A stretch of DNA of 46,482 bases from a virus: the IMG/VR virus record IMGVR_UViG_3300010392_000130, positions 1-46,482 of that record. One strand, 5' to 3'. This document shows, piece by piece, positions 1 to 46,482 of the stretch (the stretch's first letter is position 1; each line of letters begins with the position of its first letter). The position numbers and the translations under genes were made by a program. The notes under the pieces were generated by a model. It saw only the letters and a list, made by a program, of their open reading frames with translations. It was not told the DNA's origin and ran no database searches.

Positions 1-203
1 ATTGCCGGTGGACGTTCCGGGATCTTCAACGCCATCGCTCGCAACGAACGACCCGTCACCAATCACCTGGGTTGTTGCATCACTGTTCGTGTACTGACTG
101 GAGTCTTCGATCTGGATAACGCTTGATGCAAGTCCTACAGGTGTCCAGCCGCCGCCTTCATGGTTGTACTCCAGGGAAAACTGATTGTTCTTCGAATCAC
201 CGC
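1..203. repeat. Left copy of the 203-bp terminal overlap
   Basis: Bases 1-203 are repeated at 46280-46482 with a single difference (C at 105, T at 46384). The repeat lies inside the tail phosphoesterase gene, and joining the ends keeps that frame open. This fits a circularly permuted or circularised assembly better than a dedicated terminal repeat, although a short direct terminal repeat cannot be excluded. The mismatch suggests strain variation or a read error. Confidence 0.95.
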
Positions 204-369
204 CAGCGGTTTCCTGGATCTCAAAGCGAACTCGAAATGCTACATCAACAGCTTGAGTCCAGTTAGTATTTAATGCAGCACCACCATTCCAAGTGTCTAC
301 ATTAAGACCAACATCATCGTCTCGCCCTCGAAACGCTTCCTGGTCCAGTACTGGAGTAATACTGTCCAC
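1..369 (-). CDS. 5-prime part of the giant tail repeat/phosphoesterase gene (continues at the right end)
   Basis: Reading leftwards from a GTG at 369-367 the frame stays open to base 1 and continues, via the terminal overlap, into the frame ending at 43271. The start overlaps the TAG stop of the upstream 116-residue gene by one base, as at other junctions in this region. Rejoined, the product is about 1125 residues. This part encodes the first 120 or so residues, a beta-rich region with a WNGGAALNTNW segment and FSLEYNHEGGGW. I know this type of N-terminal module from phage tail and adhesin proteins but cannot name a family. The rest is described under the right-end entry. Confidence 0.8.
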   Translation of the reverse strand, partial: MDSITPVLDQEAFRGRDDDVGLNVDTWNGGAALNTNWTQAVDVAFRVRFEIQETAGGDSKNNQFSLEYNHEGGGWTPVGLASSVIQIEDSSQYTNSDATTQVIGDGSFVASDGVEDPGTSTGN

Positions 370-719
370 TAGCCATCCTTATCCGTTGATCGACGCTGTG
401 GATTACGGGGCTTTGGAAAGTCAGGATCTTTTGTAGCTCGTACTAAGATCTCTTGCCATTTCTCTCTAGCGATACCAACGCCAAACTTGAGCCATGGACA
501 CTGTGCTCTAAGCTGTGGGCCGATATCATTAGTATGAGCTTTATCTTCTGCATCGCCATTCGGCTGTGCGTAATAGTAATTAAGACCATTTAGAACGTAC
601 CGTCCATAGTCTTTATCAGTTACTACTACGCACACAACTCCGTCGCTAGGAGCATCATTCCAAGATCCATCAAGATCACTGAAGGTTGTACCATCAGCGT
701 AATAGATCTTCCAGACCAT
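369..719 (-). CDS. Small virion-region protein, 116 aa, unknown
   Basis: No recognised domain. It starts with a compact MVWKIYYADGTTF segment and has a C-terminal basic, proline-rich tail (FPKPRNPQRRSTDKDG). It starts at the stop codon of the 175-residue tail protein gene and ends overlapping the GTG of the giant tail gene, so all three are translationally coupled. Position in the late region argues for a small tail or tail-assembly protein, perhaps a chaperone for its large neighbour; that is inference from position only. Confidence 0.6.
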   Translation of the reverse strand: MVWKIYYADGTTFSDLDGSWNDAPSDGVVCVVVTDKDYGRYVLNGLNYYYAQPNGDAEDKAHTNDIGPQLRAQCPWLKFGVGIAREKWQEILVRATKDPDFPKPRNPQRRSTDKDG

Positions 720-1246
720 TATCCACCAGCTGTGCAGGTCAGATCATAGGTGAATTGAATGCTATCACCGTTAACGACATTAACAGCAGTGAAATCATGG
801 CGGTCCATAAGAGTCGCACTACCCCAAGTAGAATTGTTCCCAACTCCATGCTCAGTAATTGCTAGAGTTCCAGTATATGGCACTGTAGCAACTGATTCGT
901 AAATCACTGAAGTATTCTCAACTTGAGTTCCGGACACTGGAGCAGGGCAACCTGTAGTGTTAAAGGTAGCATTAGAATCGCCGATGGCAGCAGGCGTAGT
1001 ATCAATACCACTTTGATGCCATCTGTAATCGCCCCATGTACTAGTTTCGGTGATGAGTTCATCGACCATGTCTTCGCAAAACTCTGTCGTTACAAGATTA
1101 GCGCAAACTAGACCATGATCAACTTTTGAACCATCTCTTTTATTATGGACTAGATAGAGACGACCGCAGAATTTGATGTAATTATATCCAGGTCGTTTGT
1201 GTTTATGGACTCTTTCGTAGAGCCAACCTGCAAAATTTTTGAGCAT
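719..1246 (-). CDS. Putative tail appendage protein, 175 aa
   Basis: The C-terminal third contains ITEHG followed by a short strand, then FTAVNVVNGDSIQFTYDLT. I have seen this ITE-G ... NVxxGDSIQFTY pattern in small phage tail or receptor-binding proteins. The same ITE-G core recurs in the three paralogues encoded just upstream, so this may be a diverged member of that set with an extra basic N-terminal segment (residues 1-60). It overlaps the flanking genes at ATG/stop junctions. A role in the tail tip or on the capsid surface is inferred. Confidence 0.6.
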   Translation of the reverse strand: MLKNFAGWLYERVHKHKRPGYNYIKFCGRLYLVHNKRDGSKVDHGLVCANLVTTEFCEDMVDELITETSTWGDYRWHQSGIDTTPAAIGDSNATFNTTGCPAPVSGTQVENTSVIYESVATVPYTGTLAITEHGVGNNSTWGSATLMDRHDFTAVNVVNGDSIQFTYDLTCTAGG

Positions 1247-1740
1247 TACGTGTAGAGCTCCTTGTCAAGAATGACGTACTTAATCCAGATATAACCGGCC
1301 CAAGGATCTGCTAGTAGAACGTTCAATTTAATTTGACCTTGGCATACTTTTCTACCAGTATGTAATTCAGTTGCTCCTGTATTTGCAAGTTGTATTGTTC
1401 CTACAGGAGGATGCCAGATCGCAGTACATGGCGGAGCAGGTGCTTGAATCTCTGCAGGAATACCTGAAAAAGATCCTGTCCAATGTTCGGCTCCCCATTG
1501 GGAAGCATTAGCTCTGTTATGGTTATTGTATAACGCAGTTTGGTCATCAGGAGTTCTTATTTGAAAAGTAATACCTGTGCCATCAGTATGCGAATGTACT
1601 TGACACCCGAATTCAGTAATTTCAATTTTTGAAGCGTACGTTGTAAAACCAATAGCTCGTGATGAAGCTATACCAGAAAACTTTCCTCTAACAGTTTTTG
1701 GTTTTAAATAGCCATAAGCTTGAGATGCTGTTAATGACAT
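1246..1740 (-). CDS. Small virion protein, paralogue C of three, 164 aa
   Basis: One of three consecutive genes with the same plan: an IEITEFG motif in the first third, beta-rich middle, and a C-terminal GYIWIKYVILDKELYT that nearly matches the end of the next paralogue (GYLWIKYLITDKELYT). It starts within the stop codon of the preceding copy (stop/ATG overlap). The tandem arrangement shows local gene duplication. Late-region position just after the capsid gene suggests capsid decoration, head-tail or fibre proteins. Confidence 0.6.
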   Translation of the reverse strand: MSLTASQAYGYLKPKTVRGKFSGIASSRAIGFTTYASKIEITEFGCQVHSHTDGTGITFQIRTPDDQTALYNNHNRANASQWGAEHWTGSFSGIPAEIQAPAPPCTAIWHPPVGTIQLANTGATELHTGRKVCQGQIKLNVLLADPWAGYIWIKYVILDKELYT

Positions 1741-2192
1741 TATGTATAAAGCTCCTTATCAGTGATAAGGTACTTAATCCATAAATAACCCGTCCAGCTC
1801 GTTCCAGTTAACGATGATCTTACTTGCGCTTGGATTACTTTTTTAGAGCTGATAGATTCAGTATACGTAGAAGAAAGATCAGCCTGCACGTTATCATTTT
1901 TAGGGCGCCAAATAGATACTCCAACAGCATCTAAATCGAATGCTGTATCTATATCGTACGCCGTAGTCCAATTAGTAGGAACTGTTGCATCATGAGGACC
2001 AAGAGAAGTTCGTTGCCTCAAAATTAGAGGTATGGTTGTTACAGTATCAACAGCTGATACCATAATACCAACTTCAGTGATCCTAATTCTACTTGCATGA
2101 ACAGTAAATCCAGCGGCACCTTGTCCAGTTTGTGCTACGTATGCTTGTCTAACAGTTTGTTCGCATAAGTGATCTGATTGTCGCCCGTTCAT
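1740..2192 (-). CDS. Small virion protein, paralogue B of three, 150 aa
   Basis: Same architecture as the genes on either side: IRITEVG near residue 35, a beta-rich core with an IWRPK segment equivalent to IWHPP and IYRPP in the others, and the WIKYLITDKELYT ending. Starts and stops overlap both neighbours by a base or so. No enzymatic motif is visible. It is probably a structural protein whose exact site in the virion is unknown. Confidence 0.6.
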   Translation of the reverse strand: MNGRQSDHLCEQTVRQAYVAQTGQGAAGFTVHASRIRITEVGIMVSAVDTVTTIPLILRQRTSLGPHDATVPTNWTTAYDIDTAFDLDAVGVSIWRPKNDNVQADLSSTYTESISSKKVIQAQVRSSLTGTSWTGYLWIKYLITDKELYT

Positions 2193-2647
2193 TACGGACT
2201 CTTAACGAAATACTTGATCCAGAGCGAACCTGAGAAAAGGGTAATTGAATTATGAGTAGCTACAAGTTGAATTTGAATAATCTGACGTGCAGGACTGTTA
2301 ACATCATCTTTGTAATCAGATGTTACAAGAATTCCACCTGGAGGTCTGTAAATCGCAGTACCAGCAGCTGCAAGATTATAACTAGCACCGGGATCCATAA
2401 TGTTAGTACGATCAGACATAGCAGGATCATCTAAATCATGCTGTAATAGATCACTTTGAAAAAGATCAATATCAACTGAAGTTCCTGTAAGTGCGGAATA
2501 TTGATGTCCGATTTCAGTAACAATAAGTTCTTGACAAAGTTCGTTAATTGGAATTGCAAAACTATCTGTTGATGAATCAGATACCCAAGAATCTGATACA
2601 ATTTGCTCGGCAAATTCTAAACTTGCTTGTCTGCCAGTAAGTGGCAT
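2192..2647 (-). CDS. Small virion protein, paralogue A of three, 151 aa
   Basis: The first translated and most diverged of the paralogous trio. It has LIVTEIG at about residue 40, IYRPPGG in the middle and a C-terminal SLWIKYFVKSP lacking the ELYT tail of the other two. It directly follows the 141-residue gene below the major capsid gene. Divergence among copies suggests that each occupies a different site or binds a different ligand. Confidence 0.6.
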   Translation of the reverse strand: MPLTGRQASLEFAEQIVSDSWVSDSSTDSFAIPINELCQELIVTEIGHQYSALTGTSVDIDLFQSDLLQHDLDDPAMSDRTNIMDPGASYNLAAAGTAIYRPPGGILVTSDYKDDVNSPARQIIQIQLVATHNSITLFSGSLWIKYFVKSP

Positions 2648-3072
2648 TAGTTATCCTCCGCGATATTAAGGTTCTTAGGATTAATATCGACTGACTTACG
2701 TTTACGCATGAGAGGTGCCATATCCGCTGAGCAATCTCTCATAAAGTTATCTTGTTCTTTACGTTTTCCGCCCATTAATCGGTGGTCTTCAATATGTAGA
2801 CTTTGAATAAATTGGCGGCTATTAGCAAAATACTTAGTATCACATTTAAATAATTGGATCAGAGTCCTATTATCTAAGGGCCTGTACTCTTCGGTAGACG
2901 ATTGGACGGTCAAAATGTATTTACCCTGACGCCAAATTTCCCATTTGCATCTAGCTGGATTCCATCTCGGTTCGAGATCGGGATCTAATACGTGCAATCG
3001 TTCAAGAAAAGCGGAGTCGACATACTTATGCGTACTTACGTATGGTTTGCCATCTGCATGCCTGGTAATCAT
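2647..3072 (-). CDS. Late-region protein of unknown function, 141 aa
   Basis: A mostly hydrophilic protein with a basic C-terminal half (KRKEQDNF, RKRKSVD). It opens with MITRHADGKPYVSTHKYVD, and the middle holds WNPARCKWEIWRQG. It lies immediately downstream of the major capsid gene, where many podoviruses encode head completion or minor head proteins. I recognise no family and make no functional claim. Confidence 0.6.
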   Translation of the reverse strand: MITRHADGKPYVSTHKYVDSAFLERLHVLDPDLEPRWNPARCKWEIWRQGKYILTVQSSTEEYRPLDNRTLIQLFKCDTKYFANSRQFIQSLHIEDHRLMGGKRKEQDNFMRDCSADMAPLMRKRKSVDINPKNLNIAEDN

Positions 3073-3090
3073 TTTGACCGTCCTCTCGTT

Positions 3091-4323
3091 TTACTGATTG
3101 ATTCCAGTGAGACGACCATGCACGTTACAGCGCTTGGTACCCATCTCAAAGAACCAATACAAAGTTGCTTCATATGCAGGATAATTGGTTACCCGAGTAA
3201 GAACTGCACCGTCTTCGTCCATAAACTGGAGACCAGCTTGCTGGAAAAGACTGATATAGTTCAAGTTCAAGAAGAACAAGTTCCCTTTGTGAGCTTCCGT
3301 GTCAGGAACAAGACCCAGACCATGGAACTCAGGACCCTTGAATCCACCTTTGTACTCGATCGTGTTAACAAAACGGCGATCAGTTTGAAGAATCGCGGCA
3401 TACTTGTCACGAGCTTCATAGGAACCAACAATGATAGTGGGATCCATACCACTTGCTTTCTGGATAGACGTAAGAATCTGCTGCATAGCAGTTTCCGTAA
3501 GATCACCAGAACTCGTTACAACGTTAGACTGCCAACGTGTATTTTCAGCGGATGAACGATCGATACCTTGATAGGTACCAGTTGCACTAACCATTGCCAT
3601 GAGACCGGTAATTTCTTGATCTTTATTACCACTAAGATAGATGTTATCACCGTCAGCAGTAGCCGTTCCAGGAGCAACAGCATACGTGAAAGTGTTACCA
3701 TCAACAATACTGGCAATTTCAAGACCTTCATTATCTCGAGTCGTTGTGGTATACGTATCGATTTTCATACCAACTTCGAGGTACTTAGTAAATTCTGAAG
3801 AATCGAGCGGTGCAGTCATTGCAGCATTATCGATATCCTGAGTCACGGTGGAGTTGGCTCCACTACACTCAGCAATACGACCTGTTCCATCGAGGAACAA
3901 CTGACGATTGATGTCTTTAGGAAGATCTTCCATAAGACCTTCAGTTTCGACATCAAGTACCGTATCATACGATCCGGCAGTATTCTTACTGGCAGTCATT
4001 GCATGGAGTGTGACCAACAGACGTCCAAATGAATATTTCATAGGAATCTGTGCACGGGCACCACGCTGATAACCAGGATCAGGAAGTGCTTGACGATCAC
4101 CTCTCATGCCGATTCCCCAGTTACGACCAAGTAACACGGGGCAGTAAGCATACGAACCAGAAACGTCTTTTTCATTTCTTTCAATGTTCGCTAGGAGAAC
4201 CCGAGCGTTATTTTTCTGTTCTTCCATTCCTGGCAAATAGAACTGCTTTAGAGCAAATTCAATTTCACCAGTTCCAGCCGATTGGTCCCAACTTGAACCA
4301 TGGCCAGCATCAGTAATAGCCAT
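3091..4323 (-). CDS. Major capsid protein, 410 aa
   Basis: Length, position (portal, then scaffold candidate, then this gene) and composition fit a major coat protein of the HK97-fold, P22/N4-gp56-like type. The N-terminal part (to about residue 150) and the C-terminal part (from about 250) are alpha/beta and contiguous with the fold. They are separated by a threonine-rich beta insertion, roughly residues 155-245, containing KIDTYTTTTRDNEG and FTYAVAPGTATADGD, which resembles an added surface or I-type domain. It is translated five bases after the scaffold candidate gene. The precise coat subfamily is not established from sequence reading. Confidence 0.8.
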   Translation of the reverse strand: MAITDAGHGSSWDQSAGTGEIEFALKQFYLPGMEEQKNNARVLLANIERNEKDVSGSYAYCPVLLGRNWGIGMRGDRQALPDPGYQRGARAQIPMKYSFGRLLVTLHAMTASKNTAGSYDTVLDVETEGLMEDLPKDINRQLFLDGTGRIAECSGANSTVTQDIDNAAMTAPLDSSEFTKYLEVGMKIDTYTTTTRDNEGLEIASIVDGNTFTYAVAPGTATADGDNIYLSGNKDQEITGLMAMVSATGTYQGIDRSSAENTRWQSNVVTSSGDLTETAMQQILTSIQKASGMDPTIIVGSYEARDKYAAILQTDRRFVNTIEYKGGFKGPEFHGLGLVPDTEAHKGNLFFLNLNYISLFQQAGLQFMDEDGAVLTRVTNYPAYEATLYWFFEMGTKRCNVHGRLTGINQ

Positions 4324-4327
4324 TTAT

Positions 4328-5188
4328 CTATTTCCTTCCTTGCTCCGATGCCTTAGCGCGAGCAGCACGCCAAGTTGCATACTGCTTCCTGGCATCATCA
4401 AGGCTTTTAGGTTTGTTAACAGTAATAGATGGAGAAACTCCATCCGAAGATCTGACAGTCGGCGGAATAGTCTTTTTAGTCTTTAAGTCCTTTTTAAGTT
4501 TGCCATCCTGTGGATTGAGTCCAGCCGATTTAATTTCCTTAATAACATTAGCTACAATCACAGGAACTGGATTATTTGCATCAGTTCTTAGGGCCGAATC
4601 TAGCATTCTCTGTGCTAATGGACCAATTTTTTCATCATTAAAGAATTCTTTGTAATCTTCTTTTGCTCCGTCAACATGTTTCTGAAATTGTTGATAATTA
4701 AAGAACTGATCAACACGAGAAACTCGTTCATTAATTGACTTAACTCCAGTAATGAGTTCCTTCACTGTCCTAGCAATTCCATGCGGATCATCTTCTGGTT
4801 TAACATCAATAAAATCTTTGATATCGATTTCAGTATCGCCAGCTTCAGTTTTCCGAATACTTCCTGGACTAAGAGCTGAAATTTGTTGAGTTAGAGCTTC
4901 GACTTGCTTATTTAGAACTTTAATTTCTAAATTTGCTGCATCAGCTTCTTCACTAGATGCAATGGCTTTTGGCTCTGCAACAGGTTCAATTACTCCTGAT
5001 GGAGTATGTGCTTCAGCTCTACGTCCTGCTCGACGAAGTTGCTCAGGATCTAAAGGAACCGTCATTGTTTCTTGTTCTGGATCAGGTTGATTTACTTGGT
5101 GTTGATCGCCTTCAGGTGTGATTAATTGTGTACCATCAAATTCGCCAAGAGGTTTACCGTCCATCATCAATTTTAAGCCCATTTTCAA
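4328..5188 (-). CDS. Scaffolding protein candidate, 286 aa
   Basis: Highly charged and helix-prone, with a heptad-like stretch around residues 80-110 (NLEIKVLNKQVEALTQQISA) and a lysine/arginine-rich C-terminus (DDARKQYATWRAARAK). A basic helix at the C-terminus is typical of scaffolding proteins that bind coat protein. It sits directly upstream of the coat gene, the usual scaffold position. No protease motif (Ser-His) is visible, so a scaffold that exits rather than a maturation protease is more likely. Confidence 0.7.
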   Translation of the reverse strand: MKMGLKLMMDGKPLGEFDGTQLITPEGDQHQVNQPDPEQETMTVPLDPEQLRRAGRRAEAHTPSGVIEPVAEPKAIASSEEADAANLEIKVLNKQVEALTQQISALSPGSIRKTEAGDTEIDIKDFIDVKPEDDPHGIARTVKELITGVKSINERVSRVDQFFNYQQFQKHVDGAKEDYKEFFNDEKIGPLAQRMLDSALRTDANNPVPVIVANVIKEIKSAGLNPQDGKLKKDLKTKKTIPPTVRSSDGVSPSITVNKPKSLDDARKQYATWRAARAKASEQGRK

Positions 5189-5193
5189 ACTCC

Positions 5194-5574
5194 TTACGTG
5201 GTCATATGATGCTCGATGATAATCTCAACGGCATCTTCAACTGGAAGATCATCAGAAATGTGGAGCCCATGCCGACTAGCGTAGGCTTTTAAAACTTCAA
5301 TACTGGCATCGTTCGGATCCCATTCATCATCGTCCCAAGGATCTGGATCAGGATCATCAGCTTGCTTAGGAACCTCAGGTTCTTTAGTTTCAGTTGGCAG
5401 ATCTACTTCATCTGATCTGCAAATCTTGTCCTTATAATCGTTATGCTTAATAGCTAATTCATACGCACCGAGTGGAATGTCTTTCTCGCCCTTAGGACCA
5501 AAATGATAGGGAGTATGTCCATCCCAAACGCATATATCTTTATCCGTAAGATTTGTTACAAGAATCCTTGCCAT
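5194..5574 (-). CDS. Acidic head-region protein, 126 aa
   Basis: Between portal and scaffold genes. The N-terminal 60 residues look like a small beta domain (MARILVTNLTDKDICVWDG). A proline/aspartate-rich linker follows (DDPDPDPWDDDEWDPND), then a short helical region resembling the HeH/LEM-type fold that phage head proteins often carry at the C-terminus (IEVLKAYASRHGLHI...VEDAVEII). Function is unknown; a head decoration or connector-associated role is a guess from location. Confidence 0.6.
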   Translation of the reverse strand: MARILVTNLTDKDICVWDGHTPYHFGPKGEKDIPLGAYELAIKHNDYKDKICRSDEVDLPTETKEPEVPKQADDPDPDPWDDDEWDPNDASIEVLKAYASRHGLHISDDLPVEDAVEIIIEHHMTT

Positions 5575-5589
5575 AACTAAGATCTCCTA

Positions 5590-7710
5590 TTATCCGTAAT
5601 TTCCTGGCGGTTTACTTAAAGTACCATTCGTTCCTGAACCAGCCATTGTAGGTGATCGCCTTTGAACTCGATTGCCTCCTTGACCTCCAGGTGTTCCGTT
5701 TTGTTGGTCATCCTCCATACCGTCCATAGCAGCCGAAATTGGACTTCTTTCTGGATTACCCATGAATTCCATATGTATACTTACATGAATATCAAATAGT
5801 TGTTTAATTGGATCGGGTAAGCCATAAAATCGTTCGCTCTTTCTAAACCTATTGTGCTGCCTTATATGAAGAACATGATTCTCGTAATGTGCAGGCACGA
5901 TCTGCTCACCAACCGCTAAATAGAGGTTCTCTCTATTTGCCCGCGACACGTCAAGATTCTCTTCCTCAGACATGGCTTCCAAAGGCATAGTAGTTCTAAG
6001 AAGTTCAAACAACCGGTGTGTATCTGGTTGACCACTTTCGTCTGTAAACACACCCATGTTAAACAGATCAAGGTACGTTGCTTGTAATGCCGCTTTACTT
6101 TGAGGCATGGCGCTACCAGGTACAACCCTGATATTTGTCGAGATATCATTAGAACTGAATATCACGACCTCAGCCATGTCCTGAACTTTAGTGGACTGCA
6201 GCATTCTAGCACCAGAATAGAAATGTTTAGCGAAAGCGAGTTTTAAAAGAGCTACTCGTCTTTTTGCATGCTCGTAATTCTGGACAATAGGAGCGAGAGA
6301 GGTATCATCTTGTTCAAGTAAGTAATTGATAGCGATACCGGACTTGACTCCTTGGGGAACTTTAGCTCTAGAAACTTCGTGAGATCCGCTGACCGTATCC
6401 ATGTCAAGGCGGTTTCTTTCAGTTTCTCGTTCGACTTGTTGTGGGAGAGCCATGGCTGGGAAGATATCAGGACCCTTAATTCCTGTATACTCGAGCAGTT
6501 GGCCATGAATATTTGCAACCTCTTCAGAATCAAGATTTGCAGTCTTAGGAGCAATGATCTTATTACGACCAACCGTTGCTCTGTTCTGCACCATATCTGT
6601 AATTGTCTTATTGTATTCAGCTTGAAGTGGCCGCATAGGTTCGATCGGAGAGATTGACCAGTAACGACCAGGAGCCTCAATACATCTAAAACGAATGAAT
6701 GGGATACCTTCTAGTGATCTGAGAGGTTTAATAGCATGCATTGCATCGTAGAATGGATTAGGTTCGTTATAAAGGACGCCATCAGGACCATTACCTGCTG
6801 CAATGATCAAACGTCCTTTGGGATCCTTACGTGTGGGTTTCTTCCACAGTTCCATGTAATACGTTAATTCTTCTGATCTTTCTGTAAGATTCTTAGCAAT
6901 ACCAGTGCTAGAACCAATATCAGGATTGGCAAGACCGAGAAGTCTCTGTTGAAACTGATTGGATACGGCGATTGCAGAATAAGGAGTGATATCCTTTGCA
7001 CGACGGCCCCACTTCAGTTTAACATCTGATGTTTGCATAATTTTAACATGAAGCAAATCTGTTGCTCCGTGTTCAGTCTTGGCATGTTCTGGCACGAATA
7101 CTTCGAATGAAGGAACTACATCGTCGTATACGTCGCCGTCATTATAACCGACTTGCTTTCCGCCACCCATTGGGTTGAAGCCCATGTCTCCTAATTCACC
7201 CATAGGTTGTTCAGCAAACTGAGAAAAACTATCCATTGTTTGGTCAACGACTTGATTTTGACCTGAATCAGGATCAAAGCCAATCTTACGAAAACAATCG
7301 CCACAAGTTAGAAACCAAAGAGCGGTTGATTGATCAAGTTCATCTTCGTTATGAATTTCTCTAAACTCTTCTAAAAGAGATTTAGATACTGTAGCGGAAT
7401 AAAGATCTTCTTCAGTCCAACCTGCTGGAATCGCGTCCATGATAGGACGGTTCTTAATCATTTTCGCTAGAAGATTACGAATGCGGGGTTGGATTTGGTT
7501 TGAGGTAAGTCTGAGATTATTAGCAGGGTTATCTATTTGACTTAATTCGCCAGAGGCTATATTATAAATAGTCCACTGGAATCCGTAATAAAATGCGAGA
7601 TTAAGGAACATGTTACCTTCAAACGGTAACTTAAAGTTCCGCCATCTCTCAAATCTACTATGGATATCGTTCCAAGCCGAGTCACGGCTTTGAACTGTTA
7701 ATCTTGCCAT
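5590..7710 (-). CDS. Portal protein, 706 aa
   Basis: Size and position next to the large terminase gene fit a podovirus portal of the P22 type. The N-terminal region has the usual wing/clip features: LAFYYGFQW, then NNLRLTSNQIQPRIRNLLAKM, then an alpha-rich body and a glutamine/glycine-rich C-terminal tail (from about 660) with low complexity (QNGTPGGQGGNRVQRR). The portal forms the dodecameric DNA channel at one capsid vertex and docks the terminase. The start overlaps the stop of the 83-residue gene upstream (shared base at 7710). Confidence 0.85.
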   Translation of the reverse strand: MARLTVQSRDSAWNDIHSRFERWRNFKLPFEGNMFLNLAFYYGFQWTIYNIASGELSQIDNPANNLRLTSNQIQPRIRNLLAKMIKNRPIMDAIPAGWTEEDLYSATVSKSLLEEFREIHNEDELDQSTALWFLTCGDCFRKIGFDPDSGQNQVVDQTMDSFSQFAEQPMGELGDMGFNPMGGGKQVGYNDGDVYDDVVPSFEVFVPEHAKTEHGATDLLHVKIMQTSDVKLKWGRRAKDITPYSAIAVSNQFQQRLLGLANPDIGSSTGIAKNLTERSEELTYYMELWKKPTRKDPKGRLIIAAGNGPDGVLYNEPNPFYDAMHAIKPLRSLEGIPFIRFRCIEAPGRYWSISPIEPMRPLQAEYNKTITDMVQNRATVGRNKIIAPKTANLDSEEVANIHGQLLEYTGIKGPDIFPAMALPQQVERETERNRLDMDTVSGSHEVSRAKVPQGVKSGIAINYLLEQDDTSLAPIVQNYEHAKRRVALLKLAFAKHFYSGARMLQSTKVQDMAEVVIFSSNDISTNIRVVPGSAMPQSKAALQATYLDLFNMGVFTDESGQPDTHRLFELLRTTMPLEAMSEEENLDVSRANRENLYLAVGEQIVPAHYENHVLHIRQHNRFRKSERFYGLPDPIKQLFDIHVSIHMEFMGNPERSPISAAMDGMEDDQQNGTPGGQGGNRVQRRSPTMAGSGTNGTLSKPPGNYG

Positions 7711-7961
7711 TAATCCACCCTTACTGGTTGATCGACAATAGTACCAGCTAAACTAGAATCCATTTCAGTTTGGAGTTTTCGAAGCTTAGTAGCTGCGTCA
7801 AAAGCCCCATTTTCAGGATTTAGGTTGTTAGGAGGATTAACTGATAGCGAGAGTGTATCTAATTTCTTATGTAATGATTCTAACATAACCAAGATCTTCT
7901 GTAAACGCTTATTTTGCCTTTTAATTAGAATATTTTGCTGGTGTTTGTTTTTCCAAAACAT
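7710..7961 (-). CDS. Small coiled-coil protein between terminase and portal, 83 aa
   Basis: Lysine-rich, with a leucine heptad pattern over residues 15-45 (KRLQKILVMLESLHKKLDTL), suggesting a short coiled coil. The AAAGGA ribosome site lies eight bases upstream of ATG, immediately downstream of a perfect 8-bp hairpin with a UUCG loop. Genes of this size and position are often head accessory factors, but no family is recognised. Confidence 0.6.
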   Translation of the reverse strand: MFWKNKHQQNILIKRQNKRLQKILVMLESLHKKLDTLSLSVNPPNNLNPENGAFDAATKLRKLQTEMDSSLAGTIVDQPVRVD

Positions 7962-7973
7962 AGGAAATCCTTT

Positions 7974-7993
7974 CCCTCCCCCGAAGGGGAGGG
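7974..7993 (-). promoter_or_regulatory. Perfect GC hairpin with cUUCGg loop ahead of the 83-aa gene
   Basis: On the minus strand the RNA reads CCCUCCCC-UUCG-GGGGAGGG: an 8-bp perfect stem closed by the extra-stable UUCG tetraloop. It ends exactly where the AAAGGA ribosome site of the next gene begins. No U-run follows, so a factor-independent terminator is unlikely on this strand. RNA processing, 3-prime end protection of the terminase message or translational control are possible. Confidence 0.7.
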
Positions 7994-8000
7994 TATTTAA

Positions 8001-8126
8001 TTAGCTCTTTTTAATGGAGGTACTCGTTCCACCACCAGATTTTGCGACTGGAGGTTTTTGATGCGGAGGAATCTGTCCACTCTTAGGACCGGATCCTGCG
8101 TAACTACCGACGGTTGGTTTGTTCAT
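8001..8126 (-). CDS. 41-aa glycine/proline-rich peptide overlapping the terminase gene end
   Basis: ATG at 8126-8124 is preceded by AAGGAAACGA, a good ribosome site with six to seven bases of spacing, and the frame ends with TAA at 8003-8001. It overlaps the last 23 bases of the large terminase gene. The peptide is low complexity (GSGPKSGQIPPHQKPPVAK, then SGGGTSTSIKKS). Small G/P-rich peptides are common between terminase and portal genes of podoviruses; function unknown. Confidence 0.5.
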   Translation of the reverse strand: MNKPTVGSYAGSGPKSGQIPPHQKPPVAKSGGGTSTSIKKS

Positions 8127-9588
8127 TTCGTTTCCTTTTCATCTGTTCTAAGAACTGAAGTTTTTCTGCTTCAATTTCGTCAAATTTAGTAAACCATTGT
8201 TTTCCTGCTAACTGTTTACTTCTTTTATTTCGTCTCTCGAGCATGTCCCATTTACGTTCATCTGGATGTTTAAAACCTGGTAACATTCTTTTGATTCGTT
8301 TATAGGGTCGAGATTTAGTCATTAAATAGTACCTAATGCAATCAACTGTGTGGTCATTAGCTTTTTCAGGTTCTTCAGGTTTATTCTTGAAGCGTCCTCG
8401 AACTCGTACATCTTTCCAACGATACTGAGGAACTTCATGAATTATATTTTCACAATCAGCAGTAAAGAAGATACGAGGAGATCCTTTCTTTTGAGTAAAA
8501 GGATTAATAAGATCTTTATCAATTTTAAAGTTATTTAACAGCATTTGAATTCCCGATTTTACATCATTGTCAGCTGGTACAAAATGAAGATCGTAATCAG
8601 CATAAAGATCTGCAACCGAGTGCATCCCACGTTTAGGATTTTGTAGAGTCAAGTTAAAGATCGCTGGATCTGCTAACAAGAACTCAGGAGAGTCAACATC
8701 ATTAATTTCTAAGATCTTTCGCGCATGCCAATCTACAGTTTGACTTGCAGCGTAGTGTTCCTTGTAAATAATGTGGAATCCTTCAGGATGTACCGCACAC
8801 CAGATGACTGCTGTGGGATTATTGGTCCCATGATCAAGCACGATTGTTCTTGGTTGCCATGAGTCAGGTGGATCAAAGGGCTCGATGATATGTTGGTCCT
8901 TGTCCCAAGTCGTAATGATTTGTCCAGCGAATGCTGCGGGATCACCATAGATATACCTCTTTACCCAATGTTCTGGATACGAGCTGACAAGATCGTCGAC
9001 ATAGTCATCGGGTAGATAGGGATTTTCAGTTGTAGGAGCTTGGATAAAGAGATAGTTGGGATCGTTTCGGTGCTGTACGCACCACTTGTGCCAAATCCAG
9101 TCATGGCCTTCGGGGTTAGTACTACCAAATCCAACTCTTCGAGGTACGTTGGTTCGTCTAAGGCGTGATTGGAGCATAAGAAATACATTTTCAGGTACCT
9201 CCGTCATTTCATCGATGGCAAACCAACCAAGATTCAGGGACTTAATCTTATCCGGATCCTCAAGATGCCTAAAGATGATTACCGAACCATTCTTAAAGAT
9301 TAGTTTGTTTTCGGTTTTCTTGAAGTCCTCAATGACCTCGTCGGGACAGATCTGGAAGAACTCGAACATGCTTGTATCACGGAGCTCTGGATATGTGTAA
9401 CGACCCATGAGGCCGTAGTTACCTGGGAATTCGAGTGAGAGTAACAGACACTCCCAAATAAGTGCGGTGGTTTTCCCTGAACCCACTCCTCCCATATAAC
9501 ATTTATATTTTGCAGATGATTCATGGTACAACTTCTGTTTCGGAAGAGGGCGATAATGATCGCTTAATCTGAACTCTTTATTTGCCAT
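8104..9588 (-). CDS. terL: Terminase large subunit, 494 aa
   Basis: ATP-driven DNA packaging motor and headful/end-cutting nuclease. Walker A is GGVGSGKT at residues 33-40. Walker B is GWFAIDEM at about 122-129, with the catalytic Glu following the Asp. The coupling motif is GFGSTNPEG at 153-161. The C-terminal RNase H-like nuclease shows acidic residues in LDHGTNNP (D252), LLADPAIF (D307) and NDHTVD (D412/D416). All expected motifs are present and the length is normal. The ATG overlaps the TAA of the small membrane protein gene upstream. Confidence 0.95.
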   Translation of the reverse strand: MANKEFRLSDHYRPLPKQKLYHESSAKYKCYMGGVGSGKTTALIWECLLLSLEFPGNYGLMGRYTYPELRDTSMFEFFQICPDEVIEDFKKTENKLIFKNGSVIIFRHLEDPDKIKSLNLGWFAIDEMTEVPENVFLMLQSRLRRTNVPRRVGFGSTNPEGHDWIWHKWCVQHRNDPNYLFIQAPTTENPYLPDDYVDDLVSSYPEHWVKRYIYGDPAAFAGQIITTWDKDQHIIEPFDPPDSWQPRTIVLDHGTNNPTAVIWCAVHPEGFHIIYKEHYAASQTVDWHARKILEINDVDSPEFLLADPAIFNLTLQNPKRGMHSVADLYADYDLHFVPADNDVKSGIQMLLNNFKIDKDLINPFTQKKGSPRIFFTADCENIIHEVPQYRWKDVRVRGRFKNKPEEPEKANDHTVDCIRYYLMTKSRPYKRIKRMLPGFKHPDERKWDMLERRNKRSKQLAGKQWFTKFDEIEAEKLQFLEQMKRKRNEQTNRR

Positions 9589-9778
9589 TGTTCTTAATCT
9601 TAGTTGTTACGACCCAGGCCCCTGCCCAGATCATTGACAGAGCCAGAAAATAGAACAGCCAGAACCGTATGTCCTGCACGTTGCCTTCTAGCACGAGACC
9701 GACTACCCGGAAGAAGAAATGTTCAAGGGCTTGTACTAGTTGTGCTGGCCAACTTTGGCTTGGGGCTGTACCTAACAC
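9578..9778 (-). CDS. Small membrane protein, up to 66 aa
   Basis: One strongly hydrophobic segment near the C-terminus (FWLFYFLALSMIWAGAWVV) followed by a basic tail (TTKIKNNGK) predicts a single-pass membrane peptide with a cytoplasmic positive end. The longest frame uses GTG at 9778 without a clear ribosome site. An internal GTG at 9679, preceded by AGAAGG, would give a 33-residue peptide and avoid the overlap with the next gene upstream. A second holin or lysis accessory role is possible but unproven. Confidence 0.5.
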   Translation of the reverse strand: MLGTAPSQSWPAQLVQALEHFFFRVVGLVLEGNVQDIRFWLFYFLALSMIWAGAWVVTTKIKNNGK

Positions 9779-10229
9779 CGATTAAGTACCTCGCTTCCGT
9801 TGTACTGCTGATCGTAGGTTCGTTATACCATTTGTAATCCTGTTTTTGAATCTTTGGCCAATCGGTAACGTAGACCGCTTCAATATAACTTGACCATCTC
9901 GGATTAATTCGATAGTCAAATTGCCCTGAAAAGATGCTTTGCCCTGCAGCGGCCCCGATCGACCACTTAGCCGGCTTAAACTCGAGCGGAGGCGGGCAAG
10001 GACCTTCTTGCTTTTGTTCTTGGACATTGATATCTACCTCACAGGCTTCAGTCTCACACTTGCATTCACACGTGACCTCAACCGGCACTGTGCCGTTGAG
10101 ACCGACCAGTACAGTTTGCGGCTCGGTCTCCCCACAGTCATGTGCGTAGTAGCCTGTCCCAGCACCCGTCAGGAGCGAGATCGCGACCACTATAATAATG
10201 ATATAATATTTCCTCACGAGATCGCCCAT
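9723..10229 (-). CDS. Membrane-anchored cysteine-containing protein, 168 aa
   Basis: Residues 7-27 form a transmembrane anchor or uncleaved signal (YYIIIIVVAISLLTGAGTGYY). A short cysteine-rich stretch follows (CECKCETEAC), then a proline segment, then alternating aromatic beta-strand-like sequence (WSIGAAAGQSIF, WSSYIEAVYV, RYLIGVRYSP). The product probably lies outside the inner membrane. Location among small membrane proteins suggests a spanin-like or envelope role, but there is no lipobox and no clear Rz coiled coil. The ATG overlaps the 29-residue peptide gene. Confidence 0.55.
   Translation of the reverse strand: MGDLVRKYYIIIIVVAISLLTGAGTGYYAHDCGETEPQTVLVGLNGTVPVEVTCECKCETEACEVDINVQEQKQEGPCPPPLEFKPAKWSIGAAAGQSIFSGQFDYRINPRWSSYIEAVYVTDWPKIQKQDYKWYNEPTISSTTEARYLIGVRYSPKPKLASTTSTSP
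9782..10027 (-). CDS. Nested basic 81-aa frame inside the 168-aa gene (doubtful)
   Basis: A second frame within the membrane protein gene has an ATG at 10027 with GAGGT nine bases upstream. It encodes a strongly basic polypeptide (KNKSKKVLARLRSSLSRLSGRSG). Embedded genes occur in lysis cassettes, as in Rz/Rz1, but this one lacks a signal sequence or lipobox. The basic composition could simply be the by-product of the overlapping frame. It is listed because the ribosome site is credible. Confidence 0.25.
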   Translation of the reverse strand: MSKNKSKKVLARLRSSLSRLSGRSGPLQGKASFQGNLTIELIRDGQVILKRSTLPIGQRFKNRITNGITNLRSAVQRKRGT

Positions 10230-10303
10230 AGGAGCCCCATAACGATGACACCGATGAAGAACCCGACGACGATCCAGCCGTACTTAGGTGCTAGTTTCCC
10301 CAT
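10214..10303 (-). CDS. 29-aa single-pass membrane peptide
   Basis: A very short frame: ATG at 10303-10301 with a GGAGGTT ribosome site eight to nine bases upstream, stop TGA at 10216-10214. It encodes a basic N-terminus (MGKLAPKYGW) followed by a continuous hydrophobic helix (IVVGFFIGVIVMGLLWAIS). It begins two bases after the upstream gene's stop and overlaps the start of the 168-residue gene, so it is coupled to both. Possible pinholin-like or membrane accessory peptide. Confidence 0.5.
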   Translation of the reverse strand: MGKLAPKYGWIVVGFFIGVIVMGLLWAIS

Positions 10304-10305
10304 TG

Positions 10306-10581
10306 TTAACCTCCATGATTGCGACGTCCATAGGGACAGTCACGTTCGGACATTATGGCCAAAGCTGTTTTCATGTCTTGTAGTATCTCAGTTTGTTTTG
10401 CTGAAATCTCCACACAACGTTCTGAGTTTCTTTCGGTATTGAAGATAGCTCTTTTCATTGTGGCCTCAGATGCTGCGGCTCCATTAGCCATACGTTTGTC
10501 AATAGACCTTTCAATGATTTTAAACATGGCCAAGACCGCTGAGATTACGCCGCCGATAATGGTTGCATCTAGTGTGGTCAT
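10306..10581 (-). CDS. Membrane-anchored helical protein, 91 aa
   Basis: The N-terminal hydrophobic segment (ATIIGGVISAVLAMFKII) is followed by an amphipathic, coiled-coil-prone cytoplasmic or periplasmic region (residues 30-80). This plan is common in small phage membrane proteins near lysis or superinfection functions, including some class III holins and accessory factors. The start overlaps the stop of the next gene upstream (ATGA). Function not recognised. Confidence 0.5.
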   Translation of the reverse strand: MTTLDATIIGGVISAVLAMFKIIERSIDKRMANGAAASEATMKRAIFNTERNSERCVEISAKQTEILQDMKTALAIMSERDCPYGRRNHGG

Positions 10582-10901
10582 CTACACATCCAGATCATCG
10601 GGACCGGATCAAAAGCCGCACATGGAGACCCATATCCATTTGCATTGTAGGCACAGACTCGAATGAAGAGTATCATACCAGGGTTGTCCTCTATTGCCCA
10701 AAGAGCAATAAGTTCTGTGTCATCAAATGTCGTGGCTGACCCAACGTCGGTACAAAGGCCGAGGTTCCAAGACTGTGGATTGTAAGACCAACAAAACAAG
10801 TATCCCGTTGCGGTAGGAGCGGGGTCCCATGCCCAAAGTCCTTCATTTGATGTAGACTGTAATATAAGGATCGCGAATAACAGATTCTTGACGAGCGACA
10901 T
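10578..10901 (-). CDS. Secreted or anchored FN3-like small protein, 107 aa
   Basis: A signal-like N-terminus (MSLVKNLLFAILILQSTSN) precedes about 85 residues with a fibronectin type III-like pattern (LWAWDPAPTATGYLFCWSY ... ILFIRVCAYNANGYG), including the conserved Trp and the Tyr-x-Ala-x-Asn strand. Several cysteines are present. It is probably exported from the cytoplasm, and adhesion or surface exclusion is possible. It overlaps the upstream 62-residue gene by 59 bases, longer than other overlaps here, so one start may be misplaced. Confidence 0.45.
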   Translation of the reverse strand: MSLVKNLLFAILILQSTSNEGLWAWDPAPTATGYLFCWSYNPQSWNLGLCTDVGSATTFDDTELIALWAIEDNPGMILFIRVCAYNANGYGSPCAAFDPVPMIWMCR

Positions 10902-11031
10902 CTAGATCGTAGCACACACGTTCGACCTGCCTCCCTACGCCTGCTAGCATAAGCCGATCGCCCTTCTGAGGGACCGCGGACATGGTTATTGTAAACTCGG
11001 CATTATGGGTTTTAAATATGATCTTATTCAT
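10843..11031 (-). CDS. Unknown small protein, 62 aa
   Basis: The ATG overlaps the end of the upstream 78-residue gene (AATGAATAA), with GGGGTC as a possible ribosome site. The sequence begins MNKIIFKTHNAEFTITMSAVP and looks like a small beta protein; no family is recognised. It is the second of four small genes that lead the packaging region. Confidence 0.45.
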   Translation of the reverse strand: MNKIIFKTHNAEFTITMSAVPQKGDRLMLAGVGRQVERVCYDLDVARQESVIRDPYITVYIK

Positions 11032-11260
11032 TAAAGACCCCTGGTAAGCACGCGGGGTTAAAAGGCCCTCGAGCTATATTGAAAGGCCCATAACTAAGAG
11101 ACTCCGTACCTGGCCAAGGAAGTTTTAAGTCCTTGAGGTTGGCACGGGTTAAGGAAGGTAGGGCGTCGAGCAGTTCTTTGGATAGGGTTTCGGGGGAAAC
11201 ACCAGAAGACAGGCGGGTTTGTACGAAGTCTCTTAGTTTGTTGAAATCGGAGGTTTGCAC
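11024..11260 (-). CDS. Unknown small protein, 78 aa, GTG start
   Basis: GTG at 11260 lies six bases after a strong GGAGGG site, which decides this start. The first 50 residues are helix-prone (FNKLRDFVQTRLSSG, SKELLDALPSL) and the end is rich in proline and glycine. It stands at or near the beginning of the minus-strand late operon, just outside the AT-rich control region. No function is recognised. Confidence 0.5.
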   Translation of the reverse strand: MQTSDFNKLRDFVQTRLSSGVSPETLSKELLDALPSLTRANLKDLKLPWPGTESLSYGPFNIARGPFNPACLPGVFNE

Positions 11261-11263
11261 AGT

Positions 11264-11377
11264 CTACCCTCCACTTTTTAGTCCAGAAATAATTTTTAAT
11301 TCTACTGCCACTGCGTGAACGATCCGTCGTAAGCTATAATAATTATAACTACTGCAATAATTATTTCCCATAGCCAT
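11264..11377 (-). CDS. Possible 37-aa leader peptide
   Basis: A short frame with tandem ATGs (11377 and 11371), AGGTT about nine bases upstream, and a TAG stop only four bases before the GTG of the next gene. Its last codons overlap that gene's GGAGGG ribosome site, so it could couple translation. The peptide starts with asparagine/tyrosine-rich sequence (MAMGNNYCSSYNYYSLRR), probably reflecting the AT-rich DNA. Weak evidence. Confidence 0.3.
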   Translation of the reverse strand: MAMGNNYCSSYNYYSLRRIVHAVAVELKIISGLKSGG

Positions 11378-11580
11378 AATAATATAACCTTTTATAAATA
11401 CTATATATATTTTATAGCATTTATAAATAAATAATTGGAAATTTATAATTATTTATGTTTATTTTTATATAGCAATATTATATAATAATATTATAATTAA
11501 ATATAAATTATAAATATTATATTTATATTTTAATTATTTGAGTTTAATTAATTTAAATAATTTGAGTTTAAATTAATAGA
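11290..11580. promoter_or_regulatory. Extremely AT-rich control region (candidate origin and late promoter zone)
   Basis: About 290 bases composed almost entirely of A and T, with runs such as TATATATATTTTATAG and many short overlapping palindromes of ATAATATTAT type. The right end carries the direct repeat AATTTGAGTTTAA (near 11535 and 11560). No convincing gene spans it. It separates minus-strand late genes from the plus-strand 92-residue gene, so it must hold promoters for at least one of them. The composition also suits an easily melted replication origin. No single promoter stands out because -10-like words are everywhere. Confidence 0.6.
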
Positions 11581-11596
11581 GCTTAACGAGAAAGGA

Positions 11597-11954
11597 GGAT
11601 GTTTGGTTCTGCCGGTCGTGCAACTTGAAAGGATCTCACTATGTCTAACTTGAAGGATAATGTGACTCTGCAAGTTGTGATTGGCGAAGGTGAGTCGTAC
11701 AAGCCAGGTACGACCAAGCAGCAGCTCCTGGAGATGAGCCTGGAACTGCAAACCTTCACCAAGGCTGAGTGGCTTGCCAAAGCCAGTGAGCTGTTCGACA
11801 CGGGCAACGTTGCTTACTCTCGCATTCAGGAGAAGCGCGGCAACATCGGCTGGGGAAAAGCGTGGTTCAATGAGTTCTACAACAAGCACAAGATCTTCAA
11901 GATCGCAGAGCTTGACTAACTGACCTAACGCACGACCGGCAGAACCAAGCGTCC
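11597..11954. repeat. 25-bp inverted repeat enclosing the 92-aa gene
   Basis: The left arm is 11597-11621 and the right arm 11930-11954. Nineteen consecutive bases (11603-11621 with 11930-11948) are perfectly complementary. Extending outward to 25 bases adds two mismatches, both of which are U-G pairs in the plus-strand RNA. The arms bracket the whole gene, including its ribosome site. The terminator lies just outside the right arm. Confidence 0.85.
11641..11919 (+). CDS. Isolated plus-strand gene in its own cassette, 92 aa, unknown
   Basis: ATG at 11641 has an ideal AAAGGA ribosome site seven bases upstream. The product is soluble and helix-rich (TKQQLLEMSLELQTF, AEWLAKASELF) with an aromatic C-terminal part (WGKAWFNEFYNKHKIF); no family is recognised. 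The gene is less AT-rich than the preceding region. It is bracketed by a 25-bp inverted repeat and followed 38 bases later by a strong terminator, so it forms a monocistronic unit between minus-strand genes. That layout suits a highly or separately expressed gene, perhaps a host-takeover factor, or a recently acquired cassette. Confidence 0.75.
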   Translation: MSNLKDNVTLQVVIGEGESYKPGTTKQQLLEMSLELQTFTKAEWLAKASELFDTGNVAYSRIQEKRGNIGWGKAWFNEFYNKHKIFKIAELD

Positions 11955-11957
11955 TTC

Positions 11958-11989
11958 GAGCGTGGCCCACACGGGCTGCGCTCTTTTTT
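11958..11989 (+). terminator. Rho-independent terminator of the 92-aa gene
   Basis: An 11-bp stem (11958-11968 with 11973-11983), including two G-U pairs, has a four-base ACAC loop and is followed by six T residues at 11984-11989. The T-run is on the plus strand only. Confidence 0.9.
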
Positions 11990-12001
11990 ATAATCCAAGG
12001 A

Positions 12002-12091
12002 GGCGAGGCTCGACGTAAATCCCTGCGGCGAGGCATGGCTCTAAGCCCTGCGGGCGAGGCTCTACGAATCTCTGCATTGGCAAGGCTATTC
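12002..12091. repeat. 25-bp tandem repeats next to the small terminase candidate
   Basis: Three consecutive units begin with GGCGAGGC or GGGCGAGGC and end with CCCTGC or CTCTGC (12002-12026, 12027-12051, 12052-12075). A degenerate fourth (GGCAAGGCTATTC, to 12091) runs into the 3-prime end of the terminase small subunit candidate. Such direct repeats beside terS are typical of packaging recognition sites in several phages. Confidence 0.7.
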
Positions 12092-12673
12092 ATCTGACTC
12101 TGTAGCCTGGACCTCGACCACTTGTGGTCTGGTCATGCTGTCTTGTACAAATACGATGTTCTGATTGCCTTTATTGTCGTTCTTCTGGCGCAGCCCTGCG
12201 AAGAGTTCGAAGTACAGCCGACGATCACGGTCGGAGCCATGCACTGCCGCGTCTTGCGTAGCATGAAGGACTCGCCCGAAGGACACTGGGATGATCAGCT
12301 CTAGAATGAGAAGATTAACAAAGTGGTACATGTATGGCCACTTCTTCTCAATGTCATGCAATTGGGAGCGAGTTAGATCGAGCTTATCACAGATGGTCGC
12401 TATACTTTGATCCCATGACGCTCCCCTCACGAGTATTTCAATTATTTTATGAGCCTGGCCCCGACGTAGATGAGTTAGACTAGTGAAGCCACGGTCTAAG
12501 ATTTGTTTAGCTTGACCTGCAAAGCGTCCAGCCACCATACCATTTAGTGGACAATATTTGGGTTCAGCTCGCATTAATGCCAGGGCTTCTTCGTTTTGCT
12601 CTTCACTGAAGTCATCACGTAAAGAGTCTAGCCCATGAGCGTTCGTCTTGACTAATTTAGTACTCATTTTCAT
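12086..12673 (-). CDS. Candidate terminase small subunit (HTH DNA-binding protein), 195 aa
   Basis: Residues about 60-125 contain helix-turn-helix-like sequence (GASWDQSIATICDKLDLTRS, QLHDIEKKWPYMYHFV). It is followed by an oligomerisation-like helix and SDRDRRLYFELFAGL, then a beta-strand/acidic tail (QNIVFVQDSM ... VEVQATESDE). That order (HTH, then GDxxAxxLYLELxGL, then a VQV-type tail) is what I know from phBC6A51-like small terminases. It recognises viral DNA and loads the large subunit. It lies on the late strand, away from terL, beside tandem repeats that could be its binding site. A transcription regulator is the main alternative. There is no ribosome site; the mRNA may be leaderless. 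Confidence 0.5.
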   Translation of the reverse strand: MKMSTKLVKTNAHGLDSLRDDFSEEQNEEALALMRAEPKYCPLNGMVAGRFAGQAKQILDRGFTSLTHLRRGQAHKIIEILVRGASWDQSIATICDKLDLTRSQLHDIEKKWPYMYHFVNLLILELIIPVSFGRVLHATQDAAVHGSDRDRRLYFELFAGLRQKNDNKGNQNIVFVQDSMTRPQVVEVQATESDE

Positions 12674-12679
12674 AAAGCC

Positions 12680-12708
12680 ATTCTAGCACAAATGCGCACA
12701 ACATGAAA
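12680..12708 (-). promoter_or_regulatory. Sigma70-like promoter of the small terminase candidate
   Basis: On the minus strand: TTTCAT (12708-12703), 17-bp spacer, TAGAAT (12685-12680), preceded by TTGTGC as in the early promoters (TTGTGA). Counting from the -10 box, +1 falls on the A of the ATG at 12673. Confidence 0.6.
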
Positions 12709-13063
12709 CAGTTATTTAACCTATTTGTCTGACAACAATAAAATAAACCATACAACTACAGAAGTTTATATTTTTATGCGTGTGTGGACGCGAGACTCAA
12801 AATTAATTTTGTTGATTCGCTTCGACCTATCTTATACTCCCACGTATAGCCACCTTAAATACCGCAAGAGTGTTTTACTATAATATATAATACTAATATA
12901 AGAAGGGTCAGTGTCAGGTGTTCGTGTCTAGCTGGTCGAATCAAATTAAATAAACAAATTAGATCGACGCGAAACGCAAAACGCGCACAATTACGTAAAC
13001 TCTTTTAAACCATTTATTTAACTAACATGCGGTAATTATGTTTTAATTATGTTCATCTATGTA
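12709..13063. other. Noncoding divergent control region
   Basis: No gene is seen between the minus-strand promoter at 12680-12708 and the plus-strand promoter at 13064. The stretch contains AT-rich words (ACTATAATATATAATACTAA near 12880), GC-containing short motifs (CGCGAAACGCAAAACGCGC near 12970) and an imperfect inverted pair around TTGATTCG...GACC (about 12811-12827) and GGTCGAATCAA (about 12933-12943). These could be operator or origin elements; I cannot assign any with confidence. Confidence 0.5.
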
Positions 13064-13092
13064 TTTACATTGGCGACTTTTTATTATATAAT
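13064..13092 (+). promoter_or_regulatory. Early promoter P1
   Basis: TTTACA (13064-13069), 17-bp spacer starting TTGGCGAC, TATAAT (13087-13092). It is the best match to the sigma70 consensus in the series and drives the first block of small plus-strand genes. Confidence 0.85.
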
Positions 13093-13151
13093 GTATATAT
13101 AAATTAAGAAATAACCCGAAATTAATCGGGTTGCTTATAAAGGGGATACTT

Positions 13152-13349
13152 ATGAGCAAAACAAAGATAATAGAGCTACTCGAAAGAGCAGCACTGCGCC
13201 TTGATGGGCACGGGCCTGGCGATAGTGTAGACCATGCTAAAGAAGCAAGGTCCTGCATCTATCAAGTCCTGGCGCTAGTCAAGCATCCACACTGCCCTGA
13301 CAATCAGGGCGAGTCCTGGTTTGACGGCCACACTCCTGAGGAGAGCTAA
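13152..13349 (+). CDS. Early small protein, 65 aa
   Basis: First gene after promoter P1. ATG at 13152 with AGGGGA five to ten bases upstream decides the start. Predicted to begin with a helix (KTKIIELLERAALRLDG) and to contain a His/Cys-containing segment (KHPHCPDNQGESW). Not recognised. It is translationally coupled (TAATG) to the next frame. Confidence 0.6.
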   Translation: MSKTKIIELLERAALRLDGHGPGDSVDHAKEARSCIYQVLALVKHPHCPDNQGESWFDGHTPEES

Positions 13350-13498
13350 TGAAAGCACCGATTAACTATCCTGCTTGGGTTGAGAGAGCGGCTCTATTAA
13401 TAGAGCAAGCTTACAAGCAAGCGCCTGACCCTGACGGGCAGCCTAATCAAGATGAGATCATGCGGATCATCCTAGCTGCTCAGTTAGGACTCTCGTGA
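13349..13498 (+). CDS. Early small protein, 49 aa
   Basis: The ATG overlaps the previous stop (TAATG), and the gene itself ends overlapping the GTG of the next one. It starts MKAPINYPAWVERAALLIEQ and is mostly helical. Overlaps on both sides support a real gene despite its size. Function unknown. Confidence 0.55.
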   Translation: MKAPINYPAWVERAALLIEQAYKQAPDPDGQPNQDEIMRIILAAQLGLS

Positions 13499-13767
13499 TC
13501 AAGCCACCTAAGCGGCATAACACCGCACAATTCATACTCAGGATCTGGGTTGGGGACGACAACAAAGTCCACCTCAACCGAAATGATCTTGTACTACCAT
13601 ACAGGCGCAAGACGTTCTCTAGCCCTGAAGAGCTAGCGTCTTACTTAGCTGATGACTTTAAAGGATTCGGCGAGTCTGAACTCTTTAACGCAGCATACAA
13701 TTGTTGCAATATGGGCACAGTGGACCCGGACCTGAGCCCAAGAGAGCGACGTGACCTAGATGATTAA
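13495..13767 (+). CDS. Early small protein, 90 aa, GTG start
   Basis: The GTG at 13495 overlaps the upstream TGA (GTGA), which fixes the start by coupling. The product is mixed alpha/beta with an FILRIWVGDDNKVHL strand region and a helical segment SSPEELASYLADDF. Small phage proteins with this second motif are usually early accessory factors; I assign no function. Confidence 0.6.
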   Translation: MIKPPKRHNTAQFILRIWVGDDNKVHLNRNDLVLPYRRKTFSSPEELASYLADDFKGFGESELFNAAYNCCNMGTVDPDLSPRERRDLDD

Positions 13768-13990
13768 ACTAAACCTAATCAAGAACCGGTTTGACTCCGG
13801 ATGCGGAGGTTCGAGGTGGTGCCCGGATATTCCAGGGTTACACCGACGCTTTGACGAGCGTGAGCTCAGGCAGAGGCTCCTTGCTTGGTTTCAGCATCAT
13901 GGCGAGAAGCATCTCAAAGCACGTAATTACAGTGCTGCACGACTCTTCTTGAACCGCTTGAACGAGAAGATCCATGATAACCAAGACTAA
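13760..13990 (+). CDS. Early small basic protein, 76 aa
   Basis: Overlaps the previous gene by eight bases. Arg/His-rich (HRRFDERELRQRLLAWFQHH) with helical character and a CGGSRWCP pair of cysteines near the N-terminus. A nucleic-acid-binding role would fit the charge, but there is no recognisable fold. Confidence 0.55.
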   Translation: MIKLNLIKNRFDSGCGGSRWCPDIPGLHRRFDERELRQRLLAWFQHHGEKHLKARNYSAARLFLNRLNEKIHDNQD

Positions 13991-14324
13991 AATCAGTCGC
14001 CTTGACGAGCTCAAGGTTGGTGACGCTGTCTTGGTGCTCGGCACAGACAACTGGGGCAACTTCGCTTTCTTCCAAAAGGGCGATGTTGATCCTAACATTG
14101 GACACACATACGTTAAAGATACGTATGACCCAGAGGGATACTTTGCTTACACGGGCATCGTATCTCGTATTGGAGAGCAATCCATCGAGCTCAAGCCCAG
14201 TGGGTTCGGTTGGGGCGATAGTTCCAAGTTTGCGGTACTCTGGTGCGGGCTGAATGGCGGATGGGCGACCGACGCGTCATACTGTGAGTACCCAGACCTC
14301 TACAGAATCGAGCATACATTATGA
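13974..14324 (+). CDS. Early protein, 116 aa, unknown
   Basis: Begins MITKTKISRLDELKVGDAV, a strand pattern typical of small SH3-like or PUA-like barrels (DELKVGDAVLVLGTDNWGN), with later glycine/aromatic segments (GWGDSSKFAVLWCGLNGGW). Overlaps both neighbours. No specific function is recognised. Confidence 0.6.
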   Translation: MITKTKISRLDELKVGDAVLVLGTDNWGNFAFFQKGDVDPNIGHTYVKDTYDPEGYFAYTGIVSRIGEQSIELKPSGFGWGDSSKFAVLWCGLNGGWATDASYCEYPDLYRIEHTL

Positions 14325-14510
14325 GATGGACTGTGACAATCAAAGGTGCGGGGGAGACTCACACCAAGACCTTCGAGGATGGGGGTTGGTCCGGCGACCC
14401 AAGCAACATGGACGTCTACCACTATAGATAAGATCATCCGAGATCTTGTGTCCTTCAGGGACACCGACAAAGGTATCGTGCACGTCACCATCAAGGCGGA
14501 GACATTATGA
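14321..14510 (+). pseudogene. Small gene split by a frameshift near a G5 run
   Basis: From ATG 14321 (overlapping the previous stop) the frame closes after 36 residues at 14431. A second open frame begins just after the GGGGG run at 14381-14385, runs to TGA 14508-14510, and overlaps the next ATG exactly as neighbouring genes do. Removing one G would give a continuous 62-residue protein, beginning MRWTVTIKGAGETHTKTFED and ending GIVHVTIKAETL. This may be a sequencing error, a real mutation or a programmed +1 shift. Confidence 0.5.
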
Positions 14511-14737
14511 GCAATGGTGATGCAACCCGTTATGTACGGTTTAAAGGTCACACTGACCTTGCCGACGAAGTTTGGGCCATAGCTCTTGAAGAGTATGGCG
14601 ACTCAGGCGTGGTAACACGACTTGAGCTCAAACCTACAGACCCTTGGGAGAGACTCCCGGGTGGCGAGTTCAGGATCGTCTTCAAAGACAATGACTTGCC
14701 TGGAGCATGGGACTTGTTTGAAGAATTGGAGGACTAA
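14507..14737 (+). CDS. Early acidic protein, 76 aa
   Basis: GGAG five bases before ATG. Acidic with alternating strands and helices (DEVWAIALEEYGDSGVVTRL, GGEFRIVFKDNDL). The ATG overlaps the stop of the frameshifted frame upstream and the gene's own stop overlaps the next ATG. No family recognised. Confidence 0.6.
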   Translation: MSNGDATRYVRFKGHTDLADEVWAIALEEYGDSGVVTRLELKPTDPWERLPGGEFRIVFKDNDLPGAWDLFEELED

Positions 14738-14988
14738 TGAGCAAAACAGTTAAGGAGCTCGAGCTTGATCTTGAGCATGAAAAGAAGAAAGTCGCATACT
14801 GCAACCGCTTGATTAAGACCATGCAAATCGAGCGAAGTCGGATCCAATGGTTCGCAGTCAGGATCAAGTGCATGTCACAAGACTTCAAACTGCTCTTGGA
14901 TGGCATCCTGTATAACAGGGATCCTGATGAGGTCGAGAAAAAGCTAATGTTCGTCCCTAGTGAAGATCCAAACATTTACGAGGAGTAA
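14737..14988 (+). CDS. Early coiled-coil protein, 83 aa
   Basis: The N-terminal 40 residues form a charged helix with coiled-coil spacing (SKTVKELELDLEHEKKKVAY). The remainder is mixed. It couples to the upstream gene by a TAATG overlap and ends two bases before the next ATG. Unknown function. Confidence 0.6.
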   Translation: MSKTVKELELDLEHEKKKVAYCNRLIKTMQIERSRIQWFAVRIKCMSQDFKLLLDGILYNRDPDEVEKKLMFVPSEDPNIYEE

Positions 14989-14990
14989 CC

Positions 14991-15233
14991 ATGCAAAAGC
15001 CAGAAGTCCACACGGTCGTGTACGGCCTAGGGTCCAACGGCCATAACTTCACAGGACCTGGCGACGAGTGCCACTACTGTGGGTACGAGGTCGACGAATG
15101 CCTTCGCTACGACTTCAACTGCGAAGCAATGCAACGACTCAACCTAGTCCGAGCCTCCAACAATCTCGTGTCCGAGTTCAAGTTCATCAGAAAGGAGCTC
15201 GAATGCCTACGTCAGACCATACGAAACCAATAG
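14991..15233 (+). CDS. Early protein with cysteine cluster, 80 aa
   Basis: Residues 28-50 contain CHYCGYEVDECLRYDFNC, a candidate zinc knuckle (CxxC followed by two further Cys). The N-terminal segment is beta-like and the C-terminal 25 residues are helical. Small early zinc-binding proteins often target host enzymes, but nothing here identifies a partner. The final 31 bases overlap the next gene. Confidence 0.55.
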   Translation: MQKPEVHTVVYGLGSNGHNFTGPGDECHYCGYEVDECLRYDFNCEAMQRLNLVRASNNLVSEFKFIRKELECLRQTIRNQ

Positions 15234-15418
15234 ACGCAGAAGATGCGGCGAACATTGCTCTTAAAGCAATCCAAGATGCAATGGGTATTACTGAAGGTGA
15301 CGTCGCAGGACTGTACTTCAGTGATGCGGGACCTAATCCTAAGTGGGATGAGTTCAGGGACATCATCGAAGACTACATGAAGTTTGAGATTGAGTTCCGG
15401 GACCTACATAAAGATTGA
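15203..15418 (+). CDS. Early acidic protein, 71 aa
   Basis: ATG at 15203 with AAAGGAG seven bases upstream is preferred to longer in-frame extensions that overlap the previous gene fully. Acidic and helical (DAEDAANIALKAIQDAMGI, WDEFRDIIEDYMKFEIEF). Not recognised. Confidence 0.6.
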   Translation: MPTSDHTKPIDAEDAANIALKAIQDAMGITEGDVAGLYFSDAGPNPKWDEFRDIIEDYMKFEIEFRDLHKD

Positions 15419-15453
15419 GCACATTATCCAGGGTTAAGAAGGAGGTGATACAA

Positions 15454-15618
15454 ATGAAACCCGTAAAAGACATGAACAACGTTGAAGCCATCAAGACATT
15501 CTTTGAGGGGGATGCGGCTAATATCCCCGGCCGAAAGGTCACCATGACCGAGTTCAAGGACCTTAGCTCTGAGGAACGCGCAGAACTCGCAGACCTGGCT
15601 AAGACAGCAATGTCCTAG
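15454..15618 (+). CDS. Early small protein, 54 aa
   Basis: A near-perfect ribosome site (AAGGAGGTGA) seven bases or so ahead of ATG 15454 decides the start. Helix-rich and acidic (NNVEAIKTFFEGDAA, LSSEERAELADLAKTAM). The strong translation signal suggests high expression. Function unknown. Confidence 0.6.
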   Translation: MKPVKDMNNVEAIKTFFEGDAANIPGRKVTMTEFKDLSSEERAELADLAKTAMS

Positions 15619-15676
15619 TCGTCACCCTCACAGGGACCTGAGCAAGTCCTTAAACTGCTCATTTAAGGGGACAGGT

Positions 15677-15937
15677 ATGAAAAACTACGACGAGAGCGAC
15701 AATCCTTCGAATGGCTGGCGGTGTCCAGAGCTTAATGAAGAACTTCTAACCGAGCGAAAGAAATACATTAAAGAGCTCGAAGCCGAAGGCCAACTAGACC
15801 CTGAATGTCTTAGTTGTAAGTCGAACTATCAGACTATTATGGCCACAGGTATGACAGAGTTCGGGCCTCGCCACAAAGCATCTGATTCCTGTGAGTCAGG
15901 TAAGCATAAGCATTGCACTTGTGACACCTGTTTTTAA
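15677..15937 (+). CDS. Early cysteine/histidine-rich protein, 86 aa
   Basis: Contains CLSCKSNY in the middle and CESGKHKHCTCDTCF at the C-terminus, seven Cys including one near the N-terminus (RCPEL), consistent with one or two zinc sites. The 59-base gap before it can fold into competing hairpins: GAGCA/TGCTC at about 15640-15660, and GTCCTTAAA with TTTAAGGGGAC overlapping the ribosome site. Translation may therefore be modulated. No function is recognised. Confidence 0.55.
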   Translation: MKNYDESDNPSNGWRCPELNEELLTERKKYIKELEAEGQLDPECLSCKSNYQTIMATGMTEFGPRHKASDSCESGKHKHCTCDTCF

Positions 15938-15954
15938 AAAGACAAACATAATTA

Positions 15955-15983
15955 TATACTTTGGCGACCCATTGTGATATAAT
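15955..15983 (+). promoter_or_regulatory. Early promoter P2
   Basis: TATACT (15955-15960), 17-bp spacer TTGGCGACCCATTGTGA, TATAAT (15978-15983) with extended -10 TGA. Shares the TTGGCGAC and TTGTGA spacer words with other promoters of this series. Confidence 0.75.
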
Positions 15984-16003
15984 GGTATTTAAATGAGGAG
16001 AAA

Positions 16004-16207
16004 ATGACAATTAAACCAGCGTATGGCCGTAACTATCCCACCAAATCAGCATCCCTTCAAGCCTGGAGGGATGGCAAAGACTTCGACATATGCTCTCCGC
16101 CTAACGTTGGTCGTAAGGTCTCAATCAGGGACCTCCAATACATTAAAGAAGACATAACAGTACGGTATAACCACGATCAGGATTGCTTTATAATCCAGGT
16201 CGAATAA
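16004..16207 (+). CDS. Early small protein, 67 aa
   Basis: First gene after promoter P2, with GAGGAGAAA directly ahead of ATG. Basic in the N-terminal half (KPAYGRNYPTKSASLQAWRD) and beta-like at the C-terminus (DITVRYNHDQDCFIIQVE). Not recognised. Confidence 0.6.
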   Translation: MTIKPAYGRNYPTKSASLQAWRDGKDFDICSPPNVGRKVSIRDLQYIKEDITVRYNHDQDCFIIQVE

Positions 16208-16220
16208 AGGAGGAAGAACA

Positions 16221-16409
16221 ATGCCATCAATGCACACCATATGGATCAAAGTCCAGAAGAGGCACATCAGTGTCTACAAGGACAAGGAACTGATCAGCTC
16301 AGTGGGTACTCAAAAGTATTTGGGCAACCCTGAGGATCAGACTGTCATCGCAACCAAGATCACCGACGCGGTTCGGGAAGCAGGAGAGACATTCGATGCT
16401 GAAGATTAA
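16221..16409 (+). CDS. Early small protein, 62 aa
   Basis: AAAGGAGGAAGA lies before ATG. Begins MPSMHTIWIKVQKRHISVYK; a small alpha/beta protein ending in acidic residues. The following gene starts inside its last codons. Not recognised. Confidence 0.55.
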   Translation: MPSMHTIWIKVQKRHISVYKDKELISSVGTQKYLGNPEDQTVIATKITDAVREAGETFDAED

Positions 16410-16704
16410 GGTTAACTGCGGTTGCGGCTTTAAAGCAACCAATCTCAATGCTGGTCAGATTCATGCTAATAAGACAAAGCATGAGGTCGAGGCTCACGTG
16501 GTCATGACTAAGACTGACCCGTATGATCATCAGGCATTGGATGCCGAGATCCAATCCGAGAACCCACCTCTCAAATCTGGTATCTTAAGAAAACACCAAG
16601 TGGACAACTGTTGCCCACATGGTCAACCAGCTCATGAATGTGATGCTTGCGACGTAGCTGGTGACCTAGCATATGATGCAGAACGAGAAAGGCGACTGAA
16701 ATGA
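16396..16704 (+). CDS. Early zinc-binding-like protein, 102 aa
   Basis: The N-terminus has NCGCGFKATNLNAGQIHANK followed by a His-rich stretch, resembling a C2H2-like finger. The C-terminal half has CCPHGQPAHECDACD, a second cysteine/histidine cluster. Two metal sites in a 102-residue protein suggest nucleic-acid or protein binding. It overlaps its neighbours by a few bases on each side. No family assigned. Confidence 0.55.
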   Translation: MLKIKVNCGCGFKATNLNAGQIHANKTKHEVEAHVVMTKTDPYDHQALDAEIQSENPPLKSGILRKHQVDNCCPHGQPAHECDACDVAGDLAYDAERERRLK

Positions 16705-16964
16705 ATGAGCTTGATGGACCCGATCCAGTCAAAGAGCTAATGCTCCAAGACAAGGTCGACAAAGAAGCAGAGTACAAAGAACGAGTCAAAGTTCTTGAGG
16801 AGCAGATGGCGATCGCAGCCGTAATCTGTTTTGCTGTCAAAGTACCACCAGCCGAAGGTGAGCAAGTAGAAGCGGCTGACAGGATCATCAACATGATCAA
16901 TGACTTCCTTGCTCGAGGCACAGAGTACATCCGAAAGTGGCCCAAAGCCGCAAAGTTTGATTGA
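16701..16964 (+). CDS. Early helical protein, 87 aa
   Basis: Start overlaps the previous stop (ATGA). Predominantly helical with a charged coiled-coil-prone first half (DKVDKEAEYKERVKVLEEQM) and a hydrophobic core segment (IAAVICFAVKVPP). Not recognised. Confidence 0.55.
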   Translation: MNELDGPDPVKELMLQDKVDKEAEYKERVKVLEEQMAIAAVICFAVKVPPAEGEQVEAADRIINMINDFLARGTEYIRKWPKAAKFD

Positions 16965-17188
16965 TGTACACCCCCGTATGGTACCAACTCTTCCGCCGTA
17001 ATGGTACGGTGATGGTCCATCTTAGGTTTGCAGATGCTAAACGAAGTATCTGCGGCGAAATAGTTCCTGCAACTCATACTCAACCAGAACCCGCTGATCA
17101 AGTTTGCAAGAAATGTAAGCGAAACTACATTGAAGGCATCAAGAACAAGTGTTGGTATCCAATCCATCCAGCAACTTTGGCAAAATAG
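16964..17188 (+). CDS. Early zinc-motif protein, 74 aa
   Basis: ATG at 16964 overlaps the upstream TGA (TGATG), preferred over the TTG one codon earlier. Contains RSICGEI and CKKCKRNY with a final NKCWYP, so a four-cysteine metal site is possible. The aromatic, beta-rich first half (YTPVWYQLFRRNG) is of unknown fold. Confidence 0.5.
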   Translation: MYTPVWYQLFRRNGTVMVHLRFADAKRSICGEIVPATHTQPEPADQVCKKCKRNYIEGIKNKCWYPIHPATLAK

Positions 17189-17190
17189 TT

Positions 17191-17219
17191 TTTGCTTTGA
17201 ACCGGTTACGTGATATAAT
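17191..17219 (+). promoter_or_regulatory. Early promoter P3
   Basis: TTTGCT (17191-17196), 17-bp spacer ending CGTGA, TATAAT (17214-17219). It overlaps no gene and precedes the ATG at 17248. Confidence 0.75.
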
Positions 17220-17247
17220 ACAGCCATCATACAAAGGAGATCGCACG

Positions 17248-17520
17248 ATGGCAAGCCCCAAAGCTATGAAATTCGAGAAAGACATGCTGAGTCTTGTAGC
17301 TAAAGCTAAAGAATTCATTTTGACTTACATTGAAGATCCTGAAGGTCGCATGAACCTTCAAGGGGCCATTAATGATATTTACGACCGAGCCCACGCTGAG
17401 CAGCGAAACCTAAGAAAATCTCTTGCCTACTTTCACAACTTGAGTGAGGGCAAAGATGTGTCCGGGTTTGGTGCTAGCGTACAGGAAATTGTTGATGCCA
17501 AGGAAAACACTACCAGCTAA
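17248..17520 (+). CDS. Early helical protein, 90 aa
   Basis: The start at 17248 is set by promoter P3 just upstream and by the AAAGGAGA ribosome site. Longer frames would begin within the previous gene. The product is almost entirely helical (MKFEKDMLSLVAKAKEFILT, EQRNLRKSLAYFHNL). It overlaps the next gene by 26 bases. Function unknown. Confidence 0.65.
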   Translation: MASPKAMKFEKDMLSLVAKAKEFILTYIEDPEGRMNLQGAINDIYDRAHAEQRNLRKSLAYFHNLSEGKDVSGFGASVQEIVDAKENTTS

Positions 17521-17728
17521 CATACATCTTGACGTACCATTACTTCGGGCAATCACGGCAATTCGAGTACAACTAGACAATGAGCTTCAAGACAACCCTG
17601 GGTTGCCTAATTTTATTGTTGAACTTGACGATGCTCTCGAAGCAGCAGAAGATCACTGGAACGAAACCAAACACCCTGACTTCATCAGGATAAGGGTAAA
17701 GTACCATGAAAGCGACTTTATACTATGA
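17495..17728 (+). CDS. Early small protein, 77 aa
   Basis: ATG at 17495 with AGGA nine bases upstream gives the best-supported start. Helix-rich acidic centre (LLRAITAIRVQLDNELQDN, VELDDALEAAEDHW) and a basic C-terminal strand. Coupled to the following gene (stop overlaps ATG). Not recognised. Confidence 0.55.
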   Translation: MPRKTLPANIHLDVPLLRAITAIRVQLDNELQDNPGLPNFIVELDDALEAAEDHWNETKHPDFIRIRVKYHESDFIL

Positions 17729-17907
17729 ACGAAATCAAGATCTACTTAGGTGACGGAGCTTATGCAGCTCAAGGTCGATTTGCTGGTGAGATTGTCCTTA
17801 CAACAGAGGACGGTTATCGAGCTACTAATACCATTTATCTTGATGCTCATACTCTCAAAGCACTGGACGAGTTTAGGGAAAACTTAAAGGAAATAAAAGA
17901 TAAATAA
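17725..17907 (+). CDS. Early small protein, 60 aa
   Basis: Overlaps the preceding stop (ATGA). A compact strand-strand-strand-helix pattern: MNEIKIYLGDGAYAAQGRF, EIVLTTEDG, then HTLKALDEFRENLKEI. I recognise this as a common kind of phage small protein but not its function. Confidence 0.6.
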   Translation: MNEIKIYLGDGAYAAQGRFAGEIVLTTEDGYRATNTIYLDAHTLKALDEFRENLKEIKDK

Positions 17908-17921
17908 AGGTAACAATATCG

Positions 17922-17950
17922 TTTACATTGGCAAGACAACGTGATAGAAT
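17922..17950 (+). promoter_or_regulatory. Early promoter P4
   Basis: TTTACA (17922-17927), 17-bp spacer TTGGCAAGACAACGTGA, TAGAAT (17945-17950). It drives the single gene that ends at the terminator 18625-18664. Confidence 0.8.
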
Positions 17951-17998
17951 GGTTTTATCAATCGGAAAAATTGCTCACCAACCTTAAGGAGGTATATT

Positions 17999-18616
17999 AT
18001 GAGCGAAACTGTTGCTGAAACGCCGACTAAGCAGTCTGACGAGTGCAAGAAAGAAGTTGCACAGTCAGTTGCGGCAATTCGCAAGATGTCAGCTGAGGAT
18101 GCTCTCACGAAACTTAATGAGTTTCGTTCGATCGAGGGCAAGTCAGAAGTCGATGCTTCGGCGAACGAAGCTTGGGTGAAGAAGAATCTCCGCTACGCAG
18201 TTCAGGGAGAGATCTTCGAGAAGCACAACATCGGTGAATCGGCTCGCATTCGAGCGAATCGTGAGGCAACCGAAGCTGAAGATCCGTCCAAAGAGCCGGA
18301 GAAGCGTCCGGGTCGTAAGCGGATCAACACGGCAGGATCCTTCATCTTGACTCTCGGTGATCCGCCGAACTTGGGTCGAGAGGGTTCTTGCAAAGGTATC
18401 ATCCTCAGGACTCTGAACGAAGCTGGTGGTGAGTTTACTTACGATCAGTTCCGAGCGGCTGTTTGCAAGAGTCTTGACTACAACGAGGAGACCGAGACCT
18501 TCGGTCGTGAAACTCGTTTTCCCACCATTCAGGCAGCGACCGCTGCTTGGTTCTCCGAACTGAAGAACAAGAACGGTCTTCTTGACCAGGCAGGAGACGC
18601 GACGCCCGAGTCGTAA
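17999..18616 (+). CDS. Monocistronic early protein, 205 aa, possible DNA-binding
   Basis: It has its own promoter (P4), a strong AAGGAGGT ribosome site, and a strong terminator nine bases after its stop, so it is expressed as a separate unit and probably abundantly. The N-terminal 90 residues are acidic/helical. A hinge with EKRPGRKRI at about residues 100-108 resembles an AT-hook-like basic patch. The C-terminal 90 residues form a compact domain (GSCKGIILRTLNEAGGEF, ... TYDQFRAAVCKSL) that could be winged-helix-like. A nucleoid-associated or DNA-coating role is an inference, not a match to a known family. Confidence 0.65.
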   Translation: MSETVAETPTKQSDECKKEVAQSVAAIRKMSAEDALTKLNEFRSIEGKSEVDASANEAWVKKNLRYAVQGEIFEKHNIGESARIRANREATEAEDPSKEPEKRPGRKRINTAGSFILTLGDPPNLGREGSCKGIILRTLNEAGGEFTYDQFRAAVCKSLDYNEETETFGRETRFPTIQAATAAWFSELKNKNGLLDQAGDATPES

Positions 18617-18624
18617 GGGGCCTT

Positions 18625-18664
18625 GAAGCCGGGAGGGAGCTACCACCTTCCCGGCTTCTTTTTT
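18625..18664 (+). terminator. Rho-independent terminator
   Basis: A 13-bp stem (18625-18637 with 18646-18658, one G-U pair), eight-base loop, then six T residues at 18659-18664. Confidence 0.95.
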
Positions 18665-18704
18665 ATGTCGACTGTAAACCTTTTCTTCACAGAAGGAAAC
18701 TTCC

Positions 18705-19418
18705 ATGGATGCCAAAATTTCTGAAGCCGACGAAAATAAGATGGACGAATTCAGAAAGGAGATTGAGGCTGTCTTCAACAAGTATAATTATGCTGCTGCC
18801 CACGTAGCAATTGTTATTAAGCCTGAAGATCCTAAGTGGGACCTCACTAGCGACAGAGCATGGCTTATTGATGATGTTCTTTTTATGTCTAATGACATTA
18901 AAGAACTCGCAGAAGCATTCACAGAAAAGAAAGACGTTTCAAAAGAAGATCGAATCAAGTTGATGGATACTTATCACAACATGCTTATTATTTCCAACCG
19001 AATGGGACAATATCATGTTGAGACCTACGAAACACTCAAGTCTTACATCTTTGAGCTCACTGAGTCTCTTGGTCTAGATAACAGCCGCATCATTCCGCTA
19101 GAGCCTGATACAGAATATCAAGTCTTTACCGAAGCAAGAATTACATATACACTTAAGTATGATTCTAAGCATAGATACTTCGTCAAGCAAATTGATGGCG
19201 ATGCTACAACCAATGTTATTCCTGAAGATGCTCTATCACTGATTGGCTGTCTCCAGGATGACGGTGTCTTGTTTGGCTTGCAGCATGCTCCTGCGATAAG
19301 TACAGGGGACAAGATCATGTTCCAATACTATCCCTTCAACCCTGAAAATGGTATTACGACTGACACGTTCCTTACTGACACAGTGCTTGACGTTATCAAA
19401 AGTACCAATATTAATTAA
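18705..19418 (+). CDS. Unknown acidic protein, 237 aa
   Basis: ATG preceded by AAGGAAAC. The first half is helical and acidic (ENKMDEFRKEIEAVFNKYNY) and the second half beta-like (YQVFTEARITYTLKYDSKHR, GVLFGLQHAPAISTGDKIMF). No motif I recognise. It follows the P4 terminator, so transcription must come from read-through or an unseen promoter in 18665-18704. Confidence 0.6.
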   Translation: MDAKISEADENKMDEFRKEIEAVFNKYNYAAAHVAIVIKPEDPKWDLTSDRAWLIDDVLFMSNDIKELAEAFTEKKDVSKEDRIKLMDTYHNMLIISNRMGQYHVETYETLKSYIFELTESLGLDNSRIIPLEPDTEYQVFTEARITYTLKYDSKHRYFVKQIDGDATTNVIPEDALSLIGCLQDDGVLFGLQHAPAISTGDKIMFQYYPFNPENGITTDTFLTDTVLDVIKSTNIN

Positions 19419-19433
19419 CCGGAAACATTATGA

Positions 19434-19462
19434 TATCAATTGTAAACTTATTGTGATATAAT
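19434..19462 (+). promoter_or_regulatory. Early/middle promoter P5
   Basis: TATCAA (19434-19439), 17-bp spacer TTGTAAACTTATTGTGA, TATAAT (19457-19462), extended -10. It precedes the HTH gene and the replication operon. The -35 is weak, so an activator or the extended -10 may matter. Confidence 0.7.
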
Positions 19463-19484
19463 AATATCATAATTTGAGGAATAT

Positions 19485-19739
19485 ATGACGAAACTGTTAC
19501 GAGATTTACTACGCGAGGATTACCTACGAGTGATCAAAGCAACCATGGTCGAACAGCACCGTAATAACACAAACCTCGCTCGAGAGACAGGGTTCTCTAA
19601 AACTCACATTGGCAATGTCATGAAAGGTTTAGGAAGTGACGATGCTATAGGAGCGGTGTGCCGCGTACTTGGTATCAACATCCGAGATCTATTTAAGGAT
19701 GACGAACGTGGAAAAGACCAGGATCTGGTTGCAAGCTAA
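19485..19739 (+). CDS. HTH transcriptional regulator (Cro/XRE-like), 84 aa
   Basis: Residues about 25-70 read as a helix-turn-helix: TNLARETGFSKTHIGNVMKG, then a dimer/third helix region (AIGAVCRVLGINIRDLF). This is the single-domain XRE type that binds operator DNA as a dimer. It is the first gene after promoter P5, so it may autoregulate that promoter; the direct words TTGTGATATAATAATATC around the -10 are candidate operator sequence. It overlaps the helicase start. It lacks the C-terminal cleavage domain of a CI-type repressor. Confidence 0.75.
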   Translation: MTKLLRDLLREDYLRVIKATMVEQHRNNTNLARETGFSKTHIGNVMKGLGSDDAIGAVCRVLGINIRDLFKDDERGKDQDLVAS

Positions 19740-21444
19740 TGGTACTATCGGAATCAAAATTGGCAAGGTCCCCATGCGAGAACCTGGTATTGCTGGGTTC
19801 GAACTCAATTGGGCACATAAGGCCTTAGTCGAAAAACTTAGTGTTAGACGATTTAACCGACATAATGACATATGGACATGTCCATTCGAGATCTGTCAAG
19901 AAATAACTCGAATGTTGCCATTAAATGGCGAAACAGATTGGGACATAAAATTAATAGAACGCTGGGCATCATTAAAGAATCTCAATTTAGATAAGTACGA
20001 CGGACTCCCGACTCACCCTCAATACAGTCTTGAAGATCTAAAGACTGTACCCCTCATACATCAAGAAAAGTGGTTGAATTATGCTCTCTATTTTAAGACA
20101 GTTGCTAACACATGTGAACAGGGTACCGGCAAGTCTAAAATGGGCCTTGATTATCTCACACTTAAGCATGTTCGCTTTGGGCTCATTGTATGCCGTAATA
20201 GTAATTGCTATAAGTGGGCTCAAGAGATAGATAAGCATTCAGATTTCAAAGCTGTTGTTCTTAAAGGCACACGTCAAGAGCGACAAGCAAAATTGAAATG
20301 GGCCTTTGAACGTAGCTTCAACCATCCAACTCTATGTATTATTAACTATGAGTATTTCGTACCTTTCTTGAAATCCTTAAATCTATTGAAGTGGGAAGCC
20401 ATAGTTCTTGATGAATCTACAGCAATTAAGTCAACTAGGTCCAAGAGACATAAAGCGATCGTCAAATTTGGGGAAAAGATCAAGTACCGCATGATCATGA
20501 CTGGTACGCCCCTAGTTAATAACCCGTTAGATGCTTATGGTCAGTTACGTTTTATGAATCCAGGTATCTTAGGTAAGAACTTCAGTTCTTTCCAAAATAG
20601 ATATTGTGTGATGGGAGGCTTCGGTGGCTATCAAGTTGAAGAATGGGTTAATCTCGACGAACTTTCTGACAAAATGGACTCGCATAGTTTTAGGGTCCTC
20701 AAATCCGAATGCCTCGATCTTCCTCCTAAGACCTTTAACCCCTTGGTTCTCGATCCAGATACCGATTTCAAAAAAGGCTACAAGAAAATTGTTGAATCTG
20801 TACTGCTCGAGTTGGGGTCGGAATTAAAAGACAACTCATTAGCTATCGTTAAGATGCAGAGGTGTATGCAGTACTGCGATGGCTTCATGTACAACGACTC
20901 AGCAACTATGGACTACTCAGAGCACAAGACGCCTAAGATCTCAGAGTTACTTAACTTCATGACCGAACACTACAAGACACATACTAAGTTGATTATATGG
21001 TTCGGTTACAGAGCTACAGGAGCAATCTTACAACGTGAGATCGAGCGCAAGTTTGGCGACAAAATAGCCGTTACAATGATGCGAGGTGGGACTGATGCAG
21101 TCGCGAGGCAGTGTGCTATAGATGAGTTCAATGTGTCGTCCATTGTTAATAATAAGGAGCGCTGTATGATACTGCAAACCGCTTCATTTATGCACGGGAT
21201 CGATCTACGATGTTCGACGTCATATTATTACTCAAGAACGTTTAACAATGAAGAATGGCAACAATCACAGGATCGCATACACGGTATAAACCGGGGAGGT
21301 GACAAGAGTACTTATTATATAGCCAGGATAGCCGACACAATTGAAGATACAATTGATGCCGCCTTAAACTGGAAGAAGTCAATAAGTGATCTAATCTTAC
21401 GCGATGGCATTGCCATCAGAAATATTATGGAGGGAGTAAAGTGA
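19708..21444 (+). CDS. SNF2/SMARCAL1-like DNA helicase, 578 aa
   Basis: Superfamily 2 translocase acting on forked or recombining DNA. Walker A is EQGTGKSKMG at about residue 138-147. Motif II is VLDESTAIKS at about 234 (DEST in place of DEAH). Motif III is MTGTPLVNNP, and motif VI is QSQDRIHGINRGG near the C-terminus. The N-terminal 90 residues (FELNWAHKALVEKLSVRRFN) resemble the small HARP-like segment of phage SNF2 helicases. GTG at 19708 with AAGGA eight bases upstream is the preferred start, overlapping the HTH gene. It is the first enzyme of the replication operon and probably serves recombination or fork processing. Confidence 0.8.
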   Translation: MEKTRIWLQANGTIGIKIGKVPMREPGIAGFELNWAHKALVEKLSVRRFNRHNDIWTCPFEICQEITRMLPLNGETDWDIKLIERWASLKNLNLDKYDGLPTHPQYSLEDLKTVPLIHQEKWLNYALYFKTVANTCEQGTGKSKMGLDYLTLKHVRFGLIVCRNSNCYKWAQEIDKHSDFKAVVLKGTRQERQAKLKWAFERSFNHPTLCIINYEYFVPFLKSLNLLKWEAIVLDESTAIKSTRSKRHKAIVKFGEKIKYRMIMTGTPLVNNPLDAYGQLRFMNPGILGKNFSSFQNRYCVMGGFGGYQVEEWVNLDELSDKMDSHSFRVLKSECLDLPPKTFNPLVLDPDTDFKKGYKKIVESVLLELGSELKDNSLAIVKMQRCMQYCDGFMYNDSATMDYSEHKTPKISELLNFMTEHYKTHTKLIIWFGYRATGAILQREIERKFGDKIAVTMMRGGTDAVARQCAIDEFNVSSIVNNKERCMILQTASFMHGIDLRCSTSYYYSRTFNNEEWQQSQDRIHGINRGGDKSTYYIARIADTIEDTIDAALNWKKSISDLILRDGIAIRNIMEGVK

Positions 21445-21803
21445 AATTTTTCTCTAAAGCTTTTATAACAGGAAGTCGTGCTTATGGCACTCCACGAGAA
21501 GATTCTGATTTAGACCTAGCAATTCTTGTGTCTGAAAAGGATCTTAAACAATTAGAAACAATTGCTGATAAAGAACCTGATAAAAAACCAAGATATGATG
21601 ATCCAACATACGGTAATTCTTTACGATTCGGACAGTTAAATCTTGTATGTATGCTTGATTCAGACGAATATGAACATTGGAAAGAAATAACACAAAAGGT
21701 AATTGAAATAAAGCCTGTTACAAGAAAAGAAGCTATTGATGCTATTTGTACAGGAGAACTTCCGCATAAAAAGATTGGGACAACAAGTGCCGAAACTAAG
21801 TAA
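21441..21803 (+). CDS. Minimal nucleotidyltransferase-fold protein, 120 aa
   Basis: The pol-beta-type nucleotidyltransferase signature GSRAYGTPREDSDLDLAI is complete (residues 11-28), with two metal-binding aspartates at D23 and D25. Family members transfer nucleotides to proteins, RNA or small molecules; the short form resembles MNT-like enzymes. It overlaps the helicase stop by four bases. In a phage replication operon it could modify a host factor or neutralise a HEPN-type defence toxin, by analogy with MNT/HEPN pairs. No HEPN partner is encoded here, so a counter-defence role is speculative. Confidence 0.7.
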   Translation: MKFFSKAFITGSRAYGTPREDSDLDLAILVSEKDLKQLETIADKEPDKKPRYDDPTYGNSLRFGQLNLVCMLDSDEYEHWKEITQKVIEIKPVTRKEAIDAICTGELPHKKIGTTSAETK

Positions 21804-21828
21804 CCTACCACCAGGAGTAACTGATCAA

Positions 21829-22308
21829 ATGATCGAAGAGCATGCAACTGCTGGTGACATCGATCTTGAAGAAGAATCTCGACCTATACATGTTGACCCA
21901 GCTGAGTCTGACATAGCAATACTTGAGAATCTTAGTACTCAGTATTGTGACGTGTATAATGAAATCGAGGCTCTTGAAAACAAAGTCAAAGATTTAAAGA
22001 AGTCCAAAGAAAGTCTAGTACAAACCTTTGTCGAAAAATGCAATGAAGCAGGTCTCGACAAGATCTCAACAGCCAGAGGATCCTTTGCACCAGTTATAGA
22101 AGAATGCATTGGTGTTAAAAAGGAACATGAAGAGAGAATCTTTAACCATCTCGAAGCTGTCGGTCTGGGTGCTAGTATTAAGCGATCTGTACACTTTCAG
22201 ACACTTAACAAGCACTATCGAGCCGGTGAGCTTGAGATGAACGACGACGTTTTGGAAATGTTTAGTACGTGGGAGCGTAAAAAAATTCGTATGAGGAGAT
22301 CCAAATGA
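21829..22308 (+). CDS. Coiled-coil replication-region protein, 159 aa
   Basis: ATG 21829 follows GGAG by twelve bases. An upstream GTG at 21787 overlapping the previous gene is the alternative start. Residues 45-75 form a coiled coil (EIEALENKVKDLKKSKESLV) and the C-terminal half is basic (ASIKRSVHFQTLNKHY, ERKKIRMRRSK). A protein with a coiled coil and basic tail just upstream of a zinc-binding protein and primase may be a recombination mediator or loader, but I recognise no family. Confidence 0.6.
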   Translation: MIEEHATAGDIDLEEESRPIHVDPAESDIAILENLSTQYCDVYNEIEALENKVKDLKKSKESLVQTFVEKCNEAGLDKISTARGSFAPVIEECIGVKKEHEERIFNHLEAVGLGASIKRSVHFQTLNKHYRAGELEMNDDVLEMFSTWERKKIRMRRSK

Positions 22309-23075
22309 CAGAAATGATCAAGTTTGAAGCTGAAGACAAACTGCCAGCAAAAGTACAGGAACAACTAGCTGAAGATGCTAAAGCGAACATGGAGGGTGTC
22401 GAGCCTAGATTACCCAAAGTGATTATGCCGACAGGAAGGGGCAAGGACTTTGCAATTGAGAACCATACTGGCGAAGATCTGGAAACCAAAGAATTCACTG
22501 GAGTTATCCTCTATCAATCCGCAGCGAACGCTTATTGGTCTGAGCCGTTCGGAGGTGGAGATGCAGTTGTGCCGGACTGTGCTTCGCATGACGGAATTAC
22601 TCCATCGGATCAGTATGAGAAGATTCAATCTGAGACGTGCGCAAAGTGTAAACATAATCGATTCGGCAGTGCAGTCGATGATTCAGGAAACAAAGCACCT
22701 GGAAAAGCTTGCAGGAATGTTAAGAGAATCGTTATCCTCAGATTAGATGATCCTGAGATACCGCTCCTAATGACTGCGCCCCCGTCGTCAATCCCGAGCT
22801 TCAATGATTACATGGTACTCTTGAAGAAAAAACAGCGTCCTTACTTCTCAGTTGGTACTAAGTTCAGTATCAAGACTGAAACAAACAAGAAAGGTATTGA
22901 GTATCCTCAGGTTCAATTCGAAGTTGCAGGATACATCAATAAAGCTGATACTCTCGATCAGATGAAGGCGACCAGAGAATCTTGGATGGAGATGATTAGG
23001 TCGACTATGTTTGATTCAGTTGATGATCAGACAGAATCAGAGCCTACCGTAGATCCCGACAAAGCCGAATACTAA
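22305..23075 (+). CDS. Zinc-binding replication-region protein, 256 aa (candidate ssDNA-binding)
   Basis: The core contains VVPDCASHDGITPS (Cys92), CAKCKHNRFG (Cys112, Cys115) and GKACRN (Cys136), a four-cysteine metal site set in beta-strand context (VILRLDDPEIPLLMTAPPSS, YFSVGTKFSIKTE, YPQVQFEVAGYI). I know this CxxxDGxxP ... CxxC ... GKxC arrangement from many phage genomes next to primases, usually without a proven function. The acidic C-terminus (DDQTESEPTVDPD) recalls ssDNA-binding proteins that recruit partners. An SSB-like role is an inference. Confidence 0.55.
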   Translation: MTEMIKFEAEDKLPAKVQEQLAEDAKANMEGVEPRLPKVIMPTGRGKDFAIENHTGEDLETKEFTGVILYQSAANAYWSEPFGGGDAVVPDCASHDGITPSDQYEKIQSETCAKCKHNRFGSAVDDSGNKAPGKACRNVKRIVILRLDDPEIPLLMTAPPSSIPSFNDYMVLLKKKQRPYFSVGTKFSIKTETNKKGIEYPQVQFEVAGYINKADTLDQMKATRESWMEMIRSTMFDSVDDQTESEPTVDPDKAEY

Positions 23076-23082
23076 GTAGCAA

Positions 23083-24585
23083 ATGAACCTGCTACTCAAC
23101 ACGCTTGAGAAGTATCTCGAGCTAGAGCAAACTGGTGAGGGTGAGTACATATGTGCTTGCCCTTTCCATGATGATAACAAACCATCGTGCTCTGTCAATA
23201 CTAAAAAGAGAATATACTTTTGCCATGCATGTAGTGCTAAAGGTAGCATTCTTAAATTCCTGTCTAAAGTTACATCATACGAAGAACATATAATAAAGAA
23301 CCAGTTAAATGAATTAGCCGATTTAAAAAATGGTCTTCCTGATTTTAATACTCAAGCTTGTATTAAAGCTCTTAATAATAACAAAACCATGCTTAACTAC
23401 CTCGTTAAAGAACGAGGCTGGTCCCTAGAGATAATTGCAGATATGAAAATCGGTTGGGATACTCGAAGGTCTCGAGTTACAATACCGATCTATAATATCT
23501 TTGGAGATCTTTTAAATGTCAGATGCTACAAACCTAAGTCAGGACCAGACGATTATAAAGTACTCAATCTCAGGGGGTTCGGTTCAGGTCGACTGTATGG
23601 AGTCGAGTCTTTCAGAGAAGGGAGTACTATTTACGTCTGTGAAGGAGAGCCAGATCGACTTGCAGCAATATCAATTGGCCTTTCCGCCTGTAGCTCTACA
23701 TCCGGAGCTGGTCACTTTAGCTCTAATTGGGCCTCGTACTTCAAAGGAAGACGGGTGGTCTTGGTGTATGACGGTGACGAAGCAGGAAGGTCTGGTGCTC
23801 AAAAAGCTGCTCGAGTTATCTCACAAGCATCACAGTCTTGTAAAATCCTTAAGCTCAAGGAAGGTCAAGACCTCACTGATTATTTACATGACGGTGGAAC
23901 GAGAGAATCTCTTGAAGCCTTGGTCGAGAAAACTGAAAAGGTGGTGGTCTCGGAAGAAGGCGCAGAACGCGATGATGCAATTTATGAGGTCACCCTCTCG
24001 GAAAGCTCGGAACAAGAGTACTTCCACAAAAGAGTAAAGATGAAGGTGATGATTTCAGGTAAAACATTATCGCCTTATCTTGTACCGAAAAAAATTAAGG
24101 TTACGTGTTCTTTACCAGGTTTAGGCATGTGCAAAGGATGTAACCTTGCTTTTGACAATGGTGAAAAGGAATTACAATTCGGTTCTAATACAGAAGAAAC
24201 GTTACAATTAGTTGAAACGTCAGTTGACTCGCACCATAGAATCTATAAAGATAAATGTGGGATCAGCGCAAGATGTAAACTATTTGATGCTGAGATTATA
24301 GAAGCACAAAATGTTGAAGAAGCTAAGGTAATTCCTAATCTTGATTTCAGCACCGACGAATCCGAATATGTAATGAGACAAATATTCTATGTAGGACATG
24401 GCTTAAGGCCGAATGCTTCATATCAGATCGAAGGTCTCACTTTACCTCATCCAAAAACGCAACAAGTTACGTATCTAGTGGATAAAGCAGAACCACTAGA
24501 AGACAGCGTTAACTCGTTCATTTTTACTGAAGAGCTATTAAAAGCGATGAAAGTATTTTGTGTCCAAGATACAAAAGAAACTTGA
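23083..24585 (+). CDS. DNA primase with CHC2 zinc finger and Toprim domain, plus C-terminal MCM-N-like region, 500 aa
   Basis: Makes RNA primers at the fork. The CHC2-type zinc ribbon is C26-x2-H29 ... C47-x2-C50 (CPFHDD ... FCHAC). Toprim motifs are CEGEPD (Glu188) and YDGDEAG (Asp230/Asp232). The C-terminal 200 residues are not the DnaB-type helicase seen in T7-like primases. They form a beta-rich region with a second metal site (C350-x2-C353 ... C392 and C398) resembling the N-terminal OB/zinc domain of MCM helicases. The gene overlaps the next one by 26 bases in another frame, so the MCM-N-like part and its AAA+ motor lie in two coupled genes. Confidence 0.85.
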   Translation: MNLLLNTLEKYLELEQTGEGEYICACPFHDDNKPSCSVNTKKRIYFCHACSAKGSILKFLSKVTSYEEHIIKNQLNELADLKNGLPDFNTQACIKALNNNKTMLNYLVKERGWSLEIIADMKIGWDTRRSRVTIPIYNIFGDLLNVRCYKPKSGPDDYKVLNLRGFGSGRLYGVESFREGSTIYVCEGEPDRLAAISIGLSACSSTSGAGHFSSNWASYFKGRRVVLVYDGDEAGRSGAQKAARVISQASQSCKILKLKEGQDLTDYLHDGGTRESLEALVEKTEKVVVSEEGAERDDAIYEVTLSESSEQEYFHKRVKMKVMISGKTLSPYLVPKKIKVTCSLPGLGMCKGCNLAFDNGEKELQFGSNTEETLQLVETSVDSHHRIYKDKCGISARCKLFDAEIIEAQNVEEAKVIPNLDFSTDESEYVMRQIFYVGHGLRPNASYQIEGLTLPHPKTQQVTYLVDKAEPLEDSVNSFIFTEELLKAMKVFCVQDTKET

Positions 24586-25864
24586 TGACATATATGACGA
24601 CTTAGAGCATAACGTTACTCGTATATATGAGCGTCAAGAACTAATGCTCATGTACGACTTAGCTTACCACTCTATACTTCAATTTGAATTCATGGGTCAA
24701 ATGTTGACACGTGGGTGGGTTGAAGTATTGATTGTAGGAGACACACGTTGTGGAAAGACCAAAACCGCTGAACGACTCCTTCAGCATTACCGCGCTGGAG
24801 AAATGGGTACAGGGGAGAACACATCAATCGCTGGACTCATTGGAGGAATGCAGCAAATATCTAAACAATGGTCTATTATTTGGGGTAAATTCCCCCGAAA
24901 TGATAGGAAACTTATCATCATCGACGAGGCTTCAAACATACGGCTTGAGCATATCCCTGACTTCGCAACCATTAGATCAGAGGGAGTGGCCAGGATCACT
25001 AAAATTCAGTCGGAACAAACTTACGCTAGAGCAAGAGCGATCTGGGTCTCTAATCCTCGCCCATTGGCATCGAATGAATCAGGATTCGCAATTAGAGATT
25101 ATGATTACGGTGTACATACAGTTACCGGACTCATTGGTCGACCAGCAGATGTTGCAAGATTCGATGCAGCTACTATTGTCAGTAACGGAGAAGTCAGTCC
25201 TGAACGGATTTTCCAAAGCAATAGAGGAAAGAAACCACCACATAAATATACATCCGAACTATCGCATGCACTGGTTCTCTGGGCTTGGAGCCGCAGACCT
25301 GATCAAGTCATTATACCTAGAGAGACAGAACAAGAAATTTTTAACCAATCTAAGCGATTAGCAAAGGACTTTCATGAATCCATCCCACTTATCAAGATTG
25401 AAGAACTTCCGGAAAAGCTTGCGAGACTTTCTGCTTCCTTGGCGGCCCGTCTATTTAGCAGCAATAATGATACTGATTTGCTGGTACTCCCTGATCATTG
25501 TGCCTATATTGCTGATTTCCTTGACCGGACATACAGTAAAAACAGTATGGGATACCGAGCATACTCAGAAAAACTCTTCAAGTCAGAGACCATAGCAGAC
25601 GTGGATCAGGTTCTTAAGTTGATCCAACCTTATGGCAATGATTTTATTCAAGGTATGCTATCATACAGTATCATACGACAGAATATTATTGAAGACCTTA
25701 CAGGATTGACTCGAGACCAAGTCCGAGCATTCATCGGGACCCTAGTGAGAAAGAGATGCCTTAGACCAGATCAAGTCTGGTACAAGAAAACAAGTCCTTT
25801 CATTAAAATGTTAAAAGATATTGAATCCGGCCGAATTAAGGTCGACGAGGAGGTACCATTTTGA
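24560..25864 (+). CDS. MCM-like AAA+ replicative helicase, 434 aa, GTG start
   Basis: Walker A GDTRCGKT (residues 60-67), Walker B LIIIDEAS (118-125), sensor 1 IWVSNPRP (161-168), and an MCM-type arginine-finger signature ADVARFD (196-202), followed by a winged-helix-like C-terminus. MCM-superfamily helicases are found in some phages and mobile elements. Here it replaces the usual DnaB/gp4-type ring. It starts with GTG at 24560 inside the primase gene. It probably functions as a hexamer with the primase product. Confidence 0.8.
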   Translation: MSKIQKKLDDIYDDLEHNVTRIYERQELMLMYDLAYHSILQFEFMGQMLTRGWVEVLIVGDTRCGKTKTAERLLQHYRAGEMGTGENTSIAGLIGGMQQISKQWSIIWGKFPRNDRKLIIIDEASNIRLEHIPDFATIRSEGVARITKIQSEQTYARARAIWVSNPRPLASNESGFAIRDYDYGVHTVTGLIGRPADVARFDAATIVSNGEVSPERIFQSNRGKKPPHKYTSELSHALVLWAWSRRPDQVIIPRETEQEIFNQSKRLAKDFHESIPLIKIEELPEKLARLSASLAARLFSSNNDTDLLVLPDHCAYIADFLDRTYSKNSMGYRAYSEKLFKSETIADVDQVLKLIQPYGNDFIQGMLSYSIIRQNIIEDLTGLTRDQVRAFIGTLVRKRCLRPDQVWYKKTSPFIKMLKDIESGRIKVDEEVPF

Positions 25865-26244
25865 GTCAAGATTGGGTAAAAGACGTAGCACAATTCCATA
25901 GACATATTGGTTATCCAGTACGCGTAATGTTTCATTATGAAAACACTCCAAAGAGTCGTACTCGATGTGAGTACATGATGGAAGAAGTCGAGGAGTACGA
26001 AGAAGCATTTTACAACGAAGATCCTAATGAAATGGCTGATGCTCTTGCTGACCTTATCTGGTTCGCGATCGGTACGGCACTATTCCATGGCCTTGATCTA
26101 CGACCAGTGATGGACGAAGTTCATAAGTCAAACATGTCTAAGTCGCCAAATCCTAAGAGCTGGAAAAACTGTGATAAAGGACCTAACTTTAAGAAACCTA
26201 ACATAGCTAAAGCATTACATGATGGAGATCTTTCAGATGTATAA
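25861..26244 (+). CDS. MazG-like nucleotide pyrophosphohydrolase (candidate dCTPase), 127 aa, TTG start
   Basis: The all-alpha NTP-PPase motif EExxE...ExxD is present: EEVEEYEEA (E41/E42/E45) and NEMADALADLIWF (E57, D60, D64), with the usual YPVRVMFHY-type N-terminus and EVHKSNMSK C-terminal element. It converts a (d)NTP to the monophosphate plus pyrophosphate. TTG at 25861, with GAGGAGG seven bases or so upstream and overlapping the helicase stop, is the likely start. Next to a dCMP-hydroxymethylase-like gene, a dCTP-depleting function like that of T4 gp56 is attractive; substrate specificity cannot be read from sequence. Confidence 0.8.
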   Translation: MSQDWVKDVAQFHRHIGYPVRVMFHYENTPKSRTRCEYMMEEVEEYEEAFYNEDPNEMADALADLIWFAIGTALFHGLDLRPVMDEVHKSNMSKSPNPKSWKNCDKGPNFKKPNIAKALHDGDLSDV

Positions 26245-26953
26245 CAAGACCCAACTAGACATAGAGAAAGCCTCAGAACGAGGTATCCTGCACAGGGATT
26301 ACATAGCACACTGCTTCAGATGGTCTCATGTTATGAAGCATGCTAAGATGGGCATGAGGCTCTTGGACGTAGGCTGTGGTCTTAACACACCTATGGCTAT
26401 GACATTCTACACTAACAAGTTTCGTCCAGCTTTATATCTAGGTCTGGATATGAGACACAAGTTCAAGTACACGCAAGACGATTTCCCCTTCCCATACAAA
26501 ACTCAAGGCCACTGGGATTGTACTGACACCATGGCTTGGGTCGATATGTATAGTGAGTTCGGTGAAGAGTGGAACATGGTTACATGTTTCGAAGTACTTG
26601 AACATATGCCGAAGGAGAGTGGCCTTGCACTTCTGGAAAATCTTGCTAACTATTGTGGAGGATCTCAGATCTTTCTATCTACGCCCTGCTTTAACGGTAG
26701 TAAAGCGGCTAACCACATATACGAGTGGGGTTATCAGGAACTCAAGGAGCAACTAGAGAATGACTTCATTATAGAAGCACATTACGGTACATTTGCAAGT
26801 CAGCGAGAGATCAAGCCCTTTATGACTGATAGCGACAGATCTTTATTTGATGTAATGCATAAGTATTACGATAGCAATGTCTTGTCTATTATCTTTGCAC
26901 CGAAATATCCAAGTCATTCACGGAACTGCATCTGGCAGCTGAGAGTAAAATGA
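26237..26953 (+). CDS. Class I SAM-dependent methyltransferase-like protein, 238 aa
   Basis: The SAM-binding glycine motif LLDVGCGLNTPMA is at about residues 42-54, with an acidic residue at the end of strand 2 (LYLGLDMRHK) and a conserved WNMVTCFEVLEHMPKE post-II motif. No target-recognition domain or DPPY/NPPY motif of DNA N-methyltransferases is seen, and no C5-cytosine PCQ loop. The substrate may be a nucleotide, a modified base or a small molecule. ATG 26237 with GGAG ten bases upstream is preferred, overlapping the MazG-like gene by eight bases. Coupled placement in the nucleotide-modification block suggests a linked role. Confidence 0.7.
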   Translation: MYNKTQLDIEKASERGILHRDYIAHCFRWSHVMKHAKMGMRLLDVGCGLNTPMAMTFYTNKFRPALYLGLDMRHKFKYTQDDFPFPYKTQGHWDCTDTMAWVDMYSEFGEEWNMVTCFEVLEHMPKESGLALLENLANYCGGSQIFLSTPCFNGSKAANHIYEWGYQELKEQLENDFIIEAHYGTFASQREIKPFMTDSDRSLFDVMHKYYDSNVLSIIFAPKYPSHSRNCIWQLRVK

Positions 26954-27927
26954 TAATCATTGAGGGCATAGATAAGAGTGGTAAGACTACTCTTGCATTC
27001 GAACTCAAGAAGATGTTTCCTGAACTTGAGATCAAGAAGTTTGGAGTACCAGATGGTGATCCAATTGCAGGTTACTACGATGAAATTCTCTCAACATTCA
27101 AGCCTAAGATTTACGACAGATTCATATACGGCGAGTATCCCTATTCTAAGGTTAAACGTCCTGATCAAGTGTTTATGGATACTAGGTCTTTCATCATGCT
27201 GGAGCTTACACTGCTCACGAAACCGCATTTAGTTATCTGGGCTAAACCTTCCGTTGAAACTATTCAAAAGAACTTTCTTAGACTAGGTGATAAATACGTT
27301 CAGGATCTAGTCGAACTCATGCACATTTACGAAGAATACGAAAGGATAATGCCAACAAGTATTTGTAATCAGATAACCTTTGATTACGAGGATCCAAAGA
27401 ATTGGCAGAATATCGCTGACGGCGTACGAGATGCTCTTGACTACAGCATGTGGAGTAGATACGTCGAGTGGCGTGCGAAAGGCATGCCCGGTATTGGGTC
27501 CTTATATCCAAAGTACTTGTTCATCTGTGATCGGTTCTCTTTTTACGACATTAACCATAATCCATTCTGGGATGCTGACGGAGAGTACCTTATTGGATCT
27601 ATCGTTAATGCTGGTATTCCTTTAGATAAATGTCACTTCACTCACGCTATTGGAGCAGAGATGAAGAAAATTTCAGTAGATCAAATCAAGCTCCTTAATC
27701 CGACCCATGTTGTAGCTTTAGGAGCATCAGCATGGAATAGCGTAGAGAGTATACAGCCAATCCTTGAAGAAAGTGAAATTAATGTAATGAAAATCCCAGC
27801 TCCTGGATGGTGGTTAAGACGAAGAAAAGATGACTTCGAAGAATACGAGGAGGGTCTAAGGTTATCATGTGGAATTTTCGAACCTACTCTGGCGAAGAGG
27901 CATTCAATGCCATCCTTAGACGACTGA
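26950..27927 (+). CDS. Fusion of nucleotide monophosphate kinase and UDG-fold domain, 325 aa
   Basis: Residues 1-165 form a thymidylate-kinase-like P-loop domain: MIIIEGIDKSGKTTLA (Walker A GIDKSGKT) and YDRFIYGEYPYS, equivalent to the DRxxxS substrate motif. Residues about 187-315 follow the uracil-DNA-glycosylase fold pattern: LFICDRFSFYDINHNPFW in the place of the GQDPYH-type loop, GEYLIGSIVNAGIP, INPTHVVALG-like strand (LLNPTHVVALGASAW), and IPAPGWWLRRR in the place of the HPSxxR motif. Canonical catalytic residues of glycosylases are not obvious. ATGA overlap with the previous gene; the final 61 bases overlap the next. Confidence 0.7.
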   Translation: MIIIEGIDKSGKTTLAFELKKMFPELEIKKFGVPDGDPIAGYYDEILSTFKPKIYDRFIYGEYPYSKVKRPDQVFMDTRSFIMLELTLLTKPHLVIWAKPSVETIQKNFLRLGDKYVQDLVELMHIYEEYERIMPTSICNQITFDYEDPKNWQNIADGVRDALDYSMWSRYVEWRAKGMPGIGSLYPKYLFICDRFSFYDINHNPFWDADGEYLIGSIVNAGIPLDKCHFTHAIGAEMKKISVDQIKLLNPTHVVALGASAWNSVESIQPILEESEINVMKIPAPGWWLRRRKDDFEEYEEGLRLSCGIFEPTLAKRHSMPSLDD

Positions 27928-28763
27928 AGACTGCTAACGTTGTATCACCTAGAGACCTAGGCACAAGGGAGATTCTCAATGTTGCGGTTACCTTCGAGAA
28001 CATTTATAAACCGCTTGTCACTAATCCTTTTCGTAAGCTCAATTACGCTTTCGCTTTTGCAGAGGTCGGCTGGGTGGCTTCTGGTCGCTCTGATCTTGCT
28101 TATCTCATCCCTTTCAATCGACGCATGGCTGAGTTTTCAGACGACGGCGAAACTCTCTCGGGAGCATACGGACCTAGAATCAAAGATCAACTCGAATACG
28201 TCTATGATACACTCAGAAAAGATCCGGACTCGAGACAAGCAGTAATTACGATTTGGAAGCCTAGTCCTCAACCGTCTAAAGACATACCATGTACGGTAAT
28301 GTTACACTTTATTATTCGAGGTGGTAAGTTACATCTCACTACATATATGAGGAGCAACGATATATGGTTAGGATTTCCTTATGATATATTTACTTTCACG
28401 TCTATTCTTCGACAGGCGGCGTTTACCCTTAAACAAAAATCAGGTACTTATACTCATATTGTCGGAAGCATGCATTTATACGATCATAACTATAATGATA
28501 TTGAACCGACTCTTAAGTATTCTGATCCCAAACTAAGAGACTTGGCACTTATGCCTATCATTAATTCAGAACATAGTCTTTGTCGTATGGCAGAATACGA
28601 AGGACTGTATCGAGGTCGAGGTGTTGATCCATTTAGTATTCTAGGTCAAACGTTACTCTATAACTACAAGCACAAGAACTATGATTTAATACCTGAACCA
28701 TTTAAAACTTTACGACGGAGAGCAAAGGAGCTCCATGCCCAACTTAAAGATCGTAAGAAGTAA
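27867..28763 (+). CDS. Thymidylate-synthase-family enzyme, probably dCMP hydroxymethylase, 298 aa
   Basis: ThyA fold with catalytic Cys142 (DIPCTVMLHF), phosphate arginines (RQAVITIW, R162 in RSND) and HLYDHN. The motif RSNDIWLGFPYDI aligns with RSxDVFLGLPFNI of ThyA; the Asn that selects uracil is Asp here (D173). The same Asn-to-Asp change marks dCMP hydroxymethylases such as that of T4. It would add a hydroxymethyl (or, less likely, methyl) group to C5 of dCMP. It starts with AAGG five bases before ATG inside the preceding gene and overlaps the polymerase start. Confidence 0.8.
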   Translation: MWNFRTYSGEEAFNAILRRLKTANVVSPRDLGTREILNVAVTFENIYKPLVTNPFRKLNYAFAFAEVGWVASGRSDLAYLIPFNRRMAEFSDDGETLSGAYGPRIKDQLEYVYDTLRKDPDSRQAVITIWKPSPQPSKDIPCTVMLHFIIRGGKLHLTTYMRSNDIWLGFPYDIFTFTSILRQAAFTLKQKSGTYTHIVGSMHLYDHNYNDIEPTLKYSDPKLRDLALMPIINSEHSLCRMAEYEGLYRGRGVDPFSILGQTLLYNYKHKNYDLIPEPFKTLRRRAKELHAQLKDRKK

Positions 28764-30654
28764 AGAAGAGTTCGATGACATGATGGAGATTATTCAGTCT
28801 CCTGACCATAACATTATAGGAGCTGATACAGAGACCAGTGGTCTTAAGTGGTATAATGCCAAGGTCATTGGTCATTGCTTTGGTTGTCTGTACAAGAAAG
28901 AATGGTACGGATTTTATGTACCAGTACGACATGAAATCTCAGCATGTGGTATAGAACCAGTAAATGCTGATGATGTTGATGTAATCGAGTTATTATTAAA
29001 TGAACTAATCTACGGTGAAGAAGCCATAGCGAAAGTATGGTGGAATAAAAAGTTCGATGTTAACATGCTTCAGAACCATGGCATTGTGTCTAAGAACAAC
29101 GAAGATGCAATGTTCCTTATGTTCCTACGAAACGAGAACGAGAGAAACCACCAGCTCAAGCATCTAGCTGAGAAATATCTTGGTAAAGAAGCAATAGCTG
29201 AGGCTAATACTCTTTATGATTACAATAAGAAATACAAAATCTTTAAAGGCGGAGGAACATATGCTAATGTACCAATTGACATCTTGGGACCCTATGGTGC
29301 AAAAGACCCATGTCTTACGCTTGCTCTCTGGAATAAACATAGAAATTTTATCACCCCCGAACAATCCAAGAGTAAGGATGGTCTCCGCCTCTCGATCTAT
29401 ACACATGAGAATTCATTTGCAGGTACCGTTGGAAGACTTGAGCGGCAAGGATTTCCGATTGATCCCGATGTCCTTGAGGATCTAGAGCCTCTTGTTGAAA
29501 AACCCCTCTTCAAATTAAAGGAACATCTCGACACGGTAGCTGGTATCGAGTTCAATCCAGAGTCAGACAAAGACGTCCGGATGGTGATGGAAAAACTGGA
29601 CTTTAAACCTGTTCGAACGACACCTAAGGGTCAAGTGGCTTGGGGTCGTGACGAGCTTATGAGGACTGAAAGTGAAATCGGAGAATGTATCGCTGCGTTT
29701 AGAAATCTTAGCACCATCCTTACAAATTACGTCAGAGGACTCCAGGATTGGGTACACCAAGGTAAGATACACTGCTCCTATAATCAAATTGGAGCTCGTA
29801 CAGGACGAGCGAGTGCTTCAGAACCACCTATGCAAGGTATCCCCAAAAGATATCCCAAGTATACTCGAATTCCTACTTACGTGCAGGAAGGACTTAAATC
29901 TGCCATGGGTGTTAGAAGAGCATTCAAAGCACCTGATGGATACTCTATCCTCAGCATTGACCAAAGCCAATTCGAGCTTAGGGGGTTAGATCATTTTGCT
30001 AAAGATCCTAAAATGCATGAAGCCTTTATTAAAGGGTACGATGTACATAGCTATGTTGCAGCTATTCTTTTTAATCAGTCATACGAAGAGTTTATGGAGC
30101 TCCTCAATTCAGAGGATGTATCTACCAGGCAAAATAGAGACATTACTAAGAACACGAATTTCGGAATCATCTACGGAGCTGGTAAAAAGAGGCTACAAAA
30201 TCAACTCGCTGGCTCAGGGATCCACCGGTCACTTTCCGAAGTAAGCGCTTTCTATCAGAGGTATATGGAGACGTTCAGTCATGTTAAAGACTTCATCTAT
30301 CAAGTGCAAAGTACTGTGCGACGAAGAGGTTACGTCTTCAATCACTACGGCCGTCACAAACGTGTACCAGCAAACAAAGCCTATGTCGGAGTTAACTACC
30401 TTATACAAGGTCTTACAGCGGATATGCTCAAAGAAGGAATGATGAGGACTGAGCAGGTTATCGGGTACGGAAAGACAAAGCTTATGCTAGCGGTACACGA
30501 TGAGATCGACTTCCTGCTTCATGATGACGAGCACAAGCTAATACCAGTCCTTAAATCGGTCATGGAAGAGTATCCATGGTTCAATACGCCAGTAGTGGCT
30601 GATGTTGAAATTGGTCCTAACTGGGGAGAGATGAGGAAATGGAATGCCAAGTGA
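28735..30654 (+). CDS. Family A DNA polymerase with 3-5 exonuclease, 639 aa
   Basis: The replicative polymerase. Exonuclease motifs: DTETSGL (D31, E33), NKKFDVN (D108) and YGAKD (Y187, D191). Polymerase motif A is DQSQFELR (D409). Motif B is R468-x3-K472-x3-F476-x3-Y480 (NFGIIYG), and motif C is VHDEIDF (H588-D589-E590). Phe occupies the position equivalent to E. coli 762. No 5-nuclease domain is present, as is normal for phages. AAGGAG lies seven bases ahead of the ATG; the gene overlaps the hydroxymethylase gene by 29 bases and the nuclease gene by 11. Confidence 0.95.
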   Translation: MPNLKIVRSKEEFDDMMEIIQSPDHNIIGADTETSGLKWYNAKVIGHCFGCLYKKEWYGFYVPVRHEISACGIEPVNADDVDVIELLLNELIYGEEAIAKVWWNKKFDVNMLQNHGIVSKNNEDAMFLMFLRNENERNHQLKHLAEKYLGKEAIAEANTLYDYNKKYKIFKGGGTYANVPIDILGPYGAKDPCLTLALWNKHRNFITPEQSKSKDGLRLSIYTHENSFAGTVGRLERQGFPIDPDVLEDLEPLVEKPLFKLKEHLDTVAGIEFNPESDKDVRMVMEKLDFKPVRTTPKGQVAWGRDELMRTESEIGECIAAFRNLSTILTNYVRGLQDWVHQGKIHCSYNQIGARTGRASASEPPMQGIPKRYPKYTRIPTYVQEGLKSAMGVRRAFKAPDGYSILSIDQSQFELRGLDHFAKDPKMHEAFIKGYDVHSYVAAILFNQSYEEFMELLNSEDVSTRQNRDITKNTNFGIIYGAGKKRLQNQLAGSGIHRSLSEVSAFYQRYMETFSHVKDFIYQVQSTVRRRGYVFNHYGRHKRVPANKAYVGVNYLIQGLTADMLKEGMMRTEQVIGYGKTKLMLAVHDEIDFLLHDDEHKLIPVLKSVMEEYPWFNTPVVADVEIGPNWGEMRKWNAK

Positions 30655-30970
30655 ACGTAACTTCGTTAAGATGCTGATGACTCAGCTTAAAAAAATACCG
30701 AACAGTTGGTGGTACAAAATACCAGATCCTGTTCGGTGTCCTAAGTGCCATGTGTCTGGGCTAGGAAATAAGCGACCTTTCGACATTGTAGGATGTGTCC
30801 AAGGTTATTTCATTGCTCTTGAAGCAAAGTCCGGTCCTAAAGCAGTGTGCAGCGATCATCAGACTGCCAACTTGTATTTGGTCCAGGCTGCTAAGGGATA
30901 CACCGCTGTTATCCATCCTGAGAATTGGCAACGAATAATTACAGACATCCGTAAATACATCAATTTATGA
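30644..30970 (+). CDS. PD-(D/E)XK nuclease, resolvase/VRR-like, 108 aa
   Basis: Motif FDIVGCVQGYFIALEAKSG provides the Asp and the E-x-K of the PD-(D/E)XK fold, with RPF just upstream; a small CPKC pair at 33-36 may bind metal. The length is that of a single-domain Holliday-junction-resolvase-like or VRR-NUC nuclease. It follows and overlaps the polymerase gene, consistent with resolving branched DNA during replication or before packaging. Last clear gene of the plus-strand operon. Confidence 0.75.
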   Translation: MPSERNFVKMLMTQLKKIPNSWWYKIPDPVRCPKCHVSGLGNKRPFDIVGCVQGYFIALEAKSGPKAVCSDHQTANLYLVQAAKGYTAVIHPENWQRIITDIRKYINL

Positions 30971-31071
30971 ATGACGTAGCACACATCATCTTGTTTATGG
31001 CTTACTGCAGGATGAGCGAACATCGTTCAGTTTCAACTCTATTTGTTGTTCGTTTTAAAAATATCGATTAA
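30967..31071 (+). CDS. Possible 34-aa peptide at the end of the plus operon
   Basis: ATG overlaps the nuclease stop (ATGA) and the frame runs 34 codons into the end of the convergent holin gene. The hydrophobic start (MNDVAHIILFMAYCRM) is unremarkable. Coupling is the only support. The 68-base gap between the convergent genes shows no clear terminator on either strand. Confidence 0.25.
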   Translation: MNDVAHIILFMAYCRMSEHRSVSTLFVVRFKNID

Positions 31072-31515
31072 CCCAGTACGCTGGATCATTCGATCACCGA
31101 ACCAGAAGCCCATGGTTACTAAGTTAAAGTAAAATGCTTGTCTCATGATAAGCATGAAAGACTCAGATTGATCAATAGGTACAGAGAGGAATCTATATGC
31201 AAGCCATGACCAAGCTCCGACTAAGAATAGAGTTAGAACAGGCCGAACGAGACCTCGCAGAATCTGAACAAATTTTGTTTGATCAGCAGCGGCGCCTTCG
31301 TAAGCTAAAAAGAACTCTCGAAACGCTTGGGATTCTGTTGCGAGAGCCTCAGCCGTCAAAGTTTCTAACTGAAGCCGAAGTTCTTTCTTCCCTAGATGAG
31401 AAAGACCGAGATCTTTAACTGAGTCTATGATCTTGGAGGCCACCCCTCCAGCTACTTCGACCGCTGCAGCTTCAACACCGCCACCTTTCAAAAGTTTCCG
31501 TTTAAGCCAGCCCAT
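31039..31515 (-). CDS. Holin, GTA 3-TM type, 158 aa
   Basis: Long amphipathic N-terminal helix, then REFFLAYEGAAADQTKFVQ ... LRGLVRPVLTLFLVGAWSWL and a second hydrophobic segment (LIMRQAFYFNLVTMGFWFG), which matches my recollection of the holin family of gene-transfer agents and many phages. It makes the membrane lesion that starts lysis. ATG at 31515 is preferred because AGAGGAG lies seven bases upstream; an ATG at 31530 exists but has no site. Adjacent to the DUF5675 gene, forming a two-gene lysis cassette at the end of the late region. Confidence 0.75.
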   Translation of the reverse strand: MGWLKRKLLKGGGVEAAAVEVAGGVASKIIDSVKDLGLSHLGKKELRLQLETLTAEALATESQAFREFFLAYEGAAADQTKFVQILRGLVRPVLTLFLVGAWSWLAYRFLSVPIDQSESFMLIMRQAFYFNLVTMGFWFGDRMIQRTGLIDIFKTNNK

Positions 31516-31516
31516 G

Positions 31517-31936
31517 TTATCTCCTCTCACTAATAACTAGCACAGCTTCGTCATCGGTATCTTCATTCATGAAAGCCATGAAGTCACTGTGAGTGTTACG
31601 ACTAGCATGAACAGCTAGTCTGTTATCTAGAACCATAAGCTTATTGCCAAGAGCAATACAACCTCTTAACTGATTAGCTTTGTTGGCAGCATGGATCTCG
31701 ATTGCTGTACGACCAGGGACGTCAAGTACCTTGTAGTTTGGATACGGTGGAGTAGCCTTTCCAAACGTATCTTTAACCATCTTGTATGTGCCTCTAGGGA
31801 TACACGATACATTAACTTGATTATCCTTCCAGGGTCGTTCGATAGTCAGGCACTTGAAGGACGAACCTACTATCCGTAGTAGACCTATGCACTCGTCATC
31901 TGAAAAGTGAATCCGTTCTAGAGTTACTACTTTCAT
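31517..31936 (-). CDS. DUF5675 protein, candidate lysis enzyme, 139 aa
   Basis: The pattern LTIERPWKDNQVNVSCIPRG, then YKVLDVPGRTAIEIHAANKA, then LRGCIALG is that of the DUF5675 family. The IHxxN ... GCI arrangement resembles the catalytic His/Cys region of L,D-transpeptidase-like (YkuD) folds. It lies directly upstream of the holin gene. No lysozyme, amidase, endopeptidase or transglycosylase was recognised elsewhere in the genome, so this is the best candidate for the cell-wall enzyme. Activity is unproven. Confidence 0.7.
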   Translation of the reverse strand: MKVVTLERIHFSDDECIGLLRIVGSSFKCLTIERPWKDNQVNVSCIPRGTYKMVKDTFGKATPPYPNYKVLDVPGRTAIEIHAANKANQLRGCIALGNKLMVLDNRLAVHASRNTHSDFMAFMNEDTDDEAVLVISERR

Positions 31937-34900
31937 TTCGACCTCTTTGGAAGTTCAGGCAAATCAGCAGAAGGCACAATCCCTTGCTTTTGCTTTGATT
32001 TAACAAGATCTCTTAACATATCGCGACGTTCAAAGGTCGAGCGTTCGAAGTTCGCTTTGATATTATGTGGGATAAACTTAGCACCGAACAGTCGACTCAC
32101 AGCATCGTACGGACGCCTTTCTTCACGGAAACTTGCAACATCAGCAAGACCAAACGAAGCAAGCTGATCAACGTTTCTTAAGAATGGACTTGCTTGTTCA
32201 AGCATATACTTCATCTTAGCTGGAAGAGCCCATACCCATTGTTCCGTTTCAGGTTCGTAAATTTGCTTTGCGCCAAGTACGTCAGCAATCTTTATAGCTA
32301 GTCGGTTATCATTCTTTTGGATTCCTGATAGCCATTCGATCGGTGCCATCTCGCCTTCGTACTTCTCGATTGGATGACCTGCAAAGATATTGGTATTAGT
32401 TATGTACTCAAAAAGAACTTTCCATGGTGCAACAGAACTAACCCAGTCTCTAGGGTCGAAAGCTTTTTGAAGATCCTGGAACGGAAGGTTAGGATTCCAG
32501 TATACTGGCGAACCTTTACTTGATTTGAGTGGAGTTTTAACAGCATAGATTTCAGGAAAATATTTCGGAGCCCAACGATCATCATGTTCAGGTGAAGCTC
32601 TCTCGAGAGCACTTTTAAATCTCTCGATATTTCCAAACTTTCCAGGCTGCTTCATCATTTGTTCGAATTGCAAAGCAATGTTCTTCCTCATCCACGTATA
32701 GAAGGGGAAGATTCGCTTCATGACACCTTTTTCAAATTGAGTAATATCGTTGTAGTCAAACAAGAACTTTTTAGTTCTCATTGCTGCATACGTCTCATTA
32801 CCAGTACGTACTAGATCATTATAGAAGCCGACTAGACGTGCTTCATTCTCAATAGTACCACCGATCTTTCGACCTACACGGAAGCCAATGTTCTCTTGGC
32901 TAGCAGGATTCATTGATCGTCCTAGGACATTCTTTGCATTGACTCGAGCACCGCCAACTTGAGATCGTACTCCAGCAATTGACTTCTGAACTCCTTCGAT
33001 ATCAGAACCAGTCCAACCAGTGCCATAGACGTTATGTCTTTTAGCCATGTCCATGAATTCGTCAAGGCTAATCTTAGCTTTTTGAGGACCGATCTCTATG
33101 AAACCAGATTTGCCGCCAAGAGCTTTAACGACATTTTTATGGGCTTCAAAACTAATAGCTCCAGCACCATCTTTAAGATAGAGCTGGTATAAGTTAGACA
33201 TGAAGTTTCGGCCATGGAAACCTAAGTTAACGTAAGTAGCATGTCCTTTCCAAAGATTAAGAAGTGGATCATAGAACTTAGTGAAGAACTCTTTAGTAGC
33301 TTCATCACTAAAGATTGCTTTTGCATACTGTGACAGATACTTCCCAACCTCTTCAGGGATCTGGACCCCATCAAGAAGTTCGTGCTTCATCGTCATGTAC
33401 CCAGCATCAGTAACTGGAACTGTAGCTTTCTTTACAACGCCATTAATGATCTGAGTTTCTTCACGGAACTGGGAAATAGGTTTTCCCCATTTCTTAGCAA
33501 TAGTATCAATCATATCAAGTTTGCCATTAGCTTCAAATACATCAATGGCATTCTTAGTTAAAACATTAGCAATGTCATCATCCCAGAGTTTGATACCAAA
33601 CTTCTTAGCTACTTGATCAGCTAACAATTTAGCTTCATCATGCTGAATTCCTGGGATCTGAATCTTACCTTCACCGGCCATCTTAAGACGTTCAACTACA
33701 TCTAGTGGACTGTCAAGACGTCTGAGTTCAGGAATATCGTAGAGCTTTAAATGTTTTTCTCCACGTTCGACACGTAGATTTTTAAGAGCATTTCTAACTC
33801 TCTCAGGACTTACTAAGCTTTTTTGTTTAAATGCAGCATTAATAAGACCTTTCCATTCCTTCGCAAAATCATAACCTTTCATTACTCGTTCATACTGTTT
33901 TGGACTAAGATTAGTAAGTCGAGGGTGCTGTGAAGTAAGGATCTCTACTTGTTCGTCCCAAGTTCGAGATTCTTGTTGAAGTGTCTTCTTGCTTAGAGGT
34001 TTAAAAGCTTCGTCATAGTTATAGATTACCCCGTAGTGATGTGTACTATTAGATACAAGAGCAGTAGCTCTTCTATGGGTATTAATATTAAAGTTTGTAA
34101 CTGCTTCTCGTTCAACAGATGACAGGTGACTAAGGTCACTTTGAAAATAGCCGCCCTGTTTGTATGACTTAACTACACCTGCATCTTTTAATTCTTGAAA
34201 CAGTTTAAGATATGCTTTTTCAACATTTTCAGCAGATGTATTTCTTAATCTAAGAACATTTCCAAAGTTTTCGACCTGCTTAGTAAGAAATCCACCTGCA
34301 CCAGCAGCACTGTTAATGTTTTCGCTGTGAGCCATAATATAATTTTGCTCTAAAAGAGCTGGATCGTACAGAGCAGCTTCTTCTCTTGGTTTCTTAAGAA
34401 GAGCTAATTGTCTTTCTTCAGACGTTATCGGAAGACGAAGAGAACCAGGTGTTCTTGTAGTTACATTTTGACTTGAAGGAACCCTTGCCGCTATATCATC
34501 AAAGCGACCAGCGTCCATAGCAACAGCTACGCCAGAGTACTGATGAATCATTAAGTTAGAGCCATGAGTATCACCCATAATGATACCATGCTTGGAAACA
34601 TTGTTTATAGTTTTCCAGACACTACTCATAACTTTAGAAACATCTGTTACTAGTTCAGATTCATTTGCATAGTTTCTGGCTCTAGCTATGCGACTGCCAT
34701 AAATTTCGGTTAGAGTTTTACCTGGAATAAACTTCTTAACAAGAACAGCTTGCGGAAGATCTTTGGCATGAATTGGAGTATCTTTAACTGATTTATACCA
34801 TTGAGATTTAGACATAGCTTGTTCGCCAGCTTTTGTGGCATCTCTTTGGTGAAGCCAGTAACCACCTTCAATAGCAGTATACTTTGATTCTCCAGTTAAC

Positions 34901-36897
34901 AATATAGGAGGACTTTGATTAGGAACTCCGCTAACACCTGGTCGGCCGATAGCATCATCGAAATGATAGTACCGATCAAACACTCGACCTTCAGATCCAA
35001 AGAACTCACTAGCACGACTGTTAGGAGCAACGTCCGAAAGTCGTCGCCAAACAACCTGACCTCCAGCACTGTAGGGTGCATTGCCCATTTTACGCATCAT
35101 GTGAAATTCGTTCATGATGGTATTAGATGTCCACTTTGAAATACCTACAGCCTTTTCTCCAAACCTTCGGCCTTTAATATTTTGTATTCCTCGAGACATA
35201 CTAGGCGAAGTGGGAAGTTTAATTACCCAATCACCAAACTTGAAGTTAACAAATCGTTTCTCAAATTTAGCATGCAAAACTGATTGAAAGATTGGCTTCA
35301 TGTAGTCAATCTCAGCCAGACGTTTAGGCAAAACAACTTCGCCATATGCTCCTGAACCTAAATGTGTTTGGCCCTTTCCGCCACCAGGACGCATGAAAGC
35401 TAAATCATCGCCATGACCATACTTGAAAGCTTCAGCCATCGTTTCGAAGTATAGATCAACTAAGTCGTTAGCATGCTCTTCGGTGAGTTTCGTTCCTTGT
35501 TCGTAGTAATCCATGTTAATGTCAGCCCAAACTTCATCTTGGGTCTGACGGAGTTTAACAAAGTGCTTACCACCGATTTTAGTCGGATCATCGAGGAGTT
35601 CTTCGATAATCTCCCGTTCTTCAGGAGTTGCCATCTTAGCGAACTCACGACCTTTTTCTTTAAGTCTATGAAACTCCTGCATGTTACCAGCACGAAGAGC
35701 ATCATGCATTTCCTTGAGCTCAGGCCACTTCTTCATCGTAGAGTAAAACGGTACAAATGCTTTACCGAACCACATCTTAACTGGTTTACCTAACTGTCCG
35801 ATTGCTGTTCCAGCTAGCGACTCGCTCATCTTATTTAAGATAGATTGAGTTGCATCAATGTCGTCGATTCTTTGAACGATGCCGCCAGGCGTAAGACCTG
35901 TACCTTTAAGTCCAAGTTTTTGACCGGCACTCTCGGCTAAGTCCCCAATACTCTTTCCGCCGATCCGTGGTACCCAATGTTGATATCTAAGACCGTGCGG
36001 CAAGAGCCTTGTTCCGATCTTAGTTTTGTTAGCAATTTCAGTTACTAGAGCATGAATAGCTGCATCTTCTCCGACTTTATCAATAGCAACGTTTAGAGCT
36101 TTCTTACCCCAGTTGCCAAGCACCTTACGAAGATCATCAGCAGTCATATCAATCGTAGTTCTTGATCCTAGTTTCTTGAATCCTTGTCCAGTAAGGGCAG
36201 CTTTGAGACCAGTTTGAGCAGTGCTAATACCTTTAAAACCTTTAATAGCTGACTGAACTCCAGCTCTGGCTGCACCGCTAGCTCCTAGCGTAAACCATGT
36301 CAAGGGATCGAGAAGAATATCACCACCTAGAGTGGTCATGAACTTCAATCCAGGACTATCTTGAAGCATATTGTACTTGTCGAGAATATCTCCTACGGAG
36401 TGTTCTTCCTTAAGAATCAGACCTCTGTAGAAATTTTTGAGGGCATCTTCTCCACCATAACCATCGAGAATTCCTTTGAGTCCTCCGACTACAGCGAATT
36501 GACCACGTTGGAGTTCCACGAGCATTTCAAGTGGATTGTACCATGCTCGCTCAGGTGCTTCAACTGGAGGAACATCTTGATCGAATTCACTAAGCATTCC
36601 TTCAAGTCTAAGATTTTCTTGAAGAGCTCTAGACACTGCCATACGGTGTCGGCCAAAACCAGGAGTTTCAACAGGTGGGTTTGCAGCATCATACTCTTTA
36701 TAAAGACGATCTATATCCGGAATAAACCGACCGTACTCATCAGTTTCTCCATGAACTTCAGTTGGAGCTTGTGGGCGTCCTTCGATCCGATCAAAGAAAG
36801 ATCCTGCCCGACCGGTTACCGTACGAGGACGATTAGGATTTACTCGATCATCTTGTTTTTCTTCAATTGTATCAAGAAAAGATTTTGATTGTGGCAT
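31933..36897 (-). CDS. Large internal virion (ejection) protein with embedded kinase-like domain, 1654 aa
   Basis: By size and order (adaptor, tail hub, small ejection proteins, this giant protein, lysis) it corresponds to the largest inner-core protein of podoviruses, injected ahead of DNA. Residues 510-800 show a protein-kinase-fold series: glycine loop HLGSGAYGEVVL (512-523), VIKLP lysine (K560), alphaC Glu in NEFHMM (E597), hinge LVKKFIPGKTL (719-729), catalytic loop HGIIMGDTHGSNLMI (H770, D776, N781) and metal Asp in AMDAGRFD (D795). The C-terminal third includes FPFYTWMRKN near residue 1395, seen in other giant phage virion proteins. No transglycosylase motif was found. The N-terminus is disordered-like and basic/acidic. 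Confidence 0.8.
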   Translation of the reverse strand: MPQSKSFLDTIEEKQDDRVNPNRPRTVTGRAGSFFDRIEGRPQAPTEVHGETDEYGRFIPDIDRLYKEYDAANPPVETPGFGRHRMAVSRALQENLRLEGMLSEFDQDVPPVEAPERAWYNPLEMLVELQRGQFAVVGGLKGILDGYGGEDALKNFYRGLILKEEHSVGDILDKYNMLQDSPGLKFMTTLGGDILLDPLTWFTLGASGAARAGVQSAIKGFKGISTAQTGLKAALTGQGFKKLGSRTTIDMTADDLRKVLGNWGKKALNVAIDKVGEDAAIHALVTEIANKTKIGTRLLPHGLRYQHWVPRIGGKSIGDLAESAGQKLGLKGTGLTPGGIVQRIDDIDATQSILNKMSESLAGTAIGQLGKPVKMWFGKAFVPFYSTMKKWPELKEMHDALRAGNMQEFHRLKEKGREFAKMATPEEREIIEELLDDPTKIGGKHFVKLRQTQDEVWADINMDYYEQGTKLTEEHANDLVDLYFETMAEAFKYGHGDDLAFMRPGGGKGQTHLGSGAYGEVVLPKRLAEIDYMKPIFQSVLHAKFEKRFVNFKFGDWVIKLPTSPSMSRGIQNIKGRRFGEKAVGISKWTSNTIMNEFHMMRKMGNAPYSAGGQVVWRRLSDVAPNSRASEFFGSEGRVFDRYYHFDDAIGRPGVSGVPNQSPPILLTGESKYTAIEGGYWLHQRDATKAGEQAMSKSQWYKSVKDTPIHAKDLPQAVLVKKFIPGKTLTEIYGSRIARARNYANESELVTDVSKVMSSVWKTINNVSKHGIIMGDTHGSNLMIHQYSGVAVAMDAGRFDDIAARVPSSQNVTTRTPGSLRLPITSEERQLALLKKPREEAALYDPALLEQNYIMAHSENINSAAGAGGFLTKQVENFGNVLRLRNTSAENVEKAYLKLFQELKDAGVVKSYKQGGYFQSDLSHLSSVEREAVTNFNINTHRRATALVSNSTHHYGVIYNYDEAFKPLSKKTLQQESRTWDEQVEILTSQHPRLTNLSPKQYERVMKGYDFAKEWKGLINAAFKQKSLVSPERVRNALKNLRVERGEKHLKLYDIPELRRLDSPLDVVERLKMAGEGKIQIPGIQHDEAKLLADQVAKKFGIKLWDDDIANVLTKNAIDVFEANGKLDMIDTIAKKWGKPISQFREETQIINGVVKKATVPVTDAGYMTMKHELLDGVQIPEEVGKYLSQYAKAIFSDEATKEFFTKFYDPLLNLWKGHATYVNLGFHGRNFMSNLYQLYLKDGAGAISFEAHKNVVKALGGKSGFIEIGPQKAKISLDEFMDMAKRHNVYGTGWTGSDIEGVQKSIAGVRSQVGGARVNAKNVLGRSMNPASQENIGFRVGRKIGGTIENEARLVGFYNDLVRTGNETYAAMRTKKFLFDYNDITQFEKGVMKRIFPFYTWMRKNIALQFEQMMKQPGKFGNIERFKSALERASPEHDDRWAPKYFPEIYAVKTPLKSSKGSPVYWNPNLPFQDLQKAFDPRDWVSSVAPWKVLFEYITNTNIFAGHPIEKYEGEMAPIEWLSGIQKNDNRLAIKIADVLGAKQIYEPETEQWVWALPAKMKYMLEQASPFLRNVDQLASFGLADVASFREERRPYDAVSRLFGAKFIPHNIKANFERSTFERRDMLRDLVKSKQKQGIVPSADLPELPKRSK

Positions 36898-38120
36898 TAG
36901 TTTCCACCACGTAGCATATCGTACTTGTCACCTGTATCAGGTAAGCCCATTTCAATTGCTTGTTCCTTAGTGATCCAATTACGATCTAACAGTCGTCTAA
37001 TCTCATCTAGACGCTTAGCGGCTTGTTCTTCAGTTTCAGCTCCTCTGCGAGCATCAAGGTTTTCAAGATACCGAGCAAAAGTTTTAGGTCTGTAGATCTT
37101 TAATGCGACAACATAAACATCTGGTAATGTTCCAGTATTAAATTGTTCAGTTAATGTATTAATTTTTGCTTTGGCTTTTTCTGGATCTGCTGCGCTTTCA
37201 GGATCAGTATCCATATCGTTTAAAGCACCTCTCATTTGATCATCAGTATAATCACCTTGCATAACTTGTTTACGACGACTTGAAAGTTTTCTTCCTATTG
37301 GAGTTTCTTCATTCGAAGATTGTCCTTTAACGATATCGATAATAGTGTCAACATCTAAAAGTTCTCGAGGTTGAGCTGGAGATCCAGGAGGTAAATCTTG
37401 TAACGAATCATTATACAAGCGTGCTTCGAAATTGTACGCTTCTACTACAGGAGCAGCTCGTTTCCTAACTTTTTCGTAAAGAACATCTTCGTACGCTAGA
37501 AGATCGTCATAAGTATAATCTCCGCCCCAAGGAGCTCTGCCCTCTTTCATAAGAAGTTCATCAACATCTGCAACAATATCGGAAGTACGAGTAAACACTC
37601 CGCCAGGACTTGACGGAATATCTTTCTCAGCATTAGCTTTTCTTGCTGCTGCGGTTGCTTGAGCTCTAGTCGTTCGACCAGCTTCTCGATCTCCGTAGAT
37701 CTCTTCCATAGCTCGGTTATGACGTTCAGTTTCGATATCAGCAGCACCTTCAGTTCCTGGGCGATTAGGAGCTACAAGGTCAAGAAATGCATCTCGGCCT
37801 TCTCTTTGTTGTTTTGCTTGTTCACCTTCGCGAGCAAGTTCATGAGTCTTCTGTTCTTCTTCAAAACGATCACGATCCATTTGGTTCTTGATTTCCATTT
37901 GGAGATTCTTTTGACGCTCTATTCTATTACGCTCTTGCCCACGAGCATCTTCAGTCTCAGCTTTGTATCGTTCGAGAGCTAGGCCCTGCTGTTGGAGTTC
38001 TTCCATACGAGCTTGCTTAGCCATCTCTTGCTTTTCAGTTCGTAGTCGGTACCGTGCTTGCTGATTAAACCAGTTGGCATATGCAGCACCTTGGACCGCT
38101 CCTCGCATATCAAAACCCAT
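36897..38120 (-). CDS. Coiled-coil internal virion protein, 407 aa
   Basis: Residues 20-130 are a long highly charged helix (RYRLRTEKQEMAKQARMEEL, ... RIERQKNLQMEIKNQMDRDR) likely to form a coiled coil. The rest is helix-rich and acidic. A shared base (36897) couples it to the giant ejection protein gene. Proteins of this kind between a small membrane-active ejection protein and a giant one form the inner core or transenvelope tube in podoviruses. Direct homology to T7 gp15 is not evident. Confidence 0.65.
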   Translation of the reverse strand: MGFDMRGAVQGAAYANWFNQQARYRLRTEKQEMAKQARMEELQQQGLALERYKAETEDARGQERNRIERQKNLQMEIKNQMDRDRFEEEQKTHELAREGEQAKQQREGRDAFLDLVAPNRPGTEGAADIETERHNRAMEEIYGDREAGRTTRAQATAAARKANAEKDIPSSPGGVFTRTSDIVADVDELLMKEGRAPWGGDYTYDDLLAYEDVLYEKVRKRAAPVVEAYNFEARLYNDSLQDLPPGSPAQPRELLDVDTIIDIVKGQSSNEETPIGRKLSSRRKQVMQGDYTDDQMRGALNDMDTDPESAADPEKAKAKINTLTEQFNTGTLPDVYVVALKIYRPKTFARYLENLDARRGAETEEQAAKRLDEIRRLLDRNWITKEQAIEMGLPDTGDKYDMLRGGN

Positions 38121-38122
38121 GA

Positions 38123-38932
38123 TTAACCTCCGCTCGTAGGATAAGCATCGGTTGTAGGACTCTGATCATAAGGATTTGGAGGAGGACTTGTATGTTCCAT
38201 ACTCCAAATATTATAGTCACTGATAGTCTCACCAGGCTGTACACCTGTTGCGGGACCATTATTACCATCTTGACGACCAGCCATCCAGTTTTCGTACACC
38301 CCGCTAAGACTTTGACCGATCATTTGATTAGTCATATTCTGGTCATTAATAGAGTTCCAATAATTTTGAGTTGCTATTTGAGCATACATTGGATTCTTGT
38401 TAGCAAGAGCCATTAAGATGTTTTCACCTCGAGCTCGCTGCTGATCTTTCATTTGAGAATCAAGTGCCTCAATTTGATTGTAAGCAGTATTGAGACCCTC
38501 AGAGAACTGATTCGCTGCATAGTAATCTTGTCTTGCTTTAGTACCACCAGCTTGATCTAGGCCAGATCTTGCGAAATTAGTTTCTCGTTGGCGTTCGAGC
38601 ATTTGGTGACCACCAGAGAACACATCACGCGATGTATTCCTCATTGCTCTCTTGCCTTCGGCTCCAATACCGTATGGATTATCGATAAGACGTTGGCCTT
38701 GGCCGTAAGCTCTTTCAGCAGCCATGCCATAGATATGAGCATAAGGATCTTGATAACCCTTACGTCGGCCCATCATACCACCAAGTAACGAACCGCCAAC
38801 TGAAATTAAAGCTCCTGCCACAGCTGGTGCTATTGCTAGAGTCAAATCATTAGAACTTGGAATGAATAGTTGAAGGACATTCCCAACAAGGAGTGCAGAG
38901 AAGGCCCAATCAATAAGATTAAGTTTCTTCAT
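38123..38932 (-). CDS. Small internal virion protein with hydrophobic N-terminus, 269 aa
   Basis: Two hydrophobic segments at the N-terminus (WAFSALLVGNVLQLFI; LAIAPAVAGALISVGGSLLGGMMG), followed by helix-rich, Gln/Asn-rich sequence (YAANQFSEGLNTAYNQIEAL) and a disordered proline tail. This layout resembles T7 gp14 and P22-type ejection proteins, which insert into the outer or inner membrane when DNA enters. Overlaps the next tail gene by four bases and lies two bases before the coiled-coil protein gene. Confidence 0.65.
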   Translation of the reverse strand: MKKLNLIDWAFSALLVGNVLQLFIPSSNDLTLAIAPAVAGALISVGGSLLGGMMGRRKGYQDPYAHIYGMAAERAYGQGQRLIDNPYGIGAEGKRAMRNTSRDVFSGGHQMLERQRETNFARSGLDQAGGTKARQDYYAANQFSEGLNTAYNQIEALDSQMKDQQRARGENILMALANKNPMYAQIATQNYWNSINDQNMTNQMIGQSLSGVYENWMAGRQDGNNGPATGVQPGETISDYNIWSMEHTSPPPNPYDQSPTTDAYPTSGG

Positions 38933-39420
38933 ACTGGTTGAAACCCTCCAAATGAACTGTCAAGATAAACCATTATATACTGTCCAGAAACAGCCACAGC
39001 TGACGATGCAGGTGGTCCAGTGCCTGAAGTACTTGAATCAGCAGTACATCGAACTTGTACATTATTTAAATTAAAATCACCCGTGACTGGCAATTGGAAT
39101 ATAAATGTATCAGTATCATCATAAGTTTCATTAGTTAAACCTATAGATTGCGATGTACCAGGAACAGTATTCCATCCAGAGCCATAATTGTATTCAATTA
39201 TGGTATCAGCATCAGCAAAGTCTGGAGCTCCTGGAGCTCCGGTAACTTCTAAATCTACAGTCCAAGTAATAATAAGATTGATCTTATGATAATTAGTAAA
39301 AAGTGCACTATCCCAACCTAAAGTTGAAACGTCATTATCCGGATCAGTAGGACTTGGAGAAGAAGCAGTAGCACTATGTGATCCAGGATCTCCGCCTGTT
39401 GGCCATACTTTAGTAGGCAT
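38929..39420 (-). CDS. Beta-rich tail protein, 163 aa
   Basis: Threonine/serine-rich beta sequence (INLIITWTVDLEVTGAPGAP, TFIFQLPVTGDFNLNNVQVR) with a low-complexity N-terminus (MPTKVWPTGGDPGSHSATAS). Looks like a small carbohydrate-binding or fibre domain. One-base stop/start overlap with the 188-residue gene. Likely part of the tail appendage; binding partner unknown. Confidence 0.55.
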   Translation of the reverse strand: MPTKVWPTGGDPGSHSATASSPSPTDPDNDVSTLGWDSALFTNYHKINLIITWTVDLEVTGAPGAPDFADADTIIEYNYGSGWNTVPGTSQSIGLTNETYDDTDTFIFQLPVTGDFNLNNVQVRCTADSSTSGTGPPASSAVAVSGQYIMVYLDSSFGGFQPV

Positions 39421-39986
39421 TATTGCGGAACCTTTTGTGTAACTTTAAGAATAACTGAAACGTCAGAGCCTGCTACTCCTGAACCGATCTGATCGACATC
39501 AACAGTAAGAACATCACCAGCAGCTAATGACGTAATGTTCAGTGCTGCTCCACCTGAATCTTCAGTTGATCCTGCATTGATTTGAGGTTCAGTACTAAAC
39601 AAAGACCCTGTACCAACCAGGTTAATGTCGATAATAAGAGCAGTTACTGTAGGAGCCGTTTTGCAACGAAGTTCTACACCAGTAATTGTAAGATTACATG
39701 TTGCCTCATATTCAAAGGATACGTTAGTATCCACAGCCATGGTACCGCCAAGGCCCCAGAAGAACTGGCCCTTAACTCCGTTGATAGTTTCTGCCACTAG
39801 AGCAGAACCATTAACTTTGTTAGCTGTTGTTATTGTTGCTAGTTTTGTATCGACGAGACCAGCCGAAGCATTGAAGTTCTCGTCTTTAAGATCAAATAAC
39901 TTTGAATTAATAAGTGAAAGGTTACTATTCATATCAGCTGATTTAATTACCGTACCAGCTGAAAAGACGATAAGACTTAGTGCCAT
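39420..39986 (-). CDS. Tail fibre-like protein, 188 aa
   Basis: N-terminal region has the tail-fibre style AGTVIKSADMNSNLSLINSK and TITTANKVNGSAL (attachment/shaft-like), and the C-terminal half is a beta domain (LTITGVELRCKTAPTVTALI, VSVILKVTQKVP). The size is small for a receptor-binding fibre, so it may be a short fibre or an adaptor for one. Translationally coupled to the neighbouring tail gene. Confidence 0.6.
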   Translation of the reverse strand: MALSLIVFSAGTVIKSADMNSNLSLINSKLFDLKDENFNASAGLVDTKLATITTANKVNGSALVAETINGVKGQFFWGLGGTMAVDTNVSFEYEATCNLTITGVELRCKTAPTVTALIIDINLVGTGSLFSTEPQINAGSTEDSGGAALNITSLAAGDVLTVDVDQIGSGVAGSDVSVILKVTQKVPQ

Positions 39987-39987
39987 T

Positions 39988-40317
39988 TTAAATCACCAAA
40001 TAGATATCTGCTTCGCAAGGAGCTGAAGCTCGTAAATAAATGTTTCCTGCAGTCCATGGAGTATCTCCCTTCCAAATACGAACATCAGCACTTGGAAATG
40101 CTGGAATGGCCGATATCGGTACTGCACCAGCTTTATGCGGAATATCTAAATCAAGAGTTGCATGAGCTGAAGTGAAAGTTGCTGTTACCTTTAATCTGAA
40201 AAATCTTTCAGTTTTCTGATCCCATCGACTTCGATCATCTTCATCTCTAGTTACTCGACGATCAGTAGGTTTATGAGTCGCTAACCGGCGTTCAGTCCAT
40301 TCTTCAGGGATAGCCAT
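39988..40317 (-). CDS. Small tail protein, 109 aa
   Basis: Basic, arginine-rich first third (TERRLATHKPTDRRVTRDED) and beta-rich remainder (FFRLKVTATFTSAHATLDLD, ... EADIYLVI). Starts at the last base of the tail hub gene's stop codon. Likely a small structural or joining protein; family not recognised. Confidence 0.55.
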   Translation of the reverse strand: MAIPEEWTERRLATHKPTDRRVTRDEDDRSRWDQKTERFFRLKVTATFTSAHATLDLDIPHKAGAVPISAIPAFPSADVRIWKGDTPWTAGNIYLRASAPCEADIYLVI

Positions 40318-42242
40318 TATCTTCTATCTCCTGCAGGTGGCATTGGAGTATACCGAACTCTTGTTCTTAAGATTTCCCATGGCTCTGCACCATTTTCAGT
40401 ACTGTATCCGATAGAAATGTACCGAAATTGCAGTTTCTTTAATCCGACTTTGATCGTAGTAAAAGTATCTCCAGCAAATCTTGCACTATCCCAAAGTGTA
40501 CCGATATCGTCCCAAGTATCGTCGCCGATAGATAGACTTATATTTTCGGTAAATGATGGTCCAAGATCGCCATCGATGTAAATAGAAACAATAAGTGGAA
40601 AATCTCCTTGAGGGATAAGATCAATTTCAAGGAATCTTCCTAACTTTAAATGTCTCCATTCAAGATTATTCCAAGAAGTAATATACTCACCTTTAAAGTC
40701 TCCTCCAAGATAAGTATCTCCATCTTCAACGATGAATGTAAATCCACCATCAGAAGCATCTGCTCTGGATTCGCCTCCTACGACTTCTTCGATAGCAGTA
40801 GTACTATTAGTTCTTGTAGTTAACGATCCGCAGTAAAATGGTTCTCGAATATGCCAACTATTTGCCCAAGCATCAAAAATAAGTAAAGCATTATTTTCAG
40901 ATGCTCCATTAACAGGACAAGATAGCATGTATTTTTTAGTACTATACGAGTATTCAGCATGACTTTTATGAGCAAAGTTATGGTTAAACTGATAATCAGG
41001 ATCTTTACCTGTAAAGATTGGCTCCAGTTCTCTAGCGATAGGATATGCATCTTGTTCATCATACATGTGAATACCATGCTGAGACAAGAAAAAGAGAACA
41101 TCTCCACCAGTTGGTAAATCAACGTTCTGAATTGTATTCTGTGCTATGCATCCAATACCATCTGTTACTTGCTTACGAGTAAACAGTCCTGGTGATCCTA
41201 TCCACGAGTGCATGGACTTTCTTTTAAACACTGTAAGATGATTTAACCGACCTAATCCTGTAATGGCTTGACCATCACCTGGCGAAATTGGTTCGTAGTT
41301 AAACGCTCCAAAAGCTTCTGCTGTTAGAGGTCTTGAGTAAATAAGATTAAAGTCATCTTTAACAAAACCGTAAAGACTGCCGTTATATTCAGTGAATCCT
41401 GTCATTCCATCTGGAGGTACTTCATTTTCTTCTTGTAGACGTTCTCCTAACGCCTCATCTGCAACGTTATCTGTCCAAATAGTTGTTGTATTATCAGCAA
41501 GTTCTTTTAAAAAATAGTAAACTGAATTACCAGCTCCGTTTTGAGTACGATAGATACGGCGACGACCGCCATTAGTATCATTAATATTTTGCTTATTATC
41601 ACTATTAACAGCAATTAAAGTAAGATCGATTTGCTTAGCTGCTACATTTATTTCAGTTGAAGCAGGACTAGCATTGGATTCAGAACCAGTTTCGGAGTTG
41701 TAGAAAGTGTACTTATATGACCAAACACCAGTGAGAGCTCCGACACCGCCATCAGCAACACCGCAAGCTACTGTAGGAGCTTTAACACCAAGTTCCCAAC
41801 CATTAGCTGATGTAACTGTTTTATAAATGTAAATTGGAGCATTTACACCATCAGCAAATATACAAAGATTTGCATAAATGTAAAAATATGGGACAACGCT
41901 AGATGCTACAGTAGGATTTGTTGGAGTTATATCAGTGGCAACTCCAGTTGAATAGTTAATCTTGTAAAGTTTACCATTGTCACAATAAACTATAAAGGAT
42001 CTTGTACTATCATTTTGATTGTACTCAATCATACCTGTAACACGAGGATTAGAGGTAAGTTGAGTTCCATTGATCTTTGACGGTCCTTCGGCTTTACGAA
42101 TAGAACCAAGAATACCAACGTCGATGAAATTAGCTACCCGAGCAAATTGAGGAGGTACACGTGTTTGAGAGTCCTTGAGGTCAAGGCCTACTCCACCTGG
42201 AAACTCATAAACTTTCTCAGGTAATACCTTCCGCGTAGCCAT
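40317..42242 (-). CDS. Tail hub / stabilisation protein, 641 aa
   Basis: The N-terminus (PGGVGLDLKDSQTRVPPQFA ... ANFIDVGILGSIRKAEG) and the following beta-propeller-like repeats (FIVYCDNGKLYKINYSTGVA, YIYANLCIFADGVNAPIYIY) are typical of P22 gp10-type tail hub/stabilisation proteins. WSYKYTFYNSETGSESNASP is also characteristic of this family. It closes the portal channel together with the gp4-like adaptor encoded upstream. Its length is appropriate for the family. Confidence 0.8.
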   Translation of the reverse strand: MATRKVLPEKVYEFPGGVGLDLKDSQTRVPPQFARVANFIDVGILGSIRKAEGPSKINGTQLTSNPRVTGMIEYNQNDSTRSFIVYCDNGKLYKINYSTGVATDITPTNPTVASSVVPYFYIYANLCIFADGVNAPIYIYKTVTSANGWELGVKAPTVACGVADGGVGALTGVWSYKYTFYNSETGSESNASPASTEINVAAKQIDLTLIAVNSDNKQNINDTNGGRRRIYRTQNGAGNSVYYFLKELADNTTTIWTDNVADEALGERLQEENEVPPDGMTGFTEYNGSLYGFVKDDFNLIYSRPLTAEAFGAFNYEPISPGDGQAITGLGRLNHLTVFKRKSMHSWIGSPGLFTRKQVTDGIGCIAQNTIQNVDLPTGGDVLFFLSQHGIHMYDEQDAYPIARELEPIFTGKDPDYQFNHNFAHKSHAEYSYSTKKYMLSCPVNGASENNALLIFDAWANSWHIREPFYCGSLTTRTNSTTAIEEVVGGESRADASDGGFTFIVEDGDTYLGGDFKGEYITSWNNLEWRHLKLGRFLEIDLIPQGDFPLIVSIYIDGDLGPSFTENISLSIGDDTWDDIGTLWDSARFAGDTFTTIKVGLKKLQFRYISIGYSTENGAEPWEILRTRVRYTPMPPAGDRR

Positions 42243-42244
42243 AA

Positions 42245-42607
42245 TTACCGCCTGTAGCGAACAATGTACTCAGGAGCAGTTCCTGCGATATCTGCATAGA
42301 TACCATTTTCACATCTAACATTATCTAAATTAAAGTTTAAAGATGCGCCTGCCGCAAGTACAGGACTTTTAAAAATCGCTGTTCCGCTAGCTGCGGATGC
42401 ATTATCGTATAAAATTAACTGGACATTGCCAGATCCAGAATCATGCACATCAACACCCACAGCATGTGCAGGCTGATCACTGATTACAGCATCTATTGCC
42501 TTTACTCCAGATGAATAGACCTCGGAATCTCGAAATCCTTGCGCTACAGGAACTTGAGTAGGATTTACTCCATCTCCTACTAACGGACCAGTATACGTAT
42601 CAGCCAT
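42245..42607 (-). CDS. Small virion protein, 120 aa
   Basis: Beta-rich with alanine-rich turns (AVISDQPAHAVGVDVHDSGS, AAGASLNFNLDNVRCENGIY). The ending AEYIVRYRR-like segment (PEYIVRYRR) and the compact size suggest a decoration or tail-joining protein. Located between adaptor and hub genes and overlapping the adaptor stop. Not recognised. Confidence 0.55.
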   Translation of the reverse strand: MADTYTGPLVGDGVNPTQVPVAQGFRDSEVYSSGVKAIDAVISDQPAHAVGVDVHDSGSGNVQLILYDNASAASGTAIFKSPVLAAGASLNFNLDNVRCENGIYADIAGTAPEYIVRYRR

Positions 42608-43263
42608 TAGTACAATCCTCCCATGAAACGAACTTGTTTCGGATTATGTTTTACTCTAGGTGTAATAGTATTGATTAGTCTACCGAGAAGCAGGTTATAC
42701 TGTCCCTCGTCAATTGCTGGTTCTTTAACTGCTTTACGCAATCTATTAGCAGCACCGATCTCAAGGATCTCATGAAATGTAATTGGAAACTGTGGAACAT
42801 CATCATCAGCACTAAGAGGAGTGCACTGAAAAACGTAAGTAAGTCGAAGATTATTTGAACCTATAGCAGGATTCGGAGTAAGATAATAGTCATTTCCAAC
42901 TAAGTAATAATAAATACTGTTATTAGTATAAAGCCAAGATCGTTGGTTTTTGAACTCGTTTCTTCGATGAACAGAAATCTTAGGTACAGGTTCCCAATCA
43001 TTATCAGATGCAGGAACTTTGTACTCAATTATCAGTAACTTAGCTAAATCTGATGGTAGTGCATAGTTATCATCTTCAATACCGGTTGTTGAAGTTATTG
43101 CAATTTTACCGAAAAACTCGTCGTCCTTCATGTTAACTTCATTCTGGACGAATTCGTATTCTCGGTTAATCATCGAGTCTACTTCAGTATCAGTAAACGT
43201 TGCTCCAGATGCTTCTAACAAACGGAGTAACGTATTATTTCTTACTTCAAGTAATGTTGACAT
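42607..43263 (-). CDS. Head-tail adaptor (P22 gp4-like), 218 aa
   Basis: The helical N-terminus MSTLLEVRNNTLLRLLEASG ... VDSMINREYEFVQNEV and the strand YALPSDLAKLLIIEYKVPA followed by RRNEFKNQ ... YYLVGNDYYLTPNP is the pattern of podovirus gp4-like tail accessory/adaptor proteins that extend the portal. C-terminal helix HEILEIGAANRLRKAVKEP. It directly follows the giant phosphoesterase gene and precedes hub genes, the expected neighbourhood. Confidence 0.75.
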   Translation of the reverse strand: MSTLLEVRNNTLLRLLEASGATFTDTEVDSMINREYEFVQNEVNMKDDEFFGKIAITSTTGIEDDNYALPSDLAKLLIIEYKVPASDNDWEPVPKISVHRRNEFKNQRSWLYTNNSIYYYLVGNDYYLTPNPAIGSNNLRLTYVFQCTPLSADDDVPQFPITFHEILEIGAANRLRKAVKEPAIDEGQYNLLLGRLINTITPRVKHNPKQVRFMGGLY

Positions 43264-43270
43264 TCATCAC

Positions 43271-46200
43271 CTATCGTAATCCTAAGCGGACCATAGAAAA
43301 CGAATCAAATTGTAAAGTTGTTTCCCATTTTGGATCTGGATGATCTTGCGGACCTATATAATCCCCTAAACCCCAGACAAGAACATCAGTTCGACCAGGA
43401 ATAACAGTAAAACTGTATTCAAACCATGGAGGTACGGGATCAAGCGGTATGTTTGTTGCTAGAAATGGAGTTAACGTTAACCGACCTTCAGTAAGAGTAA
43501 GATAATCAAGTCTTACTTCTTCGATTTGTGCATCATCGTCAACGTCATGTAATGATGTTGGATCTGTATATGGGAATAATCCTACACGAAATTGAACAAG
43601 ATCAAGTGCCCATGTTGAAGGATCTCCTGAATACTGAGAAGCTACAGTACAACGTACTCGAAAAGAGACACGGTGATGGTCATTCTCAGTTCCGACAGCA
43701 AGATTAAACCTCTGACCAAATCGACCGTTAGCTACTCCTGGAGTACGATCCCATTCAGCATCTTGTATCCATAAACCATGATATGCATCGAGTACTGTTT
43801 CGCGATCAGCTCGTGCGGATCTTTCCCAGTTACCAGGATCTTCAGGAAGTCCTAACTCAAAGCTTGGATCAGCAAGCAAGTTGATTTGATTACTAGCATC
43901 TTGATACGTATTACTTGGAGGAATATAAGCAATATCTTCTGGATTTGACCAGATTCGTTTATAGTAAACTACAGCAATTTCTTCTAAAAGCCAAGGTGGT
44001 TTTTTACGGTAGAAGGTTAAGTCCACCCAAGATCTTGGAATAGACGTTTTAACTTCAAGATGAGCCCAACCATGACCTCGAGAGCTCGAAACAAAATCTT
44101 GTACAGGATCACCGAACGCATCAAGTCCGTAAAAGAATCTTCCTAGAAGTTGACTTGCTGCTCCAGTACTTGATTTAATTTCATGGACATTTAACTTTTT
44201 AAAGAAATATCTTGGTCGAGGATAACTTAAAGTCGTATCACCAACATTATATTCAGGATCTTGAACCCATTTTCTTTCCCATACGACTTGTCTATGATCA
44301 TCTCCAGTTAAGAAAATTATTTCATTGAACCGAGATGACTCATCGACCCACTTTAAAAAATTATTTCTTTCAGCTTTACTATATAAACCTTGTGAATCTC
44401 GAGCAGAGTTACCAACATTACCTGCAACTTCGTAATTGTCGGCCATTGTTCCGCCACAAGTAACAATTAAAATATCTGCTTGATCTTGATTATCAAGAAT
44501 AGTTCGCTTTAACCATTTAACTTGTTCATCACCCCATGATTTATTATTATAGAACTGATACGGTTCGTCGAAGTGCGAAGGATCTCCCCAATATATTGAT
44601 GACCCTTCAGATCCTGGATTTGCTTCTTTATTCCATCGGCTATCAGTACCGATTATAAGAGCATTACCAATGACTTTATAGAACTGGATTCCTCCTCCGC
44701 CATCAGTATCTGGATCAGGTCCTGGAGTATTAATAAACCAAGCAGTTTTACGGGTGTTCTTAAAAGAAACAAATGGCTCGCCGGGATCCATACCGTATGA
44801 GTTATTACCCATAAAATCCCAGTCATCCCAGATTAAGTCACATGGAATATACCTTAATAGATTCCGCATATGAGGCATATCATTTATGACAGCGGGCCAA
44901 ACTGTAAGGTCACCCAAACCTGTTAACGTATCACCTAGCATTAAACCATAAACAGGTTGAGTTGGATTTTCATTTCGCTTATTGAGAGCATGCTGATAAT
45001 TAATATCTTCTTCTTCATTAGAACCGATATGTGGATGAAGATCATTAAGAATATAGATATCAAAGTCTTCTTCTCTAGAAGATGGCATTGTTACAAAATC
45101 AAAAGGACCATGCTCAACAGTACCGTCATTAATTTTATAAGCATACCGAGTATTAGGATCTAATCCAGTAAGCTTATAAGTAATTTGATTGTCTCTACTT
45201 CCTAATGAACCTGAAGTAGTTTTTGTTGTACCTGGAAAGCCGACGTCGTATGGAGTGTACTCAATATTGAAACTCTTTCCAGTTGCATCCATCTGGCCCC
45301 AGATTTTAATTGATGTTTGAGTAACATCTCCTAAAACCGGACCAGTTATCATTTCAGGATCTGAACCACCTTCGATAAGGCCCTTAAAGAGATCTCCAAT
45401 AAAGGAGATCGCACCAGCAAAGGTCTTTAAGGTCTTTTTAGTAACACCTCCAATAAAGGAGACTGCTCCAGCTAGAGGTTTTCGAGTTTGCTTAATTACA
45501 TCACCTGAAAAAGTTATTGCTCCGGAAAAAGATCTGAACGCTGTTAATACTCTAGCATAAGCACCACTAAACGTCATAGCACCTGCTAAAGTCTTTAAGG
45601 TCTTTTTAGTTACGCTTCCAGAAAATGTAATTGCTCCTGCAAGAACTTTGACCACTAACTTAATCTTTGTTACATCACCAACAAAGGTTATCGCTCCTGC
45701 TAGTGGTTTAAGAGTTTTCTTAACTACAGAACCTGAAAAGGTTATTGCTCCTGCAAAAGCTCTTACGAATGTTCCGACTTTCGAAACTATTCCTACAAAC
45801 GTAATTGCTCCAGCTAAAGACTTAAGAGTATTTTTAGTTACGGAACCTGTAAATGTAATTGCTCCTGCAAAAGCTCGTACAAATGTTTTTGAAAGAGCAA
45901 GAGCACCGGCAAATGTAATAGCACCCGCTAAAGGTTTAAGAGTTTCTTTAGCAACAGTACCAATGAACGTAATTGCTCCAGCAAGAGCTCTTACAAATGT
46001 AGCGGCTTTAGCGAATCCGCCTGCAAATGTTATTGAACCAGCAAAATCTTTATCAGTTTCCTTTGCAATAGCTCCTGTAAAAGTTATTGCTCCAGCATGT
46101 GATTCGAAGTATGTTGTGCCACCAGCTTCGTCAACTGTGATTGTTGGTGTTTCTGTATAATTGTCAAGTGTACCAGCAGCGACTACGACGCGAAGTAGGA

Positions 46201-46482
46201 TTTCATCTGCATCAGTTACATCACCTGATACAATAGTTAAGCAATACTCGGCCTCGGTGGATTCCGACAGAATCGATGTATTGCCGGTGGACGTTCCGGG
46301 ATCTTCAACGCCATCGCTCGCAACGAACGACCCGTCACCAATCACCTGGGTTGTTGCATCACTGTTCGTGTACTGACTGGAGTTTTCGATCTGGATAACG
46401 CTTGATGCAAGTCCTACAGGTGTCCAGCCGCCGCCTTCATGGTTGTACTCCAGGGAAAACTGATTGTTCTTCGAATCACCGC
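43271..46482 (-). CDS. Giant tail protein: N-terminal module, 20-aa repeats, PhoD-like phosphoesterase (3-prime part; starts at 369 on the circle)
   Basis: Joined across the ends the protein has about 1125 residues. After the N-terminal module come 13 near-identical 20-residue repeats (consensus LAGAITFxGxVxKxTLKx, alternating with FAGAITFxGxVxKxxTFVRA). An FN3-like strand region follows (GPVLGDVTQTSIKIWGQMDA), then a metallophosphoesterase of PhoD type: YILNDLHPHIGS, GLMLGDTLTG, LIWDDWDFMGNN, and FLTGDDHRQVVWER. PhoD proteins normally have WDDHD; here the His is Trp. A C-terminal carbohydrate-binding-like domain (from about 890) follows (LLADPSFELGLPEDPGNWER). It probably binds and trims phosphate-containing surface polymers or lipids. 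Confidence 0.8.
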   Translation of the reverse strand, partial: GDSKNNQFSLEYNHEGGGWTPVGLASSVIQIENSSQYTNSDATTQVIGDGSFVASDGVEDPGTSTGNTSILSESTEAEYCLTIVSGDVTDADEILLRVVVAAGTLDNYTETPTITVDEAGGTTYFESHAGAITFTGAIAKETDKDFAGSITFAGGFAKAATFVRALAGAITFIGTVAKETLKPLAGAITFAGALALSKTFVRAFAGAITFTGSVTKNTLKSLAGAITFVGIVSKVGTFVRAFAGAITFSGSVVKKTLKPLAGAITFVGDVTKIKLVVKVLAGAITFSGSVTKKTLKTLAGAMTFSGAYARVLTAFRSFSGAITFSGDVIKQTRKPLAGAVSFIGGVTKKTLKTFAGAISFIGDLFKGLIEGGSDPEMITGPVLGDVTQTSIKIWGQMDATGKSFNIEYTPYDVGFPGTTKTTSGSLGSRDNQITYKLTGLDPNTRYAYKINDGTVEHGPFDFVTMPSSREEDFDIYILNDLHPHIGSNEEEDINYQHALNKRNENPTQPVYGLMLGDTLTGLGDLTVWPAVINDMPHMRNLLRYIPCDLIWDDWDFMGNNSYGMDPGEPFVSFKNTRKTAWFINTPGPDPDTDGGGGIQFYKVIGNALIIGTDSRWNKEANPGSEGSSIYWGDPSHFDEPYQFYNNKSWGDEQVKWLKRTILDNQDQADILIVTCGGTMADNYEVAGNVGNSARDSQGLYSKAERNNFLKWVDESSRFNEIIFLTGDDHRQVVWERKWVQDPEYNVGDTTLSYPRPRYFFKKLNVHEIKSSTGAASQLLGRFFYGLDAFGDPVQDFVSSSRGHGWAHLEVKTSIPRSWVDLTFYRKKPPWLLEEIAVVYYKRIWSNPEDIAYIPPSNTYQDASNQINLLADPSFELGLPEDPGNWERSARADRETVLDAYHGLWIQDAEWDRTPGVANGRFGQRFNLAVGTENDHHRVSFRVRCTVASQYSGDPSTWALDLVQFRVGLFPYTDPTSLHDVDDDAQIEEVRLDYLTLTEGRLTLTPFLATNIPLDPVPPWFEYSFTVIPGRTDVLVWGLGDYIGPQDHPDPKWETTLQFDSFSMVRLGLR
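45385..46100 (-). repeat. 60-bp tandem coding repeats (AGAITF repeats)
   Basis: Thirteen units of about 60 bp encode the 20-residue repeats of the tail protein. They show two alternating types (TLKxLAG and TFVRAFAG), suggesting that a 40-residue pair duplicated. Codons vary between units (GCAGGAGCAATTACATTT-like forms), so the array is not brand new, but length changes by recombination would be expected. Confidence 0.85.
46280..46482. repeat. Right copy of the terminal overlap
   Basis: Matches 1-203 except T at 46384 for C at 105. On the minus strand the difference lies in the tail gene and is C-A versus G-T context; both versions keep the frame open. Confidence 0.95.

Follow-up and report, generated by a model that had tools for sequence, protein, structure and literature searches.

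The window, i.e. the whole stretch of DNA that was analysed, is a complete virus record of 46,482 bases. According to the ORF annotation its gene content is podovirus-like, with a major head protein (3091-4323), a portal (5590-7710), a terminase (8104-9588), and an internal-virion-like protein (40317-42242), as well as a helicase, a primase, a thymidylate synthase, and a DNA polymerase. The primase (23083-24585) and the helicase (24560-25864), both on the plus strand, correspond to successive stretches of a single PHROG protein, phrog_18685; their ORFs overlap and differ in frame. The split, with its short overlap, is kept in a sister phage, L005; therefore, it is a natural gene split.

The tail/ejection gene block ends with an ORF on the minus strand (31933..36897) that encodes 1654 residues and is grouped with portal, tail, and internal-virion genes. 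Its product is a putative ejection (internal virion) protein as judged from the ORF, the gene order, and a full-length homologue in L005 with 35% identity. The gene directly upstream encodes 407 residues (36897..38120, minus strand); it has no family match and is gp20/gp15-like in size and position only. It is preceded by a gene for 269 residues (38123..38932, minus strand), which is gp7/gp14-like, again in size and position only, and has a homologue in L005. The three consecutive genes thus resemble, by these two features only, the gp7/gp20/gp16 or gp14/gp15/gp16 sets. In the 1654-residue protein no transmembrane segment stands out (the Kyte-Doolittle hydropathy, averaged over 19 residues, peaks at 0.94), and nothing in Pfam matches it above the gathering score; weak matches to His_Phos_1, SLH, and DUF2624 were regarded as noise. 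Immediately after this gene, on the same strand, lies a DUF5675 gene (31517-31936; 1.1e-26). In distant relatives its place is taken by peptidoglycan endopeptidase or carboxypeptidase genes, which suggests that it encodes a cell-wall enzyme.

Searches of IMG/VR with single proteins (the whole protein, the kinase domain described below, and the DNA polymerase) returned no relatives. When four sequences were aligned over their C-terminal part and this alignment (A1) was used, 284 relatives were found; the analysis continued with the best 80. They share a C-terminal platform, 'FHGRN...PFYTWMRKN' (residues 1180-1510; 32368..33360, minus strand), which is found in the 284 IMG/VR relatives and in three phage records, and which reads 'FHxRN...PFYTWxRKN' across the approximately 79 relatives other than L005 among the best 80. 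An N-terminal segment, 'GDILLDPLTWFTLG' (residues 156-244; 36166..36432, minus strand), is common to MW202795, MW590223, L006, and L018, and an N-terminal 'DPxTY' segment is kept in an alignment of 27 of these ~79 relatives. The middles of these proteins are variable, with ORFs of up to 2520 residues. Beyond the platform, in their C-terminal part, two relatives (L014 and L025) carry a staphylococcal-nuclease (SNase) domain (5e-23); another, L023, has an SLT transglycosylase domain (1.8e-7) there, its residues 1948-2248 comprising SLT plus a Phage_L5_gp82-like segment. The platform family thus seems to carry enzymes of various kinds. A lytic transglycosylase within a large ejection protein is the arrangement of T7 gp16 (PMC8954989). 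Since a relative contains a lytic transglycosylase and the three genes form a set by size and position, the 1654-residue protein was read as a likely ejection protein, to which the kinase was added later in this lineage. The first-pass annotation had described it as an injected internal virion protein, a description that the gene order and the relatives with lytic-transglycosylase and nuclease domains support.

The kinase-fold domain lies in the variable middle, at approximately residues 503-805 (34483..35391, minus strand), as delimited by its motifs, their conservation, and a match to the LanKC profile. It had been placed at residues 512-800, which correspond exactly to 34498-35364, and all motifs were indeed found at the residues that had been named; the role of one residue is corrected below. 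From the N-terminus, and all on the minus strand, there are a glycine loop, GSGAYGEV (residues 514-521; 35335..35358), which is GEGARGTV in L005; a beta-3 VIK with Lys560 (residues 558-560; 35218..35226), which is VVK in L005; and the alpha-C Glu597 (35107..35109, in NEF from 596), which is kept in L005 and in register with the alpha-C Glu of LanKC. The spacing relative to LanKC indicates an N-lobe insertion of approximately 94 residues between alpha-C and the hinge (residues ~612-705; 34783..35064), E597 being 125 residues from the hinge compared to about 32 in L116, a LanKC sequence. The latter (NZ_CP084386.1, residues 1-842) is encoded on a plasmid and bears the annotation 'lipopolysaccharide core heptose(II) kinase RfaY'; by its alignment with LanKC sequences it is probably a misnamed LanKC-type lanthionine synthetase.

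The hinge, LVKKFIPG (residues 719-726, with KKFIPG from 721; 34720..34743), is LVKKFVKG in L005 and aligned to the LanKC hinge. It is followed by the catalytic loop GIIMGDTHGSNLM (residues 771-783; 34549..34587), with D776 and N781, which is GVIMGDAHTQNFM in L005 and in register with LanKC, ABC1, and gp0.7. The Mg-binding Asp795 (34513..34515), in MDAGRF from 794, occupies the DFG position and is kept in L005; its distance from D776 is 19 residues, against 18 in ThurKC, where the catalytic and Mg-binding Asp are numbered D364 and D382 (PMC10604976). Overall, the Gly-rich loop, beta-3 Lys, alpha-C Glu, catalytic Asp and Asn, and Mg-binding Asp are present in the order of kinases. The correction concerns H770, the first residue of HGIIMGDTHGSN (residues 770-781), which had been taken as the catalytic-loop histidine. 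This assignment proved wrong: H770 precedes the loop and is Thr in L005. Because the register is IIMGD = IIHRD (KHG-IIMGD = xxG-IIHRD), the position of the HRD-His is occupied by M774.

The sister phage L005 (IMGVR_UViG_3300033151_000248) is a syntenic genome whose protein, of 1617 residues, has the same architecture and is the sole full-length homologue among the best 80 of the 284 relatives. Identity between the two drops from ~40-50%, the level across most of the N-terminus, to 15-31% in the kinase region, and reaches as much as 70% in the C-terminal platform. Within the kinase domain 73 of 288 columns are identical (~25%), and yet G514, G516, G519, V521, K560, E597, M774, D776, H778, N781, and D795 are all kept, as is K722 of the hinge; at that level of identity, eleven given key positions would all agree by chance with a probability of 1.5e-7. 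It had been proposed that the kinase assignment would fail if K560, D776, N781, and D795 varied freely in homologues; in the one homologue compared, L005, all four are conserved. As a regular expression, the full ordered motif set matches the real protein, but not one of its 20,000 shuffled versions.

Among the best 80 of the 284 platform relatives this expression matches only L005, and the kinase domain was found in none of the approximately 79 others. Likewise, a profile of LanKC kinases run against the same 80 and all ORFs of the window detects only the window protein (1.1e-8) and that of L005 (7e-5). Kinase-specific alignments (A2 and A3) and a DNA pattern of the catalytic loop recovered only the L005 contig from IMG/VR. 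In GTDB genomes, alignment A2 found no relatives, and the DNA pattern found merely LAGLIDADG/intein-like and unrelated proteins.

Independent profiles point to the same fold. The NCBIfam LanKC model matches the window domain with E=2.5e-5 (3.8e-6 for its C-terminal half) and, separately, the L005 domain with E=1.6e-3, over the same model columns (about 301-375). When a profile of the two phage domains was compared by hhalign with ten plasmid-borne sequences (LanKC, LanL, and kinases), the match to LanKC kinases had a probability of 95% and a score of 65.5, while one reversed and ten shuffled queries scored at most 21.4. For calibration, ABC1 reached 96.9% against LanKC, and T7 gp0.7, a real kinase family, just 20.8%. 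The profiles of ABC1 and gp0.7 are also in register with the window domain, albeit weakly (14.2% and 10.9%). In the N-lobe alone, the E597 helix aligns to the LanKC alpha-C Glu with a score of 24.3, as compared to 14.6 for the best of 30 shuffles. Among PDB sequences the best matches are LanKC structures (8SAO, 8SAP, and 8SAM; E=0.13), with the region from the hinge to the catalytic loop in register. Pfam ABC1 (0.0017) and two PHROG kinases (0.0018 and 0.034) all match on the catalytic loop.

AlphaFold, run twice with two sequences as input, produced models of low confidence (pLDDT 32 and 40), in which the order of secondary structure is broadly compatible with a kinase; the models are too uncertain to serve as evidence of the fold, and Foldseek found no meaningful match for them. 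No similarity to the LanKC C-lobe was found in residues 797-990 (score 10.4; shuffle mean 11.2), and in this comparison none of the C-lobe helices alpha-F to alpha-I is recognisable after the Mg loop. From the motifs and profiles, which support the earlier proposal of a kinase-fold domain well, residues ~503-805 very probably adopt a kinase fold, and the domain is likely to be catalytically active.

The closest counterparts of the domain are the kinase domains of class III lanthionine synthetases (LanKC, NF038151) and atypical kinases of the ABC1/UbiB type. LanKC is its best profile match, and the alpha-C Glu, the hinge, the alpha-D/E region, the MGD-x-x-x-x-N catalytic loop, and the Mg-binding Asp are in register. 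However, the window protein is a phage structural protein with a large N-lobe insertion and lacks a lyase domain, a cyclase domain, and a recognisable C-lobe. A lanthionine synthetase was rejected, as only ~72 of 833 model positions are matched, all in the kinase domain. The protein kinase gp0.7 of T7 is also phage-borne and has a D-x-H-x-x-N-x-M loop in register, but its profile similarity is weak, and it is a separate early gene, expressed after entry, and does not belong to a virion protein.

Phage and plasmid polyvalent proteins with kinase domains (Kinase-PolyVal, PF18762), predicted to be packaged in virions, were described in 2017 (Iyer et al., PMC5512222). Like the domain studied here, Kinase-PolyVal is kinase-like and sits within a large phage protein of several domains for which delivery with the DNA is predicted, and its sequence similarity stops directly behind the Mg-binding Asp, with no C-lobe; the PF18762 members compared, which were taken from Bacteroidetes genomes, end just after an ID(T/S)xF(Y/F) motif. 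However, the PF18762 HMM has no match to the window domain at E<=10, and hhalign against its members gave 25.5, the level of controls (best shuffled control, 27.4). Kinase-PolyVal is defined by a Glu N-terminal to strand 2, a Gln in the last strand of the N-subdomain, and a His-Asp insert (PMC5512222). In the window the Glu before strand 2 is E520, which is Thr in L005; the strand Gln is replaced by Lys (KKF), and there is no His and no His-Asp insert. Therefore, the domain may work like Kinase-PolyVal, but is not a member of it. The first-pass annotation knew of no kinase in such a protein. For podoviral ejection proteins, none with a kinase domain was found in the open-access literature, including a review of ejection proteins (PMC8954989); the statement is partly wrong, because polyvalent phage proteins, with different kinases, were predicted to be packaged in virions (PMC5512222). 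The activities that this review describes for podoviral ejection proteins are peptidoglycan hydrolysis, DNA binding, and tunnel formation (PMC8954989).

The best reading of these comparisons is that a podoviral ejection protein has independently acquired a new effector kinase, which is probably active. A proposed mechanism can be described as follows. With its conserved N- and C-terminal platform and variable middle, the protein would be packaged in the capsid and, as is likely, leave it with the DNA. It resembles gp16 of T7 and P22 in being the large last gene of the ejection block and in having platform relatives with lytic-transglycosylase domains; the protein itself has no detectable match to a sequence family. 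The kinase in the middle, where the G-loop, the K560-E597 pair, the hinge, D776/N781, and D795 make up a complete set for ATP binding and phosphotransfer, may come to lie on the cytoplasmic side after ejection, by analogy with the modelled residues 411-1118 of T7 gp16. There it could bind cytoplasmic ATP and, as infection begins and before transcription, phosphorylate Ser/Thr residues of host or phage proteins in its vicinity. T4 Alt offers a model of how it may work, as an enzyme that is injected with the DNA and modifies host proteins (PMC5512222); Alt is, however, a head-packaged ADP-ribosyltransferase with another chemistry and fold. A gp16-like ejection protein with a kinase that acts at the start of infection is, taken as a whole, a reasonably probable explanation. 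That its substrates are host proteins is slightly favoured, and early phosphorylation of these before transcription is plausible. If true, this would be an enzyme that acts before the expression of any phage gene. It also suggests that the middle of the ejection protein is a site into which effectors are swapped, and the domain offers a case in which a kinase core lacking a C-lobe can be tested. More tentatively, one may think of a lineage of virion-delivered kinases, taken up from a LanKC/ABC1-like source into the variable middle of the ejection protein and distinct from Kinase-PolyVal and T7 gp0.7, which acts on the host at DNA entry, lacks the C-lobe, and has Met for the HRD-His.

Alternatively, the fold may serve another job, as a pseudokinase or ATP-dependent switch, in AMPylation, or in the phosphorylation of small molecules, and help assembly or ejection rather than modify the host. 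The Met in place of the HRD-His, the lack of a detectable C-lobe, the large N-lobe insertion, and the presence of atypical ABC1-type kinases among the closest matches are in line with this idea, and kinase-fold proteins with other chemistries, such as SelO and UbiB, are known. It seems rather unlikely, since all residues for ATP, Mg, and phosphotransfer are kept in both phages, and class III LanKC kinases, which phosphorylate Ser/Thr of peptides (PMC10604976), have an MGD catalytic loop as well (GVAMGDLQPANIM).

An active kinase could also act on virion or phage proteins, through self-phosphorylation or regulation of the ejectosome or capsid, as might be expected from its position in a probable structural polypeptide and from a sequence in which no host target is visible; however, it is absent from the approximately 79 relatives of the platform among the best 80 of 284 and therefore assembly and ejection do not generally require it, which makes this reading improbable. 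It is similarly improbable that the protein is not ejected, but is a structural or non-virion protein whose kinase works only late in infection. The three-gene ejection block, deduced from size and order only, would leave room for this; the gene nevertheless lies in the structural block, and SLT and SNase are fused to the platform in relatives, as expected of ejection proteins (PMC8954989). Chance resemblance, e.g. through a LAGLIDADG-like GVIMGDGH or in what is simply a helical tunnel protein, was rejected as highly improbable: the DNA pattern for G-x-I-M-G-D-x-H-x-x-N also matches LAGLIDADG/intein-like proteins in archaea, but kinase profiles match both homologues independently, alpha-C and the hinge are in register, and neither the shuffles nor the eleven kept residues fit with chance.

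Another protein near the structural genes, of 1024 residues (43271-46345, minus strand), has weak matches to the N-terminal domain of purple acid phosphatase (3.4e-5), to PhoD phosphatase (0.0027), and to a phage phosphodiesterase family; it is possibly a metallophosphatase within a tail-spike-like protein.
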